A stretch of 64,000 bases of DNA from a virus. Positions 1 to 64,000 of this stretch are shown in pieces; positions within the stretch are counted from its first letter, which is position 1; each line of letters begins with the position of its first letter. The position numbers and the translations under genes were made by a program. The stretch spans positions 40,369-104,368 of the IMG/VR virus record IMGVR_UViG_3300033153_010326; one strand, 5' to 3'. Below the pieces are notes generated by a model. It was not told the origin of the DNA and searched no databases. It saw only the letters and a list, made by a program, of their open reading frames with translations.

Positions 1-2
1 AA

Positions 3-635
3 AAAGAGGTAATATTTTTTATAGATGAAATAGATACTATGGATTGGAAAATTTTAAAGATTTTAAATCCTATTATAGAACAGTTTGAAATTAATGGAAA
101 GAAAATAAAGCCCTTTGTATTTGCAAGTGCAACCATTAACAAGCATACTTTAATTAAAAATAATCCCGATACGCTTGACCGAATTCCACATCATATTCAA
201 TTTCATAGATACACTGCTAACGATATAAGTAAAATTATAACTCAATATAAAAATCATTTATATACTGATGAAAATATCCCTAAAGAAGCTATTGAAGTTA
301 TTTCTCATTCTTGTAAATTTAATCCTAGAACTGCTATAGCATTATTAGAAGATTATATTATAGAAAGAAATATGAATATAGTTTTAAAGAATAATAAGAT
401 TATAAGGAATGGTTTAAATGATATTGATATATCTGTCCTAAAAATATTAAACAACTCTACAAGGGCTATAGGGGCGAATTCTTTGGCTATGCAAGTAGGT
501 CTATCACAAAATCAATACATAAGAGAATTTGAACCTTTTTTAGTAGAATTTGGATATATTGCTCGTATTCCGTCAAGAATAATAACACAACTGGGAAGAA
601 TAACATTGGAGAAATTAAATGATAAAATTAACTAA
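3..635 (+). CDS. ruvB-like: RuvB-like Holliday junction branch migration ATPase, 5' end outside window
   Basis: The reading frame is open from the left edge, so the gene starts outside the window and the ATG at 39 is internal. Before that ATG the frame reads VIFFIDEIDTM, an AAA+ Walker B motif. FASAT follows as a sensor-1-like strand and LDRIPHHIQFHRY corresponds to the RuvB region around the arginine finger. The NPRTA segment and the C-terminal winged helix (DIDISVLKILNN through FGYIARIPSR) match the layout of RuvB domains 2 and 3. RuvB hexamers drive branch migration of Holliday junctions. No RuvA is visible. The end overlaps the next gene by 17 nt. Confidence 0.82.
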   Translation, partial: KEVIFFIDEIDTMDWKILKILNPIIEQFEINGKKIKPFVFASATINKHTLIKNNPDTLDRIPHHIQFHRYTANDISKIITQYKNHLYTDENIPKEAIEVISHSCKFNPRTAIALLEDYIIERNMNIVLKNNKIIRNGLNDIDISVLKILNNSTRAIGANSLAMQVGLSQNQYIREFEPFLVEFGYIARIPSRIITQLGRITLEKLNDKIN

Positions 636-1149
636 TAAAGAAAAATATTGGTTAGCAGGATTTATTGATGGTGATGGTTGCATAGCTATAAGATTAGGCT
701 ATATATCACATAAAAGAAAAAAATTTAAATTATATAAAACCTATAGTTATATTAGACCTTCGGTAGAAATAGGAAATACCGATAAAAATGTTATAAAAGA
801 AATTTCTAAATTATTAAATTCTAAATATAGAACTATAAAAAGAAAAAGAGGATATAAAAACTTTTATATTATTACATTATCAATTAAAAGCAGTATAGAA
901 TTATTAATCATTATTAAAAATTCATTAAAAATAAAAAAACCTCAAACAGAACTATGTTTACATTTATATAAAACTTTTAGTAATCATAAAAGAACAATTC
1001 AAGGAAGATTTAGAAAATTAGATAAAAGAACTATAAAAAAGAGGTTTTATTTATACAAACAATGTAAACTTTTAAATAAAAGAGGTAAACCAATAATAAA
1101 TAAAAATCAATTATTAAAAAAATTAAGAAAGGAAGGGTTAATAAAATGA
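619..1149 (+). CDS. LAGLIDADG homing endonuclease, single motif
   Basis: The N-terminal WLAGFIDGDGCIAI is a canonical LAGLIDADG helix with the catalytic acidic residue, followed by the alternating strands and helices of one LAGLIDADG domain. With one motif in 176 aa it would act as a homodimer. The C-terminus is very rich in lysine and arginine, as expected for DNA contact. The gene sits directly on the 3' end of the ruvB-like gene, overlapping by 17 nt, and is not flanked by visible intein splice motifs, so it looks free-standing. Confidence 0.8.
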   Translation: MIKLTNKEKYWLAGFIDGDGCIAIRLGYISHKRKKFKLYKTYSYIRPSVEIGNTDKNVIKEISKLLNSKYRTIKRKRGYKNFYIITLSIKSSIELLIIIKNSLKIKKPQTELCLHLYKTFSNHKRTIQGRFRKLDKRTIKKRFYLYKQCKLLNKRGKPIINKNQLLKKLRKEGLIK

Positions 1150-1535
1150 AGAAACAAAAAATAATCAAAACTTATTTTCCAACTTGTCCTAAAAATTTAA
1201 GAAAATATTTTAAAATTTCTTGGATAGATAAATCAATAACAGAATTAGAAGATATTTATAAAACAAACAATCGTAAGTTGAATAAACATTGTAAAACTGC
1301 TTTACTCTATTATATTCACTATAATTATAAAGAAATAGAACAATTTGCAATAGAAAGTTATACTTCTCCACTTTTATATTTGGCTTTTAATAAATGTTTA
1401 AACCTGCTTGAAAATATAGAATTGTATAGTTATTTATTACTTACAGCACTTTTAATTCTCAAAAAAACAGAAACTAGCAAAAAATTTCCAGAATTGAAAC
1501 TATATTGCGAAAGGAAATTAAATGATAGTATATAA
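1146..1535 (+). CDS. hypothetical protein, 129 aa
   Basis: Not recognised. The protein is helix-rich with a basic N-terminus and four or five predicted helices, and several aromatic and leucine-rich segments (LLYLAFNKCLNLLENIELY). There is no clear signal peptide. It starts with a 4-nt ATGA overlap on the LAGLIDADG gene and its end overlaps the next gene by 14 nt, so it is cotranscribed and translationally coupled. Confidence 0.6.
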   Translation: MKKQKIIKTYFPTCPKNLRKYFKISWIDKSITELEDIYKTNNRKLNKHCKTALLYYIHYNYKEIEQFAIESYTSPLLYLAFNKCLNLLENIELYSYLLLTALLILKKTETSKKFPELKLYCERKLNDSI

Positions 1536-1914
1536 ATGGGTACATAAAAAAGGCGATAAATATTATAGCTTAATGAATTTCGGCTTTACTAAACTATCGG
1601 AAGAATTTAAAACAAATCAACCTCCTTACGAACTTGGAAAGAGTTATAATAATATTCATAAAGAATATAAAAGTTTAATGCTACAATTTAGAAATAAAAA
1701 AGGATATATACCACAATATATTAAAAAAGGTTTTTATTTGTGGATAAATAAAAATACTAAGCCTAATAAAAAACAATTAGATAGAATGAAAATATTAGGA
1801 GGAGAGATTAATGCAGTATTAGAATGTTATATTTCTATAAATGATATACTTTCTTATGAAAGAGGAAATAACTGTATAAGAGTAAGCAAAATGAAAATAA
1901 TAAGGGAAATATGA
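1522..1914 (+). CDS. hypothetical protein, 130 aa
   Basis: Not recognised. A basic mixed alpha/beta protein with many tyrosines. The start overlaps the preceding gene by 14 nt and is preceded by GAAAGGAAATTA, an acceptable Shine-Dalgarno. It ends 42 nt before the recombinase gene. No catalytic motif is visible. Confidence 0.6.
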   Translation: MIVYKWVHKKGDKYYSLMNFGFTKLSEEFKTNQPPYELGKSYNNIHKEYKSLMLQFRNKKGYIPQYIKKGFYLWINKNTKPNKKQLDRMKILGGEINAVLECYISINDILSYERGNNCIRVSKMKIIREI

Positions 1915-1956
1915 TAAACATAATCCACAGTTTAGAGTATTAAAAGAGGAATTATT

Positions 1957-2784
1957 ATGATACAGAAATATAAAGAATGGTTAGAAACTATACAAAGACT
2001 ATCTCCTAATACTATTCAATCGTATTTAGGTAGAGTTGGGATTTTATCTAAGTATATAAACTTAAATGAATTAAATGAGGAAAATATTAATCAATTTTTG
2101 ATTAGTTATACTAAAAATAAATCTAAAAGTACTTTCAATGGTTACATTAATACTATAGCTTCTTTACTAAAATTTCTAAAAAAAGATATTAAATTAAATC
2201 AACAAGTAATTATTAAAGAACATACTCCTAACTACATTACTGAAAAAGAATTTTTAGAAAGGTTAATACCAGTTGTGGAATATTATTGCGAAAGTAATGC
2301 TTTACAAATGAAAAGTTTATTATATTTTATGTTCTATACAGGGGCTAGATTATCCGATATAAACTATCTTTTAAGACAAGACATTGACTTTAAAAATAAA
2401 TATGTAACCTTTAGAAGTGGAAAAGGAGATAAGGATAGAGATGTTCCTTTATTAGATTGTGTTATAGAATTATTACAAAAATATTTTAATGTAGAAATAG
2501 AAGAAATCAATGCTTTTAATGTTAAAGCAAACACTTTAAGAAAAAGGTTAATTAGTATTAGAGAAATATTGGGAGATTTAAAATTTACTGCCCATACCTT
2601 AAGACATTCTTATGCTATGTGGTATCTTAACGAATTTAGGGGTAATATTAGAAACTTACAATTAAATATGGGGCATAATGATATTAAAACTACTATGAAA
2701 TATTTAAACATAAAAAATAAAGATAGGATAGAGGGTTTTAAAACTAAAGAAAAAGAATGGAAGAAAAGAACAAAAAGAAGATAA
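1957..2784 (+). CDS. tyrosine recombinase (XerC/XerD/phage integrase family)
   Basis: At 275 aa this has the usual length for a Xer-type recombinase. The N-terminal SAM-like core-binding domain (LSPNTIQSYLGRVGILSKYI) is followed by the catalytic domain. All catalytic residues can be seen: R131 in TGARLSD, K156 in SGKGDKDRDVPL, H213 and R216 in HTLRHSYA, H240 in GH, and Y249 in TTMKYL. The enzyme would perform site-specific recombination, either integration or resolution of genome multimers. RBS AAGAGGAATTATT. No repressor or excisionase was recognised nearby, so lysogeny is not established. Confidence 0.92.
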   Translation: MIQKYKEWLETIQRLSPNTIQSYLGRVGILSKYINLNELNEENINQFLISYTKNKSKSTFNGYINTIASLLKFLKKDIKLNQQVIIKEHTPNYITEKEFLERLIPVVEYYCESNALQMKSLLYFMFYTGARLSDINYLLRQDIDFKNKYVTFRSGKGDKDRDVPLLDCVIELLQKYFNVEIEEINAFNVKANTLRKRLISIREILGDLKFTAHTLRHSYAMWYLNEFRGNIRNLQLNMGHNDIKTTMKYLNIKNKDRIEGFKTKEKEWKKRTKRR

Positions 2785-2786
2785 AA

Positions 2787-3119
2787 ATGAAAAAATATGA
2801 TGTATATTGTCCTTTTTGTCAAAATCTTTTAAAAAATTGTGAAAATTATGTTAAATGTAATAATTGTAAAACTAAAATTAAAATAATTTATACTATAATC
2901 CCTTGTAAAAATTGTAATAAACAAAAATTTATAAGTTATATTCAAAAAAACGATAAAGCAACTTATTGTAATAATTGTGGACATATGATAAAACAATCTA
3001 AATTAGTTGCTCAAAATATTTTAGAAGAAAGATTAAAATTTAAAACTACTATACCTAAAGATTATTGGACAGATATACAAATAGACTTATATAAAATAGG
3101 AAAAGGAGAAAAAATATGA
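2787..3119 (+). CDS. zinc-ribbon protein, 110 aa
   Basis: Four CxxC knuckles are visible (CPFC, CNNC, CKNC, CNNC), enough for two zinc ribbons, followed by a helical basic tail. I chose the ATG at 2787, just downstream of the recombinase stop and after an AGAAGATAA ribosome-binding stretch. An in-frame ATG at 2757 inside the recombinase gene is possible. Probably binds nucleic acid or protein; specific role unknown. The end overlaps the next gene by 4 nt. Confidence 0.65.
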   Translation: MKKYDVYCPFCQNLLKNCENYVKCNNCKTKIKIIYTIIPCKNCNKQKFISYIQKNDKATYCNNCGHMIKQSKLVAQNILEERLKFKTTIPKDYWTDIQIDLYKIGKGEKI

Positions 3120-3391
3120 TATATACTAAACAATCTATATGGACAACTTGTGATGGAAGAAGAATACCTTATGATAAATTAGAAGATACTCATTTAGCAA
3201 ATATAATAGATTTTATAGAAAAAAGTAAATGTCCGACATTTGAAATTTTAACAATATTAAAAAACATTGCTAAAGAAAGAGGGTTAAAAAAAGAATTTTT
3301 AGAAAGGTCTCAAATTCCTTATAAAAATAAATATAATAAATGGGAAATATATAACTTTAAAAATCATACTTTCCAAAAAATAGAAAAATAA
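3116..3391 (+). CDS. small phage protein, 91 aa
   Basis: Starts with a 4-nt overlap on the zinc-ribbon gene. The segment WTTCDGRRIPYDKLEDTHL resembles a recurrent short phage protein that opens with W-T-T-x-D-G-R-x-I-P and a following D-x-H-L helix. Function of that group is not known to me. The rest is helical and basic. Confidence 0.6.
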   Translation: MIYTKQSIWTTCDGRRIPYDKLEDTHLANIIDFIEKSKCPTFEILTILKNIAKERGLKKEFLERSQIPYKNKYNKWEIYNFKNHTFQKIEK

Positions 3392-3405
3392 AAAAGGAAT
3401 AAAAT

Positions 3406-3555
3406 ATGAAAGAAAGAATGAAGCTATTAAAAAAATTAGATAAACTCCGGAAACAATTAGATATTGTTGTTAATGGAGACCAATATTGTAATGAATATAA
3501 ATTAGAAGAAAGAATAAAAGAATTAGAAAATAGATTAAAAATAAAAAATATTTAA
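3406..3555 (+). CDS. small coiled-coil protein, 49 aa
   Basis: ATG at 3406 follows AAAAAGGAATAAAAT, a good Shine-Dalgarno. The product is one long charged helix with heptad leucines (LLKKLDKLRKQLD, then LEERIKELENRLK), broken by a short loop. Likely a dimerising coiled coil. It is the last gene before the large intergenic region. Confidence 0.5.
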   Translation: MKERMKLLKKLDKLRKQLDIVVNGDQYCNEYKLEERIKELENRLKIKNI

Positions 3556-3727
3556 CTCCTTTAATATAAAGAAGTTATATAAAATCTAATATAAACTCCT
3601 ATTATAAATATATATAGTAATCAATAATTAAGATTAATTAAGACTAATATATCTTTTTATTATTTATATAACTATATAAATAGAACTTACTTAATTGCTC
3701 AATAAGAATATATTATTGATAAAAGAA

Positions 3728-3796
3728 GGTGCATATATCGGCTACCTTTTGATTTTCTTAACAAATTAATAAGAAAAAAGGTAGTTATATTGTACC
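3728..3796. repeat. long imperfect inverted repeat (hairpin)
   Basis: Nested complementary arms: GGTGCA (3728) with TGTACC (3791), CTACCTT (3742-3748) with AAGGTAG (3778-3784), and TTTTCTTA (3753-3760) with TAAGAAAA (3770-3777), leaving a 9-nt loop. The outer arms also match around an ATATA core. It lies just upstream of a promoter. It could be a terminator for the leftward block, an operator or an origin element. Confidence 0.55.
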
Positions 3797-3803
3797 ATTT
3801 TAC

Positions 3804-3833
3804 TTGCACTTGAACTAGATTGTATGGTATACT
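3804..3833 (+). promoter_or_regulatory. sigma70-type promoter, copy 1
   Basis: TTGCAC (3804-3809), an 18-nt spacer and TATACT (3828-3833). The flanks AC before the -35 and TAGT a few bases after the -10 recur in the second copy at 12134-12163, with the same hexamers and the same spacing, which supports a real phage promoter family. It would drive the 51-aa ORF and the operon from 4091. Confidence 0.65.
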
Positions 3834-3868
3834 TATAGTGAGTAAATTTATTGAAAGGAAAATTTATA

Positions 3869-4024
3869 ATGGTGCATTTAAAAAAAGTAGGGAAATTATT
3901 TCAATTAAGTTTTTTTAGAGGAGGAACGGAATTAGTTTACGATATGAATTGGAAAGAGATGGTAGTATTATTTTGTTTAGTTTCTTCAATAATGTGTAAA
4001 TTTGTAAAGTCAAAGAAAAAATAA
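3869..4024 (+). CDS. small membrane-associated protein, 51 aa
   Basis: ATG at 3869 follows GAAAGGAAAATTTATA, a good ribosome-binding site, and lies about 35 nt after the promoter at 3804-3833. The N-terminal half is basic (HLKKVGKLFQ). The C-terminal half has a hydrophobic segment (MVVLFCLVSSIMCKFV) followed by KSKKK, which suggests one membrane helix with a cytoplasmic basic tail. As the first gene after a promoter it may be an early protein. No homologue recognised. Confidence 0.5.
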   Translation: MVHLKKVGKLFQLSFFRGGTELVYDMNWKEMVVLFCLVSSIMCKFVKSKKK

Positions 4025-4067
4025 GAAGTATGGGCGTTGACTGTGTCGATAGCTCCTCTGCTTCTTA
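4022..4067 (+). promoter_or_regulatory. stem-loop between small ORF and next operon
   Basis: TAAGAAG (4022-4028) pairs with CTTCTTA (4061-4067), enclosing a loop that is clearly more G+C-rich than its surroundings. The 5' arm includes the stop codon of the 51-aa ORF. There is no long T-run after it, so it is more likely an RNA structure in the leader of the next gene, or a leaky terminator, than a simple intrinsic terminator. Confidence 0.4.
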
Positions 4068-4090
4068 ACTAATAAAAATAAGGAAATAAT

Positions 4091-4303
4091 ATGGGAGCAT
4101 TAATAACAATTACAAAGGTTGAACTAAAAAATGATAAAGCTAAAGTTACTTTTGAATATAATAATGATTTAAAAGATACTATTTGTAATTACTATGGAGT
4201 TAAGAGAGCTACTAAGGCTAAGATTAGAGATTTCTTCCTTCAAGCGGTGATGGAGGGAGTTATGAAACACAAGAGAAGGGGATTAGGTAGAGATAATGAA
4301 TAA
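4091..4303 (+). CDS. hypothetical protein, 70 aa
   Basis: Not recognised. Preceded by AAGGAAATAAT. An N-terminal beta hairpin (LITITKVELKNDKAKVTFEY) leads to a helical, basic C-terminus ending KHKRRGLGR. First gene of a long plus-strand run of overlapping small genes; it overlaps the next by 8 nt. Confidence 0.6.
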   Translation: MGALITITKVELKNDKAKVTFEYNNDLKDTICNYYGVKRATKAKIRDFFLQAVMEGVMKHKRRGLGRDNE

Positions 4304-4550
4304 GAAAATAAGGGAGATATTAAAAGGATATAAATTAGGAGAACATGACAGAAGAAGCGGTTTACGCTTTGAACTTTATGATACTGACCAAGCTCTTTTC
4401 GTCATAGAACAAGAGATTAAGAGATGTATGGGGGAAGATATACCAAGTGTGTATGATATAAAAACAGGCAAAAAGCACATTGAGCAATATAATGAAGGAT
4501 ATAGTCATAGAGCCAAAAACTTTTGGGAGGCGTGGAGAGGAAAGAAATGA
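4296..4550 (+). CDS. hypothetical protein, 84 aa
   Basis: Not recognised. A charged, mainly helical small protein with GYKLGEHDRRSGLRFELYDT near its N-terminus and a tryptophan-rich C-terminus (FWEAWRGKK). It overlaps the preceding gene by 8 nt and the next by an ATGA junction, so translation is coupled. Confidence 0.55.
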   Translation: MNKKIREILKGYKLGEHDRRSGLRFELYDTDQALFVIEQEIKRCMGEDIPSVYDIKTGKKHIEQYNEGYSHRAKNFWEAWRGKK

Positions 4551-4783
4551 AATATATAATTATATTAATAATGATGATGGCTTTTATATTTCCTATGAAA
4601 GAAGTTAAACCTTCTTCTAATATTGAAACTATTGTAGATAAAATGGAACAATGGCAAAGAGATAATTTAGAAAAGAAAGCGGAAAGATTAGATAGGATTA
4701 GGCAAATTATTAATATAAGAGATAGAGTAGAAGGTAAAATAAAGAAACCTAAAAAGCCCAAGAAGCCTAAAAAGGAGAAATAA
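4547..4783 (+). CDS. small secreted or membrane-anchored coiled-coil protein
   Basis: The ATG at 4547, preceded by GAGAGGAAAGAA, gives a 78-aa protein opening with a hydrophobic stretch (MKYIIILIMMMAFIFP), either an uncleaved anchor or a signal peptide. A charged coiled coil follows (MEQWQRDNLEKKAERLDRI) and then a repeated KPKKPKKPKK tail. The architecture recalls small spanin or envelope-interacting phage proteins, but there is no specific match. An upstream in-frame start at 4523 is less likely. Confidence 0.5.
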   Translation: MKYIIILIMMMAFIFPMKEVKPSSNIETIVDKMEQWQRDNLEKKAERLDRIRQIINIRDRVEGKIKKPKKPKKPKKEK

Positions 4784-4784
4784 A

Positions 4785-4847
4785 GTGAAAGTTATTAATT
4801 TGATAAAAAATAATGAAAAAATAAATTTATGGGAATTTAGCAGGTAA
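4785..4847 (+). CDS. possible 20-aa peptide (GTG start)
   Basis: GTG at 4785 follows AAAAGGAGAAATAAA, a strong Shine-Dalgarno, and gives a 20-residue peptide that stops one base before the next ATG. The spacing and RBS support translation; the peptide itself has no recognisable feature. Confidence 0.3.
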   Translation: MKVINLIKNNEKINLWEFSR

Positions 4848-4848
4848 T

Positions 4849-4956
4849 ATGAAAGTAATATTAATTGTGGGAGATAAAATTGAGGAATATAAAAAGAAAG
4901 TAGGATTTTGGACAGAAACTCATTATAGAAAAATAGATTATAAGAGGAAGAAATGA
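4849..4956 (+). CDS. hypothetical protein, 35 aa
   Basis: ATG at 4849 after TTTAGCAGGTAAT. A short basic protein with an initial beta strand (MKVILIVGDK) and a basic tail. It ends with an ATGA overlap on the next gene at 4953, which supports it being real. Confidence 0.45.
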   Translation: MKVILIVGDKIEEYKKKVGFWTETHYRKIDYKRKK

Positions 4957-5195
4957 AAGATAAAGATATAAAATTATTCTCAAAAGCGATACATAACGCA
5001 AAAAAAGTTATACAAGATATAGAAACAGAAAGACAAAAAGCACATGAAAAATTAAATAAATCAATACATACTATAAAACAAGTTCGTAATTCTCATGATA
5101 AAAAAATGAAAAAATTAACAGAAGAAGTTAAAGAAATATTAGATGAAGTTTATGAATTGTTTGAAGATTTGTATGAAGAAAAAACAGGAGAATAA
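4953..5195 (+). CDS. coiled-coil protein, 80 aa
   Basis: Nearly all helical and highly charged, with heptads over residues about 10-75 (VIQDIETERQKAHEKLNKS, KLTEEVKEILDEVYELFEDL). Preceded by AGAGGAAGAA. Probably an oligomeric coiled coil; no specific family recognised. Confidence 0.55.
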   Translation: MKDKDIKLFSKAIHNAKKVIQDIETERQKAHEKLNKSIHTIKQVRNSHDKKMKKLTEEVKEILDEVYELFEDLYEEKTGE

Positions 5196-5196
5196 A

Positions 5197-5442
5197 ATGG
5201 ATAATGATTTTGTTTTAATTAGACTTGAAAGATTAGCAAAAAAAATATCAACTTTAGAGGGAACTCTTTTAACTACATCTAATATGTTAGAAGATAAGGA
5301 TAACAAAGATTCTGTTTATTATGCAAAAGAAAATATAGAAGGAGTTGCAGAATTTTTAAATGATATAAGAAATGACGTAGATTTATTGTGCGAACAAATT
5401 AATAAAAAAGAAACAGGATTAGATTTGGAAAATCCATTTTAA
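5197..5442 (+). CDS. hypothetical helical protein, 81 aa
   Basis: I chose ATG 5197, which follows ACAGGAGAATAAA, over the in-frame ATG at 5143 inside the preceding gene. The product has helical segments rich in acidic residues (LIRLERLAKKISTLEGTLL, EGVAEFLNDIRNDVDLLC). Function unknown. Confidence 0.55.
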   Translation: MDNDFVLIRLERLAKKISTLEGTLLTTSNMLEDKDNKDSVYYAKENIEGVAEFLNDIRNDVDLLCEQINKKETGLDLENPF

Positions 5443-5457
5443 AGGAGAAAACTAAAT

Positions 5458-5826
5458 ATGCCTTATATCTCAGCGAAAAATGATAGAAGAAAGAAATTAA
5501 GACATGGAGAACCTGCTTTAAATGCAGGAGAGTTAAATTATCAAATTTTCTATTATATTAAACATTATGATTGGAGAAAACATCACCAAATTGATTATAC
5601 AATGATACAAACTATACATAAATTTGTTAATAAATTTTTAGGAAAAAATCCTAATTACCAGAGGTGGAATGATATGACAGGTTGTTTGATAAGATGTTAT
5701 AAAGAAATTAAAAGAAGGTTGAATATAAATGTTAAGGAGATATTGATAGAGATTATGGAAGATTATGATAATGAAATTGCAAGATACGAAGATACTAAAA
5801 TTATTTCTAATTCGGATGTAGAGTAG
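5458..5826 (+). CDS. conserved phage protein (DUF6899-like)
   Basis: The opening MPYIS, the GELNYQI segment and the C-terminal YEDTKIISNSDVE correspond to a recurrent phage protein (DUF6899 type) with M-P-Y-I, G-E-L-N-Y and P-Y-E-D-x-K-I-x-x-N-G-D-V blocks. Its function is not established. RBS AAAGGAGAAAACTAAAT. It lies among early small genes. Confidence 0.6.
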   Translation: MPYISAKNDRRKKLRHGEPALNAGELNYQIFYYIKHYDWRKHHQIDYTMIQTIHKFVNKFLGKNPNYQRWNDMTGCLIRCYKEIKRRLNINVKEILIEIMEDYDNEIARYEDTKIISNSDVE

Positions 5827-5834
5827 GAGATAAT

Positions 5835-6098
5835 ATGAAACTATTAGCTACTAAAAAAATGAAACAATTATTAAGAAAAGGAAAATATTTAGCAAAAAAA
5901 GATAAACTTAAAGTAACTAGTCCAGATTATATGTATATGCTTATAAATGATACTCTTAAAAACGGATGGCATTATAATGTGGATTTATCTTATTCTGGAA
6001 TACATGTATATGCTTTTAAACCTCCTTTGGATTTTAGGGCTAGACCAGCAGATTATTATTTAGCAAGTAAATTTAAAAAACGAAAAGGAGGTGGTTAA
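5835..6098 (+). CDS. hypothetical protein, 87 aa
   Basis: Not recognised. Basic N-terminal helix (MKLLATKKMKQLLRKGKYL), a beta-rich middle (GWHYNVDLSYSGIHVYAF) and a basic C-terminus ending KKRKGGG. The last codons encode the strong AAAGGAGGTGG Shine-Dalgarno used by the short ORF that follows. Confidence 0.55.
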   Translation: MKLLATKKMKQLLRKGKYLAKKDKLKVTSPDYMYMLINDTLKNGWHYNVDLSYSGIHVYAFKPPLDFRARPADYYLASKFKKRKGGG

Positions 6099-6099
6099 T

Positions 6100-6156
6100 A
6101 TGATAGGTAAGATAATTAGAATCTTAAAATTCAAATTATTCTATACCTATCTTTGA
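6100..6156 (+). CDS. possible 18-aa leader peptide
   Basis: ATG at 6100 sits 8 nt after AAAGGAGGTGG, one of the strongest ribosome-binding sites in the window, and encodes a basic hydrophobic 18-mer. Its stop codon overlaps the TTG start of the next gene as TTGA. This looks like a leader ORF that delivers ribosomes to a weak start; alternatively it is the displaced N-terminus of the next gene after a frameshift. Confidence 0.4.
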   Translation: MIGKIIRILKFKLFYTYL

Positions 6157-6776
6157 AGCTAGCAGGAGCGATTGAGTTTGATACCAAAGATGGTGGTCAA
6201 ACTTGGAGGAATAGTATAACTATTCCTTTAGATGAAATGGGAATTTATGTTGGAGACCCTGTAAAGACTGAACCTGTTGCTACTGGTATGGATGTTATGG
6301 AAGCTCAAAATAAATTTAATGGGTGGATTCAATCAGGTAATTATGATATATTTGAAAAGATGTTTACAAGAATTGTTCAAAAAGATATTAGATTAGTTAA
6401 TAGAGCAGATTTTTTGATTGTTCATTTATTTCCTGATATACCTACTACTGGAACTATTCACGAAATGGCTTTAGCGTGGATGCAAAAGAAACCTATATAT
6501 TTAATATGGAAAGATGCTAAGAGCAAATTATCAAAGTGGGCATTATATTTAGTTATTTCTTCAGGAGGGCGATTATTTGATAGTGAAAATAAACTTACAG
6601 AGTTTATAAGGGTAAAATATAATCTTAAAAATCAAAGTTTTAGAGTTCAATTTATTCAAATTATAAAAGCCATAAGTAGACTTATAGAGGAAAATTTATA
6701 TAATTTAAAAACGAATAGTAATGGTAATCAAGAAAAAATTAAACAGGACTTAGAAAAGAAAGAGGAGAAGAAATAA
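6153..6776 (+). CDS. nucleoside 2-deoxyribosyltransferase-like protein
   Basis: The N-terminal LAGAIEF with GGQTWRNSI, the middle RADFLIVHLFPDIPTTGTIHEMALAW and the KPIYLIW strand fit the nucleoside 2-deoxyribosyltransferase family: a Rossmann-like fold with G-T-x-x-E catalytic glutamate, here E in GTIHEMA. Such enzymes exchange bases on deoxynucleosides, or hydrolyse them, in nucleotide salvage. The charged C-terminal tail (about 45 aa) is an addition. The only in-frame start is TTG, with no Shine-Dalgarno of its own, overlapping the upstream short ORF. The product sits next to the DUF5664 protein, another nucleotide-metabolism gene. Confidence 0.72.
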   Translation: MKLAGAIEFDTKDGGQTWRNSITIPLDEMGIYVGDPVKTEPVATGMDVMEAQNKFNGWIQSGNYDIFEKMFTRIVQKDIRLVNRADFLIVHLFPDIPTTGTIHEMALAWMQKKPIYLIWKDAKSKLSKWALYLVISSGGRLFDSENKLTEFIRVKYNLKNQSFRVQFIQIIKAISRLIEENLYNLKTNSNGNQEKIKQDLEKKEEKK

Positions 6777-7492
6777 TGAGGCGATTTAAAGGAGGAGCTA
6801 CCAGAAATAATGATGAAAATAAAAATGATTATGATGGTTTTTTATCTTCCATGGTATTAAACAAATATGACCAATTTTTAGAAAGAGAAAATCAAATTGC
6901 ATGGGCTTCTGGTTTGTTTGAAGGAGAGGGTTGTGTTTTTAAAGCTACTACAAAAAACAAACATGCTCGTTTAGAAATTAAATTAACAGATGAAGATGTA
7001 TTACAAAGATTTTTAAAAATTGTTGGATATGGAAAAATATATGGGTCTTATTGGGCTAAAAAAAGTACAAAACCTTATTGGTCATGGCAATGCAACAAAG
7101 ACCAAGAAACTATAGAAGTATTAAAATTACTTTATCCTTATTTAGGAACAAGAAGAAAAAATAGAGTAAAAGAAATTTGTTCTATAGAAAGACTTGCTGA
7201 AATAAATGCAATGCCTCCTTTAGTTATAAAAGCTTTTGGTGATTATATGACTAAACATAGAAAACAAGCAGATGGAAAGTTAAGACCAAGTGATAATTGG
7301 AAAAAAGGCATACCTCAAGAAGCTTATTTCCAATCAGCATGGAGACATTTTTTAGATGTATATTTGCATCATAAAGGATATAATGATAAAACTACAGAAA
7401 ATCTAGAAGATTCTCTTTGTGCATTGATTTTTAATATAATGGGATATTTGCATGAATTATTGAAAAATAAATTATTGAAGGATAAAAAATAA
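6776..7492 (+). CDS. DUF5664 (dATP/dGTP diphosphohydrolase-like) protein interrupted by LAGLIDADG domain
   Basis: The N-terminus (FKGGATRNNDENKNDYDGFL) and the C-terminus from about residue 147 (KHRKQADGKLRPSDNWKKG, SAWRHFLDVYLHH, EDSLCALIFNIMGYLHE) are the two ends of the phage DUF5664 family, annotated as dATP/dGTP diphosphohydrolase. Between them, residues about 38-145 form a LAGLIDADG domain (WASGLFEGEGCVF). The frame stays open through the insertion. No intein splice residues are visible: no Cys/Ser at the left edge and no HN-C/S/T at the right. The FLSSMVLNKYDQFL segment before the insert resembles PPLVIKAFGDYM after it. 238 aa against roughly 130 aa usual. Confidence 0.75.
   Translation: MRRFKGGATRNNDENKNDYDGFLSSMVLNKYDQFLERENQIAWASGLFEGEGCVFKATTKNKHARLEIKLTDEDVLQRFLKIVGYGKIYGSYWAKKSTKPYWSWQCNKDQETIEVLKLLYPYLGTRRKNRVKEICSIERLAEINAMPPLVIKAFGDYMTKHRKQADGKLRPSDNWKKGIPQEAYFQSAWRHFLDVYLHHKGYNDKTTENLEDSLCALIFNIMGYLHELLKNKLLKDKK
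6887..7210 (+). mobile_element. in-frame LAGLIDADG insertion within the DUF5664 gene
   Basis: Approximate bounds of the extra segment. It starts with the LAGLIDADG helix and ends after SIERLAEINAM. The short helix V-L/I-x-x-Y/F-x-x-Y/F-L/M occurs on both sides, as if target sequence had been duplicated. Without splice motifs it would remain in the protein, unless removed as RNA, which the sequence does not show. Confidence 0.6.
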
Positions 7493-7493
7493 A

Positions 7494-7613
7494 ATGATAA
7501 ATCTATCTTATGAAAAACAAATAAATATGCTTGTTAAAGATGTTGTAAAATGGATGAGATTAACATTTGTTATGTTTGTAGTAGGTTTATTTTTAGGAGT
7601 AATATTATTTTAA
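7494..7613 (+). CDS. small single-pass membrane protein, 39 aa
   Basis: ATG at 7494 starts 2 nt after the DUF5664 gene, with GAAGGATAAAAAAT upstream. The N-terminal amphipathic part is followed by one hydrophobic helix (FVMFVVGLFLGVILF) that reaches the C-terminus. Possibly a small envelope-acting phage peptide; function unknown. Confidence 0.5.
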   Translation: MINLSYEKQINMLVKDVVKWMRLTFVMFVVGLFLGVILF

Positions 7614-7625
7614 TAGGAGGAAGAG

Positions 7626-7787
7626 ATGTTAGGTTATGAATGTCCTAAATGTGGTACTGTAAAATTCCCTGATGGAAAAGGATGTCAATGTGGGGAGAGT
7701 TATGGTGCTTTAAAAGTAATTCGATTAAAAAATACATTGAAACCAAAAAAAGACAGAGAATATTATGGAGAAAGAGATTATGACTAA
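7626..7787 (+). CDS. zinc-ribbon protein, 53 aa
   Basis: ATG at 7626 after AATAGGAGGAAGAG, a strong RBS. YECPKCG and CQCGE provide the four cysteines of a small zinc ribbon; the tail is charged. Overlaps the next gene by 8 nt. Many small zinc-ribbon proteins are encoded in this genome. Confidence 0.6.
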   Translation: MLGYECPKCGTVKFPDGKGCQCGESYGALKVIRLKNTLKPKKDREYYGERDYD

Positions 7788-8022
7788 AAAAGAACAATTA
7801 ATAATTCAATATATATTATATGCAATGGAATATATGAAAGAAGCAAGTAAATTATGTACTAAATTACCTGAGAAAGAAATTAAGTACTTACTTGAAGATT
7901 ATTTATATATTATAGGAAAATCAACTCAGGAATTAGGAATAGGGTTGGCAACTTTAGGAACTGATATTTCTAATTCTGGATTTGAAAAATTGATGAAAAA
8001 ACTAATGAGGAAACGTAAATGA
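7780..8022 (+). CDS. hypothetical helical protein, 80 aa
   Basis: Start ATG 7780 chosen because GGAGAAAGA lies just upstream; ATG 7765 is a possible earlier start. Helical protein with a hydrophobic stretch around GIGLATLG and a basic C-terminus. Not recognised. Overlaps the ribosomal-protein gene by 4 nt. Confidence 0.55.
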   Translation: MTKKEQLIIQYILYAMEYMKEASKLCTKLPEKEIKYLLEDYLYIIGKSTQELGIGLATLGTDISNSGFEKLMKKLMRKRK

Positions 8023-8234
8023 GAATAATTGTAAAACAAGTAAATAATAAAGATAGACAAATGGAGGAATTAGAAAAAGCTCTTAAAAAGCTTAAAAAGA
8101 AGCTTGATAAGGAGGGAGTATTTAAACTTTTAAGACAGAGGAAATATTTTAGTAAACCTAGTGAAATAAGACATATGAAATTAATGAAAATATTACATGA
8201 CCAGAAAAAAAGGAAAAGACGTGGAAAGAAATAA
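8019..8234 (+). CDS. rpsU-like: ribosomal protein bS21 homologue
   Basis: The 71-aa product follows the bS21 plan: a short beta strand MRIIVKQV, a long basic helix with KKLDKEGVFKLLRQRKYFSKP (matching the KRxxEKAGVLxExRRREFYEKP core of bS21) and a second basic helix ending KKRKRRGKK. bS21 binds the 30S platform next to the 3' end of 16S rRNA and favours initiation. Large phages are known to carry bS21, thought to tune host ribosomes towards phage mRNAs. RBS AGGAAACGTAA. Overlaps the exonuclease gene. Confidence 0.8.
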   Translation: MRIIVKQVNNKDRQMEELEKALKKLKKKLDKEGVFKLLRQRKYFSKPSEIRHMKLMKILHDQKKRKRRGKK

Positions 8235-9060
8235 AGTTATTATAGTTGACTATTCTATATTTATGTTTAGGGCTATATTTGCAGGGAGAAAAAATAAACA
8301 AATGACACCTACTTATAATTGTGTTAATATGATAGTCTCATGTTTAAGAAAAATAGGAGTAGAACCTACAGATAAAATTATACTTGCTTGTGATTATGGA
8401 AGGTCATGGAGAAAAGAACTTTCTAAAGAATATAAAGCTGATAGAGAGAAAAAAAGAAAACAATATAAAGATATTGATTGGGATAAAAGATTCAAAGAAT
8501 TTAATCAGTTAATAGAAGATTTAGATAAAAGTACAAGTTGGTTAGTGGTAAAAGAATGGAGTTTTGAATTTGATGATTTTGCGAGTGTTGCTCCAAGATA
8601 TTTTAAAAATAATGAGATTATCATTATTTCTTATGATAAGGATATGGAGCAACTTTGTAGTTATCCTAATGTAAAATTGTTTTCTCCTTTGATAAAATAC
8701 AAAGGAAAAAAAGGAGCTTATAAATTAGTTGAAGACCCTTATAAAGTATTAGCTGATAAAATTGAAAAAGAAGCTTCTGATAATTTAAAAAGTAAAATTG
8801 TTACGACTAAAGACTATGAATTAAGAGAAACTTTAGTTTCATTATTAAAACTACCAAGACATATTGAAGAAAAGATTGTAGAAATTTATTCTAATTTAAA
8901 AGAAAAACAATATATAGATAAAGATAGAATTCCATTTAAAAAAGATTTAAAAAAAAGAATTATTAATTTATATAATGATAAAAAGAATATTGTAGATTAT
9001 GAGGAATGTATTGAATATATTGCTAAAAAAAGAAAAGGAAAAAAGAAATGCAAAAAATAA
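8221..9060 (+). CDS. 5'-3' exonuclease / flap endonuclease (PIN/FEN family)
   Basis: VIIVDYSIFMFRAIF carries the first metal-binding aspartate, IILACDYGRSWRKEL and EYKADREKKR the arch and second acidic site, and FEFDDFASVAPRYF with IIISYDKDMEQLC the remaining acidic residues and the D-K-D motif of T4 RNase H/FEN-type nucleases. It would remove RNA primers and 5' flaps. I chose GTG 8221 (AAGGAAAAGAC upstream); ATG 8197, deep in the bS21 gene, is the alternative. The C-terminus is lysine-rich. Confidence 0.8.
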   Translation: MERNKVIIVDYSIFMFRAIFAGRKNKQMTPTYNCVNMIVSCLRKIGVEPTDKIILACDYGRSWRKELSKEYKADREKKRKQYKDIDWDKRFKEFNQLIEDLDKSTSWLVVKEWSFEFDDFASVAPRYFKNNEIIIISYDKDMEQLCSYPNVKLFSPLIKYKGKKGAYKLVEDPYKVLADKIEKEASDNLKSKIVTTKDYELRETLVSLLKLPRHIEEKIVEIYSNLKEKQYIDKDRIPFKKDLKKRIINLYNDKKNIVDYEECIEYIAKKRKGKKKCKK

Positions 9061-9212
9061 AAGTATATATTAATAAGAATGGAAGAAGACAATTGACAAA
9101 AGCAATATTAATAAAAGAAAATAAGAAAACTGTAATTGTAAAATTAAAAGGTGGAAATATTATTAAACGAAATAAAGTAAAAGATTTAATTAAGGAGGAA
9201 AATAATGGATAA
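9048..9212 (+). CDS. hypothetical basic protein, 54 aa
   Basis: ATG at 9048, inside the end of the exonuclease gene and after GGAAAAAAGAA. A beta-rich basic protein (KVYINKNGRRQLTKAILI, TVIVKLKGGNII) that looks like a small SH3- or OB-like barrel. It ends inside the first codons of the next gene and supplies its Shine-Dalgarno. Function unknown. Confidence 0.5.
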   Translation: MQKIKVYINKNGRRQLTKAILIKENKKTVIVKLKGGNIIKRNKVKDLIKEENNG

Positions 9213-9561
9213 TAAAGTAGGAAAGAATTATCAGAAACAAAAAGTAGTAGAAATACCAGAACATTATTTAGATTTAATTGAAGACGAATACAAACATCAA
9301 AATAAATTATTAGATAAAATGTTAAATGTTTCTATGAAAATTGCAAGATTTGAAGAAGAATTGGAATCAGATAAAAAGACCCAAAAACAGGTTAGAAATG
9401 AAATATTAAAGATTACTCAATCTAAAAAACGAATTTTAAGTAAAATTCATAAGAAATTGGGATTAGATAAAGAGAAACAATATCGTTGGGAATTTACAGG
9501 TACATCTTTTATAGGTACGTTGGATTCTAAAACAAAAGAAAATAAGAAGGAGGAAAAGTAA
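9205..9561 (+). CDS. coiled-coil protein, 118 aa
   Basis: RBS TAAGGAGGAAAATA. Long central coiled coil (LDKMLNVSMKIARFEEELES, KKTQKQVRNEILKITQSK) followed by a short beta segment (YRWEFTGTSFIGTL). No family recognised. It stops immediately before the AT-hook gene with no gap, suggesting coupled expression and perhaps a joint role. Confidence 0.55.
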   Translation: MDNKVGKNYQKQKVVEIPEHYLDLIEDEYKHQNKLLDKMLNVSMKIARFEEELESDKKTQKQVRNEILKITQSKKRILSKIHKKLGLDKEKQYRWEFTGTSFIGTLDSKTKENKKEEK

Positions 9562-10326
9562 ATGAAATTTAAAGTAGCTATAATTAAAGACGGTCAACAG
9601 CTTATTAAATTTGTATTAGATGATGGTGAGGAAATTTGGGCAGAAACTTCTCAAAAGGTTTATGATTTTGCCAAGAAGAATTTTGAAGAAAATGAAATTT
9701 GTGATTTTGATTATGAAGAAAAAGACGATGGTAGTTATTATGTAGATAGAATCCTAAAGAAAGAAGGAGGAAGTTCTTCTAAACCTTCTCCTAAGAAAAG
9801 AGGCAGAGGTAGACCTAAGAAATTTTCTTCTTCAACATCAGGAAAAGTTTGTGAGTGCGGTACAGAAATAAAAAATGCTAAATATAGTCAATGCTACGAA
9901 TGTAATCAAGCAAAGAAGAAAACGAAATCAGAAGGTGGGAAGTATTGTGAATGTGGTACTGAGATAAAGAATACTAAGTATGATAAGTGTTATGAGTGTA
10001 ATCAAGCAGGAAAAGAAGAAAAATCAGATGATAAGAAATATTGTACATGTGGAACAGAGATAAAAAATCATAAGTATGATAAATGTTATAATTGCAACAA
10101 AGAAAATAAAGGTTCTTCTGGTTCTGGAAAGCCTGATTATGAAAAAGGTGCTCCTTATGGTTCTGTAACTGAAGGGGAAGCAATTAGAAGAAATAAATTA
10201 GCAGTATTGGGAAGTATAGCTTCTGCTATAGGTACTGCTATGGCAGGTCAAGTAGAAGACGCAGATGCTCTTATTGATATGATTATTGAAGCACATAAGA
10301 AGATTTATAAGGAATTGTTTGGATAA
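9562..10326 (+). CDS. AT-hook protein with three tandem zinc knuckles
   Basis: Four parts. Residues 1-68 form a beta-rich OB-like domain (FKVAIIKDGQQLIKFVLDDG). Residues about 75-91 are a basic linker with a textbook AT-hook (KKRGRGRPKKF). Residues about 96-185 contain three near-identical repeats of the form CxCGTEIKNxKYxxCYxCN, each a CxC...CxxC zinc knuckle. Residues about 205-254 form a helical module (AIRRNKLAVLGSIASAIGTA then a long amphipathic helix), resembling a helical C-terminal region seen on some phage single-strand-DNA-handling proteins. Likely a DNA-binding architectural or single-strand binding protein. Confidence 0.65.
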   Translation: MKFKVAIIKDGQQLIKFVLDDGEEIWAETSQKVYDFAKKNFEENEICDFDYEEKDDGSYYVDRILKKEGGSSSKPSPKKRGRGRPKKFSSSTSGKVCECGTEIKNAKYSQCYECNQAKKKTKSEGGKYCECGTEIKNTKYDKCYECNQAGKEEKSDDKKYCTCGTEIKNHKYDKCYNCNKENKGSSGSGKPDYEKGAPYGSVTEGEAIRRNKLAVLGSIASAIGTAMAGQVEDADALIDMIIEAHKKIYKELFG

Positions 10327-10338
10327 AATTAAGATTTA

Positions 10339-10412
10339 TTGTCTCGTAAGTAGTTAAGATTTGTCGCATCGGACAATAGTGCTGGAATCCATTTTTTAAC
10401 GAAAGCGAGACA
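10339..10412 (+). ncRNA. candidate structured RNA / leader element
   Basis: A short G+C-richer island in AT-rich surroundings. Outer stem GTCTCG (10341-10346) with CGAGAC (10406-10411), extendable by one T-A pair. Internal stem TTGTC (10361-10365) with GACAA (10372-10376), and a possible third arm GCT...AGC. It precedes a gene with an atypical start, so it could be a cis-regulatory leader. No known riboswitch class recognised. Confidence 0.4.
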
Positions 10413-10414
10413 TA

Positions 10415-10618
10415 TTGTATAAAGAGGATAGGATTAATTTTTCGGAACTCGATTACGCGCTTAGACGCAGGAACATGAAAACTATGATTACGCAACTCAT
10501 TGATAATACTGGACTTAGAGATAAAGCTACTAAACAATATATTTATATTTTATATATGACAAGAGCTGTGAAAACTGAACATTTACATGAATTACTTGAT
10601 AAAGTTATGGAGAACTAA
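10415..10618 (+). CDS. hypothetical protein with uncertain start
   Basis: The frame encodes RINFSELDYALRRRNMKTMI and a helical C-terminus (LRDKATKQYIYILYMTRAVK, HLHELLDKVM), plausibly a small DNA-binding or regulatory protein. The start is doubtful: TTG at 10415 lacks a clear RBS, an ATT at 10433 has AAAGAGGAT upstream, and the first ATG is at 10475. The 5' half uses more G+C-rich codons than its neighbours. Confidence 0.45.
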   Translation: MYKEDRINFSELDYALRRRNMKTMITQLIDNTGLRDKATKQYIYILYMTRAVKTEHLHELLDKVMEN

Positions 10619-10619
10619 A

Positions 10620-10760
10620 ATGTTTGGATGGCTGATAGGAGATGTTACTAAAGATGTAGTAGTTTTAATGAATGAAATTATCCAAATAATGAAAATTATG
10701 CTGATAGGTGGAGGGGTTTGTTTATTTATTATTTGGATAACAATTATATTTAAAAAATGA
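10620..10760 (+). CDS. small membrane protein, 46 aa
   Basis: ATG at 10620 after TATGGAGAACTAAA. An amphipathic N-terminal helix (GWLIGDVTKDVVVLMNEI) is followed by a transmembrane helix (MLIGGGVCLFIIWITIIF) and KK. Topology suggests an inner-membrane peptide, possibly holin-like in form, but there is no specific evidence for that. Confidence 0.5.
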   Translation: MFGWLIGDVTKDVVVLMNEIIQIMKIMLIGGGVCLFIIWITIIFKK

Positions 10761-10829
10761 TTATTCGTATAAGTACATTAAATTAACACTTTAGTTAATT
10801 AACTGTATTTGAAAATAAAAGGAAGAAAT

Positions 10830-11288
10830 GTGAATAAATCTATTTTTTTTAGGAAAAAAGTAAAAGAACTAGCTTTATTAAATAATATTAAAGAAGATAT
10901 TGTTATTAGACAAGATAATAGATTAGGAGGTTACTTAGCGTGTACTAGATTATATTTATATTCAGATACACAAGAACCTGTCTATTTAATTACATATAAT
11001 GCAAAATTATTTAAATATAAAACTAAATTACAATTAATGGCTTTAGCTTTACATGAATTAGGGCATATTAAATTTAGACATGAATATAAGTATAGTTTTA
11101 AAAATACTACAAAAAAACAATTAATTCGTATGGAATACGAAGCGGAAAAATTTTCTTTATTATATATAAAAAATCATTACTCTAAATATTTTAAAAAAAG
11201 AATAGAGCTTTTAAAAAATTATATTACTAATGATAATGTTATTTATAGAGAAGCTTTTTATAAATTAGCTAAAGAATTTGATAAATAG
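10830..11288 (+). CDS. zinc metallopeptidase-like protein (HExxH)
   Basis: LALHELGHIKFRHEY contains the HExxH zinc site followed by a third histidine, and EYEAEKFSLLYI carries the acidic helix typical of ImmA/IrrE (M78) or related minimal metallopeptidases. Such proteins cleave repressors or act on host proteins. I chose GTG 10830, which has AAAAGGAAGAAAT upstream, over TTG 10809. 152 aa is close to the usual size of the catalytic domain. No accompanying repressor was recognised. Confidence 0.65.
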   Translation: MNKSIFFRKKVKELALLNNIKEDIVIRQDNRLGGYLACTRLYLYSDTQEPVYLITYNAKLFKYKTKLQLMALALHELGHIKFRHEYKYSFKNTTKKQLIRMEYEAEKFSLLYIKNHYSKYFKKRIELLKNYITNDNVIYREAFYKLAKEFDK

Positions 11289-11296
11289 GAGAAATT

Positions 11297-11425
11297 ATGT
11301 ATTATTTTTTATATAGTTTAATGTTAATAGGTTTTATAGGGGTATCAGTACAAGCTCCTGATTTAAGGTCGAAAGTTATTGGGATTTTGTTGGTTGTGGT
11401 GAATGGGTTAATTTTTTGGAGATAA
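11297..11425 (+). CDS. small two-helix membrane protein, 42 aa
   Basis: ATG at 11297 after AATAGGAGAAATT. Two hydrophobic segments (YYFLYSLMLIGFIGVSV and VIGILLVVVNGLIFW) separated by a charged turn (PDLRSK), so a helical-hairpin membrane peptide. Function unknown. Confidence 0.5.
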   Translation: MYYFLYSLMLIGFIGVSVQAPDLRSKVIGILLVVVNGLIFWR

Positions 11426-11429
11426 TAAT

Positions 11430-11606
11430 ATGAAATATAAATTTTATGTATATAAAGTAATAGGAGAAGCGGAAATATTTACTGAAAATCAACCTAATAA
11501 AGAAGAAGCTAGAGAATTTGTAATGAAAAATGCTAAACATCTTAATTATAAAAGACCTGGTTATTTTTATATGTTATTAAATAAAAGACCAAAGGTGGTG
11601 AAATGA
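11430..11606 (+). CDS. hypothetical protein, 58 aa
   Basis: ATG at 11430 after TTGGAGATAAT. Compact alpha/beta protein: strand YKFYVYKVIG, acidic loop, helix NKEEAREFVMKNAKHL and strand GYFYMLLNK. Not recognised. Overlaps the next gene by 4 nt. Confidence 0.5.
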   Translation: MKYKFYVYKVIGEAEIFTENQPNKEEAREFVMKNAKHLNYKRPGYFYMLLNKRPKVVK

Positions 11607-11728
11607 TTATTTGTAAATATTGTAAAAGAGAAATACCTAATAAAAATCTTATAACTAAAAATGGATGCCGATGGTGTTCGGCAGAATACCATCAAAATAA
11701 AAATAATGAAAAAATTAAAGATAAGTAA
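11603..11728 (+). CDS. zinc-finger peptide, 41 aa
   Basis: ATG at 11603, ATGA overlap with the gene before and AAGGTGGTGAA upstream. CKYC and CRWC make a minimal zinc ribbon with a basic asparagine-rich tail. Its 3' end overlaps the HNH gene in another frame. Confidence 0.5.
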   Translation: MIICKYCKREIPNKNLITKNGCRWCSAEYHQNKNNEKIKDK

Positions 11729-12131
11729 AAAAGATTTAATAAAAGCTTATAATATTGATAGATTAAAACTTCAAGAAATTTGTATTAGATTTGCTTGTGG
11801 AGAAACTACTGTAGTTAGATTATTAAAAAGATATAAGATTTTTAAAAGAGGAATGGTATCATCTATAGGAAATAAAAAGTATACTTCTAAAGGATATATT
11901 TTAATTTTATTACCATTTCATCCTTTTAGTTCAAAACGAGGATATGTTAGAGAACATAGATTAATGATGGAAAAGTATCTTGGTAGGTATTTAAAAAGAG
12001 AAGAAGTAGTTCATCATGAAAATGATATTAGAGATGATAATAGGATTGAGAATTTAAGATTATTTTCTAATCAAGGTAAGCATAACAAGTTTCATAGGAA
12101 TCGTGTTAATAAAGAAAAAGGCAGTTTCTAA
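11706..12131 (+). CDS. HNH homing endonuclease with N-terminal HTH
   Basis: An N-terminal helix-turn-helix (LIKAYNIDRLKLQEICIRFA, TTVVRLLKRYKI) precedes the phage-type HNH domain: REHRLMMEKYLGRYLK, then EEVVHHENDIRDDNRIENL with the HH and N residues, then GKHNKFHR. This arrangement is typical of free-standing phage HNH homing nucleases. ATG 11706 was preferred to ATG 11661 because the HTH starts there, though neither has a strong RBS. It lies directly before a strong promoter. Confidence 0.8.
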   Translation: MKKLKISKKDLIKAYNIDRLKLQEICIRFACGETTVVRLLKRYKIFKRGMVSSIGNKKYTSKGYILILLPFHPFSSKRGYVREHRLMMEKYLGRYLKREEVVHHENDIRDDNRIENLRLFSNQGKHNKFHRNRVNKEKGSF

Positions 12132-12133
12132 AC

Positions 12134-12163
12134 TTGCACATGAAGCCTAAAGTATGATATACT
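12134..12163 (+). promoter_or_regulatory. sigma70-type promoter, copy 2
   Basis: TTGCAC (12134-12139), an 18-nt spacer and TATACT (12158-12163), with AC before the -35 and TAGT after the -10, identical in plan to the promoter at 3804-3833. It begins 3 nt after the HNH stop codon and lies 18 nt before the next ATG, which has AAGGAGAATATA as RBS. Confidence 0.7.
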
Positions 12164-12181
12164 AGTAGTAAGGAGAATATA

Positions 12182-12559
12182 ATGACTGATGAACAGATAC
12201 TTAAAGAGGTTATAAATAAAGTAGTTAAGAATGGATTAAAAGAAATAAATGGACTTCCCTATAATAAAGAATGTTTTTATAAGCCACATAAGAAGTTTCA
12301 GCAAATAGCTTTTGAGAATTTAGCAAAAGAGTTGCTTAGAAATAATAATTATATAAAGTTTATTTTTTCTTCTGAATTTGCAAAAATTTATTGGGGTGAA
12401 AATATTCCTATTAGAGAAGTAGGAAAAGGAGATAAAATTGTAGGTTATGATATACCAAAAAAAGGCAGATTAAAATATTGGCAATATTATCAACATAAAA
12501 TGTTAGATGAAATACAAGCTGGAAGAAATCTTTTAAAATATTTGGAGAAATTTTTATGA
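12182..12559 (+). CDS. conserved phage protein, 125 aa
   Basis: The promoter-proximal gene of a new transcription unit. The sequence FIFSSEFAKIYWGE, a middle spacer and KYWQYYQHKMLDEI with LLKYLEKFL at the end follow a recurrent phage protein plan (H/E-x-F-A-K-x-x-W-G-E, W-x-x-H-L-x-x-M, P-L-x-Y-L-E). Function of that group is unknown to me. Overlaps the next gene by 4 nt. Confidence 0.6.
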   Translation: MTDEQILKEVINKVVKNGLKEINGLPYNKECFYKPHKKFQQIAFENLAKELLRNNNYIKFIFSSEFAKIYWGENIPIREVGKGDKIVGYDIPKKGRLKYWQYYQHKMLDEIQAGRNLLKYLEKFL

Positions 12560-12696
12560 AAACGAGTTATTTAATTACTATTCCCTTTAGAATTATAGCA
12601 ACTCTTTTTATATTAATAGTATCTATAATGTCAATACCAAACATGTTTTTAAATATTTTTTTAAGAGAAATGGAAATTATTTGGAGAAATAAATAA
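12556..12696 (+). CDS. small membrane protein, 46 aa
   Basis: ATG at 12556 overlaps the previous stop. One hydrophobic segment (FRIIATLFILIVSIMSIP) followed by an amphipathic helix and a basic end. Its RBS is TTTGGAGAAATTTTT. Function unknown. Confidence 0.5.
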   Translation: MKTSYLITIPFRIIATLFILIVSIMSIPNMFLNIFLREMEIIWRNK

Positions 12697-12899
12697 TGAA
12701 AATTACTTCGCTTAAAGTAAAAAAGAAAGTCCGATTAGCAAGTATAAAAAGACTTAAAAATAATATAAAGGAAGTTGTTCATAATTGTCTTCTTGATATA
12801 GAAAAATATATTGTGGAAGATGTTATGAAATGTTTGAAAAAGGATGGAATTATTTATGCGAAAAACACGAAGAAAAATAGAAAGAAAAATACGAGGTGA
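12696..12899 (+). CDS. hypothetical basic protein, 67 aa
   Basis: TAATG junction with the preceding gene and GGAGAAATAA upstream. Very basic helical protein (KVKKKVRLASIKRLKNNIKE; KNTKKNRKKNTR at the end), likely binding nucleic acid. Overlaps the next gene by more than 40 nt in another frame. Confidence 0.45.
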   Translation: MKITSLKVKKKVRLASIKRLKNNIKEVVHNCLLDIEKYIVEDVMKCLKKDGIIYAKNTKKNRKKNTR

Positions 12900-13065
12900 A
12901 ATAAGTAAACCTAAAAAGAGAAAGAATTGTATATTAAAACATTTAGATTCTTCAATAACAAATAGGTTTACTCGGATTCAATCTTATCTTATATTAATAG
13001 TAGATACTTTATTTATGATAATTTGTGCATATTGGGCTTATTATGAAATATTTGTAAGGAGATAA
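12844..13065 (+). CDS. small membrane protein with basic N-terminus
   Basis: The N-terminal half is basic (RKTRRKIERKIRGEISKPKK) and the C-terminal half has a transmembrane helix (YLILIVDTLFMIICAYWAYY) with a short basic end. The start may be ATG 12844 or ATG 12856; the second leaves less overlap and follows AAGGATGGA. Function unknown. Confidence 0.45.
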   Translation: MELFMRKTRRKIERKIRGEISKPKKRKNCILKHLDSSITNRFTRIQSYLILIVDTLFMIICAYWAYYEIFVRR

Positions 13066-13166
13066 ATTGAAAAAATTAACTAAAAAACAAATAAATAAAT
13101 GTAAACAACATTTGAAAATGAAGATGAAATTTGTATAAATTATATAGTTACAGGGATAGATAAAAA

Positions 13167-13448
13167 ATGAAAAAGAAAAATAAAGGTAGAGATTTTGAAG
13201 AAAAAATTAGGAAAACTATCGCAAGCGGAAACTTATGGTTTGATAAGGGAGATATAAATACAGAAAATTTTTTAATTGAAACTAAATATACAGATAAAAA
13301 AAGTTTTAGAATCACTGAACAAATAATTAATAAAATATGGAATGATGCTCTCGATAGTAACAGACTTCCTCGCATAGTTATAGGTATACCAAAGAACGAA
13401 AGAGAACTATTTGTATTGACATGTAATATCCATGTTATTAAAAAATAG
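13167..13448 (+). CDS. PD-(D/E)XK endonuclease, Holliday junction resolvase-like
   Basis: The 93-aa protein follows the minimal Hjc-like nuclease plan: NKGRDFEEKI supplies the N-terminal acidic residue, WFDKGDINTENFLIETKYT carries the D...E-x-K active site, and a helix and strand follow (RLPRIVIGIP). Such phage proteins cut branched DNA or Holliday junctions. Its position next to a phosphoesterase and upstream of the replication genes fits DNA processing. RBS is weak. Confidence 0.62.
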   Translation: MKKKNKGRDFEEKIRKTIASGNLWFDKGDINTENFLIETKYTDKKSFRITEQIINKIWNDALDSNRLPRIVIGIPKNERELFVLTCNIHVIKK

Positions 13449-13457
13449 GAGATAAAA

Positions 13458-14480
13458 ATGAAAATTGCAAATAAGAAATTGTTCATAGAACTTTATAATT
13501 CAGGTAAAAGTGATTGTGAAATTTCTCAATTATTAGAAATAGGAGAAAGAACAGTTTCTAGATATGCTCAAAATTTAAGAGCAAAAAACCAAATTAAATC
13601 TAGAAAAGAATTGCAAATTAATTCTAAAGTGAATTTAGATAAAGTTAAGGACATAGATATAGAAAAAAATTTAAAACAAGCTCAAACAGATTGGAAAATA
13701 CCAAAAGGAACTAAAAAAACAGATTCTATAGATACTTTTAAAAAATGGCTTTATGTAGCAGACCAACATGTACCTGAACATAATGTTCCTGCTAATAGAG
13801 CTATTCATAAATTAATGGATGATATTAAATTTGATGGATTTCGTATTGTAGGAGATTTTATGGATATGTCTCCGATTTCTCATTGGAACGAGCATAAACG
13901 CAAAACTCTTGAAACACAAAGATTAAAGGAGCATTATATAATAGGTAATGTTCTTTTGGATGAATATGATAAAAGATTACCTAAAAATTGCAATAAAGGT
14001 TATTTTTGGGGAAATCATGAGAATTGGTATAATGATTTAATAGAAAAACTTCCAGTATTAGAAGGAATGTTAAATCCTACAGAAGAGCTTCGTCTAATAG
14101 AAAGAAATTATAAAGTTTATGAAAATCAAAATCATATTGAAAGAATAGGCAGACTTTCAGTAACACATGGAGTATATGCTAATGTTCATGCAGTAAAAAA
14201 GCATATTGACGAATTTAAAACCAATGTAATGTTTTTTCATACTCATAGAATAGGTTCAAGGTCTTCAAGTTCTCCTGCTAAAGAAATAGCTATTATAGGA
14301 TATAATGTAGGATGTTTATGTGATAAGAATCCTGATTATCTTAGAAATAGACCTAATAAATGGAGTCTTGGTTTTGCTATTGTTTATTATTTACCAAATG
14401 GATTCTTTTTTGTCCAAAATATAAGAATTATTAAAGGAAAATTTATATATAATAATAAACTTTACGATGGGAATATATAG
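13458..14480 (+). CDS. HTH plus calcineurin-like metallophosphoesterase
   Basis: Residues 1-45 form a helix-turn-helix (DCEISQLLEIGERTVSRYAQ). The catalytic domain starts near residue 93 with LYVADQHVPEH, then FRIVGDFMDM, WGNHENWYNDL, SVTHGVY and FFHTHRIG, which are the D-x-H, G-D, G-N-H-E, H and H-x-H blocks of metallophosphoesterases. Phage proteins of this type are usually annotated as DNA phosphoesterase or exonuclease; the true substrate is unknown. The HTH suggests DNA as the target. RBS AATAGGAGATAAAA. Confidence 0.72.
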   Translation: MKIANKKLFIELYNSGKSDCEISQLLEIGERTVSRYAQNLRAKNQIKSRKELQINSKVNLDKVKDIDIEKNLKQAQTDWKIPKGTKKTDSIDTFKKWLYVADQHVPEHNVPANRAIHKLMDDIKFDGFRIVGDFMDMSPISHWNEHKRKTLETQRLKEHYIIGNVLLDEYDKRLPKNCNKGYFWGNHENWYNDLIEKLPVLEGMLNPTEELRLIERNYKVYENQNHIERIGRLSVTHGVYANVHAVKKHIDEFKTNVMFFHTHRIGSRSSSSPAKEIAIIGYNVGCLCDKNPDYLRNRPNKWSLGFAIVYYLPNGFFFVQNIRIIKGKFIYNNKLYDGNI

Positions 14481-14499
14481 AAAATAAAGGAGGATAATT

Positions 14500-14832
14500 A
14501 TGAAACTACATGTAGAGAATATATTATCACCTTACTATACTATAACTGATAAAAAATCAGGAAAAAGGATTCCTTTCTGTGTTTGGGCAAATGATAAGCA
14601 GGGAGTTTATAACTGTTATAAAACAGATAAAAATAAAAAAGTTGTTGTAAATAAAGAAAACAAAGTTGTAACCGAAACAATAAATAAACCTATTAAGATT
14701 ATTAGAAATTGTTCATGGATTTATATGTTTTTTAATTCTATGGTAAGAATTTTTAACCAATTAAGATTACTTAAAAAAATTGAAAGGAGAAAGAAAAAAT
14801 GTCTAAACCTTACCCCAAGTATGAAAAAGTAG
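14500..14832 (+). CDS. hypothetical protein, 110 aa
   Basis: RBS AAAGGAGGATAATT. The N-terminal two thirds is beta-rich (SPYYTITDKKSGKRIPFCVW, GVYNCYKTDKNKKVVV) and resembles small phage proteins that open with a short I-P-x-V-x-W motif. A hydrophobic patch (WIYMFFNSMVRIF) and basic tail follow. Its last 34 nt overlap the next gene. Confidence 0.5.
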   Translation: MKLHVENILSPYYTITDKKSGKRIPFCVWANDKQGVYNCYKTDKNKKVVVNKENKVVTETINKPIKIIRNCSWIYMFFNSMVRIFNQLRLLKKIERRKKKCLNLTPSMKK

Positions 14833-15068
14833 ACAAAGATACCATAAAAATAATAATGGAAAGAGTACAAGATGTTCCAATACAAAGAATATTAAACAAT
14901 AGGGAAGTATTGCTGGCTCAAAAAGCAGAGATAGAAAAACAATTAGAAAATATTGCTGAAATTATTAAAACAGCTAAAAAATTAGGTATAGATACTACTC
15001 TTAAACTTAAACAAGAAGATAAGAACTTTAAAAAAGGAGGAAATAAAAATGGGAAAGAAAATAGATAA
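14799..15068 (+). CDS. hypothetical coiled-coil protein, 89 aa
   Basis: Strong RBS GAAAGGAGAAAGAAAAA. One long helix with heptads (LNNREVLLAQKAEIEKQLEN) flanked by a short N-terminus and a basic glycine/lysine tail. Not recognised. Its C-terminus overlaps the next gene by 20 nt and encodes its Shine-Dalgarno. Confidence 0.55.
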   Translation: MSKPYPKYEKVDKDTIKIIMERVQDVPIQRILNNREVLLAQKAEIEKQLENIAEIIKTAKKLGIDTTLKLKQEDKNFKKGGNKNGKENR

Positions 15069-15672
15069 AAATATGAATTTACATATTAAAATTGCTAAAG
15101 GTATAAAAGAACCTATTAATGTTTATACTATTCCAGAATATTTAAGAGAAAATGCTTTTATAAAAGAGGCAACTCCAGAGTCTCGAAGTTATATTATAGA
15201 AGCTAAAAAAGTTACTTATATAGATGGTGATGGTCGTTTAAGTAGAGTTAAAGCAGATTATTATGGAGATTGTGAAATTCCTTTTTCTGGATTGAATTCT
15301 AATTTAGAATATATGTCTATAGAAGGGGTGCTTAAAGGGAATAATGAAGAAGAATTAAACGAAATAAGAATAAAAATAGCAACAGTTATGGATGTAAAAG
15401 AAATAAATTTATTAAAATTATTAAGAAAGAAAACTATTTTTTCTTGGATTTTTAGAAAGAAAGAAAACAGATATTTTATTTTTATAAAAAGAGGGGTTCC
15501 TAGAGAATTAGCAAAAAGTATGGGATTTTCTGAAAAAATTATGTTAAGAACTCCGATTGTTAATCCTTGTCCAGTTAGTATGTCAGATACAACAAAAGGA
15601 ATAAAACCAAATACTTTAGCTTATGGAGTCTATGGTTACGAATCTTACATTATGGCATTAGTTGAGGTATAA
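15049..15672 (+). CDS. hypothetical protein, 207 aa
   Basis: RBS AAAAGGAGGAAATAAAA. Mixed alpha/beta protein without a recognised domain: strands around NVYTIPEYLRENAF and KKVTYIDGDGRLSRVKADYY, a basic segment LLRKKTIFSWIFRKKENRY, and a conserved-looking end (VNPCPVSMSDTTKGIKPNTL, YGVYGYESYIMALVEV). No membrane helix predicted. It overlaps the preceding gene and abuts the next. Confidence 0.55.
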   Translation: MGKKIDKNMNLHIKIAKGIKEPINVYTIPEYLRENAFIKEATPESRSYIIEAKKVTYIDGDGRLSRVKADYYGDCEIPFSGLNSNLEYMSIEGVLKGNNEEELNEIRIKIATVMDVKEINLLKLLRKKTIFSWIFRKKENRYFIFIKRGVPRELAKSMGFSEKIMLRTPIVNPCPVSMSDTTKGIKPNTLAYGVYGYESYIMALVEV

Positions 15673-15924
15673 ATGACCAAAAAAACTTTTAAGATAAGAA
15701 CTCCTATTTGGAAGACTATGAGCGTAGGATTAGCAGAATATAAGTTAGCTGATATGAATTATGTGGAGATTATATATAGAGCTAATTCTGGAAGAAAATT
15801 ATTTCCAGATAAATATAGAATTTCTAAAGAGAAAGTTTTGAAGTATCCAACTCAGTTTGTAGGAGTAAATTTAAGAATTATTCCAATAGAAGATTTAGAA
15901 ATTGTAAAAAAAAGGAGGAAATGA
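15673..15924 (+). CDS. hypothetical protein, 83 aa
   Basis: Starts directly after the previous stop. Small basic beta-rich protein (FKIRTPIWKTMSVGLAEYKL, DMNYVEIIYRANSG) ending in KKRRK, with the run AAAAAAAAGGAGGAAATGAA at its end that serves as RBS for the histone-fold gene. Not recognised. Confidence 0.5.
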   Translation: MTKKTFKIRTPIWKTMSVGLAEYKLADMNYVEIIYRANSGRKLFPDKYRISKEKVLKYPTQFVGVNLRIIPIEDLEIVKKRRK

Positions 15925-15925
15925 A

Positions 15926-16159
15926 ATGGGAAAGATTAATTATATAAGAGTATCGTCTGTAAAGGGACTTGTAAAGGAACTTGGTCGTAGAAGTGGTAAG
16001 GATTTTTTGGAAGAGTTAGATAGAGTAGTTGGAGAAATAGTAAAAAGAGCTTCTAAGAAAGAAAGTAAGAAGAAAACTTTAGATGCTTCAGATGTTAAAG
16101 TAATTGTAGATTCTATGGTAGTAGGAGTACCAGAAGAAATGGTTAAGGATTCTAAATAA
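15926..16159 (+). CDS. histone-fold protein (bacterial/phage histone-like)
   Basis: The 77-aa product follows the short histone fold seen in archaeal histones and bacterial DUF1931 proteins: helix 1 (SVKGLVKELGRRSGKDFLEE), a long central helix (LDRVVGEIVKRASKKES), loop KKKTLDASDV and helix 3 (KVIVDSMVVG). The K-T-(hydrophobic)-x-A-x-D-V end of the central loop is the best match. It would bind DNA or dimerise on it. Strong RBS and a G+C-rich hairpin directly after the gene point to high expression. Alternative: an unrelated three-helix protein. Confidence 0.6.
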   Translation: MGKINYIRVSSVKGLVKELGRRSGKDFLEELDRVVGEIVKRASKKESKKKTLDASDVKVIVDSMVVGVPEEMVKDSK

Positions 16160-16162
16160 TTA

Positions 16163-16215
16163 AATATTGAGGGAGTTATTTGTAAGCGACCTGACCCCTC
16201 CCTCAGTATTATTTT
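16163..16215 (+). terminator. stem-loop terminator after histone-fold gene
   Basis: AATATTGAGGGA (16163-16174) pairs with TCCCTCAGTATT (16199-16210), a 12-bp stem with one G-U pair, followed by ATTTTTGG. Position 4 nt after the stop codon and the T-run fit an intrinsic terminator, probably partial since the downstream gene is close. Confidence 0.65.
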
Positions 16216-16228
16216 TGGAGGATAAAAA

Positions 16229-16369
16229 ATGGCTAATAGAATAATTAGAATGAGAAAATGGAGAGCTTCTGGTCATAAGCATAAGAAGAATAAGAAGAGC
16301 GTAGCTGACAGAAAAATAATTAAGAATCTTCTTAAAAAACATACCATAAAGGAAGTTTATGGAATATAA
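16229..16369 (+). CDS. very basic small protein, 46 aa
   Basis: ATG at 16229 after TTTTTGGAGGATAAAAA, a strong RBS. The peptide is rich in Lys, Arg and His (MRKWRASGHKHKKNKK) with a helical C-terminus. It resembles a small ribosomal-protein-like or nucleic-acid-binding peptide, but no family was identified. Overlaps the primase-helicase gene by 11 nt. Confidence 0.55.
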   Translation: MANRIIRMRKWRASGHKHKKNKKSVADRKIIKNLLKKHTIKEVYGI

Positions 16370-18371
16370 AAAAATCATCTTATCAAAATTGCTTATCTAT
16401 TTAAAAAATAAAAAAGTAAAATTAAGTAGAGGTAATATAAAAACTTTAAAATGTCCCAAATGTGGTAAGACTGCTAATATTATTCCTAATGTTAATGAAA
16501 TTAATTGTTTCGTTTGTAAGCCAAAGAAATTGTTAAATCGTTACTGGAATCTTATAGATATAGTAAGAATAATAGAAAAAGATAAAGAAAGTTGGGATGA
16601 TGAAAAGATTTTACAATATTTAAAGGAATATTTAGATATTAAAGTTACTACAGAAAAAGATAATCAAGCTATTGAAGATATTTTAAATAAGTATCAAGAA
16701 TGGGGATTTGATTTAGTACCTATACATGCTAATGGTAAAGTTCCATTTGAAATAAAAGATTGGACTATTATACCTCATAAAGAAATATATGAATGGAAAA
16801 ATTGGCTAAATGATGGTCTTAATATAGGAGTTAAAACTGGTAAGAGAAGTAATATAACCGCCATTGACATAGATGCTTTAACTAAAGAAGAAAAGAAAGA
16901 AATAAGAACAAAGAAAATTTCAAAAGAAAGATTAGAAGAATTGATGCAATTAAGACAAGACAGATTAGATAAAGTTTATAAAGAAATGGGAGATATAGTA
17001 GGTAATCCTTTAGTACAACATAATCTTGGAGGTCATCATTTAATTTATCAATATGAAGAAGATATTCGCAAAACTTATATTAAGGTTCAAGATATTCATT
17101 TAGATATAGAAAATAATGGAGGTTATATTTTACTTGCTCCTTCAAAAGTAGGTAACAATGATTCTAGAAGTTTTAAAGAAAATACAACACCACCTAAAAT
17201 GCCTGACAAATTAAAACAATTTATATTATCAAAAATGAAACCTTCTAATAAAACTTATAGTGAAGGTATTATAGAGGATATAAAAACTGAAGATTTTAAA
17301 ATAGACCCAAAGAAATTTATGTTAAAAAATAATCAATTGGAAGGATGTTGTAATACTGAATTTATAAAACTTGGAGGGATTTTACGAAAGCAATTAAATA
17401 TGAAACAAACAGGTTATGTTCTTAATGTTTTAAATAAACATATTTTAGAAAAACCAATGGAATCAAAAATGGTAAGAGCAATGTTACAAGAGTTAAATAA
17501 ATATTCTCAATTTGACGAGACAGAATTAGCTCATAAAATTTTAGAATATTTAAAAGATTGTGTAGAAGAAGCTGGTAGAATAGAAATAGCTATGGCAGTA
17601 GTTGGAACAAATAGAGGAGAAGATAAAAAGAGAGTAGATAAAGCTCTTCAGTATTTAATTAGAGAGAAGCAAATTGTAAGAAATGGCAAAGCTTATGAAA
17701 TTATTGATGATTCGGAATGGACTGAAGAATTTATGAATACAGGAATTCCTATAGATTTTAAGATGCCTTATTTTTATGATACTATGTATTTTCACGTCGG
17801 AGACCTTCTATTAATTGGAGCTTCTCCTGCAATAGGCAAAACTCACATTTCAGTAAATATTATCAAACAATTAGTAGACCAAAATATTAAACCTTATTAT
17901 GTATCATTGGAAGGAGGGAGTCGCTACGCAAAAATTGCGAAACAATTAGGATTAAAAGAAGGAGATTTTTCAATTAAAGAAACTTCTAATCCTAATAAAA
18001 TAAAATTAAAAGATGGAGCAATAACTATTATAGATTGGATATGTCCTCGTAATTATGCAGAAACTGACAAAGTTTTACAAAATTTAGCTGACAAAGTAAG
18101 AGAAACTAAAGGAATATTAATAATTTTTGTTCAATTAAGAAAAAATGATACTTGGTTAGCTCCAGACCTTATTAATCAATTTCCATCATTTGCTTGTAGA
18201 TATACTTATGATAAAGAAGATGATGGAGAATTTGGGAGATTTCATATAGATAAATTGAGAGATGCTAAAGTTAAAATTAAGAATCATAAAATACCTTGTA
18301 AGTATTCATGGGATACTAAATTATTTAAGAGGGTGGATGAATTAGATGAAGATATTAAAGAGACTGGTTAA
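16359..18371 (+). CDS. primase-polymerase / DnaB-like helicase fusion
   Basis: Residues 30-55 hold a zinc finger (CPKCG at 32, CFVC at 50). From about residue 110 a bifunctional primase/polymerase (prim-pol, AEP-type) domain follows: WGFDLVPIHANGKVPFEIKD, NIGVKTGKRSNITAIDIDAL and GGYILLAPS. The middle (360-460) is helical. The C-terminus (from about 470) is a RecA-fold helicase with Walker A GASPAIGKTH near residue 487 and IKPYYVSLEGG as the next strand. It would synthesise primers and unwind the fork. 670 aa fits such fusions. The helicase part is short, and its Walker B looks divergent. Confidence 0.78.
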   Translation: MEYKKIILSKLLIYLKNKKVKLSRGNIKTLKCPKCGKTANIIPNVNEINCFVCKPKKLLNRYWNLIDIVRIIEKDKESWDDEKILQYLKEYLDIKVTTEKDNQAIEDILNKYQEWGFDLVPIHANGKVPFEIKDWTIIPHKEIYEWKNWLNDGLNIGVKTGKRSNITAIDIDALTKEEKKEIRTKKISKERLEELMQLRQDRLDKVYKEMGDIVGNPLVQHNLGGHHLIYQYEEDIRKTYIKVQDIHLDIENNGGYILLAPSKVGNNDSRSFKENTTPPKMPDKLKQFILSKMKPSNKTYSEGIIEDIKTEDFKIDPKKFMLKNNQLEGCCNTEFIKLGGILRKQLNMKQTGYVLNVLNKHILEKPMESKMVRAMLQELNKYSQFDETELAHKILEYLKDCVEEAGRIEIAMAVVGTNRGEDKKRVDKALQYLIREKQIVRNGKAYEIIDDSEWTEEFMNTGIPIDFKMPYFYDTMYFHVGDLLLIGASPAIGKTHISVNIIKQLVDQNIKPYYVSLEGGSRYAKIAKQLGLKEGDFSIKETSNPNKIKLKDGAITIIDWICPRNYAETDKVLQNLADKVRETKGILIIFVQLRKNDTWLAPDLINQFPSFACRYTYDKEDDGEFGRFHIDKLRDAKVKIKNHKIPCKYSWDTKLFKRVDELDEDIKETG

Positions 18372-18459
18372 GAATTGGGTTTGGGTATTAATATTTATGT
18401 TTTATGGTAGTATAATAGGATTGTTGATTTTAGAAAATATAGGAGTATTTAAATCATGA
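18346..18459 (+). CDS. small membrane protein, 37 aa
   Basis: ATG at 18346 overlaps the end of the primase-helicase gene by 26 nt. One hydrophobic helix (WVWVLIFMFYGSIIGLLIL) after a basic start. Overlaps the next ORF by 4 nt. Function unknown. Confidence 0.4.
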   Translation: MKILKRLVKNWVWVLIFMFYGSIIGLLILENIGVFKS

Positions 18460-18596
18460 AAATTATAGCTTATTGGTTAGCAAAATCATGTAGGAAATTT
18501 AAATTTAAAATAGAATATTATAAACATATGAGAACAATAGAAATAACTTTGCCTCTGTGGAATATTCTTATTTTTTGGGGGAAAGATGTATATTAA
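18456..18596 (+). CDS. hypothetical protein, 46 aa
   Basis: ATG overlaps the preceding stop codon. Basic N-terminal half (LAKSCRKFKFKIEYYKHMR) and a hydrophobic C-terminal half (ITLPLWNILIFWG). Its end overlaps the RuvC-like gene. Not recognised. Confidence 0.4.
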   Translation: MKIIAYWLAKSCRKFKFKIEYYKHMRTIEITLPLWNILIFWGKDVY

Positions 18597-19176
18597 AAAA
18601 ATAAAAAAATCTAATGTGGAAACTTTCTTAGGTGTAAAGCTAAAAGATAATATGGTTGCTCTTGGAGCAGATACAGCAGTTTATCATACAGCATTTGCAA
18701 TTATTAGAACTACTGATACTTATTTAATTTTAGAAAGTTTAGAAAAAATCGAAGTTCCTAAATTAGCTAAAAAATCTACTATAGAACAAAGATTGAAAAA
18801 TTTAGATTTATACACCGAACAGTTAGATGACCTAAAAAACAAATGGTCAAAATTATATAAATTTGATTATACAAAAATCGAGGACTGTTATTATGCTTTT
18901 AGCGTTTTGACAACTAAATCTCTAGCTTATAATTCTATCCTAACTTATGATAGATTAAAACGAATTTCTACATATACAACTTTAATAATGCCAAATTCGG
19001 CTAGAGCTAAAATTAAATTTAAGAAATCTAAAAAGAAAATGACTAAAATTGAATTTAAGAATGAAATTATAGATTATGTAAATTTAGCTTTGGGATTAGA
19101 AATTACTAATAATGATGAAGCAGACAGTATCATATTAGCATTAGCTGGATTAGTGGAGGGATATTATGGGAAATAA
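18586..19176 (+). CDS. RuvC-like Holliday junction resolvase
   Basis: The core follows the RNase H-like resolvase plan: ALGADTAVYHTAFAII carries the first catalytic aspartate on strand 1, LILESLEKIEV is strand 2-3, and the C-terminal NDEADSIILALAGLVEG has the paired acidic residues of the last catalytic helix. Residues 60-95 are an extra helical insert. RuvC-like enzymes cut Holliday junctions symmetrically. The 196-aa length is near that of RuvC. RBS TGGGGGAAAGATG. Confidence 0.62.
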   Translation: MYIKKIKKSNVETFLGVKLKDNMVALGADTAVYHTAFAIIRTTDTYLILESLEKIEVPKLAKKSTIEQRLKNLDLYTEQLDDLKNKWSKLYKFDYTKIEDCYYAFSVLTTKSLAYNSILTYDRLKRISTYTTLIMPNSARAKIKFKKSKKKMTKIEFKNEIIDYVNLALGLEITNNDEADSIILALAGLVEGYYGK

Positions 19177-19360
19177 ATTTTATAAAAAATTAGAAAAAAT
19201 TAAAGGAAAAGTATTAAAAGATATTAGAACTGGATGGTCAGGAGCAGAAATAGAATTAGAGTTTGAAGATGGAACTATAGCGGAGTTAAGTATATTAAGA
19301 TACCCTGATGGTACTATTAGTGAAAAAATATTAGAAATTGAGGAAAATAATGGCAAATAA
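19166..19360 (+). CDS. hypothetical protein, 64 aa
   Basis: Overlaps the RuvC-like gene by 11 nt and has GTGGAGGGATATT upstream. Small beta-rich acidic protein (AEIELEFEDGTIAELSIL). Its end encodes the GAGGAAAATA RBS of recA and overlaps it, so expression is coupled to RecA. Confidence 0.5.
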   Translation: MGNKFYKKLEKIKGKVLKDIRTGWSGAEIELEFEDGTIAELSILRYPDGTISEKILEIEENNGK

Positions 19361-20312
19361 AGACCTAGATAAAAAATTATCAGACTTAGAAAAGAATTTT
19401 GGATTAGTTAGAGGCTCTTCTAATGATAAACTATATGAGACTATTAGAGTAGGAATTTATGCACTGGATTATGTAATTGGAGGAATAAAGGTAGTTGAGG
19501 GTGGACACAAAGTTGAGTTTTACGGGAATGAATCTAGTGGAAAAACTACGTTTTTATTAAAGACTGTAGCCAAATATCAATCTTTAGGTAAAATTTGTGT
19601 TTGGATAGTTTCTGAAAGTTTTGATGAAAATTGGGCTAAACAAATGGGAGTAGATGTAGATAAACTTTTAAGATTTTTTCCTGATTCAGTAGAACATGCT
19701 TGTGATAAAATTCTAGATTTAATACCTGAAGTAGACCTTATTGCAGTAGATAGTGTAGCTTCTTTAGTACCTGAAGCAGAATTAAAAGGAACATTAAGCG
19801 ATAAAACTAGAGGAGCACAAGCAAAAGCTTATTCAGAATTTACTAGAAAATTATATAAAAAAATTGCTCATGAAACTACAACTCTTATTTTTATTAATCA
19901 AATTCGGGAAAAGATGAATGTGATGTGGGGGAATCCAGAGGACACCCCTTGCGGTAGAGCATTAAAATTTATGTATGATACTAGAGTGATATTTAAAATT
20001 GGTAAACCTATAGATGTAGGACAAGGGAAAGATAAGGTTAGAATTGGAACGGAATTAAAAATACATGGATATAAAAATAAAAGAGGGGTTTCTAAACGTA
20101 CTGCCTACATTAATTTTTTCTTCGAGGATGGAGAAATAGAAAATGATATAAGTTTACTTCATGCTGGTATTAAATATTCTGTTATAGAATTTACTGGTCA
20201 AACTTATAAATTTGGAGATAAGAAAGCTAGGGGGAAAGATAAATTTATGAAAATCATGACAGACAAGGATTGGAATAAAGTGGAGGAATTAGTATGGAAA
20301 AGACTAAAATAA
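19350..20312 (+). CDS. recA: RecA-family recombinase
   Basis: GNESSGKTTFLL near residue 59 is Walker A; PEVDLIAVDSVASLVPEAEL is Walker B and the L1 region; LIFINQIREKMNVMWGNPED followed by CGRALKFMYDTRV is the L2/F-I-N-Q-I region diagnostic of bacterial RecA. It forms filaments on single-stranded DNA and catalyses strand exchange. 320 aa is slightly shorter than bacterial RecA, as in phage versions. Start ATG 19350 is set by GAGGAAAATA. Next to the RuvC-like gene, which fits recombination-dependent replication. Confidence 0.93.
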   Translation: MANKDLDKKLSDLEKNFGLVRGSSNDKLYETIRVGIYALDYVIGGIKVVEGGHKVEFYGNESSGKTTFLLKTVAKYQSLGKICVWIVSESFDENWAKQMGVDVDKLLRFFPDSVEHACDKILDLIPEVDLIAVDSVASLVPEAELKGTLSDKTRGAQAKAYSEFTRKLYKKIAHETTTLIFINQIREKMNVMWGNPEDTPCGRALKFMYDTRVIFKIGKPIDVGQGKDKVRIGTELKIHGYKNKRGVSKRTAYINFFFEDGEIENDISLLHAGIKYSVIEFTGQTYKFGDKKARGKDKFMKIMTDKDWNKVEELVWKRLK

Positions 20313-20608
20313 AAAAGATTCCTGATAGATGGTATCATAGAGTCAAAGGATGGAAATATAGTAGGGATTGTAAATGTTATTATAGGTCAGATTTTCAAAG
20401 TCCTCCTTTTATGTATTGTTTAGGAAATAGAATGATACATGCTGATTATGGTTATGATAGTTATGGAATTTATTGGACAGGTTCTACAAGTGAAGCTTGG
20501 CATGGGGGGTATAGAGGTAATGATTTAGGAAAAGCTATAAGATGGGTAAGAGGAGCTAGACATAAAAAATTAGGTTGTTATTTATGGGGAGATAAATATG
20601 AAAAATAA
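20294..20608 (+). CDS. hypothetical protein, 104 aa
   Basis: Overlaps the recA end by 19 nt. Unusually rich in Tyr, Trp, Gly and Arg (DRWYHRVKGWKYSRDC, YGYDSYGIYWTGSTSEAWHG), suggesting a compact carbohydrate- or nucleic-acid-binding fold. A pair of nearby cysteines (CKC) is the only metal-like motif. Not recognised. Confidence 0.5.
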   Translation: MEKTKIKKIPDRWYHRVKGWKYSRDCKCYYRSDFQSPPFMYCLGNRMIHADYGYDSYGIYWTGSTSEAWHGGYRGNDLGKAIRWVRGARHKKLGCYLWGDKYEK

Positions 20609-20753
20609 AACAGTAGAATGTTATTGTTGTCATAAAGAATACGAACTTAAAGATATTACAAAAATTTATGCTGGAAAAGATGAATATAGATTTGTATGTA
20701 AAGGATGTAATAATTTAAAAGATATACCAATAGGAATAATAGGAGACAAATAA
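20598..20753 (+). CDS. zinc-finger protein, 51 aa
   Basis: ATG at 20598 after TGGGGAGATAAAT. CYCC and CKGC bracket a short beta segment, a small treble-clef or ribbon zinc finger. It overlaps the preceding gene by 11 nt and ends on the base before the next ATG. Confidence 0.5.
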   Translation: MKNKTVECYCCHKEYELKDITKIYAGKDEYRFVCKGCNNLKDIPIGIIGDK

Positions 20754-20927
20754 ATGAAAGAATATTATTGGGTTTCTACTTCATTTGCAACATCCATGAT
20801 AACTATAGAAGAAGGAATTATTATAGATTCAGCACCAGTATGGAGAGAGTTTATAGAAACTAATTTTAATAAATTTTTAGAATGGTTAGAACAAAAAGGA
20901 GAAGTTAAATGGAAACAAATAGGATAG
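20754..20927 (+). CDS. hypothetical protein, 57 aa
   Basis: Starts directly after the zinc-finger gene, which supplies AGGAGACAAATAA as RBS. Strand MKEYYWVSTSFATSMITIEE and a helix ending FLEWLEQKGEVKWKQIG: it resembles short phage proteins that monitor or bind small ligands, but no match was recognised. Confidence 0.45.
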   Translation: MKEYYWVSTSFATSMITIEEGIIIDSAPVWREFIETNFNKFLEWLEQKGEVKWKQIG

Positions 20928-21100
20928 AAAGAATTATTGAAGGTTTAAAATTAATAAATTCTAAAGCGGAAGTAATATTAAGAAGAGAAGTTATGGAAGC
21001 TGATTGTTTAAATTTTTCTGAATTAGCTGATAAAATGTCAAATCATATTAAAAATATTTGTAATCAATTAATTAAGGAAATTAAAAATGGAAACAAATAG
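20909..21100 (+). CDS. hypothetical helical protein, 63 aa
   Basis: Begins METNRIE, the same seven residues as the next gene, with identical DNA over about 22 nt. The rest is helical (IIEGLKLINSKAEVILRREV, LADKMSNHIKNICNQLIKEI). RBS AAAAGGAGAAGTTAA. Function unknown. Confidence 0.5.
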   Translation: METNRIERIIEGLKLINSKAEVILRREVMEADCLNFSELADKMSNHIKNICNQLIKEIKNGNK

Positions 21101-21284
21101 GATAGAAAAAAGAGCTAAAGAAATTTTAGCAGAATTTCCTCAAATAAAAGAACAACCTGTTTCTATAAGTGGAAACTTCCATTTAGGAGAGACCATAGAA
21201 CAACATTTAGAAAGATGTAAACAGAAACCTAATCTAGAGAAAGCAAATAAATTTCTTTTAGATATTAGAAAGGAGAATTGGTAA
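21087..21284 (+). CDS. hypothetical helical protein, 65 aa
   Basis: Also begins METNRIE, overlapping the preceding gene by 14 nt, but the remainder is different (KEILAEFPQIKEQPVSISGN, LEKANKFLLDIRKENW). The shared start suggests that the translation-initiation segment was duplicated or recombined. Function unknown. Confidence 0.5.
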   Translation: METNRIEKRAKEILAEFPQIKEQPVSISGNFHLGETIEQHLERCKQKPNLEKANKFLLDIRKENW

Positions 21285-21285
21285 C

Positions 21286-21495
21286 ATGAAAATAATATTA
21301 GAATATGAAGGCAATGGAGAATTAAGAAGAAGAGTTCAAATAGATACAGATGCAGAATCAATTCATAATGTTATGAATGAAATTGAAAATGCTTTGATTG
21401 CTTATGGATTTCATCCAGATACTGTAAAAGATGGGTTTTTAGGAAAAGCGGAACAAATAGAAAATAACAAAGAAGGAGAAAAAAGTGGATTATAA
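21286..21495 (+). CDS. hypothetical protein, 69 aa
   Basis: Follows the previous gene by one base, with AAAGGAGAATTGGTAAC as RBS. A strand (MKIILEYEGN), an acidic middle and a helix (IHNVMNEIENALIAYGFHP) suggest a small ferredoxin-like alpha/beta protein. Not recognised. Confidence 0.5.
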   Translation: MKIILEYEGNGELRRRVQIDTDAESIHNVMNEIENALIAYGFHPDTVKDGFLGKAEQIENNKEGEKSGL

Positions 21496-21937
21496 AAAAC
21501 TAGAAAAATATTTTAAAGAAGAAGAAACTTTAGAAGAAGCTTTAGATTATTTAGAGAAGCCTATTAAAAAGGTTACTTATTGGGCTAATCTATTTCAAAA
21601 AGGAATTGTTCATGATAATCCTGAAGAAATTAATAAAGCTATAATAGAATTAGCTGGAGCATATTCAGATTTAAGAATTGCTTTAGGATTGGCAAATTAT
21701 TATAAGAAACATAAAGAATTAGAAAGATATATGGAAATAAAAACTGAAATAGAGAACGAAGGAGAAAAAAAATTCGTTTCCGCTTCAGCAGAAAAAGAAG
21801 CTCAAAAAGATACCATGCCTTATCGTAGAGTTAGAAATATTATAAGAGCACATAAAGAATCTGCTGATAAAAGTATAACCGCTTTACAAAATGTTAATAA
21901 TAATTTAGATAAAGAAATGAGAAAGAATCCTGAATAA
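21485..21937 (+). CDS. helical protein, 150 aa (recombination-accessory-like?)
   Basis: GTG start after GAAGGAGAAAAAA. All-helical and charged (INKAIIELAGAYSDLRIALG, YRRVRNIIRAHKESADKSIT). Size and helical content recall phage recombination mediators of the UvsY kind, but there is no motif that proves it. Located in the recombination block between RecA and the polymerase. Confidence 0.5.
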   Translation: MDYKKLEKYFKEEETLEEALDYLEKPIKKVTYWANLFQKGIVHDNPEEINKAIIELAGAYSDLRIALGLANYYKKHKELERYMEIKTEIENEGEKKFVSASAEKEAQKDTMPYRRVRNIIRAHKESADKSITALQNVNNNLDKEMRKNPE

Positions 21938-21952
21938 TAAGGAGAAAGATTT

Positions 21953-22519
21953 ATGGATAAAAGGCAGAAGGAAATAGTAGAGGATAGGATTAAACTTTTG
22001 GGCGAACTCAAACCTTCAATAAAAGAGGACAAAGATGAAGCAGATGCCCTTAAGAGTTTGCTTGCTGAGGTAGACAGTATCAAAGCAGAACGAGATGAAT
22101 TAGCATGTGATACAACTGCTGTAATCAAGCTTCTTGAAGAACAACTCGCCCAAGCTAAGGCAGAGGTGGAGAGGTTGAAGAAGATGGCATACGAAGGAAG
22201 TGAGTGGGAAAAACTTAGCTTGGGTTGGAGTAAGAAATATCATAATTGCCTAGCCGAACTCTTTAAGGCTAAAGAGGCTTTAGAAGTCAAATTCGGTATG
22301 TGGTTATGTCCTACTTGCGGAAGAGGCGCCCCGAGTGGAAGAAATTGTCATAATTGTCTTGAACTAGAGATAGCTCGTATCAAGGGTATAACGGTGGAAG
22401 AGTGGATAACAATAGTAGAAACTACTCGTAAAAGAATATTGGATGGAACAATGGTAGGAGAATTATTTTCAGATGTAATAGCCACAGCCATAGTTGAAAA
22501 GATACAAGGAGGTAAATAA
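21953..22519 (+). CDS. coiled-coil protein with zinc knuckle, 188 aa
   Basis: N-terminal coiled coil (LLAEVDSIKAERDELACDTT, LEEQLAQAKAEVERLKKMA), a central zinc ribbon (CPTCGRGAPSGRNCHNC at about residue 120) and a helical end. Its codon choice is visibly richer in G and C than the genes on either side, suggesting a more recent arrival. RBS AATAAGGAGAAAGATTT. Function unknown. Confidence 0.55.
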   Translation: MDKRQKEIVEDRIKLLGELKPSIKEDKDEADALKSLLAEVDSIKAERDELACDTTAVIKLLEEQLAQAKAEVERLKKMAYEGSEWEKLSLGWSKKYHNCLAELFKAKEALEVKFGMWLCPTCGRGAPSGRNCHNCLELEIARIKGITVEEWITIVETTRKRILDGTMVGELFSDVIATAIVEKIQGGK

Positions 22520-22998
22520 TGAAAGATTCTAGTAATATTTTTAAGGTGTGGGGGACTCGCAATAGAATTCTTTTAACAGATACTTGTGAAATAGATTACC
22601 TTAAACTTAAAGCTAATACCTATTGCTCCCAACATACACATGAAAATAAAATAAATTTATTTTATGTATTAAAAGGTAAGGTTAGAATTGAGAGTGAATT
22701 TGGTAAAGTAGTTTTACAAAAAGGGCAGGGATTTGAAGTAAGCCCTCCTTTAAAACATAGATTCGTGGTTTTGGTAGATTCTGAAATGGTAGAAATCGCA
22801 TTTGTAAATAAAGGAAAAATTGATGCTAATGATATTAAAAGAGAAAAACAAGGTGGTAGAATAATTAAAGGTAAATATATAGGTATACCTGAATTAAGAA
22901 AACAAGGTTATTTAGAATTAGATAATACAGATTCTCAACCTTCTACTGAAGGTAAACCTACAATAATTAAACTTGGAGAACAAAAAGATGTTAATTAA
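22519..22998 (+). CDS. cupin-domain protein
   Basis: A single conserved cupin: YCSQHTHENKINLFYVLKGK supplies the metal-binding H-x-H and E of motif 1, and LQKGQGFEVSPPLKHRFVVL supplies motif 2 with its histidine. It resembles the mannose-6-phosphate isomerase/sugar-epimerase type of small cupin. The last 45 residues are an added hydrophilic tail. The substrate is unknown. It lies just before the polymerase. Confidence 0.7.
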   Translation: MKDSSNIFKVWGTRNRILLTDTCEIDYLKLKANTYCSQHTHENKINLFYVLKGKVRIESEFGKVVLQKGQGFEVSPPLKHRFVVLVDSEMVEIAFVNKGKIDANDIKREKQGGRIIKGKYIGIPELRKQGYLELDNTDSQPSTEGKPTIIKLGEQKDVN

Positions 22999-23101
22999 AT
23001 ATTGTAATTGTAAAAAACCAGCTTTAGCAGGGATGCTTACTAAGAATAAAGAACAACAATGTGCTAAGTGTGGAAAAATTATTAAAAAGAGGATAAAATG
23101 A
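22988..23101 (+). CDS. zinc-ribbon peptide, 37 aa
   Basis: Starts in the last codons of the cupin gene and ends with ATGA on the polymerase start. CNC and CAKCG make a small zinc ribbon with a basic tail (KIIKKRIK). A related ribbon occurs directly after the polymerase at 26669, so two zinc peptides flank it. Confidence 0.5.
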   Translation: MLIKYCNCKKPALAGMLTKNKEQQCAKCGKIIKKRIK

Positions 23102-26100
23102 AACTTATAAATATTGCGAATGAGTTTAGGTCAATTTATTTATTCTGTAGAGATGATGCAGGAAAATTAAATATAAAAACGATTAATAGTTTCTTTCCTT
23201 ATTATTACATCCTCGATGATGATGGTTCTTATCTAAGTTTTACAGGTGAACCCCTTAGAAAAGTAATTGTATCTGCTCCTCATGAGATAGCTCAAAATAG
23301 AACTGATAGTTCTTATGAAGCTGATATTCAACTAACTAAAAGATATTTAATAGATAAAATAGATAAATTAGAAAAAACTAAAATTAAATATTCTTTTATT
23401 GATATAGAAATTTTAACAGATGAAAAACCCAATGTTCAAATAGCGAATAAACCTGTAAGTTGTATTTCCGTATATAATTCCTTTACTGATGAAATTAAAA
23501 CTTTCTTCTTAAAAGATTATGATAGTGATGAAAGGGAAATGTTAGAAGATTTTGTAGTGTATATGAAATCGGAAGCATTTGATTTATGGTTAAGTTGGTT
23601 TGTAGATTTTGATTATGATTATTTATTTCATAGATATCATCTTTTAACTGGAGAAGTTTTTCCTGAAGCTATTAGCCCTATAGGAAAATCTAGATATGGG
23701 AAAAAAGATGTATATTATCCAGCAGGAATAAGTATTGTAGATTATCTTGAATGGTTTAAGAAAATAACTATGAATAAAGAATTACAATACACTTTAGATT
23801 ATATTGCACAAAAACATTTAGGAAAAGGAAAAGTTCATTCTAAAGTAGATTTTTCTAAACTTACAGATGAAATTAAAGAAAGAAATATAGAAGATGTAAC
23901 TATAATGAAACAATTAGAAGAAAAGAAACAACTTATTCCTTACTTCGATGAAATTAGAAGAATGTCTAAAGTTGAATGGGAAGATTTAAATTTTAATAGT
24001 CGAATTTTAGATATGCTTTTATTATCAGAAGCGAAGAATCAAAAAGTAGTTTTGCCAATGAAACCTGATGAAAGAAGAGGAACTTTAGCTGATAAACCAG
24101 ATTTTACAGGAGCTTATCGTGATATACTGGAAAGTGGTGCTTTTTTTGACGTGGGAGCATATGATATTTCCGAAGCGTACCCATCCATGATAATAAATTT
24201 CGCTTTAGATATTGCTAACTTAAAATCAGAAAAAGAAGAAAATACTTTACCTATAACTATAAAAAATATGGATAGAGATGAAAATAAAAATTTACAATAT
24301 AATAAAGACCATTCTTTAAAAACTATAGTAGGAAATACTCATTATTATATTCAAGATAATACTAAACTTTTATCAACTGTAACTAAAAAACTATTAACTT
24401 TAAAAAGGAAAATTAAAAATCAATTGAAAGAATGTAAATTGGATAGTCAAGAATATATTGATACTAAGCAAAGTTATGATGCTATAAAGACAATTGTAAA
24501 TTCTTGTTTTACACCAGATACAAATATAATTACAACAGAAGGTATTAAAAATATTAAAGATATTAAAATAGGAGATAAGGTATATAATGTAAATCCTATA
24601 ACTTTAAAAGTTGAAGAAGATGAAATAATAGATACTCAAAAATTAAATTATAATGGAGATATTTATAATTATAAAAATGATTTAACAAATTTAAAAATTA
24701 CAAATGACCATAAATTTTTAGTTCAAAATAAACGAACTCAAAAAAATAAATTTGAATCAGTTAAAGAATTATATAAACAATCTGGTAAATATTATACTAT
24801 TCCTTCAATACAACCTAGAATAATAGATTCATCAACTATAATTACTCTTTTAAATATTTTACAAAAAAATGATGGTAAAATTTGGATGAGAACAAAAAAT
24901 ATGTATAAAATAAGAAAAACAAAAATTTTCCCTTTTAAAAAGAAACTTACAAAAAGAAATAATCATCATACTTGGTATATTTGTAATGCTAAAGAAATAA
25001 CTGAAAAAAAATTATTATCTTTTTATAAAGCTGATTGGAAAATTTATGGAGAAATAAGACCTAAAACAAAATTATCACCTATAATATTTTCTAAATATCA
25101 TTTTATTCAATTATTAGGTTGGTTTATATCAGAAGGAAGTATTTATAAATCTAAAATGAAACAATATGAAAAAACAAAAAGAGATATTAGTACTGTTATA
25201 AGTATTAGTCAATATGATAAACAAAATAGAGAAGAAATAGAAGATTTACTTAAAAATTGCGATTTTGATATTAATTGGAAAAATAATAAAGGATTATCAT
25301 TTTGTTCAGAAGTTTTATATTACTATTTTAAAGATAATTGTGGAAATAATTCTTTTAATAAAAAAATTCCAAAATTTATTTTTAAAGAAAGATACAATAT
25401 TATTTCTTTATTTTGGAATACTTTATATAAAGGAGATGGTAATAAAAGAGAAAAAAGATACAATACTAACTCTTGGCAATTAACTCAGGATTTATTAAAT
25501 TTGTTAATTTTAATGGGAAATAATTCAGTTAGATATTATAAAGATAAAAATACTTATAGAATTGTATGGAGCAATACAAATAAATCTATAAATAATAAAC
25601 AAATTAAAACTGAAAAATATAATGGATTTGTTTATTGTTGTACTACTAAAAAAAATCATAATCTATTTGCTGGTAGGAAGGGAAATTTTAGTTTAACAGG
25701 ACAATGCTATGGAGTATTTGGAAATCGGTTCTTTCGTTTATTTTCTGAAGAAATAGCGGAAACTACTACTTTTTTAGTAAGAGATTTTTTAGATTATGTA
25801 GTAACTGCTTTATATAAGAAAGGACATAAAGTTTTATATGTAGATACGGACAGCGTTATGATAGATAATCATAAGGAAGATATTTCAAATCTTTTAAATG
25901 ACTTAGCAATTAAATGGGCAAAAGAAAAATACGACAAAGATAATATTTCTTTAAATTTTGGTTTTGAAGGAGTTTTTGAGAGTATATTATTATGTACCAA
26001 ATGTAGGTATAAAGGTTATTTAAAAACACCAAAAGGAATTGAACCTATTACAAAAGGATTAGAGATTAAAAGAAAAGATAGTACAATTTATATGAAGGAA

Positions 26101-26688
26101 TTTCAAGAAATTTTAATAGATAAAATTATAAAACTTCGACAATCAAAAGAATTAATTTTTAAATGGATAAGAAGCGAAATTAATAATTTTAAGAATCAAT
26201 CCCTACAAGATATTTCTTGTCCTTGTAAATTAGGAATGAAACCAGAAGAATACAAAAATGTTCCGATTTTTTTAAGAGCTTTAAATAATACTAAAGACTA
26301 TACTAAAAAAGTTGGTGAAGCTTTTTATTATATTTATGTAAAACCTATAGAAGAACCTAAAATTAAGACTATAATTAAGGATAAAGGGAATTTAGGCCGG
26401 GATGATATTGTATTGGAAAAAAATATAACTCGTAAAGAAGGTATCGAATATGCTAAAAAAGAATGGGAAGTTCCTACTTATTTATCAAAAAATATAAGTG
26501 TAGTACATAAAAAAGAACAACCTAAGAATGTATTAGCATTTGATGAAGATAATTTTAATCATATAGAGAAATCAATGATAGATTGGAAAATGATGTTGGA
26601 ACGGAATATTTTAAAAAAGTTGGTAACAATATTTGAAGCAATGCGATGGGATTTGGAGGGATTTTTAAATGAAGAAAAGACAAAGTAA
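23098..26688 (+). CDS. polB: B-family DNA polymerase with intein
   Basis: The extein is about 796 aa. Exonuclease motif I is SFIDIEI (D102, E104) and motif II FVDFDYDYLFH near residue 168. Polymerase motif A is AYDISEAYPSM near residue 358, motif B is IVNS/CYGVFGNRFF, and motif C is YVDTDSVM near residue 914. This gives a proofreading replicative polymerase. A 400-aa intein interrupts motif B between Ser469 and the Cys that follows the intein, so the enzyme is inactive until splicing. RBS is AAAAAGAGGATAAA, and the gene overlaps its zinc-peptide neighbours on both sides. Confidence 0.93.
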   Translation: MKLINIANEFRSIYLFCRDDAGKLNIKTINSFFPYYYILDDDGSYLSFTGEPLRKVIVSAPHEIAQNRTDSSYEADIQLTKRYLIDKIDKLEKTKIKYSFIDIEILTDEKPNVQIANKPVSCISVYNSFTDEIKTFFLKDYDSDEREMLEDFVVYMKSEAFDLWLSWFVDFDYDYLFHRYHLLTGEVFPEAISPIGKSRYGKKDVYYPAGISIVDYLEWFKKITMNKELQYTLDYIAQKHLGKGKVHSKVDFSKLTDEIKERNIEDVTIMKQLEEKKQLIPYFDEIRRMSKVEWEDLNFNSRILDMLLLSEAKNQKVVLPMKPDERRGTLADKPDFTGAYRDILESGAFFDVGAYDISEAYPSMIINFALDIANLKSEKEENTLPITIKNMDRDENKNLQYNKDHSLKTIVGNTHYYIQDNTKLLSTVTKKLLTLKRKIKNQLKECKLDSQEYIDTKQSYDAIKTIVNSCFTPDTNIITTEGIKNIKDIKIGDKVYNVNPITLKVEEDEIIDTQKLNYNGDIYNYKNDLTNLKITNDHKFLVQNKRTQKNKFESVKELYKQSGKYYTIPSIQPRIIDSSTIITLLNILQKNDGKIWMRTKNMYKIRKTKIFPFKKKLTKRNNHHTWYICNAKEITEKKLLSFYKADWKIYGEIRPKTKLSPIIFSKYHFIQLLGWFISEGSIYKSKMKQYEKTKRDISTVISISQYDKQNREEIEDLLKNCDFDINWKNNKGLSFCSEVLYYYFKDNCGNNSFNKKIPKFIFKERYNIISLFWNTLYKGDGNKREKRYNTNSWQLTQDLLNLLILMGNNSVRYYKDKNTYRIVWSNTNKSINNKQIKTEKYNGFVYCCTTKKNHNLFAGRKGNFSLTGQCYGVFGNRFFRLFSEEIAETTTFLVRDFLDYVVTALYKKGHKVLYVDTDSVMIDNHKEDISNLLNDLAIKWAKEKYDKDNISLNFGFEGVFESILLCTKCRYKGYLKTPKGIEPITKGLEIKRKDSTIYMKEFQEILIDKIIKLRQSKELIFKWIRSEINNFKNQSLQDISCPCKLGMKPEEYKNVPIFLRALNNTKDYTKKVGEAFYYIYVKPIEEPKIKTIIKDKGNLGRDDIVLEKNITRKEGIEYAKKEWEVPTYLSKNISVVHKKEQPKNVLAFDEDNFNHIEKSMIDWKMMLERNILKKLVTIFEAMRWDLEGFLNEEKTK
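24505..25704 (+). mobile_element. PolB motif-B intein with LAGLIDADG endonuclease
   Basis: Begins at Cys470 (SCFTPDTNIITTEGIKNI) and ends at Gln869 (KGNFSLTGQ), just before CYGVFG. Block B (LKITNDHKFLV with N-x-x-H), DOD endonuclease motifs LLGWFISEGSI and LFWNTLYKGDGN, and block F (FVYCCTTKKNHNLFAG) are present. The terminal residue is Gln rather than Asn and the penultimate residue is Gly rather than His, a rarer C-terminal set. Removing it restores the N-S-x-Y-G motif with C+1 as the nucleophile. Confidence 0.88.
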
Positions 26689-26869
26689 ATATTGTAAATG
26701 TAAAATTGCTATTCCTAATTATAAAGAAGACAATATTATATGTAATAGATGTAATAAAATTATTAATGTTAAAATTAGGAAATTTTGGAAGATGAATCCG
26801 TTTACTAAAATAGAAAAGAATAAGAAAAAGTATAATAGAAAAAGAAATAAAGGAGAAAGATATGAATAA
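26669..26869 (+). CDS. zinc-ribbon protein, 66 aa
   Basis: Overlaps the polymerase end by 20 nt, RBS TTTGGAGGGATTTTTAA. CKC and CNRC form a zinc ribbon; the C-terminus is highly basic (KIRKFWKMNPFTKIEKNKKK). Related in form to the ribbon at 22988. Confidence 0.5.
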   Translation: MKKRQSKYCKCKIAIPNYKEDNIICNRCNKIINVKIRKFWKMNPFTKIEKNKKKYNRKRNKGERYE

Positions 26870-27299
26870 TTGTTGTAAGAAATGGAAAGAAACCCAAGGT
26901 GTTAAATTAAGAGGACAGCATACTATATCACCTAAACGTATTATTTATTGCCCTGAATGTAGTGAAAGGTTGAAAGAAGTTACAATTAAGTATTGTGAGT
27001 GTGGCAATAAAGGTTTAATGGTAGTGAATGGTCAGATAGTAGAACCCTTATGTTGTGGTTTGTGTTATAAACCTTTCAAACTTACTAAATCTAATACCAA
27101 ATGGTGTAAGTGTGAAAAGCCTATGATACAAGAGAAATTTAGTCATTGTATGATTTGTTGGAAATCTATCAAGCCCAAGAAGATAAAAAAGTTAAAAATT
27201 TTACCACCACTAAACGGAGATACGACTGAATCAATATTATTGGGTTATAAAATTAACGAAATTATAGACCATATAAATAAGGAGAAATATGATGGATAA
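26862..27299 (+). CDS. multi-zinc-ribbon protein, 145 aa
   Basis: Overlaps the preceding gene by 8 nt. Five cysteine pairs or clusters are visible (NCCKKW, YCPECS, YCECG, CCGLC, CKC with CMICW), enough for at least two zinc sites. The C-terminal part is helical (TESILLGYKINEIIDHI). Function unknown; the clusters resemble those of the AT-hook protein at 9562. Confidence 0.55.
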   Translation: MNNCCKKWKETQGVKLRGQHTISPKRIIYCPECSERLKEVTIKYCECGNKGLMVVNGQIVEPLCCGLCYKPFKLTKSNTKWCKCEKPMIQEKFSHCMICWKSIKPKKIKKLKILPPLNGDTTESILLGYKINEIIDHINKEKYDG

Positions 27300-27516
27300 T
27301 AGAAAATTAGTAAGAATAGAAGTTAGTTTTGTAAATGGAGCCCTTCATGATACTATATTAAATCCAAAAGACACTATAAATAATGATTATTGTTATGTTA
27401 TTGAAACTCAAGATAATAAAACTTTACTATATCCCTTTACTTCTATTTTAAGAATAACTGAACAATTTGAAACGGTAAAAGATAAACCAGAAGATTTAGA
27501 ATACGGTAATGCTTAA
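27289..27516 (+). CDS. hypothetical protein, 75 aa
   Basis: ATG 27289 or ATG 27292; RBS AATAAGGAGAAAT. Beta-rich small protein (KLVRIEVSFVNGALHDTILN, YCYVIETQDNKTLLYPF) with an acidic tail, consistent with an OB- or SH3-like fold. Not recognised. Confidence 0.5.
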   Translation: MMDNRKLVRIEVSFVNGALHDTILNPKDTINNDYCYVIETQDNKTLLYPFTSILRITEQFETVKDKPEDLEYGNA

Positions 27517-27545
27517 TAACAATAACAAAACAAGGAGGTTTTAAA

Positions 27546-27791
27546 ATGATAACAGGTAAAGACGTAAGAAAAGAATTAAGGATAGCCAAAGATACTATAG
27601 CTTCTAAAGATTCCACTATGGAACAGAAGCTAGAAGTAGTTAGGAAATCTGTTGAAGTAGGTGTTAAAGTTATACTTAGTGTTAGAGCAAGTTTAGTAAG
27701 AGTGATGGCAAAATTAGGAGTTGATAAGGTAAAACCTTCTCGCACTAATAATGTAGAAACTGTTGAAACAGAAGATAATGTTGAAGAATAA
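27546..27791 (+). CDS. small helical protein, 81 aa
   Basis: RBS CAAGGAGGTTTTAAA, one of the strongest in the window. The product is mostly helical (VRKELRIAKDTIASKDSTME, VGVKVILSVRASLVRVMAKL) with an acidic tail. A G+C-rich stem-loop follows directly, which together with the RBS suggests strong expression. Function unknown. Confidence 0.55.
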   Translation: MITGKDVRKELRIAKDTIASKDSTMEQKLEVVRKSVEVGVKVILSVRASLVRVMAKLGVDKVKPSRTNNVETVETEDNVEE

Positions 27792-27800
27792 TTAATATTA

Positions 27801-27841
27801 GCTAGGGGGAGGTTCGCCATGTCCCAAGCCTCCTCCCTAGC
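27801..27841 (+). terminator. G+C-rich stem-loop after the 81-aa gene
   Basis: GCTAGGGGGAGG (27801-27812) pairs with CCTCCTCCCTAGC (27829-27841) with one bulge; loop of 16 nt. No T-run follows, so it may be an mRNA 3'-end stabiliser or a leaky terminator. It closely precedes the Mre11-like gene. Confidence 0.55.
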
Positions 27842-27858
27842 CTTTGGGAGAAAAAATT

Positions 27859-28719
27859 ATGGTAAAAATAGCGTTTTGCGACCCTCATATTTCAGAAGAT
27901 TCTCTTTTAGAACTAGAAGAAATATTTAAAGAAATTTGTAGAACTAAGGGAGACCTTTTAATAATGTTGGGAGATTATTACGAATCTTCTAAACCAACAG
28001 CTAAAGAATTAGAGTTTGGTACTAAGTGGGCTTATTTCTTTAAAAAATTATATAATAAAGTAATATTTATTAAAGGTAATCATGATAAAGATAGAGATGG
28101 AAGTGTTATTGACTATTTACAATATTTAGGAATAGAAGTTGTAAACCATTATGTTGATGATGAAGGAACTTTTTTTGGGCACTTTATGACTGATAAATCA
28201 GAATATGAATATGGTACTGCATTTAAAAAAACATTTGAATTAAAAAAACATAAATTTGTAATGCTTGGACATCAACATTCGTGGCAAAATGTTACTCCTA
28301 GAATTCTTCATCCTGGAAGTGTAAGATTTGTAAATTTTAATGAAAGTAAAGATATTTGTAAATATTATATGATAAAATTTTACCAATCTGAATGGACTAG
28401 AAAAAGACTAGGTTCTCCAATTCCTATGAAAGATTTTAAAAGTATAGAAGAACTTGCTAAACAAAAGAATAAAAACATTAAGGCTCGTTTAATAATATCA
28501 TCTTATAAACAATATAAAGAGGAAATAAATATTATAGAAGAATATAAAAATAAATTTAAAAGTTTTAAGTTAAAACTAGATATTCAAGATAGAGTAATAA
28601 AAACAGAGGATAATATTGTTATAGATAAAAAGAAAAAATTGGAAGATATTATCAGAGAAGGTATAAGAAAAATAGAAGATAAAGATGTAAGGAAATTGTT
28701 AAAGGAGGCATTAAAATGA
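27859..28719 (+). CDS. SbcD/Mre11-like phosphoesterase (gp47-like)
   Basis: Metallophosphoesterase blocks in order: FCDPHIS, LLIMLGDYYES, IFIKGNHDKD near residue 75, GHFMTD, and VMLGHQHSW, with HPGSVRFVNFNE following, a sequence typical of the SbcD/Mre11/T4 gp47 group. With the Rad50-like protein at 29813 it would form the end-resecting nuclease that feeds RecA. I chose ATG 27859 (TTTGGGAGAAAAAATT) over TTG 27844. The C-terminus is helical and basic, perhaps for binding the coiled coil of the partner. Confidence 0.8.
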   Translation: MVKIAFCDPHISEDSLLELEEIFKEICRTKGDLLIMLGDYYESSKPTAKELEFGTKWAYFFKKLYNKVIFIKGNHDKDRDGSVIDYLQYLGIEVVNHYVDDEGTFFGHFMTDKSEYEYGTAFKKTFELKKHKFVMLGHQHSWQNVTPRILHPGSVRFVNFNESKDICKYYMIKFYQSEWTRKRLGSPIPMKDFKSIEELAKQKNKNIKARLIISSYKQYKEEINIIEEYKNKFKSFKLKLDIQDRVIKTEDNIVIDKKKKLEDIIREGIRKIEDKDVRKLLKEALK

Positions 28720-29291
28720 AAACTACTACTTGTATTGTAGGATATAATGATAAAAAGAATAAAATACTTTATATTGGAGGAGATTCAGCAGGAGTAGCAG
28801 GAACAGATATTAGAATTAGAAAAGACGAAAAAGTATTTAGAAATGGTAACGTGATATTTGGATTTACTTCTTCTTTTCGTATGGGTCAATTGTTAAGATA
28901 TAAATTAGAAATTCCTAAACAAAATAAAGAACAATCCGATTATGAATTTCTGGTAACTGATTTTGTAGATGCAGTAAGAAAATGTTTAAAAAATAATGGT
29001 TATATTAAAATAAAAGATAATGAAGAAATAGGAGGAACTTTTATTATAGGATATAAGAATAATTTATATTGTATAGAAGATGATTTTCAAGTTGAACAAT
29101 TATATGATAATTTTATGGCAACAGGTTGTGGAGAAGATTATGCGTTAGGTTGTTTATATGGGATTAAAGATGTAGATATATTTATTAAAAGTAAAATTAT
29201 AAAAGCATTAGAAAGTGCTTCTTATTTTAGTGGAGGAGTTTCTGCTCCTTTTAATATAATAGGAATATCTTATAAAGGGGAATCTAAATGA
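28716..29291 (+). CDS. proteasome/HslV-like Ntn hydrolase
   Basis: The fold signature of the proteasome beta/HslV family is visible: threonines right after the start (MKTTTCIVGY), YIGGDSAGVAG with a conserved aspartate, a KVFRNGNVIFGFTSSFRMGQ strand pair, GGTFIIGYKNNLYCIEDDF, and a late MATGCGEDYALGCLYG segment. Cleavage after Met-Lys or use of Thr3 as nucleophile is an inference. It starts 4 nt inside the Mre11-like gene, so it is made with the resection machinery. 191 aa fits the family. Its substrate is unknown. Confidence 0.68.
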   Translation: MKTTTCIVGYNDKKNKILYIGGDSAGVAGTDIRIRKDEKVFRNGNVIFGFTSSFRMGQLLRYKLEIPKQNKEQSDYEFLVTDFVDAVRKCLKNNGYIKIKDNEEIGGTFIIGYKNNLYCIEDDFQVEQLYDNFMATGCGEDYALGCLYGIKDVDIFIKSKIIKALESASYFSGGVSAPFNIIGISYKGESK

Positions 29292-29629
29292 GATTTAATG
29301 AATATCAAAAACAAGCTCTTCAATTTTTCAAAAGGAATAAAAATGACAACAATCTTATACTTGCTAGATTAACTTTAGGATTAACAGGGGAAGCTGGAGA
29401 AGTAGCTGAAAAGGTTAAGAAGTATTTAAGAGATACTAAATTAGATAAGGAATCCAGAGATGAACTTAGAATTAAAGTAAATAAAGAATTAGGAGATGTA
29501 CTTTGGTATGTAGGAGTGTTAGCAAAGAAATTAGATTTAACATTAAGTAGTGTTGCTAGGGATAATATTACTAAACTTACTTCAAGACAACAACGAGGAA
29601 AATTAAAAGGAAAGGGAGATAATAGGTAA
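29288..29629 (+). CDS. mazG-like: MazG-like nucleotide pyrophosphohydrolase
   Basis: LTLGLTGEAGEVAEKVKKYL carries the E-x-x-E metal-binding motif of MazG, and KELGDVLWYVGVLAKKLDL the second E-x-x-D motif. 113 aa is the size of single-domain phage MazG. It would hydrolyse nucleoside triphosphates or (p)ppGpp-like alarmones to keep metabolism favourable to the phage. Overlaps the Ntn-hydrolase gene by 4 nt. Confidence 0.85.
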   Translation: MRFNEYQKQALQFFKRNKNDNNLILARLTLGLTGEAGEVAEKVKKYLRDTKLDKESRDELRIKVNKELGDVLWYVGVLAKKLDLTLSSVARDNITKLTSRQQRGKLKGKGDNR

Positions 29630-29633
29630 TTAT

Positions 29634-29822
29634 ATGATAGATTTTGTTAAAAACAGTTATATATTAATAAATTATACTAAAAAAGAAATTAGATTAGTTG
29701 ACCAAAGATGTTCTTCTATAATCGAACCTTATTATAGTTTATTAGTAAGCTTTGGATGGGAAGTTTTTGATAATATAAAAATAAAAAAATATAATGAGGA
29801 TAATAATCAATTATGTTCATAA
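29634..29822 (+). CDS. hypothetical protein, 62 aa
   Basis: Strand-rich small protein (YILINYTKKEIRLVDQRCSS, LLVSFGWEVFDNIKI) of a kind commonly found near MazG and Rad50-like genes in phages, function unknown. RBS AGGGAGATAATAGG is some distance upstream. Overlaps the Rad50-like gene by 10 nt. Confidence 0.5.
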   Translation: MIDFVKNSYILINYTKKEIRLVDQRCSSIIEPYYSLLVSFGWEVFDNIKIKKYNEDNNQLCS

Positions 29823-31246
29823 CTAAAATCAAAGTCAAAACTTTTAAAAATTTCCTCCATAAAGCCCTAAAATTAGGTAAAATGGTCTTATTTAAGGGCA
29901 AAATTAGGGCAGGTAAGTCCACACTTGCCCTTCACTCGCTCCTATTTGCCTTTTACGGATATTCTATAGCAGAGACCCTAAAAGACCTCCCAACACGAAG
30001 TTTGGCGAAATCTACTACTGTAGAAATAGATGTTGAACATAAAACTAAATTATTTACTATTATAAGAAGCTACCCTACTAAATTGAAGATATTAGAAGAT
30101 GGAAGAGAGATGCCTTTTAATACTGCTACAGAAGCTCAGAATTGGATAGATAATAATTTTGGTAGTAGAACAGATTTTCAAAAATTTAGAATTATTGATG
30201 CTCGTAGTTCTGATGCCAATTTTTTGGAAGAAGGACAATCTACCTTTAAAAAAATATTGTTTGCTGGATGTGAAAAAATATTTGTAGAATTAAGAGAAAA
30301 ATTATTTAAAATTAAAACACATAGAGAAATGTATTGCAAAGATAAAGCAATAATATATAAACATTATCCATCTGAAAAAAGATTGAAAATTATTCAAGAT
30401 AAATTAGGAGAATTAAAACAGAAAGAAAATAAATTAAAAAATAAAGTTAATAATTTAGAAATGGAAGTTCGTAGGTCAGAAAGAGAAATGGGAAGTTTAG
30501 AATATAATATAAAATCTTTAGAAGAAAAACGAACCAAATTAAATAAAGAAAAGATTTGTTATACTTGTAAGCAAGCTATAGCTATTAAAAAAAGAGATGA
30601 ATTATTAAAAGATATTAAGATAAAAACTTTAGAAGCAAAATTAAAAATTCAAAATCATATTAAAACAATAGAAATAGATAAAGATTTATTAAATTTTGAG
30701 AAGAAAAGATTGGATAAATTTAGACCTCACGTTTCTAAACTTGCTGAATTAGAGATGAAATTAAAAGCTAGAATTAAACAGAAAAAATATAAATATACAG
30801 AAAGAGATATTCTTATTGTTAAGACTGCTATTCAAGAAGTAGATAAATTATCTACTTTTTACCTTACTGAAAGTATAAAAACTTTAACACCTATAATTAA
30901 TGATGTATTAAGTAAAATTAATTTTAAAGTTAAGTTTATAATTGATAGTAAAGATAGGTTTAAAATTAGATTATATAAAGATGAAGTAGAATATAAATAT
31001 CATGATTTAAGTGGTGGTGAAAAATTAATATTGCAGATTGGTTTTAAACTTGCTCTACTTATGGAAAAAGGAGAATCAGGTATTATGATTGCAGATGAAG
31101 GATTCAGCTCATTGGATAAAGAAACTCTTTATCATATCATTTCTTTATTTCAAAATTTACCTTTTCAGCTTTTTTTCATTATCCATCGTTTTGAAAATAT
31201 ACCAGATAACGTAACAGTAATAGATTTATCTAATAAGGAGGAATAA
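29813..31246 (+). CDS. Rad50/SbcC-like ATPase (gp46-like)
   Basis: Walker A GKIRAGKST near residue 30, a long coiled coil (about 170-330) with a zinc hook CYTC near residue 249, the ABC signature LSGGEK near 400 and Walker B GIMIADEGFSSLD near 424. At 477 aa it has the short T4 gp46-like form. It forms the resection complex with the Mre11-like protein and prepares ends for RecA. The first about 190 nt use G+C-richer codons than the rest of the gene. Confidence 0.88.
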   Translation: MFITKIKVKTFKNFLHKALKLGKMVLFKGKIRAGKSTLALHSLLFAFYGYSIAETLKDLPTRSLAKSTTVEIDVEHKTKLFTIIRSYPTKLKILEDGREMPFNTATEAQNWIDNNFGSRTDFQKFRIIDARSSDANFLEEGQSTFKKILFAGCEKIFVELREKLFKIKTHREMYCKDKAIIYKHYPSEKRLKIIQDKLGELKQKENKLKNKVNNLEMEVRRSEREMGSLEYNIKSLEEKRTKLNKEKICYTCKQAIAIKKRDELLKDIKIKTLEAKLKIQNHIKTIEIDKDLLNFEKKRLDKFRPHVSKLAELEMKLKARIKQKKYKYTERDILIVKTAIQEVDKLSTFYLTESIKTLTPIINDVLSKINFKVKFIIDSKDRFKIRLYKDEVEYKYHDLSGGEKLILQIGFKLALLMEKGESGIMIADEGFSSLDKETLYHIISLFQNLPFQLFFIIHRFENIPDNVTVIDLSNKEE

Positions 31247-31247
31247 T

Positions 31248-31400
31248 ATGTGGATTAAATTTGACGGAAAGAGTGCAATTATTACAATACCTGAATCGGG
31301 ATTAAAAGTTAAAACAGAGTTTATAATTGATAAATGGTATCATCTTGTAGAACATGACAATAAATTGTATCTGAATGGAGATGAAAAAGATAAAAAATAA
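31248..31400 (+). CDS. hypothetical protein, 50 aa
   Basis: ATG at 31248 after TAAGGAGGAATAAT, one base after the Rad50-like gene. Beta-rich acidic/basic small protein (WIKFDGKSAIITIPESGLKV, WYHLVEHDNKLYLNG). Ends in a TAATG junction with the next gene. Confidence 0.5.
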   Translation: MWIKFDGKSAIITIPESGLKVKTEFIIDKWYHLVEHDNKLYLNGDEKDKK

Positions 31401-31957
31401 TGAAAACCAAATTACAACCTAAACAAGCAGATATAATATTAGCTCATAACTATGGGATTTTTGGTTGGTATGTAAGATTAGTAACTAAAAGTTATTGGAA
31501 TCATTGTCTTTTATATTTAGGTAATGGAGAAGTATTAGATATATTAGGAAAGGGAATTACCAAATTAAATTATAATAAATATTATAAAGACAAGATAGAC
31601 CATAAATTTTTAAGAGTTAAAGGATTAACTGATTACGAAAAGAGGCAAATTTGTAAACATGCTTTAAAATTTAAAGGACAAGCTTATAATATAAGTTTAG
31701 TTTTAGGATTTAAAAATAATATTAAAGCTTTTACTTGTAGCCAGTTTATAGTTAAAATATTTGCAGATAAAGGAATTCTTTTATGTAAGGAAGCTTTAAC
31801 GGTATCTCCAGCAGAATTAGATAATAGTATGTTTACTTATGATTTAGATAATCCTCCTAATAGACAAAAGAGGTTAAATAAATTAGGAGAGATTATTAAT
31901 TATGAAGTAAAAAAGTATGGATTTAAGAAAGAAGAAATTGTAAATTTAATTAAATAA
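31400..31957 (+). CDS. NlpC/P60-like (YiiX/YebB-type) cysteine peptidase
   Basis: PKQADIILAHNYGIFGWYVR, the SYWNHCLLYLG histidine strand and the later FTCSQFIVKIF cysteine helix follow the permuted NlpC/P60 (YiiX-type) plan, with catalytic Cys and His in reversed order. TVSPAELDNS is a typical end of the domain. These enzymes are amidases or peptidases on envelope or lipid-linked substrates. A second copy is at 46318, bracketing the glycan island. No signal peptide is visible. Confidence 0.62.
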   Translation: MKTKLQPKQADIILAHNYGIFGWYVRLVTKSYWNHCLLYLGNGEVLDILGKGITKLNYNKYYKDKIDHKFLRVKGLTDYEKRQICKHALKFKGQAYNISLVLGFKNNIKAFTCSQFIVKIFADKGILLCKEALTVSPAELDNSMFTYDLDNPPNRQKRLNKLGEIINYEVKKYGFKKEEIVNLIK

Positions 31958-31969
31958 AAGGAGGTTTAC

Positions 31970-32293
31970 ATGTTTGGAAAAATAATTATTGCATTGTATA
32001 CTTGGTATTCAAAGAGAGTTCAAGCTAAATATCAGAAGGTTCAACAAGATACTAAAAAAGATAAAGAAGTAGAGTTTTATCAGAGTCTTCAAAAACTGTA
32101 TAAGTTTGCTCAATGGTTAAATAAACAATTTGTTAATAGACAAGAAAGAAAGAGGTTTTGGAGTGGAGTTGCAAAAGGAGAAAAGCCTTTGGAAACCACA
32201 ATACAACAATTAATAGATAATTATAAAAATAAACAAGAAATAGAAAAAAAGAAGAAAGAAGTGAAAATTAATGTCCAAGAAAAAACCATTTGA
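31970..32293 (+). CDS. hypothetical helical protein, 107 aa
   Basis: RBS AAAAGGAGGTTTACA. Helical, strongly charged (YSKRVQAKYQKVQQDTKKDK, KLYKFAQWLNKQFVNRQERK) with a short hydrophobic N-terminus. Possibly a membrane-associated coiled coil. Not recognised. Confidence 0.5.
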   Translation: MFGKIIIALYTWYSKRVQAKYQKVQQDTKKDKEVEFYQSLQKLYKFAQWLNKQFVNRQERKRFWSGVAKGEKPLETTIQQLIDNYKNKQEIEKKKKEVKINVQEKTI

Positions 32294-32429
32294 TAAACAA
32301 GTATTTATGTGTTTATATTGTAATCATACTTGGGAATTGAGATGTGATAATAGGTTAGTTACAGAAGAAGAATTTAAAAATTGGATAGAAGAAGTAAAGG
32401 AACAACATAAACAAAATTGCAATAAATGA
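32271..32429 (+). CDS. zinc-finger protein, 52 aa
   Basis: ATG at 32271, overlapping the previous gene by 23 nt, with GAAAGAAGTGAAA upstream. CLYCNHTWELRC and a final H...C (HKQNC) form a C2HC-type small zinc finger, a helical insert between. Function unknown. Confidence 0.5.
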   Translation: MSKKKPFDKQVFMCLYCNHTWELRCDNRLVTEEEFKNWIEEVKEQHKQNCNK

Positions 32430-32435
32430 GGAATT

Positions 32436-32816
32436 ATGTTAATTTATCATCCATCTAATAAAAATTTTAACATAGTTAAAGTTAAATATTTTGGAGAAAA
32501 TTTTTATACTCAAAATGATAAAAAAGTTTCTCCCATAAATAGAACTTTTTGGTATACTATACTTCCTATTTTGGAAGGTAGGTTTAAAAATGTAAAATAT
32601 ATTTATATAGCTAAAGTTAATAAAAAAGAGATATATGATATTTCTAAAGATGATTTTAATTTTAAATTTAAATTTTCTAATATTCATAATTTGTTATTAC
32701 ATTTAAAAACAGAATACTTAGGAATAAAATATCAAATTGAAACTTATGAATTAGTAGTATTATTTAAAGATATTAAACCTACAGGTAGAATAAAAAACAG
32801 AAAAAATATAATATGA
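32436..32816 (+). CDS. hypothetical protein, 126 aa
   Basis: Beta-rich protein with many aromatic residues (NIVKVKYFGENFYTQ, FKNVKYIYIAKVNKKEIYDI). Not recognised. It overlaps the APS kinase gene by 4 nt and so is translated as the gene before the sulfate-activation enzyme. Confidence 0.5.
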   Translation: MLIYHPSNKNFNIVKVKYFGENFYTQNDKKVSPINRTFWYTILPILEGRFKNVKYIYIAKVNKKEIYDISKDDFNFKFKFSNIHNLLLHLKTEYLGIKYQIETYELVVLFKDIKPTGRIKNRKNII

Positions 32817-33559
32817 AATTAAGAAAAATAAATAAAAGAACTTTTAGTTGGCAAGGAATTACTTATAGAATTTTTGTAATTTGTATAAATGCTTTATTTT
32901 TTAAAATAGGAGCTAAACAAGCTATGCAAAATTATGGAGCATTAGGAGCTTCTTTAATTTGGAATAGTATCAATATGGCGTTATATTTTTTCTATCATGG
33001 GATATTTTTAAATTTATTTTCTTTAGAAGTTAAAACTAAAGGAGCTGTTATTTGGTTTACTGGATTACCTTGCTCTGGTAAAACTACTATTGCAGATGCA
33101 GTAGCAATAGAATTAAAACAATTGGGAAAAAATATAGAAAGATTAGATGGTGATATCGTTCGTAAAGGAAAATTAAGTGATGATTTGGGATTTTCAAAAG
33201 AAGATAGAGATAAAAATATAAACAGAATTAATTTTATCAGCAAATTATTATCAAGAAATGAAATAATTGTTTTGGCTTCTTTTGTATCTCCTTATAGAAA
33301 AACTAGAGATATAATAAGAAAAAATGTTACTAATTTTATAGAAGTATATGTTAATTGTTCTTCTAAAGAATGTATAAGAAGAGATATTAAAGGAATGTGG
33401 AAATTAGCTAAAGAAGGAAAAATAAAAGGATTTACAGGATATGATGCTCCTTATCAATATCCTTGTACTCCTGAAATAAAAATAAAAACAGAATTAGAAA
33501 CTATAGAAGAATCTACTAAAAAAGTAATAGAATATCTTAAATATAAGAATTTAATATAA
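32813..33559 (+). CDS. cysC-like: adenylylsulfate (APS) kinase fused to DUF2061-like membrane domain
   Basis: Residues 1-70 have the DUF2061 pattern: FSWQGITYRIFVICINALFF, a turn, then IWNSINMALYFFYHGIF, two membrane helices. The kinase follows: Walker A GLPCSGKTT at 84-92, LDGDIVRKGKLSDDLGFSKE, a VLASFVSPYRKTRD segment and FTGYDAPYQYP, all diagnostic of CysC. The enzyme phosphorylates APS to PAPS, the sulfate donor. The membrane anchor would place PAPS synthesis at the inner membrane, close to sulfotransferases. Starts inside the previous gene; the stop abuts the sulfotransferase gene. Confidence 0.88.
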   Translation: MKLRKINKRTFSWQGITYRIFVICINALFFKIGAKQAMQNYGALGASLIWNSINMALYFFYHGIFLNLFSLEVKTKGAVIWFTGLPCSGKTTIADAVAIELKQLGKNIERLDGDIVRKGKLSDDLGFSKEDRDKNINRINFISKLLSRNEIIVLASFVSPYRKTRDIIRKNVTNFIEVYVNCSSKECIRRDIKGMWKLAKEGKIKGFTGYDAPYQYPCTPEIKIKTELETIEESTKKVIEYLKYKNLI

Positions 33560-34119
33560 TGCTTATTAGTCATAAATTAAAATTAATATTTATTCATATA
33601 CAAAAAACAGGAGGAGCTAGTTTTAAACAAGCTATTAGAGATATAGACCCTAAAGCTCAAGAAATAATAGATTTTCATGCAAAAATAACAAGAGAATTGA
33701 TTAATAAATATCCCGATTATTATAAAGTTACTATTGTAAGAAATTCTTATAAAATAGTGGTATCGAGGTGGAAATTTGGAGGAATTAAATATGGACATTT
33801 AACAGAAACTCAAGTTAGAGAATTTTGGAGATTTAAAGAATGGTTATTAAATAGTTTAGGAGAAGTATTTAATCAAGTATCATATATTAAAGATGAAAAA
33901 GGAATGTTAGTTGACCAAATTATATATTATGATAAATTAGAAGAAGGAATAAAAAAATTAAACAAAAAATTAAATATAAATATATCTATGAAAAATAAAA
34001 AAGTTCATTATTATGGTTTATATAATTATAAAGAATTTTATAATAAAGAAATAAAACAAATTGTTGAAAAGAAATGTAAAGAAGATATTAAATATTTTAA
34101 TTGGAAATTCGAGGATTAA
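33559..34119 (+). CDS. PAPS-dependent sulfotransferase
   Basis: IFIHIQKTGGASFKQAI is the 5'-phosphosulfate-binding loop and VTIVRNSYKIVVSRW the 3'-phosphate-binding motif of the sulfotransferase family 2 type. The end (NKEIKQIVEKKCKEDIKYFN) is the usual family finish. It would move sulfate from PAPS to a sugar or lipid acceptor. Located directly after APS kinase with a one-base overlap, so substrate supply and transfer are co-expressed. 186 aa is on the short side. Confidence 0.75.
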   Translation: MLISHKLKLIFIHIQKTGGASFKQAIRDIDPKAQEIIDFHAKITRELINKYPDYYKVTIVRNSYKIVVSRWKFGGIKYGHLTETQVREFWRFKEWLLNSLGEVFNQVSYIKDEKGMLVDQIIYYDKLEEGIKKLNKKLNINISMKNKKVHYYGLYNYKEFYNKEIKQIVEKKCKEDIKYFNWKFED

Positions 34120-34120
34120 A

Positions 34121-34759
34121 ATGAGACAAGAAGAAATATATATTATTGGTGGAGGAGCTTCTTTAAAAGGATTTGATTTTGATTTATTAAAAGATAAAGA
34201 TACTATTGTTGTTAATAAAACTATATTTCATGTTAAAAATCCTACTTATTTTATAACTATGGATTATATGTTTTTAAAAAATTATAGAGAAAAAATTAAA
34301 AGAAATAAAACTGCTAAGTTTTTTGTTGGAGCTATGAATAATGCTTATTTAAAATATAAAAATGGAAAATTAACAGATACTAAACATAAAATTTCTTATG
34401 ATTTAGATATGATAGATGTTCTTATTTTTTCTAAATATGATAAAGGTATTGGATTTGATTTTACTAATTTTAGGCATGGATGTAATAGCGGTTACTGTGC
34501 TCTTCAGTTAGCAATTATATTAGGATATAAAAAAATAAATTTACTAGGTATAGATTTAAATTTTACAGAAAATACCCATTTTCATGGAGGATATGGATAT
34601 TCAAAAAATCATTTTAAGAAAAGATTAGCTTTTTATACTTTATATTTTAGATATGCTTTTTATGTATTACAAAATCACCCTGAAATTCAAATTTATAATT
34701 GTTCTGATATTAGTTTATTAAAAAATTATTTACCATTTAAAAATTTAGGAGAAATCTAA
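34121..34759 (+). CDS. DUF115/MptE-like nucleotide-sugar protein
   Basis: EEIYIIGGGASLKGFDFDLL is a glycine-rich nucleotide-binding loop, followed by TIVVNKTIFHVKNPTYFITM and late INLLGIDLNFTENTHFHGG. This is the DUF115 (6-hydroxymethylpterin pyrophosphokinase MptE-like) arrangement, often linked to glycosylation of flagellin or surface glycans. Start at ATG 34121 with GAGGATTAAA. The homologue at 44564 shares the GGG(A/S)S loop. Enzymatic activity is not certain. Confidence 0.55.
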   Translation: MRQEEIYIIGGGASLKGFDFDLLKDKDTIVVNKTIFHVKNPTYFITMDYMFLKNYREKIKRNKTAKFFVGAMNNAYLKYKNGKLTDTKHKISYDLDMIDVLIFSKYDKGIGFDFTNFRHGCNSGYCALQLAIILGYKKINLLGIDLNFTENTHFHGGYGYSKNHFKKRLAFYTLYFRYAFYVLQNHPEIQIYNCSDISLLKNYLPFKNLGEI

Positions 34760-35481
34760 TGAAATATTATTGTAAAGAATCTGGATGTAATAATAAGATT
34801 CATTATAATACTTTTAAATATGGACAGAAAAGATGTAGAAAATGTGCGAATAAACAACATAGTAAGAGAATGAAAGACAAAAACAATCCTTTTTATGGTA
34901 AAAAACATACAATTAAAACTAAAAAAAGAATTAGTATAGTAAATAATGGTAAAAATAATGGTAATTATATAGATGGAAGATGCTCTAAAATTTATTATTG
35001 CAAAGAAAAAAATTGCAATAAAGAAATAACTATTATGTCTGCTATTTATGGTAAAGGAAGATGTAAATCATGTGCTAAAAAAGGAAAATTAAATCCTATT
35101 CAAAGCGGTAAAAATAATCCTAATTTTGGGAATGGAGATAAAATGAAAGGAAAAAATAATCCTATGTTTGGTAAAATTGCTCACCATAGTAAAAAAATCA
35201 AATATAAAAAAATTCTTATGAGGTCTTCCTGGGAAATGGCTTATGCTAAATATTTAGACAAATTAGGAATTAAATGGTTATATGAATCAAAAACTTTCGA
35301 TTTAGGAGATTGTACTTATACTCCAGATTTTTATTTACCCGAACAAAATAAATATATAGAAATTAAAGGTTGGTGGAGAAACAATGATAAAAGAAAATTC
35401 AAATTATTTATAAAAAAATATCCAAATAAAAATATAATAGTATTAATGAAATTTGATTTACAAGCAAAGGAGATATTATGA
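34759..35481 (+). CDS. homing endonuclease: zinc motifs + NUMOD3 + PD-(D/E)XK domain
   Basis: Two CK-type zinc modules (YYCKESGCNN...CRKC, YYCKEKNCNK...CKSC) alternate with NUMOD3-like repeats (NNPFYGKKH, NNPNFG, NNPMFG). From about residue 150 a PD-(D/E)XK nuclease follows: RSSWEMAYAKYLDKLGIKW, YTPDFYLP with D, and YIEIKGWW with E-x-K. The layout matches phage homing endonucleases with an EDxHD/Vsr-like catalytic core. It sits inside the glycan island with a one-base overlap to its neighbour, so it is a passenger gene. Confidence 0.75.
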   Translation: MKYYCKESGCNNKIHYNTFKYGQKRCRKCANKQHSKRMKDKNNPFYGKKHTIKTKKRISIVNNGKNNGNYIDGRCSKIYYCKEKNCNKEITIMSAIYGKGRCKSCAKKGKLNPIQSGKNNPNFGNGDKMKGKNNPMFGKIAHHSKKIKYKKILMRSSWEMAYAKYLDKLGIKWLYESKTFDLGDCTYTPDFYLPEQNKYIEIKGWWRNNDKRKFKLFIKKYPNKNIIVLMKFDLQAKEIL

Positions 35482-36194
35482 TTTTTGATATAGTTATTCC
35501 CTCATTCAAACGCAAAGAAAAACTTATTAGATGTTTAAACTCCATTTTTAAAGCTAAAAAAAATCTAAAAAAAGACCAAATTCAAATATATATTTATTTT
35601 GATAATAATGATAAAATAACTTACAATTATTTTACAAATAAATATAACAATATTAAATGTAATCTCATGAACAAACAATACAGAGCCTTTGGAATTTGGA
35701 ATAAACATTTACAAATATTGGATTCATGTGGAATGGTATACCTTTGTGATGATACTCAATTATATCCAGAAACTTTATATATTTTATTTGAATTATTTAA
35801 TCAAATTTATAAAAACACAGATGGAATATTAACTTTTAATCAATATAATCTAGAATCAGCTTCTAAATATGCTATGGGATTAATTGGAAAAAAGTTTATT
35901 AATAGATTTCCTAATAATCAATGTTTTTGTCCTGATTATGTCTCGTTTTATGCTGATGCAGAATTAGGAAGATTTGCGGAATCTTTAAATAAATTTTATT
36001 TTGGTAATGGAATAAAAATACATCATTTTCATCCAGCATTTTATCCAAATGAAAAAGATTCAACTCATTTATTAGTAAGAGATGAACAACAAAAAATAGA
36101 TAAAGAAGTTAATAAAAAGAGAAGAGAACGAGGATTGCTTTGGGGTAAAGATTTTAAATTAATTAGACCTACAATAGAAGGAAATATAAAATGA
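35478..36194 (+). CDS. GT-A glycosyltransferase (family 2-like)
   Basis: FDIVIPSFKRKEKLIRCLNS is the GT2 nucleotide-binding start and GMVYLCDDTQLYPETL contains the D-D metal site. A later segment (FGNGIKIHHFHPAFYP) includes histidines in the acceptor region. 238 aa is short, without membrane helix. Acceptor unknown. Overlaps its neighbours by 4 nt at each end. Confidence 0.7.
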   Translation: MIFDIVIPSFKRKEKLIRCLNSIFKAKKNLKKDQIQIYIYFDNNDKITYNYFTNKYNNIKCNLMNKQYRAFGIWNKHLQILDSCGMVYLCDDTQLYPETLYILFELFNQIYKNTDGILTFNQYNLESASKYAMGLIGKKFINRFPNNQCFCPDYVSFYADAELGRFAESLNKFYFGNGIKIHHFHPAFYPNEKDSTHLLVRDEQQKIDKEVNKKRRERGLLWGKDFKLIRPTIEGNIK

Positions 36195-37393
36195 AAGTAA
36201 TATTTTTAGATTGGCATAGATGGACATTTCCTCCAGATAAGAATAGTTTGAAAAAACTTCTTATTAAATGCGGAGTAGAATGTAAAGATATGAAACCCGC
36301 TCCTGTAAATTCTGGTAATTCTAATTTACTTATTAAATCAAATCATAAACCTCAAAATAATTATAGGGGATTTGATGTAAAATCTATGATAAAAGCAGGA
36401 GTATTACGAGAAACAAAATGGTATGTTAATAATTCTAAAGTAACAAAAAAATATATGGTAGAAGTAATGGAGTATATAGATTGGGCTTTTAAAATATTTG
36501 AAGAAGAAAAGCCTAATTACATAGTAATTGAAGGAGGATTGACTCATTTTCATAGAGCAATATTAGAAGTTGCTAGAGAATTAAATATAGGTATTATTGC
36601 AATTGAAAATTCTTTTATTAAAGATAAAATATTTATAGAATTTAATACTGGTTATGTATGTAATAGACATTCTTTTGCAAGATGTTCTAAAGATTGGATA
36701 AATACTAGAGTGTTAAATTCTTTTAAAATAAAAAAAGTAGATAATATTATACAAAGTATTTTTTCTAAAAATAATTTAAAATATCCAACAACAGGCAATT
36801 TTGATTATTCTCAATTAAAATACGATAAAACTATTTTTGTACCATTACAAGTAGCTTTTGACCAAGTAGTAGTATACGATTCTAAATTTAATAATAAAAC
36901 TTTTATAGAAGAAGTTATGAAAATTTTTACTAAGTATTTTAAGAATTGGAATATTATTTTTAAATGCCATCCTAAAGAAGAAAAAAGTGGTATATTAAGA
37001 CAGACAGGGAATTGGATACAAGATAATATTTCAAATAATAATATGTATCTTATAAGAGGAGCAGAAGAATCTCCTAATACTCAAAATTTAATACAACATG
37101 CCGATTTGGTTTGGGTGAATAATTCGCAAGCAGGATTAGAAGCTTGTTTATTAGATAAGCCCGTAGTAGTTTTTGGTGATGCTTTTTATTCTAAAAAAGG
37201 CTTTACTTTAGAATATAATAAATATATTAATTGGAAAGAGATAAAATTAAACCCTGAATCTATTAAAAATATTGACCAAGTTAAACTTTGGTTTTATTAT
37301 TTTTATAAGTGGCTTTATAATAAATCATTTACTAAACAAGATGAAGAAAAAATTAAAAATATATTAAATATACAGGAGAAAGAAAATGGATAA
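36191..37393 (+). CDS. KpsC/KpsS-like capsule polysaccharide transferase
   Basis: FVPLQVAFDQVVVYDS, IFKCHPKEE, and the C-terminal ADLVWVNNSQAGLEACLLDK with PVVVFGDAFYSKKGF are the conserved blocks of the capsule_synth family (KpsC/KpsS/LipB), the beta-Kdo transferases that build capsule linkers. The N-terminal half (about 1-200) is a Rossmann-like domain. The presence of this family suggests a capsule-type or phospholipid-linked glycan product. Confidence 0.75.
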   Translation: MKVIFLDWHRWTFPPDKNSLKKLLIKCGVECKDMKPAPVNSGNSNLLIKSNHKPQNNYRGFDVKSMIKAGVLRETKWYVNNSKVTKKYMVEVMEYIDWAFKIFEEEKPNYIVIEGGLTHFHRAILEVARELNIGIIAIENSFIKDKIFIEFNTGYVCNRHSFARCSKDWINTRVLNSFKIKKVDNIIQSIFSKNNLKYPTTGNFDYSQLKYDKTIFVPLQVAFDQVVVYDSKFNNKTFIEEVMKIFTKYFKNWNIIFKCHPKEEKSGILRQTGNWIQDNISNNNMYLIRGAEESPNTQNLIQHADLVWVNNSQAGLEACLLDKPVVVFGDAFYSKKGFTLEYNKYINWKEIKLNPESIKNIDQVKLWFYYFYKWLYNKSFTKQDEEKIKNILNIQEKENG

Positions 37394-37976
37394 AATAGTT
37401 TTTATTATAGGAATGAGAAGAGCAGGAACAAGTATATTGAGGTCTCTTTTAATGCAACATTCTAAAATTGAATTTATAGAATTTGAACCTCATGATTTAT
37501 TATTTGCTGTTGGAACTAGACATATAAAAAGGTATAATAGTTCAAAGTATCATATAGATACTATTAATCGTTTTTTTAAAAATAACAAAAAATATTATGG
37601 AGCCAAAATAGTTTGTAATCCTTATTTATCAGCATTAGGATGGAGATTTTTAAAACGATATTTTCCACAAGCTAAATTTATTTTTATAAAAAGAGATTGG
37701 ATAGATAATTATAATTCTTGGTATAAACAAGACATAAATTCGGTTAGAGGAGTTATTCCAAAAGAAATGTATAAATATTTTTATGATAAAATTAATACTA
37801 GTTTTGAAAATTTTTATGAAAAAAATATGCTTAATGCTTGTATGATTATTTATGAAAATCTTGTTAATAATGCTGATAAAGAATTAATAAAAGTATGGGA
37901 AGTTTTAAATATTAGAATTAAAACGGGCTTTAATAAAGAAATGAAAAAACCTTCTAATTGGAGAATAAAAACATGA
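37386..37976 (+). CDS. sulfotransferase-like protein
   Basis: VFIIGMRRAGTSILRSLLMQ is the sulfotransferase P-loop (5'-PSB) and AKFIFIKRDWIDNYNSWYKQ the 3'-PB motif with R-D. Fold and length (196 aa) resemble the first sulfotransferase at 33559. It overlaps the KpsC-like gene by 8 nt, RBS CAGGAGAAAGAAA. It would use PAPS made by the APS kinase in the same island. Confidence 0.7.
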   Translation: MDKIVFIIGMRRAGTSILRSLLMQHSKIEFIEFEPHDLLFAVGTRHIKRYNSSKYHIDTINRFFKNNKKYYGAKIVCNPYLSALGWRFLKRYFPQAKFIFIKRDWIDNYNSWYKQDINSVRGVIPKEMYKYFYDKINTSFENFYEKNMLNACMIIYENLVNNADKELIKVWEVLNIRIKTGFNKEMKKPSNWRIKT

Positions 37977-39010
37977 GTAGACAGATAATTTGGATAGACC
38001 CTAAAATTATTACTAAAATTTCTCCAATTTCAGCTTCTGCTTATACTCGAAAACAAAGAATATTAAAATATAACTTAACTTTTAAGAGTGGTTATTTAAA
38101 TGGAGATTGGGATAAAACTAATAATAAATTTAAACATTTACTTTGTTGGGGAGATTACAATCTTTTTAAAAATAATAAAAAATCAGTATATAATTGGAAA
38201 ATTCTTTATAATAGTATAAAGAAAAAAGGTTATAAACAAAATCCATCTAAAAGACATGTTGAAGTAGCTCTTGGAAGAAATGGGGAAATTTTATTTGTTG
38301 ATGGAAGGCATAGATTATTATTAGCAATGGAATTTAATATTTCTGAAATTCCAGTTGATATAGTATATATTCATAAAGATTATAATTTTAATAATCTTCA
38401 TTTAATAAAAAACCTCATAATTCCAGAATTTTTATATAATATAATTAGCAAAAAATGGGATAAAAAAATAAAAATTTATCATAGATATTTAGTTATTCAT
38501 CAAAGAGGCAATTTAGTTAAAAAATACTTACCTTTGTTATCAGGTTTAAATGTGTTAGAAATAGGATGTAATTCAGGAATGATGATGTGGTCAATTATGA
38601 AATATGCTAATTCTTTAATAGAATTAGAAAAACAATTAAAATATTTTAATCAAAGTTATATCACTTATAAATCTTTAAAGAAATCTTCTAAGGTATTATT
38701 ATTTAATGATTCTTTTAAAGATTTTATAATTAAATATCCTCATGCTTATCTTGATATAAATGCTTTATATGCTTCTTTTGTTTTATATCATATGAATAAA
38801 GAAGAAATAGATTTTCTTAAAACTAAAATACTGCCTTTATGTAAAACAGTAATTATTCCCAATCGCCAAAAAGAAAGAAAAAGCAAAATAAATCCTTATT
38901 ATTTAAATAGAGATAGTAGGATTAAACAATTATTAGAAGATTGTGGATTTAAAGTTATAATAGATACTTCTTTTCAAAAAGGATTCTCAGTTATAGTGGG
39001 GACAAAATGA
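37973..39010 (+). CDS. ParB/sulfiredoxin-like domain fused to SAM methyltransferase
   Basis: Residues about 90-130 (EVALGRNGEILFVDGRHRLL, AMEFNISEIPVDIVYIH) match the G-R-x-G-x-x-x-F-x-D-G-R-H-R core of the ParB/Srx fold. From about residue 188 a class I methyltransferase loop is seen (LNVLEIGCNSGMMMW), with later strands (VIIDTSFQKGFSVIVGT). The fusion is unusual; it might modify a glycan or a protein. Start ATG 37973 was chosen over TTG/ATG further upstream because of GGAGAATAAAAAC. Confidence 0.6.
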   Translation: MSRQIIWIDPKIITKISPISASAYTRKQRILKYNLTFKSGYLNGDWDKTNNKFKHLLCWGDYNLFKNNKKSVYNWKILYNSIKKKGYKQNPSKRHVEVALGRNGEILFVDGRHRLLLAMEFNISEIPVDIVYIHKDYNFNNLHLIKNLIIPEFLYNIISKKWDKKIKIYHRYLVIHQRGNLVKKYLPLLSGLNVLEIGCNSGMMMWSIMKYANSLIELEKQLKYFNQSYITYKSLKKSSKVLLFNDSFKDFIIKYPHAYLDINALYASFVLYHMNKEEIDFLKTKILPLCKTVIIPNRQKERKSKINPYYLNRDSRIKQLLEDCGFKVIIDTSFQKGFSVIVGTK

Positions 39011-40020
39011 AAATTAAACTTTTTCAATGTGGTGGAGAAAACAGTATTTCAGAATATCCTTTAGGATTAGGATATTTAAAATCTAATTGTATAGCAAATA
39101 TTAAAATAATTAAAAATAAAAACGATTTAAATAATTGTGATTTTATTGGACTTTCTACTAATGCTTGGGGATTAAAAGAAGCTATATCTATTTTAAATAA
39201 AACAAATATTCCTATTATTTTAGGAGGACAAGGAGTATTATGGAAGGAAATTAAAAATTATCCTTTTAAGTATATTGTTTATGGAGATGGGGAAATAGCT
39301 CTTCAAACAATTATAAACAAGAATACTAATAAATTATTACATTATCCAGTTCAAAATATAGATAATTTAAAATTTCCAGAAAGAGGAAAATGTAAAGAAA
39401 GAATTCCAATTTTAACTTCAAGAGGATGTCCATTTAAATGTAATTTTTGTTCTTCTAATGCTTTTTGGGGTAATGTTCGTTATCATAGTGCTGAATATTT
39501 TATTGATGAAGTATTAGATATTTTAAATAAATATCCTCAAGGTAAAGTATTATGGATTTTAGATGATTTATTTATAGGTAATAAATTAAGATTTGAAGTT
39601 ATTTATAAAAAATGGATGAGTTTAAATTTAAATAAAAAATTAAAATTAAGAGGATTTGTAAGGTCTAGTTTAATAACTTCAGATAATGCAAAACAAATGA
39701 AAGAAATGGGATTTCAAAGAATTCGATTTGGGGCTGAAAGTGGTAGTAATAAAATGCTAAAAGATTTAAATAAAAGTGCTACAGTAGAACAACATCAACA
39801 GGCTATTGATATTGCAAATAAAATTAAATTACCTATTTCAGCTTCATTCATGTATGATTTACCTGGAGAAACTTTAGAAGATAAAAAAATGACTAAAGAA
39901 TTTATAGAAAAAAACAAAGGAAAGTTATTAGTAGAAGGATGGTATAAATTTAAACCTTTTCCAGGTACTAAATTTTATAATGGAGAAAATCCTTTAACTT
40001 ATGATATGAGGGTACGATAA
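39007..40020 (+). CDS. radical SAM enzyme with N-terminal B12-binding-like domain
   Basis: N-terminal Rossmann-like half (FIGLSTNAWGLKEAISILNK, IILGGQGVLWKEI, IVYGDGEIALQTI) of the cobalamin-binding type, then TSRGCPFKCNFCSS, the C-x3-C-x2-C cluster motif, and the later FRIRFGAESGS block. These enzymes can methylate unactivated carbons or rearrange sugars. 337 aa. Overlaps its neighbours. Confidence 0.78.
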   Translation: MKIKLFQCGGENSISEYPLGLGYLKSNCIANIKIIKNKNDLNNCDFIGLSTNAWGLKEAISILNKTNIPIILGGQGVLWKEIKNYPFKYIVYGDGEIALQTIINKNTNKLLHYPVQNIDNLKFPERGKCKERIPILTSRGCPFKCNFCSSNAFWGNVRYHSAEYFIDEVLDILNKYPQGKVLWILDDLFIGNKLRFEVIYKKWMSLNLNKKLKLRGFVRSSLITSDNAKQMKEMGFQRIRFGAESGSNKMLKDLNKSATVEQHQQAIDIANKIKLPISASFMYDLPGETLEDKKMTKEFIEKNKGKLLVEGWYKFKPFPGTKFYNGENPLTYDMRVR

Positions 40021-40595
40021 TGAATAAACAAAATAAAAATTTTAATAAAAAATTAAGGTCAGGAGAAAGACAAGTTCGTAATGATTTACATAAAATGCAA
40101 TGGAATCAAAAATGGAGATATTGTAAAGCTTTGAATTATATTAAACAAGAAAATACCGTATTAGATATAGGTACAGGATGTGGTTCTGGAGCTTATATTC
40201 TTTCATTATTAGCAAAAAAAGTAATAGGAATAGATGATAGTGAAGAAGCTATAAAATTTGCTAAAATGAATTGGTCAACTTCCAATATAGAATTTTTTTG
40301 CCAAGATGCTTTAAATTTACAAGGTAAATACGATATTATAACAGCTTTTGAATTAATAGAACATATTAAAGATGATATAAAATTATTTATTAAATTTAAG
40401 CAACTTAATCCTAAATATATTATTATATCAGTTCCTCATATTTCAGTACCTTTATCTAGGTCTAAATGGCATTGGAAACATTATAAACAAAAAGAAATTA
40501 ATAAATTATTTAATAATATAGGATATAAAGTAATTGTTAATGATATAATAAAATTTGGAAATTTAGCTATTTTTGCAGTAGCAGAAAGGAAATAA
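40020..40595 (+). CDS. class I SAM-dependent methyltransferase
   Basis: NTVLDIGTGCGSGAYILSL is motif I and KKVIGIDDSEEAIKFAKMN motif II, followed by YDIITAFELIEHIKD (motif post II), of UbiG-like methyltransferases. RSGERQVRNDLHKMQW at the N-terminus is a plausible substrate lid. 191 aa. It starts one base before the radical SAM stop. It probably methylates a hydroxyl or other group of the glycan; acceptor unknown. Confidence 0.75.
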   Translation: MNKQNKNFNKKLRSGERQVRNDLHKMQWNQKWRYCKALNYIKQENTVLDIGTGCGSGAYILSLLAKKVIGIDDSEEAIKFAKMNWSTSNIEFFCQDALNLQGKYDIITAFELIEHIKDDIKLFIKFKQLNPKYIIISVPHISVPLSRSKWHWKHYKQKEINKLFNNIGYKVIVNDIIKFGNLAIFAVAERK

Positions 40596-40597
40596 TT

Positions 40598-41887
40598 ATG
40601 AAAAAATTAGCATTAATAAAAGTTTTTTTAAATGAATTTCAAAGAAAAACTCATTCACTTACTTTTGATTATTTAATAGCAAGTATTAATCAAGCAAAAA
40701 TAGAGATAGATATAAAAATTTGTTATAGTTTACAAGAAATTAAAGAATATAAACCCGATATAGTAGGTATTTCTACTGTTACCGAATCTTATATGATTGC
40801 TAAACAATTAGCAAAAGACATTAAAAAAGAATTAGGAAGTATAGTAATTATAGGAGGAACTCATATAACAGCATTACCTCAAACTATGTCAAAAGATATG
40901 GATATTGCAATAATAGGAGAAGGGGAAAGAACTATAGTAGAAATATTAAAATTGTCAGAAAAACCTCCTTGGCATTTAACTGGAATAGATTCTATTTTAG
41001 GAATAGCTTATTGGAAAAATGGTAAACTTTTTCAAACTAACCCAAGACTTTATATTCCTATGGATGAATTACCTATACCTATTCATCCAAATATTAAATA
41101 TGATTTTGGAGAGGCTATAGCTATTTTAACTACTAGAGGATGTGTTAATCGCTGTGTTCATTGTTCTGAACAAAAAATATGGAGACCTTTTAGATATTTG
41201 TCTGGCAAAAGATTAGCTGAAATTATAGATGTTCATTATAAAAGAAGTGGAATAACTGATTATGTATTTATGGATGATATTTCAGTATTTAATCTTAAAC
41301 GATTAGTAGAATTAAAAGAAGAACTTATAAAAAGAAATATATTTGATAAAATTAAAATTGTAAAAATTTCTACTAATTCTGAAATTATTACTGAAGATAT
41401 TGTAAAAATATTAAAAGAATTAGGATTAAGATTAGCAGGGTTTGGTTTAGAATCCGCTTCTTCTAGAATTTTAAAAGAAATGAAAAGAGGAAGAGTAACT
41501 ATAGAAGATTTTAAAAGATGTATAACTTTATTTGGAAAATATGGGATAAGGTCTGGAGCCTCTACAGTATGGGGATTTCCTGGAGAAACTTTAGAAGATA
41601 TGGAAAAAAATAAAAAATTTTTGGTAGAATGGAATGGCAAATATCAATTCAAATCTTTTATGCAATATTGCTGTCAACCTTTGCCTGGTTCGGATTTGTG
41701 GGATATGATGTATGCAAAAGGGAAAGTATCTTTAGATATGGATTTTTCAACAATGAAAATTCATCCAAAAAATATAAAAGAAAATTGGTTATATATTAAT
41801 GAGGATACTGTAAATAAAGAAGATTTTATAAAATTTTTAAATCAAACCAGAAAAGAAATAAGAGAGGCTAAAAAAAATAAAAAATAA
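40598..41887 (+). CDS. B12-binding radical SAM enzyme
   Basis: A B12-binding-like N-terminal domain (DIVGISTVTESYMIAKQLAK, SIVIIGGTHITALPQ, AIIGEGERTIVEIL) and a radical SAM core with TTRGCVNRCVHCSEQ and late LRLAGFGLESAS. 429 aa, a typical length for cobalamin-dependent radical SAM enzymes such as methylases. RBS AGAAAGGAAATAATT. Together with 39007 it makes an adjacent pair, suggesting sequential radical steps on one substrate. Confidence 0.8.
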   Translation: MKKLALIKVFLNEFQRKTHSLTFDYLIASINQAKIEIDIKICYSLQEIKEYKPDIVGISTVTESYMIAKQLAKDIKKELGSIVIIGGTHITALPQTMSKDMDIAIIGEGERTIVEILKLSEKPPWHLTGIDSILGIAYWKNGKLFQTNPRLYIPMDELPIPIHPNIKYDFGEAIAILTTRGCVNRCVHCSEQKIWRPFRYLSGKRLAEIIDVHYKRSGITDYVFMDDISVFNLKRLVELKEELIKRNIFDKIKIVKISTNSEIITEDIVKILKELGLRLAGFGLESASSRILKEMKRGRVTIEDFKRCITLFGKYGIRSGASTVWGFPGETLEDMEKNKKFLVEWNGKYQFKSFMQYCCQPLPGSDLWDMMYAKGKVSLDMDFSTMKIHPKNIKENWLYINEDTVNKEDFIKFLNQTRKEIREAKKNKK

Positions 41888-41898
41888 GGAGAAGATAA

Positions 41899-43047
41899 AT
41901 GAAAAAAATTGGAATAATTTCTTGTTTTGGATATAAAAATTGGGGAGATGATGCTCAATTATGTAATGCTATTTTAAAATTAAAAAAGAATAATTATAAG
42001 AATATTTTAGTTTTTTCAAGAGCAGGATATATAAAAGAATTAACTAAAACTCCTATGGTTTTTTCTTCTCATATTTTATTTAAAAATTGTAAAACAAATG
42101 AACAGTATTTAAAAAAATACCAATTTTTATTACAAAACTATAACCAACCTAATAAATTAAGTATTAATGAAAAAGTATTTATTAAAAATTTATCAAAAAT
42201 TGATATATTATGGTTTTCTGGAAGTGGAGCTATTAATACTCTTAAATTATCAAGATTATGTATTTTTTTCTTGCCTTGTATATTAGCTAAAAAATTAGGA
42301 AAAAAAGTAATTTTAACAGGACAAGGAGTAGGAAATTGTGATAATAAAGAATATCATCCTTTAATGAAAGAAGCTTTAAATTCAATAGATATAATAACAG
42401 TAAGAGATTTTGATTCAGGTATTAATCAATTAAAACAATTAGGAATTACATCGTCAATATATAAAGGAGTTGATGATGCTTTTAATTATCCTATTACTAC
42501 TAATAAATTTAAATCTTTAAAAAATAAACAAGTATTAGGTATTAATATTTCTTTTCTTATAACTCCTAAATTAAAAAAGATTTTATATAATTTTGCAATA
42601 ATAATGAAAAATCAAGGATACTTTCCTGTATTTAATTATTTTCAAAGAGAAGAAAAAATTGCTAAAGAATGTAGTAAAGGTAAATTTCCTGTTGTTGGAT
42701 TTAATAAAGTTTCTGAAATGGCAGAATTTTATAATTATTGTAAAATAGCTATTGGAATGAGATATCATTCTGTTATTTTTGCTTTAAGTCAAAAAGTTCC
42801 TACTTTAAATATATATTTAAATGAATATCAAGCAAATAAAATAAAAGCTATTGAAAAAGAATTAAATATTAAAATGGGAGTTAATTGTATTAAAGATACA
42901 CCAACTGCTAAAGAACTAGTGGATTTAATAACGAACATATCTAGTTTGTGTAATCAAACTAAAGAAGTATTAATTTCAGCCCATAAACAATGGACAGAAA
43001 AAACAAATTTAATATTTAATTTATTAAAAGGAAAATATGAAAAATAA
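41899..43047 (+). CDS. csaB-like: polysaccharide pyruvyl transferase
   Basis: IISCFGYKNWGDDAQLCNAI is the conserved N-terminal glycine/N-W-G-D motif, VILTGQGVGNCDNKEYHPLM the middle, VRDFDSGINQLKQLGI the next block and GMRYHSVIFALSQKVPTLNI the C-terminal G-x-R-x-H motif of the PS_pyruv_trans family. It ketalises pyruvate onto a sugar of a surface polysaccharide. 382 aa. RBS AATAAGGAGAAGATAA. Confidence 0.87.
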   Translation: MKKIGIISCFGYKNWGDDAQLCNAILKLKKNNYKNILVFSRAGYIKELTKTPMVFSSHILFKNCKTNEQYLKKYQFLLQNYNQPNKLSINEKVFIKNLSKIDILWFSGSGAINTLKLSRLCIFFLPCILAKKLGKKVILTGQGVGNCDNKEYHPLMKEALNSIDIITVRDFDSGINQLKQLGITSSIYKGVDDAFNYPITTNKFKSLKNKQVLGINISFLITPKLKKILYNFAIIMKNQGYFPVFNYFQREEKIAKECSKGKFPVVGFNKVSEMAEFYNYCKIAIGMRYHSVIFALSQKVPTLNIYLNEYQANKIKAIEKELNIKMGVNCIKDTPTAKELVDLITNISSLCNQTKEVLISAHKQWTEKTNLIFNLLKGKYEK

Positions 43048-43591
43048 TATTAAAAATATTATCAAATCTCGTCGGAGTATAAGAAAATTTAAAAATATTC
43101 CTATTGCAAAAAAAGATTTAGAAGATTTAATAGAAGCTGGAAGTTTTGCTCCTACAGGTTCAAATACCCAATGTTATAGATTTATTGTTACTACTAATAA
43201 ACAAGATATTCAGACTATAAGAAAGTTAAGAGGTTATTGGTTTAAAACTTGTCAAGCTATTATAATTTGTTTTGCTGATAAAAAGAATTATCCAGTTAAA
43301 AGTAAATTACTTATTCATTTACCTTATTGGGATTGTGGAGCATCTATTCAAAATATATTATTATTAGCGGAAGAAAAGAAAATAGGAACTTGTTGGGTAT
43401 CTATGCACCCCAAATTAAAATGTATGGAATTTATTAATAAAACTTTTAAAATTCCAAAAGATTATGAAGTGATGGGAGCAATAGCATTAGGATATTCTGA
43501 TGAAATTATAAATTATAAAACTGCTACACATGGTACAAGGTTTATTAAAAGAAAACCTATTAAATATTATATATGGAAATGGAGAGAATAA
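43037..43591 (+). CDS. nitroreductase-family FMN protein
   Basis: IKSRRSIRKFKNIPIAKKDL is the N-terminal FMN loop, AGSFAPTGSNTQCYRFIVTT the second and a late VMGAIALGYSD the third conserved segment. 184 aa is the size of minimal family members. It overlaps the pyruvyl transferase gene by 11 nt. Nitroreductase-like genes are often paired with pyruvyl transferases in polysaccharide clusters, which supports a role in the same pathway. Confidence 0.8.
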   Translation: MKNNIKNIIKSRRSIRKFKNIPIAKKDLEDLIEAGSFAPTGSNTQCYRFIVTTNKQDIQTIRKLRGYWFKTCQAIIICFADKKNYPVKSKLLIHLPYWDCGASIQNILLLAEEKKIGTCWVSMHPKLKCMEFINKTFKIPKDYEVMGAIALGYSDEIINYKTATHGTRFIKRKPIKYYIWKWRE

Positions 43592-43592
43592 T

Positions 43593-43745
43593 ATGGGAAT
43601 AATAATCTGTCCTTGTGGTAAAGTAATAGAAAATTGGCAAAAAGGAATTTATCAAATAACTCATAAAGATAAAGATGGTAAAATAATTTTTGCTCAATGT
43701 TATCATGGAACTATAGTAATTAATAAATTGGAGGAAGAAAAATGA
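43593..43745 (+). CDS. hypothetical protein, 50 aa
   Basis: ATG at 43593 after TGGAGAGAATAAT. CPCG and a later C make a partial zinc site, with strands (YQITHKDKDGKIIFAQCYHG). Ends with an ATGA overlap on the next gene. Function unknown. Confidence 0.5.
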   Translation: MGIIICPCGKVIENWQKGIYQITHKDKDGKIIFAQCYHGTIVINKLEEEK

Positions 43746-44365
43746 TAATTATATCATATTTTACTCGTAATACTCCTTACGAAGAAGTTATGAATTTTAA
43801 ACTACTTCCTAGTCTTAAAAAATGGAATCTTAAATATGATATTGAAGCTATAGAAGATAAAGGAAGTTGGCAAGCCAATACTCACCTTAAAGCTGATTTT
43901 ATTAAAAGGATGTTATTAAAGCATAAACAAGCAGTAATATTTTTAGATGCTGATGCAACTATAGAAAAATTTCCTGAATTATTTTTTAGATTAAAACATG
44001 AGAATTATGATATTTCTTATCATGAATTGGATTGGTTTAAGATGTGGAGGAAACAAGAAGGTAATTCTAAAAGAGAAGTTCTTAGTGGTACTTTATTTAT
44101 AAATTATACTGAAAATAGTTTAAAATTTTTAGATGATTGGATAGAATTAAATAAACAAAGTATTGAATGGGAACAGAGAAATATGGAGAAAGTACTTGAA
44201 AAATGGAAAGATAAACTTAAAATATATCCATTACCTTATGCCTATATTACAGTAATGTATAGAAATAACCAATTACCTTTACATATGATAAAGAAAGAGG
44301 ATATATTTATATTACATTGGCAAGTGAGTAGGTTATATCGCAATTGGCATAAAAGGAGAAAATAA
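43742..44365 (+). CDS. nucleotide-diphospho-sugar transferase-like protein
   Basis: IIISYFTRNTPYEEVMNFKL opens a GT-A fold, VIFLDADATIEKFPELFFRL contains the D-x-D metal motif, and DISYHELDWFKMW with SGTLFINYTENSLKFL are typical acceptor-side segments. It fits the family of nucleotide-diphospho-sugar transferases. Acceptor unknown. RBS TTGGAGGAAGAAA. Confidence 0.68.
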   Translation: MIIISYFTRNTPYEEVMNFKLLPSLKKWNLKYDIEAIEDKGSWQANTHLKADFIKRMLLKHKQAVIFLDADATIEKFPELFFRLKHENYDISYHELDWFKMWRKQEGNSKREVLSGTLFINYTENSLKFLDDWIELNKQSIEWEQRNMEKVLEKWKDKLKIYPLPYAYITVMYRNNQLPLHMIKKEDIFILHWQVSRLYRNWHKRRK

Positions 44366-44574
44366 TGATAAAAACAAAAAAACAAAAATATTTAGGTAAA
44401 CTAATTTTTTCAGCAACAGGATTAAGAAAGATGGCTAATGCTTTACAAAAAAAGAATAAAACTAAAGGAGATGTTAAAGTTAAATGTTATATAGAAAAAT
44501 TTAAATATAAGTATGATGGAGAAATTTATAAAACTATAGGTATTGATATAAAAGGAAAAAAACATGATAAATAA
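44365..44574 (+). CDS. hypothetical protein, 69 aa
   Basis: One-base overlap with the previous gene; RBS AAAAGGAGAAAATA. Basic beta-rich small protein (DVKVKCYIEKFKYKYDGEIY). Not recognised. Confidence 0.5.
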   Translation: MIKTKKQKYLGKLIFSATGLRKMANALQKKNKTKGDVKVKCYIEKFKYKYDGEIYKTIGIDIKGKKHDK

Positions 44575-45283
44575 ACCAACTCAATTAATAATTCTTGGTG
44601 GTGGGTCTTCTGTTGTTGAAGGTATTAATAAAGAATTATGGCAGAAACTTAAAGGTAGATTTGTCATTGGTTTGAATCATTCGTACGATTTCTATCCTGA
44701 CCCTACTTTTATGACTTGTTTAGATAATCATTTTTTCACCCATAAAAATAAAGACGGTGGTGATGTTTGGGAAGATTTAAAAAAACAACCTTTAATAATT
44801 ACCAAGCAACATAAACCTAAAGATATGTTACCTAATATGATTGTTGTTAAAGGTTGTTCTTGTTTTAATAGGACTTTATTTGAAGGAGCATATAAAAGTA
44901 GTCTTACAGGGATTTATACCTTATCTTTAGCTATTCATTTATTAGATGTAGGAGAAATATTTCTTTTAGGATATGATTTTTGTGCTAATGGAAAAAATAA
45001 AGGAAAAGATATTACTCATTGGTATCAAGGACAGTTACAGCATAAAGGCATTGGTAAAATTAATTATTATCATACTAGGAATCGAGCAAATAACGATTTT
45101 AAACCTTTTTTAAAAGAAACAAAATGTAAGATATATAACGTGTCAATGATAAGTAAAATTCCAGAAAATATTTTTGAAAAAATAAGTTATAATAAATTTT
45201 TCAGTTTATTAGATAAAAACCAATATAATCAAGATTTATTGAGGACTGAAATTAAAAATAAATTAAAAGAGATAACAAAATGA
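44564..45283 (+). CDS. DUF115-like / norphogenetic-type phage protein
   Basis: LIILGGGSSVVEGINKELW is the nucleotide-binding start, followed by FVIGLNHSYDFYPDPTFMTC and EIFLLGYDFCANGKNKG with THWYQGQLQHKGIG. This set of blocks is seen in phage proteins annotated as norphogenetic protein and resembles the protein at 34121. Probably a nucleotide-sugar handling or transferase fold; activity unproved. Confidence 0.55.
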   Translation: MINKPTQLIILGGGSSVVEGINKELWQKLKGRFVIGLNHSYDFYPDPTFMTCLDNHFFTHKNKDGGDVWEDLKKQPLIITKQHKPKDMLPNMIVVKGCSCFNRTLFEGAYKSSLTGIYTLSLAIHLLDVGEIFLLGYDFCANGKNKGKDITHWYQGQLQHKGIGKINYYHTRNRANNDFKPFLKETKCKIYNVSMISKIPENIFEKISYNKFFSLLDKNQYNQDLLRTEIKNKLKEITK

Positions 45284-45891
45284 ATAAACTTAGTTTTAAT
45301 ATACCCAAAAAATTATTAATTAATTTATATAGAACCCAAAAATTATCTGCATTTAAAATTGCTAAGAAATTAAGATGTAGTACTACTACTATAATTAAGA
45401 GATTAAAAAAATTTAATATTAAAATAAGAACTTCTGCTGAATATATGATAGAAAATAAATATTGTAAAACAGGAGAAAAACATCATAATTGGAAACCCGA
45501 AAAACACAAAATTTATTATTGTAAAGAAAAAAACTGTAATAATAAAATCACTTATCAAACTTGGAAATATGGTTCAGGAAGATGTGGTTCTTGTGCTCAA
45601 CATTATTTTCGTAAGATTCATCCAAATTATCAAAAAAAAAATCATCCTATGTTAGGAAAAAAACATACTAAAAAAAGTAAAGAAAAAATGAGAAAATCTT
45701 TATCAAAGCATCATATATATTTAAAAGAAAATCATGATAAAATTATAAAATTATCAAAGTCAAAACATTCTTTATTACATGTAAAAGCTTATACTTATAT
45801 ATACCAAAAATATGGAAAAAAAGGTATTAATAATTATTTAAAATGGTTTGATAAAAATTATGATTTATTTGAAGGCAAAAAACATGACTAA
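45280..45891 (+). CDS. homing endonuclease-like: HTH + zinc motif + NUMOD3 + HNH-like end
   Basis: N-terminal HTH (AFKIAKKLRCSTTTIIKRLK), one zinc module (YYCKEKNCNN...CGSC) nearly identical to one in the endonuclease at 34759, a NUMOD3 repeat (NHPMLGKKHTKKSKEKMRKS) and a C-terminal histidine-rich segment (KHHIYLKENHDK, SKHSLLHVKAYTYIYQ) that looks like an HNH_3 core. Active-site assignment is tentative. It is a passenger in the glycan island. Confidence 0.6.
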   Translation: MNKLSFNIPKKLLINLYRTQKLSAFKIAKKLRCSTTTIIKRLKKFNIKIRTSAEYMIENKYCKTGEKHHNWKPEKHKIYYCKEKNCNNKITYQTWKYGSGRCGSCAQHYFRKIHPNYQKKNHPMLGKKHTKKSKEKMRKSLSKHHIYLKENHDKIIKLSKSKHSLLHVKAYTYIYQKYGKKGINNYLKWFDKNYDLFEGKKHD

Positions 45892-46321
45892 AATAATTAT
45901 TATGAGTATAGCTTTATTTATCGCTTTTTATCTTATAATGTTTATTGATTTAATCATAGGAGGACTTAAAAAAATGGAAAAGAAAATTTATTCTTTAGTA
46001 ATTGGGAGGTTTCAATGTTTACCTCCTCACGATGGACATTTAGGATTAATTAATACTTTATTGAAAGAAGATAAAAATGTTTGTATAGCTTTAAGAGATA
46101 CAGATACAAATGAAAAAAACCCCTATACTTTTGAACAAAGACATAGAGCTTTTATGAAGATTTATAGTAAAAAAGTAGCTGAAGGCAGAATTAAAATTAT
46201 AAAAATTCCTGATATTGAAGATGTAGTTTATGGGAGAAAGGTTGGGTGGGGAATAAGAGAAATAAGATTAAATTCTAAAATAGAAGATATAAGTGGTACA
46301 AAAATAAGAGAAAAATCATGA
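45884..46321 (+). CDS. cytidylyltransferase-like nucleotidyltransferase, possible membrane anchor
   Basis: SLVIGRFQCLPPHDGHLGLI is the H-x-G-H nucleotidyltransferase start (G-R-F-x-x-x-H-x-G-H) and ISGTKIREKS matches the I-S-x-T-x-I-R end of NMN adenylyl-/cytidylyltransferases. From ATG 45884 the protein begins with a hydrophobic helix (IIIMSIALFIAFYLIMFI). An internal ATG at 45974 has a strong RBS (AGGAGGACTTAAAAAA) and would give a soluble form of about 115 aa. Either or both may be used. It could supply a CDP- or ADP-linked glycan precursor. Confidence 0.65.
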   Translation: MTKIIIMSIALFIAFYLIMFIDLIIGGLKKMEKKIYSLVIGRFQCLPPHDGHLGLINTLLKEDKNVCIALRDTDTNEKNPYTFEQRHRAFMKIYSKKVAEGRIKIIKIPDIEDVVYGRKVGWGIREIRLNSKIEDISGTKIREKS

Positions 46322-46809
46322 AAAGAGGGGATATAATACTATTTTATTACAAATATGACCCTATTGCTTGGCTTATACGGCTCACCACGCATAGTAAATG
46401 GAATCATATAGGGATAATGCTACATGGTACTGTAATCCTCGATTTAAGGGCTACTAAGCGAAGAACTGCCCATATAAGAAGGTTTTTACATAGTCCTATT
46501 TATAAGCTAAAATTACTAAGGATTAAAAATCTAACTCATGAAGCTCAAGAACGTATAATTGCAAATATAGATGCTCAACCAAAAGTTAGAATCTATTATA
46601 AATTATTGTGGAAATTTTTATTAATGTTTTTTGGAATTCCTTCTAATATATGTAATAACTGTGCTGAAGTAATTGCGAAACCTTTAAGAGAAGAAGGGTT
46701 TGATATATGTCCAGGTAAAGATGTGAGATTAATAACTCCTGAAGATTTTAATAAAAGCGATTTAGTTGAGGATGTTAGTGGAGAATTAACTTATAAAAGG
46801 AGTTTATAA
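46318..46809 (+). CDS. NlpC/P60-like (YiiX-type) protein, second copy
   Basis: KRGDIILFYYKYDPIAWLIR, then HSKWNHIGIMLHG with the histidine, and later SNICNNCAEVIAKPL with cysteines, mirror the protein at 31400. DVRLITPEDFNKSDLV corresponds to the conserved end. Similar permuted cysteine-peptidase fold; target unknown. Its 5' half uses more G+C-rich codons than flanking genes. Overlaps neighbours by 4 nt and one base. Confidence 0.6.
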   Translation: MKRGDIILFYYKYDPIAWLIRLTTHSKWNHIGIMLHGTVILDLRATKRRTAHIRRFLHSPIYKLKLLRIKNLTHEAQERIIANIDAQPKVRIYYKLLWKFLLMFFGIPSNICNNCAEVIAKPLREEGFDICPGKDVRLITPEDFNKSDLVEDVSGELTYKRSL

Positions 46810-47477
46810 TGACTAATAAAATAGCAATTTTAGTACCTTGTTTTAATGAAGAAGATACTATATCTGAAGTAGGAAGTGATTTAAGAAAAAGTAATTATCC
46901 TTATTTAATTATTAATGATGGTTCTACAGATAGGACTAGCAAACTTTTAGATATTAATAATTTAAATCATATAGATTATTATCCTAATAGAGGAAAAGGT
47001 AATGCTATTAAATTTGGAGCAGGAATTTTAATAGGACAGGGTTTTAATTATATATTAATAATGGATGCAGATGGTCAACATGATATAAAAGACATTTATA
47101 CTTTTATAAATTATTTAGAAACTCGCTCTATGGTAAAAATTATTATAGGTAATAGATTTTGGAATCCAAAAAGAATGTCTCTTATTAGAAAATTAACTAA
47201 TAAAGTTATGAGTTGGGTAGTATCTAGATTAGCAGAGGTTATAATTCCAGATACTCAATGTGGATTTCGTCTAATACACAAAGATATTATAAATAAATTA
47301 ATAACAGAAAGTGATAATTTTGATTATGAAAGCGAACAACTTATTAAAGCTGGAAGAGAAGGATATGAAATAATATCAATTCCTATTACCTGTATATATA
47401 AAAAAGGAAGAGAGTCCAAAATGAACCCTCTTCGTGATACTATTCGTTTTTTTAAAATGATTAAAAGATTTATTTAG
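46809..47477 (+). CDS. GT2 glycosyltransferase (dolichyl-phosphate mannosyltransferase-like)
   Basis: IAILVPCFNEEDTISEVGSD, LIINDGSTDRTSKLL and YILIMDADGQHDIKD with the D-A-D metal site, then PDTQCGFRLIHKDI, are the classic GT2 DPM1-like blocks. 222 aa without C-terminal membrane helices. It would transfer a sugar from a nucleotide donor, likely to a lipid phosphate. Last gene of the plus-strand island before the convergent junction. Confidence 0.85.
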   Translation: MTNKIAILVPCFNEEDTISEVGSDLRKSNYPYLIINDGSTDRTSKLLDINNLNHIDYYPNRGKGNAIKFGAGILIGQGFNYILIMDADGQHDIKDIYTFINYLETRSMVKIIIGNRFWNPKRMSLIRKLTNKVMSWVVSRLAEVIIPDTQCGFRLIHKDIINKLITESDNFDYESEQLIKAGREGYEIISIPITCIYKKGRESKMNPLRDTIRFFKMIKRFI

Positions 47478-47484
47478 AAATATT

Positions 47485-47529
47485 AATAATATTTAATCCT
47501 TTCTTTTTTAAATTTAAAATAATATTATT
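47485..47529. terminator. convergent A/T-only hairpin
   Basis: AATAATATT (47485-47493) pairs with AATATTATT (47521-47529), with T- and A-rich flanks, in the 47-nt gap between the plus-strand glycosyltransferase and the minus-strand tail gene. It could terminate transcription from both sides. The stem is weak because it has no G-C pairs. Confidence 0.35.
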
Positions 47530-48979
47530 CTGAAAGTTTAGCTCTAAATGTAACAGGGAAAATTTTTATTTGTCCAAGCTCTGTTTGACAAGATATTTCA
47601 GAGTTAGATTCATGTAATTTTAGGTCATATGGAGGATGAATGTCCCTATATTTTCTTGTTTGAGCAAAGCCCTGTAAACTAGTAAACAATTCTATTTTTT
47701 CAATACTCCATCCAGCACCAGTAGGAACACCTTCAAAATCCAAAATTAAAATTCCATTTTCTTCTTTAACCAAAATAGATTGAGATTCATTTTCACTACC
47801 TAAAGCATTAACTTTTAAAGTTGTATGTTTTATTTCTTCAGTTATTTCATCTTTTTTATACATATGAAAAAGTAAAAAACTAGTTCCAACAGAATATCCT
47901 GTTCCATAGGCATAAGGACTTAATGGGTTTTCTTCATAATAAAATTCTGATTTACGAGATTGAGTAAAATTATAAATATAGATTTTAGTTTTATTATTAA
48001 TTACTAATCCTTTTTTTGGTATATTATGAACTAAATATTGAGTAATTTCAGACCTATTAGTTCCATCTAAAGTATATATGGGTTCATCTGTTAAAGTAGC
48101 AAAATTTTGAATCTGATTATCAGTAGTAATTTTATTAAAAGTCTCATCTTCTGTAACTAAATTTGTTATTTTAAAATTACTAGAATAAGAAGTTGACCCA
48201 TCCAAATTTTTACCTTGTCGAACAATCTCAATTCCTTGAGGAGTCATGTGCCAATCTACATATCTATTTGTATTTAAAAGTTTAGTCTCTAAAATCCAGG
48301 TTCTTTTGTTCGTTATAATATCATATTCTTTGAATTGTATCTTATTTAGTTCTGTATCTGTATCAAGAAAATTAGGTTCGTCTTCAAGCCAATTTTCTAT
48401 CCAAAATCCAAATAACTGATGTCTTAAATCTTCAATATGACTTCCTTTTATTACAAACAATTTTTCTTTATCTTCTCCTATTTTAGGGTCTGTCCAATCT
48501 GTTTTTGTAATTAATTGATTTCCTCCAATTATTTCATAACTTAAATAATCTTCTAATGTCATTCCACTTTCTTCTAATATTCTTTCTGTAGATTCTCTTA
48601 ATTCTACAATATGTTTTACATTCCATTGAGCTATACCCGAATCTGTGATTTGAATAGGACTAAATTCCGTAACAGATACACCAATATCAAGTTCTTGTTG
48701 ATTTCTTAAATCTTGAATTTCTTGTATATGATTATTTCTTGCTTGAGTAAATCCTACATGGTTAGCTTTTATACTAGAAACCTCTTCGTTTTCATCTACT
48801 AACCAACTATAATTTGCTCCTTTTGCATTTAAAATAGGGTCATCATGTTCCCAAAAATGAATTCCTAATTCTATTAAATCATCTTTTTCAAGTTGAGATA
48901 GTGGAATTACTTCTTCTCCTACTTGTTTTCCAATTGGAGTAAAACAATAAGGACATAGAACATATTTAAGATTTGGCAT
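47525..48979 (-). CDS. tail-tip / fibre-like structural protein, 484 aa
   Basis: Last gene of the minus-strand tail operon. N-terminal CPYC motif, a helical segment (HVGFTQARNNHIQEIQDL, HIVELRESTERILEESGM) seen in metagenomic tail proteins, a beta-rich middle (FKITNLVTEDETFNKITTDN) and a jelly-roll-like C-terminus. Position after the baseplate-like gene suggests a fibre or receptor-binding part. No catalytic site recognised. Confidence 0.55.
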   Translation of the reverse strand: MPNLKYVLCPYCFTPIGKQVGEEVIPLSQLEKDDLIELGIHFWEHDDPILNAKGANYSWLVDENEEVSSIKANHVGFTQARNNHIQEIQDLRNQQELDIGVSVTEFSPIQITDSGIAQWNVKHIVELRESTERILEESGMTLEDYLSYEIIGGNQLITKTDWTDPKIGEDKEKLFVIKGSHIEDLRHQLFGFWIENWLEDEPNFLDTDTELNKIQFKEYDIITNKRTWILETKLLNTNRYVDWHMTPQGIEIVRQGKNLDGSTSYSSNFKITNLVTEDETFNKITTDNQIQNFATLTDEPIYTLDGTNRSEITQYLVHNIPKKGLVINNKTKIYIYNFTQSRKSEFYYEENPLSPYAYGTGYSVGTSFLLFHMYKKDEITEEIKHTTLKVNALGSENESQSILVKEENGILILDFEGVPTGAGWSIEKIELFTSLQGFAQTRKYRDIHPPYDLKLHESNSEISCQTELGQIKIFPVTFRAKLSE

Positions 48980-48991
48980 TGTTATTTATTC

Positions 48992-49534
48992 CTATTCTTC
49001 ATCAGGAGCATATACGGCATAAAATCTAAAACATTGTTTATCTTTATCCCATACAATATTAGGTTCATCACTATCTCCATATATTGTTCCTATTTGTTCT
49101 ATTCCATTATCATCTTTTTTAATAGGAGGGTCTGTTCCCCAAAATTGTTGGCAATGTTTACTATAATCATCACTTTCATCCCAATCAATATTATATTCTA
49201 TAAATTCTAAAGTATTAATATCTAAAGCCCCTCCTGCATATCTAGAATGGCTATGCCTATGATAACCTATAGTTGGGTCTGTTGGGGGTTTTAATCCATA
49301 TGGAGGAAACTCTAATTCTGCATTATTCCAGGGCATAAAATTTCCATAAGTTCCTCCTAATCCTGTTTTTAAATCTACAGAAAAATTATTACTTATATCT
49401 TTACTTCCTCCAACTATAGTATAAGGATTTGGATTAGAATCTTTAGGAGTTTCACTTTCCATAGTATTTATTCTAGATTTTAATTTAATAATTTCCCGTT
49501 CTAATTGATTAATTTTTTCATTTATATATCCCAT
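48992..49534 (-). CDS. structural protein with N-terminal coiled coil, 180 aa
   Basis: Starts with a short coiled coil (INEKINQLEREIIKLKSRIN), a trimerising stem, followed by a glycine- and proline-rich beta domain (HRHSHSRYAGGALDINTLEF). Likely a tail-fibre or adaptor protein. No homologue recognised with confidence. Confidence 0.5.
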   Translation of the reverse strand: MGYINEKINQLEREIIKLKSRINTMESETPKDSNPNPYTIVGGSKDISNNFSVDLKTGLGGTYGNFMPWNNAELEFPPYGLKPPTDPTIGYHRHSHSRYAGGALDINTLEFIEYNIDWDESDDYSKHCQQFWGTDPPIKKDDNGIEQIGTIYGDSDEPNIVWDKDKQCFRFYAVYAPDEE

Positions 49535-49543
49535 ATTACCTCG

Positions 49544-52282
49544 CTATGCCTTTCTTATAGATGTTGTAGTCATTCCTTCTCCATGAGAAGGTATACTTAC
49601 AGTTCTTTTAAAATATCTAAAATTTTCTACATCAATATCTACAGTAAAATCATTCATATTATAAGTTAAAGATGTAATATTTAAAGGAGAATCTAATATT
49701 CCATCTACCATTATTCTTTTGTTTAATTCAATTCCATAAAATATACAAGCATCTAAAGTTATTTTAATTGTACCTGATACTTTTTTATCAGCAGTTTCGC
49801 TTAATTTCCAATAAGCCATATCTTTAGCAAAATTAGTATCATTCCAAGTAGGAGTAGAAACATATATAAAATCTCCTGTACTAGATAGTTTACGAGATAC
49901 AATTCCTCCTTGTATTGACAAACCTGTAAGATTTAAAGTATCTAAAATAGTTGTAGGATAATCTCCAACTTTATCTGTAAAAAACATTAAATCATTTGAA
50001 ATATCTATTTCAGGATTATCTGCATCAGTTTCTGTACGAGTTATCCAAGTTTGTCTATATATAAGTACAGTTACACAAGGAGCATATAATTTATCCATAT
50101 GCCCATCTGCATCTTTTGTATAATAATATAAAGGGTCGTTTAAAGTTAAAATTCCTTCTTTAAAATCTATAGAAAATCCTTCACTTAATACTCCATCTCC
50201 TCCTTTTACAGAAGGAATACTTACTCCAGCACCAAAAGGTCTAGTAATTTCTACTTCAGGAGGTAAATAATCTGTCCAAGATTCCAATGTAGGATTAACT
50301 ATTCTATATTTTTTAAATACATCTGCATAAGCAGAGGATGTTGGATGATAATCAAATCCCTTCCCTTCATATTGTCCTCTTCTTGAAAATATTTCTTGCC
50401 CCGAATCCCACATAGGTATAGCCCTAACTCTACTTACTCCTATAATTCTACTAGTATATTCTCTTACTTCTCCTTGACTCCCAGGATGTCTTATAATTTG
50501 GTCTCCCATTTGAACTCTTAATTTATTAACTACATTTTCAGCAGATTCTGTTATATCATGACTTAATACTTGATACAGTTCTAAATTTTCTCCTAATTTT
50601 TGAGGTTCTAAATTTATTATAGACCCTCCATTAGCTGTCCAAAGTTTTTTATTTTCTTCTTCATCATAATACCAATCAAAATTACCACAATTTTGTACCA
50701 TTGCAGAAATAGCATTACTTCTACCTGTACCAAATAAACTTGTTGATTGAGGTATAAAATTTCCTATTCCGAAATTAACTCCCACAGAAGCTAATCCTTC
50801 CGACATAGTTCTATAATATAATTCACTATTATCTGAAGCACTATGTCCAATATCAAACCAAACTTTATTTCTGTTATCTAACCAATATTTATCTTTACAA
50901 TTAATTTGGATTTTTTCTGGAGTATCTGTTGGAGCAATAAAAGTGATATAGCCTTTATATATTACAATATCCTTATATTTAATTAATACTGTTGCTTCTA
51001 AGTTTGGGCGATTAGCATCATAAGCTCTTTCTAAGTCAAAAGTAATAGTATGAGCAGAGCCTGTGGTTTTTAAAATTTTAATAGTATCTATATTTATATC
51101 TGTTATTTCTACATTATCAAAATAAATTTTTAGATATTTTTTACCTAATGACTGTATACCTAAATCTCCAGCAACTTGCCAAGGTAATCTCATCCTAAAA
51201 TCATTAGTAACATCATTTATAGATTGTGCTCTCATATTAAATTTATTATCTACATCTGATAAATTATCATATGCCATATGAAAAGCCATGTTCATATCGT
51301 TTAATTCTAATTTAGCTGTATTTAATTTTTGTATAATATCTATTAATTCTGTTTTTACAGTATTAAATTTATTATCTACATCATCTATTACTTGAGAAGC
51401 AATATTTATTTTATTATCTATATCTTCTATTTCTTGAATAACACTTCTAAAATCATTATCTAAATCTTTCATTTCCACATATCCAGCAATAACTTCATCA
51501 GTTAAAGATAAAGTAATATCGGGTTGGGATTTTTCTAAACTTATATTAGTTTCTAATTCGTCATTTAAATTTAAAATTTCATCTAAATATTCTTCTCTCC
51601 TATTTACAATAATCTTATCACTTAATCCTAATTGTTCTTCTATTTCTACAATAAATCTAAATTGAATAGTATCTGAAAGAGAAAGAGTTTCTTCTGATGA
51701 TTGTATTAATGCTGGTTGAATTATAAAATTCTCAGAATAACCAGTTGCAAATTTACTTCCTGCTCCTGCTGTAATACCAAAACCACAATGTAAATACCTC
51801 CAAGCAGTATCATCTGCTCCTGATATTCCTGGGTCTAAAGTATCTAAACAATCAGTATCATTTATTCTATCTTCTTCGGAACTATAAATTTTTACATACA
51901 TTCTATCAACAATTCTATATATTTTTAAATAATATACAGTATCTATAGTTCCTATATAAGTAGACGTTTGATTATTACTTCTAGCAACAATCCAGATATT
52001 TCCACTTCCAATATCACTTAAATAAACAAGTTGTCCTGATAAACCAGCACTTGCTTGATTATTTAATTTAAAAACTCCCATTAAACTAGAAGTATCACTA
52101 GAAGTATCCATTCTAACATCAAACCATATCTCATAATCTTCAAAATATCCAGCTCCATAATCTTTATAAACATAACTATTATTATAAGTTTCAAGACCTG
52201 TTGCTGTATTCCTAGATATAGTTTGAGACCAAACATTATTAGGGTCTACTTCTGTGAAGGTTGTAAGATTTACAATTTCCAT
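49544..52282 (-). CDS. large tail/baseplate protein with 14-residue repeats, 912 aa
   Basis: Three regions. Residues about 1-190 are a beta-rich, lectin-like domain (LMGVFKLNNQASAGLSGQLV, YYLKIYRIVDRMYVKIYSS). Residues 273-365 hold about 6.6 copies of a 14-residue unit D-x-D-N-K/D-F/I-N/R. The rest is hub-like: KKYLKIYFDNVEITDINIDT, TFDLERAYDANRP and VLIKYKDIVIYKGYITFI resemble baseplate hub/tail-tip proteins. It is the largest structural gene after the tape measure. Confidence 0.6.
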   Translation of the reverse strand: MEIVNLTTFTEVDPNNVWSQTISRNTATGLETYNNSYVYKDYGAGYFEDYEIWFDVRMDTSSDTSSLMGVFKLNNQASAGLSGQLVYLSDIGSGNIWIVARSNNQTSTYIGTIDTVYYLKIYRIVDRMYVKIYSSEEDRINDTDCLDTLDPGISGADDTAWRYLHCGFGITAGAGSKFATGYSENFIIQPALIQSSEETLSLSDTIQFRFIVEIEEQLGLSDKIIVNRREEYLDEILNLNDELETNISLEKSQPDITLSLTDEVIAGYVEMKDLDNDFRSVIQEIEDIDNKINIASQVIDDVDNKFNTVKTELIDIIQKLNTAKLELNDMNMAFHMAYDNLSDVDNKFNMRAQSINDVTNDFRMRLPWQVAGDLGIQSLGKKYLKIYFDNVEITDINIDTIKILKTTGSAHTITFDLERAYDANRPNLEATVLIKYKDIVIYKGYITFIAPTDTPEKIQINCKDKYWLDNRNKVWFDIGHSASDNSELYYRTMSEGLASVGVNFGIGNFIPQSTSLFGTGRSNAISAMVQNCGNFDWYYDEEENKKLWTANGGSIINLEPQKLGENLELYQVLSHDITESAENVVNKLRVQMGDQIIRHPGSQGEVREYTSRIIGVSRVRAIPMWDSGQEIFSRRGQYEGKGFDYHPTSSAYADVFKKYRIVNPTLESWTDYLPPEVEITRPFGAGVSIPSVKGGDGVLSEGFSIDFKEGILTLNDPLYYYTKDADGHMDKLYAPCVTVLIYRQTWITRTETDADNPEIDISNDLMFFTDKVGDYPTTILDTLNLTGLSIQGGIVSRKLSSTGDFIYVSTPTWNDTNFAKDMAYWKLSETADKKVSGTIKITLDACIFYGIELNKRIMVDGILDSPLNITSLTYNMNDFTVDIDVENFRYFKRTVSIPSHGEGMTTTSIRKA
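51188..51466 (-). repeat. 14-residue tandem protein repeat (about 6.6 copies)
   Basis: Within the 912-aa protein, units DLDNDFRSVIQEIE, DIDNKINIASQVID, DVDNKFNTVKTELI, DIIQKLNTAKLELN, DMNMAFHMAYDNLS and DVDNKFNMRAQSIN follow each other with a strict 14-residue (42-nt) step. A regular hydrophobic pattern suggests a helical or coiled-coil stalk. Confidence 0.75.
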
Positions 52283-52307
52283 ATTTATTCCTTTTTAATA
52301 GTTAAGA

Positions 52308-52775
52308 CTAACCTACTGTAATTGTAAATTTAAGATATAATTCTGTATCGGCATCTACATTTTTAGTAGTAAATAAAGCCCTATTAAACATTACAGAACC
52401 TGTTTCAGTAGCAGAATCAAATAAACCAGCTTCTTCTATAGCAAAACTTTCTCCAGTACCAAATGAAAAAGTTTTTTCAAAAGTAACTTCATTACCACTT
52501 CTAGCAATTGTAGCTAATTCTCTAGCAGATTCGTTTTTTAAAGCAGTATCTCCTACTACTACAGAATCTCCAGATTCAGATTCTCCTATAGCTATATAGG
52601 GAAAACCTGCTATACCTGTTTCTAAATTACCTAAATAATCTCCAACATTGTATTTTCCAGTATTAACTATGGTATTATGAGCTACTGATTTTTCTATAGT
52701 CTTTCCATCACGTCTTAATTCAGCAATAACATTAACATTTATAGGAAATTTTATATTATTCTTAGTTCTCTTCAT
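52308..52775 (-). CDS. tail-associated structural protein, 155 aa
   Basis: HNTIVNTGKYNVGDYLGNLE, GFPYIAIGESESGDSVVVGD, FEKTFSFGTGESFAIEEAGL and MFNRALFTTKNVDADTELYL are the blocks of a common phage tail protein that looks like a fibre or collar subunit (G-x-x-x-V-x-V-A-E-A-G-L type). Function inferred from context. Confidence 0.6.
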   Translation of the reverse strand: MKRTKNNIKFPINVNVIAELRRDGKTIEKSVAHNTIVNTGKYNVGDYLGNLETGIAGFPYIAIGESESGDSVVVGDTALKNESARELATIARSGNEVTFEKTFSFGTGESFAIEEAGLFDSATETGSVMFNRALFTTKNVDADTELYLKFTITVG

Positions 52776-52787
52776 TGTATTCCTCCA

Positions 52788-53234
52788 TTATTTCCATTGA
52801 GACTCTCTTAATCCCCACGATTTTATTTTTTGAGAATCTGTTTTATATATTCGTTTAGTTAAATCGCTTAATTTGTATTTGTCTCCATCTTTTTCTGCTT
52901 TTAAAGAAATCCTATAACTAACAATTAAATCGTTTTTTCTGCCCATTATATAAAAATATTCAAGTCTAGGAATATTATGATTAATTTTTTCTGCTGTCTT
53001 ATTTTTAACATTAATTCTAGCCCAATCTTTAGTAGCTTCTACCATAAAATAATATAAATCATATCCATCTAAAATTAAATGGTCTCCTCCTGGTAATCGA
53101 ACAAATATACGTTTTATACTTTTATAGGGAACGTCTGTCCATTTAGTATCGAAAAAACTATTACCTCCTATAAATCTAGTATTATCTTCAAATACTATAC
53201 TATAAAGTGCATGAGTGATTTTCTCGCTCTTCAT
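52788..53234 (-). CDS. hypothetical protein, 148 aa
   Basis: Beta-rich protein with a central IFVRLPGGDHLILDGYDLYY and a helical end (DLTKRIYKTDSQKIKSWGLR). In the tail operon between two structural genes, so a minor tail or chaperone role is plausible. Not recognised. Confidence 0.5.
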   Translation of the reverse strand: MKSEKITHALYSIVFEDNTRFIGGNSFFDTKWTDVPYKSIKRIFVRLPGGDHLILDGYDLYYFMVEATKDWARINVKNKTAEKINHNIPRLEYFYIMGRKNDLIVSYRISLKAEKDGDKYKLSDLTKRIYKTDSQKIKSWGLRESQWK

Positions 53235-53246
53235 AATTTTTCTCCC

Positions 53247-53411
53247 TTACTTTGGTAATTGACAACATTCTAATTTAATAGTAGGTATAGTTGCACCACT
53301 TCCCATTTTTATGTCTAATTGACTAATACATACATATCCTTCTTTATCTTCTATACCTAAATATTCTTTTACAAGGTCTATTAATTTAGCTCCAAATTGA
53401 ATATTATCCAT
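53247..53411 (-). CDS. small hypothetical protein, 54 aa
   Basis: ATG at 53411 (minus strand) after AAGGGAGGAAAGT, a strong RBS. MDNIQFGAKLIDLVKEYLGI is helical and the end holds CC (KLECCQLPK). Fits neatly between the flanking genes. Function unknown. Confidence 0.55.
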   Translation of the reverse strand: MDNIQFGAKLIDLVKEYLGIEDKEGYVCISQLDIKMGSGATIPTIKLECCQLPK

Positions 53412-53451
53412 ACTTTCCTCCCTTATATTTTAAAGTTTATCATAAATACTT

Positions 53452-54111
53452 CTAATTCCAGGTAAATCTTGTACTGAGCACAAATGATACAACTTCAGGT
53501 GTAGCATAGCCAGCAGGTATTGTAATCTTTATATTAGCATACAATTCATGACTAGTTTCGCCAGTTGCTAATTCATCTAAAGCTCCATTACCTTCATTTA
53601 ATAATAATACATTATCATTTCCTGCTATAGAACTTCCAGCCCAACTTGCTCCTGGAAGTGAAGTTGAAGTAGCGATAGCTTTTAACATAGAATTAGCAGG
53701 TGTACCATTTCCAAGTACATGAGCGTCTGTTGTATTATGATTGGAATCATCCCAAGCTTCTAATTGAGGTTCGCTTGCTGTAGCTCCATCAAAACTAAAA
53801 TCAAATACAAATTGTTTATTTTCTCCCATACCAACAACTTCATGAGTATAATAAGCTCCTCCAACATTATGAGAATAATCCATAAGTAAACATAAAGCTA
53901 CATCTACATCTGCCGAAGCATCTATAATAGCGGAAGCATTATTAAGTTCTTTAGCTGTTGGTTCTGCTGTCATTAAATCTTTGACAGTAGCATCTCCTTT
54001 AGTCCAGATAATATAATCATGGTCAAGGTCTAAATCTATATATCCAGCTCCTGACTCTCCATATTCAAGGTCAGCATCAATATAATTGGTTCTAATTGTT
54101 AAATTAGTCAT
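53452..54111 (-). CDS. tail structural protein, 219 aa
   Basis: Alanine-, glycine-, aspartate-rich beta protein (YIDLDLDHDYIIWTKGDATV, SSIAGNDNVLLLNEGNGALD, KITIPAGYATPEVVSFVLST), the composition typical of phage fibre or tail-tube-associated proteins. Acidic and without lysine-rich tails, unlike the early genes. Strong RBS AGGAGGAATAAT. Confidence 0.55.
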   Translation of the reverse strand: MTNLTIRTNYIDADLEYGESGAGYIDLDLDHDYIIWTKGDATVKDLMTAEPTAKELNNASAIIDASADVDVALCLLMDYSHNVGGAYYTHEVVGMGENKQFVFDFSFDGATASEPQLEAWDDSNHNTTDAHVLGNGTPANSMLKAIATSTSLPGASWAGSSIAGNDNVLLLNEGNGALDELATGETSHELYANIKITIPAGYATPEVVSFVLSTRFTWN

Positions 54112-54121
54112 ATTATTCCTC

Positions 54122-55219
54122 CTAGTAAGATAGCACTAAAAAATTACATTCGTATTCTTGTATTCCAGTTCTGTCCGATTGTGCAAATACAATTTCTTGA
54201 TTTCTAAAAACAGTATACTCCCAATCCGTAGTCCAATTTCCACCTGTTAAAGGTCTATGTTCCATACTTAATACTCCTGGTGGAGTAGTAATAGTAGTTC
54301 TCATAGTATTCATTAAGGTAGTTAAATCTTCATAACCATCTTCATCAAATAATTTTCCTCTAACTGTAATTTCATGACTTCTTTTTCCTCCAGGTATTTT
54401 AATAGACCCATCAGCTCTATTTCCATGATGTACTATATCTTTATTTTTAGGTTGAGGGTCGTCAATATGAAATACATAAGGTAATTTATATCCTTCACAA
54501 CATTCACATTCCACAGTAGGAACTACAATAGTATCTGGAGTAGCTCCTGTAGCATCTAAATCTACAGGAGAAGCTGAAAAATGATTATGATTTTCTACAT
54601 GAATACAATCCATATAACCATTGAAAAAATTGGCAACATTTTTTGTACCTATATATAAAATTCCTGCAAAAGTATCAATATCATTATCTTCAGTATAAGC
54701 TACTTGAGTTCCATCTAAATAAATTGCATATACATTTGCTATTTTTATTAAAAGTATATGATGCCAATCGGTATCAGTAATTTCAGTTCCAATCATTTCA
54801 ATTTTTGTATCTCCTCCAGAAATCATCCTAAAAACTAATCCAGTTCCATGAGCATGTGCAAGATACCATCTATCTCCACCGCCTTCATATTGTCCTATAT
54901 AATATTCAGTTCCAGAGTGGTCATTATGTTTTACGAAAAGTGATATATTTTGAGTATCAGTATTACTTCCACAAAAATCCCAATTATCAGAATCTGGAAT
55001 TGATAAAAAAGCAGTAGTTCCATTAAATACTCCAGCATGACTTCCAAATTTTTTAATAGTATTACTAAAAGTTACATCTGTATTGGTAACAATAGTACCC
55101 CCATTTGATTTATCAATTACATCATTATTAAGACGTAATAATAATTTAATAGCTTCATATTCTGCTAAAGCTGATTTACTTTTAAAAATCACTCTCACTT
55201 CATAATTTTTGTATCCCAT
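54122..55219 (-). CDS. tail protein with LamG-like lectin domain and Dit-like C-terminus
   Basis: Residues about 55-205 are a LamG/concanavalin-like sandwich: HAGVFNGTTAFLSIPDSDNW, ISLFVKHNDHSGTEYYIG, WHHILLIKIANVYAIYLDGT and LYIGTKNVANFFNGYMDCI are its classic strands. The C-terminus (PGGKRSHEITVRGKLFDEDG, VLSMEHRPLTGG, FRNQEIVFAQSDRTGIQEYE) resembles the distal tail protein (Dit) domain. Located right after the tape measure gene, where Dit is expected, so probably a lectin-decorated Dit. Confidence 0.6.
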   Translation of the reverse strand: MGYKNYEVRVIFKSKSALAEYEAIKLLLRLNNDVIDKSNGGTIVTNTDVTFSNTIKKFGSHAGVFNGTTAFLSIPDSDNWDFCGSNTDTQNISLFVKHNDHSGTEYYIGQYEGGGDRWYLAHAHGTGLVFRMISGGDTKIEMIGTEITDTDWHHILLIKIANVYAIYLDGTQVAYTEDNDIDTFAGILYIGTKNVANFFNGYMDCIHVENHNHFSASPVDLDATGATPDTIVVPTVECECCEGYKLPYVFHIDDPQPKNKDIVHHGNRADGSIKIPGGKRSHEITVRGKLFDEDGYEDLTTLMNTMRTTITTPPGVLSMEHRPLTGGNWTTDWEYTVFRNQEIVFAQSDRTGIQEYECNFLVLSY

Positions 55220-58200
55220 TATAACTCCTTTGGATTTTTCTTTATATGGTCTAAAGTGTCTTTTTTAAGTTGGTCAGAACGCTGTTTAAATAGTTCATCC
55301 CATCTTTCTGGTGTCATTTCTCCTTTAATATATACCTGAAAATCTCCCATATCTATATGATTATGAATTTCTTTTGGGGCTTGGACATCAGCTCTACGAT
55401 ACAATTTTACATCTCTCGTTTCACGAGCCATTCCCATTTGTATATCAGCTTCTGCTTGTAATCTTCCTATATTCTTTATCTTACCAGAAATACCAGTCAT
55501 TAATTCTTGTTGAGATAATTCTAATACTGATTTTTGAAGTTCTAAAAATTTTTCTTTAAGATTTTCAATTGCTTCAAATCCTCTTTTTTCCCAAGGATTC
55601 CAAAATTGATTAGCATCAAATTTCATTTGTTCTTCTACAGTTAATTTTAATCTAGGTTTTGGGAAATCAACTCCTAACTTAAAAATATCATTTCTGGTTT
55701 TATTAACTGCATCTTTGCTTTGAGAATTAAAATGACTAAAAAAATCATCTATTATTTCTCTATCAAATATATTAGTTCTATATTTCCAAGCTATTTGTTT
55801 TGGTTTTAATTGTGTTAATTCTATAGCTCTTTTTATACGACCACGTTCTAATTCATCTGCTTTTGCATATTGTCCAAATAAACCTGTTACTGCATCCCAT
55901 TCTTTTCTTTTTTCTTTAGTAATAGCAACTACTTTTTGTAATTCTAAATTTTTAAGTTGTAATCGGTATTGTTCTTCTCCTATCACTTCTCTCATTAAAT
56001 CTAATTCTCTTTTTTTCATATCAATAATATCTGATTCACTTGCTCCTAAAGTTTTAAGTATAGTTATTTGAGCATTTAAAATTTGGTCTTTAATAGTTCT
56101 TCTGGATTGTAATTCTTTTTCTATTAAATTATTATTTTCTTTTTGAACTCTTAATATTTCTTCTTTAATATCTAAATTTCCTAATTCTAAATCTAAAGCT
56201 TCCTCTTTAAATTTCGCTATTTCTAATTCACTTGCTCCTACTATTTTCATAAGATTTACTTGATGCTTAATAATTTGTTGGATTTCTTTATGAGTATCTC
56301 TTCTTACTTCTGTTGCTTGTACATCTGCTTTTTGTTTAACTGTGAAATTCATTAAAGTTCTTTTATCTGAGTTTATTTGTCGTTGAAATTCCTCATGTTT
56401 TTTCTGTTGTTCTTCTCTTGAAATTCCTGTACTTTCTATAAGAGCGTCAAGAGCTATTTTAAACATCCTTATTCCTGAAGATATATGTGCTCCTGCCACT
56501 CCAAAAGTACGAATATCAAATCCTACTGATTTGCCCATTGCTTCATCCATACTTCCCAATACAATATTAGCTTCAGATGTATTATCTCTTAATTTCGCAA
56601 TTGTTTGTACTAAAAGTCTCATATTAGCAGTATAAAAACCTACTTCTGAACCTGCTTGTCTAAATTGGTCTCTACTAGCTTCTAAATTATCATTTATACC
56701 TTTTATAGCTTGTGCTAATGTCATTCCAGCCAAAGCATTATTTAAATATTCATGAGCCACTATTGCTAAAAGATTTTTTAATCTTCCTAATTGTGCTCTA
56801 GTAGTTTCTTCTCTAATAGCTTTCATTCTTTTAGCAAAACCTTCAGCTTCTTCATTTGCTCTTTGAACTTGTCTTTTTAGTTCATCAAAATTGTCAATTA
56901 ATAAACGCACAGCTACACCTGCTCTAGTTGCAAAAACATCTTGAATCTTTTGACCTTGTTGAGCTGTAATAGCTCCTTGTGTTTTAATTTGTTTACTGAT
57001 TTGTTCTATAATCTCTAAAAATTTAATAGGTTTATTTGGGTCAAAAGTTATACCAAAAACATCTGCTAATTTACTAGAATTTTTAGTTAATTGTAAAATA
57101 GCTCTTCCAGTTAATCTTCCAGTTCTTCCTCCTCTTAATAAACGAGTATTTAAAAAACCTAAAGTTGTAATTATTTCAGTAAAATCATCTGATAATCCTG
57201 AAACATATGGAGCAAATTTAGTATAAGATTCTGTTAATTCTTGTAATTGAACATCTTGAGTATTTCCACACCATAAAGTTTTTCCGTTTCTTCTAACAAA
57301 TAAAGTATGATATTTTGGTACTTCTACACAATAAACTAATCCTTTATAATCAACCCATTCTTCAACAGAAGCTGTTTTTCTATTTTCTAGTTTAGCATAA
57401 TATTTATTCTTTTTATTATACATTAAAAATTCTGTTCTATTTGAAAACCCTATCATCCAATTCTCTCTAGTATTAGTCTTTATTCCTTTAATTTTTTTAG
57501 AAGTAGCTGGTCTTGTAAGATAAGTAGTACCATAATTGGCTTTTAACGCTATTTCTTGCAAATCATCTCTCATTTTTTTAGAACTGGTAATAATAACAAA
57601 ACCTTTTTTCTTAAAAGAACTATCTCCAAAAGCATAAGTTTGTAAAAATGCTCTTAATAAATCTTTCGATAAATTCTTAATACCATTAGGTATAAATTTT
57701 TCATATGATTTCCCAAATTGCTTGAGATATTGACAAAGTTGTTTATTATGAATATTAAACCCTCTATGAAATTCAGATACTGTATAAGGCATCTTTTTCA
57801 TTATAAGTTTTAAATCGTCCCAATATTTCGATTTTTTTGATTGATATATTGTTATCTTGTATGTAGGGTCGTCTCCTTCTATCCAAGTACAACAACCTTC
57901 ACTTAAATACCATCCTAAAAACTGTACCCATAATTTCATAGGAATTTTTTTAGCTTTTCTGTTTCCAGTTTTATTTTCTATTTCTGGTAATATGAAATAT
58001 TCTGGATTATCTCCTAACCAATTAGACCCACGATAAAAACTTTTAGGTCTTCCAAATACTTTTCCAGCTTCTGCTAAAACATAATTTTGATTTTTTGGTC
58101 TATAACCTACTTTAGTATATAATTTATGTTTAGGAGTTACTTTAATATCTGCAAATTTTCCTTTTAAATGACATAATTTGCCATCAAACCATTTTACTAC

Positions 58201-58956
58201 ATATTCTCTAGGTTTTTGATATTCTATTTCATTAGTCTTAGGATTTAATGTAGCTACTTTTTCAGTTTTATTTAAATCTTTAAAATATTTCCAACCTTGG
58301 TCAGTAAGAATTTCAGTATCTGGAGTATAGCAAGCATAAGTAAAAGTTAATAAATCAGATATTTTTTGCATTTTTTCTAAATCTGTTAAATTATCTCCTA
58401 TAGCATCTCCCATAGTATTAAAAATACCAGCTACAGCTCTAGCAGTATCTTTAGCATTATTCATAGTTCCTACCATAGCATTAATAACTGGTTCAAAAGC
58501 ATCTATAGCTTGTTGTGTAGATAAATTAGCAGTTCTTAAAAAATAAAAAGCTTCTGCCAAATCTTTAATAGGAATTCGAGTTTTTACAGCAACATCTAGA
58601 ATTTTTTGTTTAATTCTTGCCATATCGGTTTCTACTGTTTTAGAGGAAGCCGACACTACTGTTTTTATTCTGGCAAGACCTTCTTCTAAATCTAAATTGG
58701 CAATTATCATATCTCTAATAGTTGTTATAATTCCCATGAAAATTGACCTTAAAAGTAACCATACCGGTATAGTTAAAGCCGCTCTTAAAGCTAATTTCTG
58801 GAACTGTTGACCTAAACTTTTAGTTTTTTTGCCTAATTTATCACCTCCTTTGCCAGTTTTATCCGTTTCTGTCTGTATTTTTCTTAAACCCCTAACAACT
58901 AGTTTATCGCCTTGAATCGAAGCAAGAAAACTTATTAAATATTGTTTGTTATTCAT
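55219..58956 (-). CDS. tail tape measure protein with intein
   Basis: Extein about 888 aa. The N-terminal hydrophobic segment (PVWLLLRSIFMGIITTIRDM) and the core of the TP901/phage tail tape measure family are visible: LAEAFYFLRTANLSTQQAID, TARAVAGIFNTMGDAIG, then after the intein TESYTKFAPYVSGL and NTRLLRGGRTGRLTGRAILQ. Long coiled coils follow. Sets tail length and is injected with DNA. A 357-aa intein splits the conserved core between residues 208 and 566. Confidence 0.85.
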   Translation of the reverse strand: MNNKQYLISFLASIQGDKLVVRGLRKIQTETDKTGKGGDKLGKKTKSLGQQFQKLALRAALTIPVWLLLRSIFMGIITTIRDMIIANLDLEEGLARIKTVVSASSKTVETDMARIKQKILDVAVKTRIPIKDLAEAFYFLRTANLSTQQAIDAFEPVINAMVGTMNNAKDTARAVAGIFNTMGDAIGDNLTDLEKMQKISDLLTFTYACYTPDTEILTDQGWKYFKDLNKTEKVATLNPKTNEIEYQKPREYVVKWFDGKLCHLKGKFADIKVTPKHKLYTKVGYRPKNQNYVLAEAGKVFGRPKSFYRGSNWLGDNPEYFILPEIENKTGNRKAKKIPMKLWVQFLGWYLSEGCCTWIEGDDPTYKITIYQSKKSKYWDDLKLIMKKMPYTVSEFHRGFNIHNKQLCQYLKQFGKSYEKFIPNGIKNLSKDLLRAFLQTYAFGDSSFKKKGFVIITSSKKMRDDLQEIALKANYGTTYLTRPATSKKIKGIKTNTRENWMIGFSNRTEFLMYNKKNKYYAKLENRKTASVEEWVDYKGLVYCVEVPKYHTLFVRRNGKTLWCGNTQDVQLQELTESYTKFAPYVSGLSDDFTEIITTLGFLNTRLLRGGRTGRLTGRAILQLTKNSSKLADVFGITFDPNKPIKFLEIIEQISKQIKTQGAITAQQGQKIQDVFATRAGVAVRLLIDNFDELKRQVQRANEEAEGFAKRMKAIREETTRAQLGRLKNLLAIVAHEYLNNALAGMTLAQAIKGINDNLEASRDQFRQAGSEVGFYTANMRLLVQTIAKLRDNTSEANIVLGSMDEAMGKSVGFDIRTFGVAGAHISSGIRMFKIALDALIESTGISREEQQKKHEEFQRQINSDKRTLMNFTVKQKADVQATEVRRDTHKEIQQIIKHQVNLMKIVGASELEIAKFKEEALDLELGNLDIKEEILRVQKENNNLIEKELQSRRTIKDQILNAQITILKTLGASESDIIDMKKRELDLMREVIGEEQYRLQLKNLELQKVVAITKEKRKEWDAVTGLFGQYAKADELERGRIKRAIELTQLKPKQIAWKYRTNIFDREIIDDFFSHFNSQSKDAVNKTRNDIFKLGVDFPKPRLKLTVEEQMKFDANQFWNPWEKRGFEAIENLKEKFLELQKSVLELSQQELMTGISGKIKNIGRLQAEADIQMGMARETRDVKLYRRADVQAPKEIHNHIDMGDFQVYIKGEMTPERWDELFKQRSDQLKKDTLDHIKKNPKEL
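57262..58332 (-). mobile_element. tape measure protein intein with LAGLIDADG endonuclease
   Basis: Starts at Cys209 (CYTPDTEILTDQGWKYFKDL), contains block B (IKVTPKHKLYTKVG with T-P-x-H), endonuclease motifs FLGWYLSEGCC and FLQTYAFGDSS, block F (GLVYCVEVPKYHTLFVRRNG) and ends GKTLWCGN at residue 565 with Thr as +1. The C-terminal Asn is standard; the penultimate residue is Gly. Splicing would join TFTYA to TQDVQLQEL and restore the family core. Confidence 0.88.
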
Positions 58957-58958
58957 AA

Positions 58959-59315
58959 TTATTTCCTTTTAGGTGTAAATATTATTTTAGGTATTCCTGG
59001 TGCTTGTATTCTTTGTTTTTTATTGCCTTTTTCTAATTTATCTTGTTTTTTATTTTTTACTTTATTTCTATATACTAAATAAGCATCAACTCTTATTGCA
59101 TCCTTTAATACTTCTTCATCAATAAATTCTTCTTCTCTAATTAAATCAGTATATAAAGAATGATAAATATTTAACCAATTTAAATATAAAACTTGAAGAT
59201 ATCCAAAATCCATTTCGTTTTTAAATAAACGAACTCCATTAATATCTTTTGACATACTAAGCAAACTCTGATGTTTTTCGGATTTTGCTAAATTTCTTAC
59301 AATATCAGAAATCAT
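58959..59315 (-). CDS. possible tail assembly chaperone, 118 aa
   Basis: Helical protein with a basic C-terminus (NKVKNKKQDKLEKGNKKQRI). It lies between the tape measure gene and another helical gene, the place where paired tail assembly chaperones (T4-like gp-G/GT arrangement) occur. I see no clear slippery sequence at its junction with the upstream gene, so the frameshift arrangement is not supported. Confidence 0.5.
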   Translation of the reverse strand: MISDIVRNLAKSEKHQSLLSMSKDINGVRLFKNEMDFGYLQVLYLNWLNIYHSLYTDLIREEEFIDEEVLKDAIRVDAYLVYRNKVKNKKQDKLEKGNKKQRIQAPGIPKIIFTPKRK

Positions 59316-59950
59316 TATTGTACCCTATAAATTATATAATTTATATAGCTTAATGCTTTCGTTGTTATTTCATTATCAACCTTTTCAAATTCTTCATAAT
59401 TATTAAACTTTTTTACCCATTTATCTTCTACTAATTGTTCAAGCACTAAATAACAAGTATAAGCAGTAGCAAATATAGTAAGCTGGTCTTCTATAGAATA
59501 ACTTAACAAATCTGCCTTTTCTTCTGCTATATCATATAATCTATCTTTTAATGCTCTAATTTCCTTTTTTAATTTCTCTACGGTTTTTCTATCTTTTACT
59601 TGTGCTAATTCTATATATATTTTTTCTAAAGTATTTTTAGTAGTTATAAATTCTTTTTCCATCTTTTTTATATCTATACCTTTATCCTTATAAAGAGCTA
59701 TCCAATCTTTTTTAAATAAGAAAGTTTTATCTTTTATCATTTCTAAATATTTAATTCTACGAACTTTAAACATTTCTTTATTTTCTTCTGCATTAGGTTG
59801 TCTTATTCTATATTTATCCTTATCTACATCAAATTTTATCATATTATCTTTTACCATATCTTCAACTGCTGATTCTTGTTCTAATTCTTTTATAGCATTT
59901 AAAGCTAATTCTGCTTGTTCTTTTCTAGTCATTTCTTTTTTCTTTTCCAT
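59315..59950 (-). CDS. possible tail assembly chaperone / helical protein, 211 aa
   Basis: Charged, helical with coiled coil (LEKIYIELAQVKDRKTVEKL, KEIRALKDRLYDIAEEKADL) and a tyrosine-rich end. Adjacent to the previous gene with a one-base overlap. Role inferred only from its place between tail tube and tape measure genes. RBS AAGGAGGATGT. Confidence 0.5.
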   Translation of the reverse strand: MEKKKEMTRKEQAELALNAIKELEQESAVEDMVKDNMIKFDVDKDKYRIRQPNAEENKEMFKVRRIKYLEMIKDKTFLFKKDWIALYKDKGIDIKKMEKEFITTKNTLEKIYIELAQVKDRKTVEKLKKEIRALKDRLYDIAEEKADLLSYSIEDQLTIFATAYTCYLVLEQLVEDKWVKKFNNYEEFEKVDNEITTKALSYINYIIYRVQ

Positions 59951-59985
59951 ACATCCTCCTTACGTTATAAATAAAAAAATCCCCA

Positions 59986-60216
59986 TTAAACAGATTTATT
60001 CTGCTTTTTGGGTACTATAAAATCTATTTTTCCAATATCTATAATATTTTTTAAGACACGAGACCATTCGTATATTAATTCTTTGCTAAGTTCTTTATAT
60101 AAGTTGGCAGTTAATACTTTATTTTTATCAAGAACTTCTATTCTCTTACAAAGCATTCCTACAAGTACTCTAGTTTGTTTATCTATAATATTATATAATA
60201 CCTTTTTGTCTTCCAT
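59986..60216 (-). CDS. hypothetical protein, 76 aa
   Basis: Helical protein (YNIIDKQTRVLVGMLCKRIE, LYKELSKELIYEWSRVLKNI) with a basic tail. RBS TGAGGTAATGGT is moderate. It lies downstream of the hairpin after the tail tube gene. Not recognised. Confidence 0.5.
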   Translation of the reverse strand: MEDKKVLYNIIDKQTRVLVGMLCKRIEVLDKNKVLTANLYKELSKELIYEWSRVLKNIIDIGKIDFIVPKKQNKSV

Positions 60217-60239
60217 ACCATTACCTCACAGTTTATTAT

Positions 60240-60266
60240 GGGGAGGAGTTTTAATAGCTCCTCCCC
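60240..60266 (-). terminator. G+C-rich stem-loop after major tail protein gene
   Basis: GGGGAGGAG (60240-60248) pairs perfectly with CTCCTCCCC (60258-60266), a 9-bp all-purine/pyrimidine stem in an otherwise AT-rich gap. It sits 14 nt downstream of the tail tube stop on the minus strand. No T-run follows, so transcription probably continues at a reduced level. Confidence 0.6.
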
Positions 60267-60280
60267 AATTAATTTTAAAA

Positions 60281-61552
60281 TTAAATTCCAAGTACGCTGG
60301 TATCAGCAGAAATCTTCAAAACCTCTCCTTCTAATGTATTTTCACGATTATGATATTCATTTACAGCAACACTAGGATTAACTTCTGTTGGTGATAGTCC
60401 TGTTGCTAAAAATCCATATTTAAAGTCCGTCTTAGTATTATCATCATAAATTTTAATTATAAGAGCAATTTCATCAGAAAATTGTTCTACATCTAATTTT
60501 CCAAAATCATCTACTGCTCCACTTAAAACTTCTTCTATAGTAAAATCATCAACTGTTCTACCTAAAGTTACCGTTACAGTCTTTTCTCTTGCTCCTCTAG
60601 CAACAACTTCTTTATTTCCTATTTCACGAATATCTTCTCTTTCAAAACTAACTTCTAAAGTAACACTCTGCAAACGATAAACATAATCAGTAGTGCTAGG
60701 TTTTCCAGATTCAGGAACATAAAGGTAAATACTTACATCTTCTCCAGTAAGTCCAGCAGGGTCTGTATCATTATCTGTAAACTGAGTAACAGGTGCTGTA
60801 CCAGAGGTATAATAAACTTTATATATATCTCCAATTTGTGCACCATTAATAGTAAGAGTAGTGGAAGAAGCGTTATATTCATATTCTCCACTAGAAGTTC
60901 CTTCGTCTAATTCCGTAGAAACTGTACTTCTAATCCTAACAACTCTCTGCATAAATTTATCAGCAGTATTAGGGTCTTCAACAGGTACTCTAGCACTTAA
61001 ATCTATTTCAAAGTCATCAGCAGTATCTAATTCTCCTGTTCCGACTTCCTCTCTAACCATAATAAAATACTTATTATTACCTTGCCAAATAACAGCTTTC
61101 TCTCCAACAAAATCAAAACTTCGTTCTATAAGAGCTTGAGGGTCTCCTATTGTTAAAGAAAATCCCGAAGTTCTTAAATCAGGATACCAAACTGTTCCCT
61201 TAAATACATCATCATCATCAGTTAAATAAGCAACTATATCAAAATAAGGAGTTTTAAAATCATCTAAATCTATTTCAGTTTGTCCATTACTTCCTAAAGT
61301 ATCAGTATTTACTAACTTCTGCCAAAACTCAATACTACCATATTCTAATTGAGTCAAAGCATATCCAACAGTAGGACTTCTTTTAATATATCCTACAGCA
61401 TCATCTCTTCCTATTTCATTAATTTTTTCCCTATTAAGAGCTATAGTAGGGTCAATACTTTGTGCTCTATCAATCTCAGCACCAAGACCTGTATCATCTC
61501 CTTTTATAGGAAATATTCTAGGTTTATATTTACTAGCATGTACTAAACTCAT
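60281..61552 (-). CDS. major tail (tube/shaft) protein, 423 aa
   Basis: Beta-rich, acidic protein with YPDLRTSGFSLTIGDPQALI, EVSFEREDIREIGNKEVVAR and TVTLGRTVDDFTIEEVLSGA, a pattern typical of phage tail tube/shaft proteins. Size, strong RBS (AAAGGAGGACAAAAAA) and the following hairpin point to a highly expressed virion protein. I chose ATG 61552 over TTG 61573. No sheath gene was recognised next to it, which favours a non-contractile tail, but that is not proven. Confidence 0.65.
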   Translation of the reverse strand: MSLVHASKYKPRIFPIKGDDTGLGAEIDRAQSIDPTIALNREKINEIGRDDAVGYIKRSPTVGYALTQLEYGSIEFWQKLVNTDTLGSNGQTEIDLDDFKTPYFDIVAYLTDDDDVFKGTVWYPDLRTSGFSLTIGDPQALIERSFDFVGEKAVIWQGNNKYFIMVREEVGTGELDTADDFEIDLSARVPVEDPNTADKFMQRVVRIRSTVSTELDEGTSSGEYEYNASSTTLTINGAQIGDIYKVYYTSGTAPVTQFTDNDTDPAGLTGEDVSIYLYVPESGKPSTTDYVYRLQSVTLEVSFEREDIREIGNKEVVARGAREKTVTVTLGRTVDDFTIEEVLSGAVDDFGKLDVEQFSDEIALIIKIYDDNTKTDFKYGFLATGLSPTEVNPSVAVNEYHNRENTLEGEVLKISADTSVLGI

Positions 61553-61645
61553 TTTTTTGTCCTCCTTTGACAATTATCAGTTTTTATATTCCTTCTCCAT
61601 AAAGAATATAAACCATACTAATTCAAACTTATTTTTCTTACGTTT

Positions 61646-61960
61646 TTAGTCGTTTTTATGTCTCATTTCACAAATTGCATCTCGTTTAATTATTAATCTA
61701 TCTATACTTCCTAATCTTTTAAATATTTTCTTTAATTCACAATAAATTTTTTCAGTTCTTTTTTCGTCATTTTGTTTTAATTCTATAACATCAATAGCCA
61801 AATGTTTTAAATCATTGCCCTGAATTTTATCTGCAATTATTTTTCCTACTATAAAATTACAAGCACTCCATAGTAATGATAAAATTGCTATTAATAATGT
61901 CCAAAATATAGGATTTTTTAAAAATTCCACAATTAAGCCTCTACTTTCCCTGTTCTGCAT
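61646..61960 (-). CDS. membrane-associated protein, 104 aa
   Basis: One transmembrane helix near the N-terminus (FLKNPIFWTLLIAILSLLW) followed by a helical, charged cytoplasmic part (VIELKQNDEKRTEKIYCELK). The layout resembles small anchored phage proteins such as spanin- or holin-associated ones, but position in the tail operon leaves its role open. Its start overlaps the neighbour by 28 nt. Confidence 0.45.
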   Translation of the reverse strand: MQNRESRGLIVEFLKNPIFWTLLIAILSLLWSACNFIVGKIIADKIQGNDLKHLAIDVIELKQNDEKRTEKIYCELKKIFKRLGSIDRLIIKRDAICEMRHKND

Positions 61961-62415
61961 GTAAGTGAAATCAAATGGCGGTATCTATCTGATGGGTCTA
62001 AAACATCTTTATCAAGGTCAAAATTTATAGGGTCATCGTCAATATTAGTTATACTAATTCTACCACTTAAAGTTTTAGATTTTATCTTTCTGTTTTCTAT
62101 TTCAAATATATAATAAGGACATCCTCCTTTTAATTCTGAAATAATATAATCTTTAAGGTCTAGTCTTTGTCCATCACCAGTAGCAAAAATATCTATTAAT
62201 ACCATAGGTTCTCTCCAAGTAGAAGGACTACCAACTTCAACTTTATTATGTAAAGTAGTACCACATCTTATAAGAACTACAGGTAAAGTTAATTTTCTTA
62301 CTTCATCCCATACAGCAGTAACTTCTACGTTGCTCCCATTTCCAGCCATTTTAGAAGTTAAAAAATCAATAACTGAAGCTTCAATGTTGCGAGTTTCACG
62401 ATATGTATTGGACAT
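61933..62415 (-). CDS. tail terminator / completion-type protein, 160 aa
   Basis: Alpha/beta protein with TRNIEASVIDFLTSKMAG, LTLPVVLIRCGTTLHNKVEV and REPMVLIDIFATGDGQRLDL, the arrangement of tail terminator or completion proteins (an N-terminal helix, then a beta sheet and a helix before IISELKGGCPYYIFEI). It lies between the gp10-like gene and the tail tube gene, where this protein is expected. Confidence 0.55.
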   Translation of the reverse strand: MSNTYRETRNIEASVIDFLTSKMAGNGSNVEVTAVWDEVRKLTLPVVLIRCGTTLHNKVEVGSPSTWREPMVLIDIFATGDGQRLDLKDYIISELKGGCPYYIFEIENRKIKSKTLSGRISITNIDDDPINFDLDKDVLDPSDRYRHLISLTCRTGKVEA

Positions 62416-62427
62416 TAAAAGTCTTCC

Positions 62428-62967
62428 TTATTTTATTTTTGTTAGCATTATTCTTATATCTCTAGTTAATTTATGTCGAGTAGCTTGGATATAATGCATT
62501 GGTCTTATTGCATTTTTAGGAAACATTCCCATACCCATATAATTAGTTTTACTAAATCCTTCTCTTCCTTTTCCAGCTTGAGAAGCTTTAGGTCTACCAT
62601 CTCCTCCTCGAAAATAACCTGGACAAAATTTTCCCCAATAAGGAATATATTTTATACCTCCAACAGTTTTACCATAATTAACAACATACCATTCTTTTGC
62701 TCTAGCATTTAATATTGAAAGGTCTCCAACTCCCCAAAATATTCTTCCTTTACTTCCTGCATCCATATAAAAATTAACGGAATTAGCTAAGTTTCCAGTT
62801 CCACCAGACCTTTTTCTCTTTTTATTAATATATTTTCGCATATAATTATGAGTGTTTTTTCCTAAAATCATCGCTTCTTTACTAAATCTCCCCCAATCTT
62901 TCCCAATCGTGGAATTAATGATTTCCCTTGTATGGAATCTAGGAGTGATTTTAATACTTTTTATCAT
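62428..62967 (-). CDS. HK97-gp10-like neck protein, 179 aa
   Basis: FSKEAMILGKNTHNYMRKYI and KKRKRSGGTGNLANSVNFYM are the early helix and G-T-G-N-L-A-N-S segment of gp10-like head-tail joining proteins; late segments FPKNAIRPMHYIQATRHKLT match the family end. It connects head and tail. Basic at the N-terminus. Next to the tail terminator gene, consistent with neck position. Confidence 0.6.
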   Translation of the reverse strand: MIKSIKITPRFHTREIINSTIGKDWGRFSKEAMILGKNTHNYMRKYINKKRKRSGGTGNLANSVNFYMDAGSKGRIFWGVGDLSILNARAKEWYVVNYGKTVGGIKYIPYWGKFCPGYFRGGDGRPKASQAGKGREGFSKTNYMGMGMFPKNAIRPMHYIQATRHKLTRDIRIMLTKIK

Positions 62968-62971
62968 GGTC

Positions 62972-63145
62972 TTATATTCCTTTTATAGTATTAGTACCAT
63001 ATTTCAACTTAAAATACGCTTTATTTGCACAATCTTCTTTATCACAAATAATATATTTTCTTATATGTCCAGCAGAGCATATATATCTAGTAGATTTTTC
63101 TTGACAGAATAGACATTTATATTTCTCAAAATAAAATTTACGCAT
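62972..63145 (-). CDS. small zinc-finger protein, 57 aa
   Basis: Start at ATG 63145, in a TAATG junction with the previous gene. CLFC, CSAGHIRKYIICDKEDC give C2...C...C2-like zinc site. Function unknown; lies between neck genes. Confidence 0.5.
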   Translation of the reverse strand: MRKFYFEKYKCLFCQEKSTRYICSAGHIRKYIICDKEDCANKAYFKLKYGTNTIKGI

Positions 63146-63543
63146 TACTGTTCTTTCTTTATGTAACAATATACTTTAATATAGTCCCCAACTCTACGAT
63201 ATTGTAATTTTCCTCCTACCTTCCATCCATTATATTTTTCTCCATCTATCACTATTTGATAAGACTGTAATAATAAACTTTCTCTTTTCTTTTCAATTAA
63301 AATCTCTTTTGCTTTAGAAGTTGATATTCCAGGCATTTTCCAGCTTATTTGGCTAAATATTAAATCAGTTACAATAGCTCTTATAGGTAATGGGTTTAAT
63401 TCAGTATGTGTTTTATTTTTATATATAGGGTCTTCTATAACTTCTTTAGATAATATTATACCAATTTTCTGTGATTGTTCATTAAAAAATTTATCCATCA
63501 TTGTCTTGTTCTTCCATAGAGACCTCGTATACATTTTCTTCAT
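63145..63543 (-). CDS. neck-region structural protein, 132 aa
   Basis: Helical N-terminal half (NKTMMDKFFNEQSQKIGIIL), a middle I-T-D-L-I-F-S-Q-like helix, and a basic beta-rich end (VGGKLQYRRVGDYIKVYCYI). Placed in the neck region between a head-proximal gene and the gp10-like gene. Homology not recognised. Confidence 0.5.
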   Translation of the reverse strand: MKKMYTRSLWKNKTMMDKFFNEQSQKIGIILSKEVIEDPIYKNKTHTELNPLPIRAIVTDLIFSQISWKMPGISTSKAKEILIEKKRESLLLQSYQIVIDGEKYNGWKVGGKLQYRRVGDYIKVYCYIKKEQ

Positions 63544-63598
63544 ATAAAGTTATAAAAGTATCTCTTTGTGTAAGCACTTCTTCTATTTTTATTTTCAT
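63491..63598 (-). CDS. small acidic protein, 35 aa
   Basis: ATG at 63598 (minus), in the gap between neighbours. Acidic, partly helical (IKIEEVLTQRDTFITLYEEN). Overlaps the next gene by over 50 nt in another frame. Moderately weak evidence, based on position. Confidence 0.35.
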   Translation of the reverse strand: MKIKIEEVLTQRDTFITLYEENVYEVSMEEQDNDG

Positions 63599-63600
63599 TA

Positions 63601-63963
63601 TTAGGCTCTCTTTGTTACAGAATCTATAAAAGTTATTCTTCCCATATATATTACTTCGCTATTTCCTTCATCATCAATATATTTAATATCATAATAATAA
63701 CTTCCACTTCTATTAGTATCATCTTGAGTTAAAACTATTTCAGTTTCACCAGCAACAGGATTAGAATGAGCTAAATCTGCTCCATCCATAGCACCTATAT
63801 CTTTTTTAATAACTGCATCATCATCAGAATCTTCCATATTTTCTTTAACAGTAAAATAAAATTCCCAATCGGAGATACCTTCTACACTTCCACTGTCTTT
63901 TACTGTTAATTCATAAGTTTTTTTAGTATTTCTTGCAATTTTTAAGTCTAACCACTTACTCAC
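63601..63963 (-). CDS. structural protein (BppU-like N-terminal domain), 120 aa
   Basis: WLDLKIARNTKKTYELTVKD, ISDWEFYFTVKENMEDSDDD, VAGETEIVLTQDDTNRSGSY and YYDIKYIDDEGNSEVIYMGR are the strands of a BppU-N-like beta sandwich found in phage baseplate or neck proteins. RBS AGGAGGACTTTCGTG. Rightmost gene; the head genes presumably continue past the edge. Confidence 0.6.
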   Translation of the reverse strand: MSKWLDLKIARNTKKTYELTVKDSGSVEGISDWEFYFTVKENMEDSDDDAVIKKDIGAMDGADLAHSNPVAGETEIVLTQDDTNRSGSYYYDIKYIDDEGNSEVIYMGRITFIDSVTKRA

Positions 63964-64000
63964 GAAAGTCCTCCTATACAGAATTAAATCTTTTTATTTT

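Follow-up and report, generated by a model that had tools for sequence, protein, structure and literature searches.

In the window analysed here, a stretch of 64,000 nucleotides from a viral genome (IMG/VR record IMGVR_UViG_3300033153_010326, positions 40,369 to 104,368), the gene of the tape measure protein (TMP) contains an in-frame element that is, with high probability, a mobile class 1 intein, whose precursor is predicted to splice to an 888-aa TMP and whose endonuclease domain is predicted to home into empty alleles. The class 1 intein itself is a known type, and no published precedent for the TMP as an intein host was found in the open-access literature.

The interrupted tape measure protein gene

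The TMP gene occupies positions 55219 to 58956 on the minus strand and encodes a 1245-aa precursor, or 888 aa once spliced, the same length as was calculated for the joined extein in the preliminary description of this DNA. The intein coding region (57262 to 58332, minus strand; precursor residues 209-565, 357 aa) lies between the N-extein coding region for residues 1-208 (58333 to 58956, minus strand), which terminates in FTYA and whose boundary is supported by a gapless alignment to nine intein-free homologues, and the C-extein coding region (55219 to 57261, minus strand, including the stop codon), which begins with Thr+1 (TQDVQL). The earlier proposal that the intein resides inside the TMP core is borne out, as the element falls within the PF10145 core and the joining of its flanks restores the domain. 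In Pfam, PF10145 matches the precursor with 20.5 bits over a partial profile (positions 2-83) and the joined extein with 40.9 bits over positions 2-200 of 201, exceeding the curated cut-off of 33.2 bits, while the phrog_991 score increases from 42.7 to 72.5 bits. Removal of the intein leaves one continuous TMP domain, in keeping with the in-frame insertion of a class 1 intein.

With a profile constructed from the nine intein-free homologues, the precursor is resolved into two domains that meet at the edges of the intein. The signal of an intein in a TMP is not ascribed to chance, because the PHROGs search of this one ORF returns both TMP families and families of intein-bearing enzymes, because joining the flanks raises both domain scores, because the exact junction scores best against the shifted boundaries tried with that profile, and because two other virus contigs are filled at the identical site. 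In the AlphaFold2 model of the intein-free core (mean pLDDT 71, and about 80 around the site), the junction falls close to where a helix spanning residues 194-212 of L008 ends. Regarding genomic context, the tail module consists, in order, of a larger tail gene, two small genes, and the TMP gene, an arrangement on which ten loci agree.

The intein starts with CYTPDTEILTDQGW and ends with LWCGN, followed by Thr. All its motifs are encoded on the minus strand, comprising block A (CYTPDTEILTDQGWKYFKDL, with the nucleophile Cys1; 58273 to 58332), block B (DIKVTPKHKLY, with T66 and H69; 58117 to 58149), LAGLIDADG motif 1 (FLGWYLSEG; 57895 to 57921), LAGLIDADG motif 2 (FLQTYAFGDSS, with D237; 57616 to 57648), block F (VYCVEVPKYHTLFV, with His342; 57295 to 57336), and block G (GKTLWCGN; 57262 to 57285), in which the terminal residue is Asn357. 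The nucleophile Cys1, the block B sequence T66-P-K-H69, and Asn357 preceding Thr+1 are those of a class 1 intein; the penultimate residue is Gly356, where His is usual and not obligatory in this class. The preliminary description had credited the element with all intein blocks, which is accurate for the coordinates, the frame, Cys1, T-P-K-H, the two LAGLIDADG motifs, block F, and the Asn followed by Thr, but requires correction in block G, where the penultimate residue is not the canonical His.

Across 26 aligned inteins, C1, T6, T10, G13, H69, G146, D237, S251, Y329, R348, G350, and N357 are invariant, and T66 is found in at least 90% of them. Position 145 in motif 1 is acidic in every member (26/26) and is followed by Gly, so that both LAGLIDADG motifs end in an acidic residue (SEG and GDS) that is retained throughout the family, as in LAGLIDADG homing endonucleases. 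At the penultimate position, 25 of the 26 have Gly and the remaining one has Ser; none has His. The AlphaFold2 model of the intein (pLDDT 92.8) retrieves from the PDB the full-length VMA inteins TliVMA and PhoVMA as well as PI-PfuI and PI-SceI, with E values down to 4.6e-16, and since the model matches these structures, there is good support for a predicted architecture in which a LAGLIDADG endonuclease is inserted into a HINT domain. The element shares with these four inteins the full-length HINT and LAGLIDADG fold, Cys1, the TxxH signature of block B, and the terminal Asn, but differs from them in its sequence, which is only 10-16% identical, in the replacement of the penultimate His with Gly, and in its phage tail host.

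Filled and empty sites among related phages

When the joined extein was used as a single-protein query against IMG/VR and GenBank phages, no relatives were returned, and the TMP relatives in IMG/VR were recovered with alignments instead; a scan of genome contigs yielded none, and none were found in plasmids. The nine intein-free homologues are 782-998 aa in length, with cores 43-57% identical to that of the window. It had been anticipated that such homologues would align through the junction, and 9/9 do so without a gap, reading [FY]TYA/TQD or, in L091, YTYA/KQD. The same site is filled in two other phages, one being G006 (L036/L039), found by searching the genomes behind the relatives, with an intein 73% identical to that of the window, and the other L040, found by a further scan, with an intein 67% identical. 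An assembly error as the source of the insertion was ruled out by these two contigs.

The TMP cores of the three carriers are 50-52% identical to one another (52% for G006 and 51% for L040 relative to the window), no closer than they are to intein-free relatives, and the TMP closest to that of the window is the intein-free L008, with 57% core identity. Horizontal homing of the TMP intein is indicated by these sequence comparisons, in which identity is 67-73% for the inteins against 50-52% for the TMP cores holding them and the nearest TMP has no intein. The distribution of the intein over the TMP tree requires three changes of state, and the grouping of the three carriers as one clade is rejected, though only marginally (p-AU 0.037) and with weak resolution of the tree. 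Agreement between the window and G006 at third codon positions amounts to 85% within 30 nt of the site and 62% within 150 nt, a peak of the kind that a short co-conversion tract would leave, which may in part reflect protein constraint. For the intein itself, a dN of 0.169 and a dS of 0.81, the latter near saturation, point to purifying selection. Taken together, distribution and selection fit an element that is functional and has been transferred horizontally more than once.

Mobility would proceed through cleavage of the intein-free TMP alleles of co-infecting relatives by the LAGLIDADG domain, at the codons around [FY]TYA/TQDV, after which repair from the filled allele would copy the intein into the cut TMP allele. 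A contrasting account regards the element as an immobile relic that still splices, has an inactive endonuclease, and has been inherited vertically and repeatedly lost. The absence of the intein from 9/12 of the TMPs compared is compatible with such losses, and no strongly supported branches force the three carriers apart; yet the inteins resemble one another far more than their host TMPs do, both acidic residues of the endonuclease are conserved in all 26 relatives, purifying selection extends over the intein, and its relatives are situated in many different genes, which together make this account very unlikely. The element in the window is best regarded as a real and mobile intein, probably active.

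Predicted splicing and its possible consequences

According to the proposed mechanism, the gene would be translated as the 1245-aa precursor, and the HINT domain would excise residues 209-565 through an acyl shift at Cys1, transfer to Thr+1, and cyclisation of Asn357, thereby joining FTYA to TQDV. Splicing is expected here by analogy, because a published phage intein with a penultimate Gly splices fully: the intein of mycobacteriophage Bethlehem undergoes complete splicing with Gly at this position and is slowed when His is introduced (PMC5050341). The role of the penultimate His can also be taken over by the block F His (PMC5050341), which is present in the window intein as His342. The mycobacteriophage intein of that study, reported to splice completely, resembles the present element in being phage-borne and of class 1, with a penultimate Gly and a sporadic, mobile distribution; the intein hosts listed there differ, as they all bind nucleic acid and include a portal protein and no TMP (PMC5050341).

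Two other readings concern splicing itself. If the insertion were dead and did not splice, the TMP would be broken or a fusion protein would be used unspliced; the missing penultimate His, together with the fact that splicing is a prediction, speaks for this reading. Against it stand a frame that is open over all 1245 aa, a dN that is low relative to dS within the intein, splicing residues intact at an identical site in three phages, and an intein fold predicted with high confidence, so that a dead insertion is extremely improbable. The other reading accepts splicing and assigns it a regulatory function, in that the TMP would splice slowly or only under certain conditions, thereby gating tail assembly and timing virion output. 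It draws on the non-canonical penultimate residue, a position that can influence how fast another phage intein splices (PMC5050341), and on the expectation that the TMP should not be functional while its conserved core is still interrupted by a folded insert. However, most relatives sharing the gene order are without the intein, and the penultimate Gly, which family members in unrelated genes also have, is characteristic of the family rather than an adaptation to the TMP, leaving little probability for a regulatory intein. The initial suggestion that splicing times late gene output found no evidence of regulation in its favour; because most relatives with the same gene order are without the intein, timing by splicing is not a general requirement, and tail assembly in this lineage can do without the intein. 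A broader version, similarly improbable, envisages a lineage of inteins that has specialised in virion-morphogenesis genes and moves from one tail gene to its neighbour, with the splicing of the TMP serving as a post-translational checkpoint in tail assembly. The preferred reading remains that of a mobile class 1 intein, and since related phages offer both filled and empty sites, homing between phages as well as the influence of splicing on tail assembly can be tested directly. A practical consequence concerns the derivation of tail length from the TMP, for which annotators should first check for splicing, given that an unspliced 1245-aa reading overestimates the length by approximately 40%.

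Host genes of the intein family and neighbouring elements

Phage intein hosts published to date include TerL, ribonucleotide reductase, dCTP deaminase, UvrD and other helicases, gyrA, methylases, RDF, and portal proteins, a clustering in nucleic-acid enzymes that lends weight to the idea of inteins favouring, or regulating, DNA metabolism. The preliminary description considered the TMP an unusual intein host, which agrees with the literature (PMC5050341), but the case is not a one-off, since inteins of this family occupy the TMPs of five virus genomes at two positions. The second position adjoins a conserved AG motif in unrelated phages, with the junction LLKG/TRAG in L012 (host PF10145 score 63.6 bits) and LTG/SQAG in L016/L017 (91.6 bits). 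The family is also found in portal genes (three hosts by Pfam, of which L018 and L024 are over the cut-off and L023 is just under it), in a Mu F-like head gene (L025, under the cut-off), and in a gene of tail assembly chaperone position upstream of the TMP; the other hosts scanned with Pfam are an anaerobic ribonucleotide reductase and a trypsin-like protein. One intein family thus recurs in virion genes and colonises virion-assembly genes in addition to DNA-handling enzymes.

More distant relatives reside in other host genes, namely the inteins of Lak-A1, P1201 (thymidylate synthase), and GMA6 (terminase), which are homologous over all 357 residues at 25-30% identity. The intein of the archaeal plasmid P-10H_0 (LC711081; L093, 12001 to 13065) is 38% identical over its full length to the L040 allele, but its host is a radical SAM protein, which indicates that the family crosses into archaeal elements. 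In G006, a second gene (L013, 5001 to 6035), helicase- or ATPase-like by eye, carries an intein of the same family between GG and SRW. Homing elements in TMP genes have also been described in another form, as these genes can be interrupted by intron-borne homing endonucleases (PMC10448857). The element in phage ICP1 is similar in being a homing element in a TMP gene, but it is removed from the RNA as an intron and encodes an HNH rather than a LAGLIDADG nuclease (PMC10448857).

Directly upstream of the TMP gene, a small gene of 118 aa (58959 to 59315, minus strand) is preceded by a 211-aa gene (59315 to 59950, minus strand), in a gene order (approximately 415 aa, approximately 218 aa, small gene, TMP) that is conserved in ten loci. 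Comparison of these two small genes with the Pfam and PHROGs family profiles gave no confident match, and their position suggests that they may encode tail assembly chaperones, the 211-aa gene being at the first chaperone position. In L003/L004, the TMP is empty and the homologue of the 118-aa gene holds an intein between IR and CDAY that is 43% identical to that of the window. Between the small upstream gene and the TMP gene of L085, an ORF (5431 to 5994) resembles a free-standing homing endonuclease by eye, and further ORFs of this appearance lie in or beside the tail module in L008 (7507 to 8103 and 8524 to 9261), L036 (12447 to 13067), and L011 (1277 to 1990). These putative endonucleases are Cys-rich, HNH-like, or VSR-like by eye, and with them the tail module of the relatives looks like a hotspot for homing elements.

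The window also contains other elements. A search for a terminase by PF03237 found none in the record. RecA and an integrase are encoded in the window, and neither settles the cellular host. On the plus strand, the genes at 36191 to 37393, 40598 to 41887, and 41899 to 43047 encode capsule-synthesis-like, B12-binding radical SAM, and polysaccharide pyruvyl transferase proteins, respectively, within this viral genome. A 238-aa ORF (6776 to 7492, plus strand) matches LAGLIDADG_1 and then the N-terminal part of a dATP/dGTP diphosphohydrolase, and may have arisen through invasion of a nucleotide gene by a homing endonuclease. A protein with NUMOD3 and endonuclease-I-like matches (34759 to 35481, plus strand) is probably a free-standing homing endonuclease. 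A second intein (24505 to 25704, plus strand) corresponds to residues 470-869 of a family B DNA polymerase ORF (23098 to 26688), where it is inserted at the motif NS/CYG and terminates in Gln in place of Asn; four related virus genomes (G001, G006, G010, and G012) have DNA polymerases that lack this insertion.
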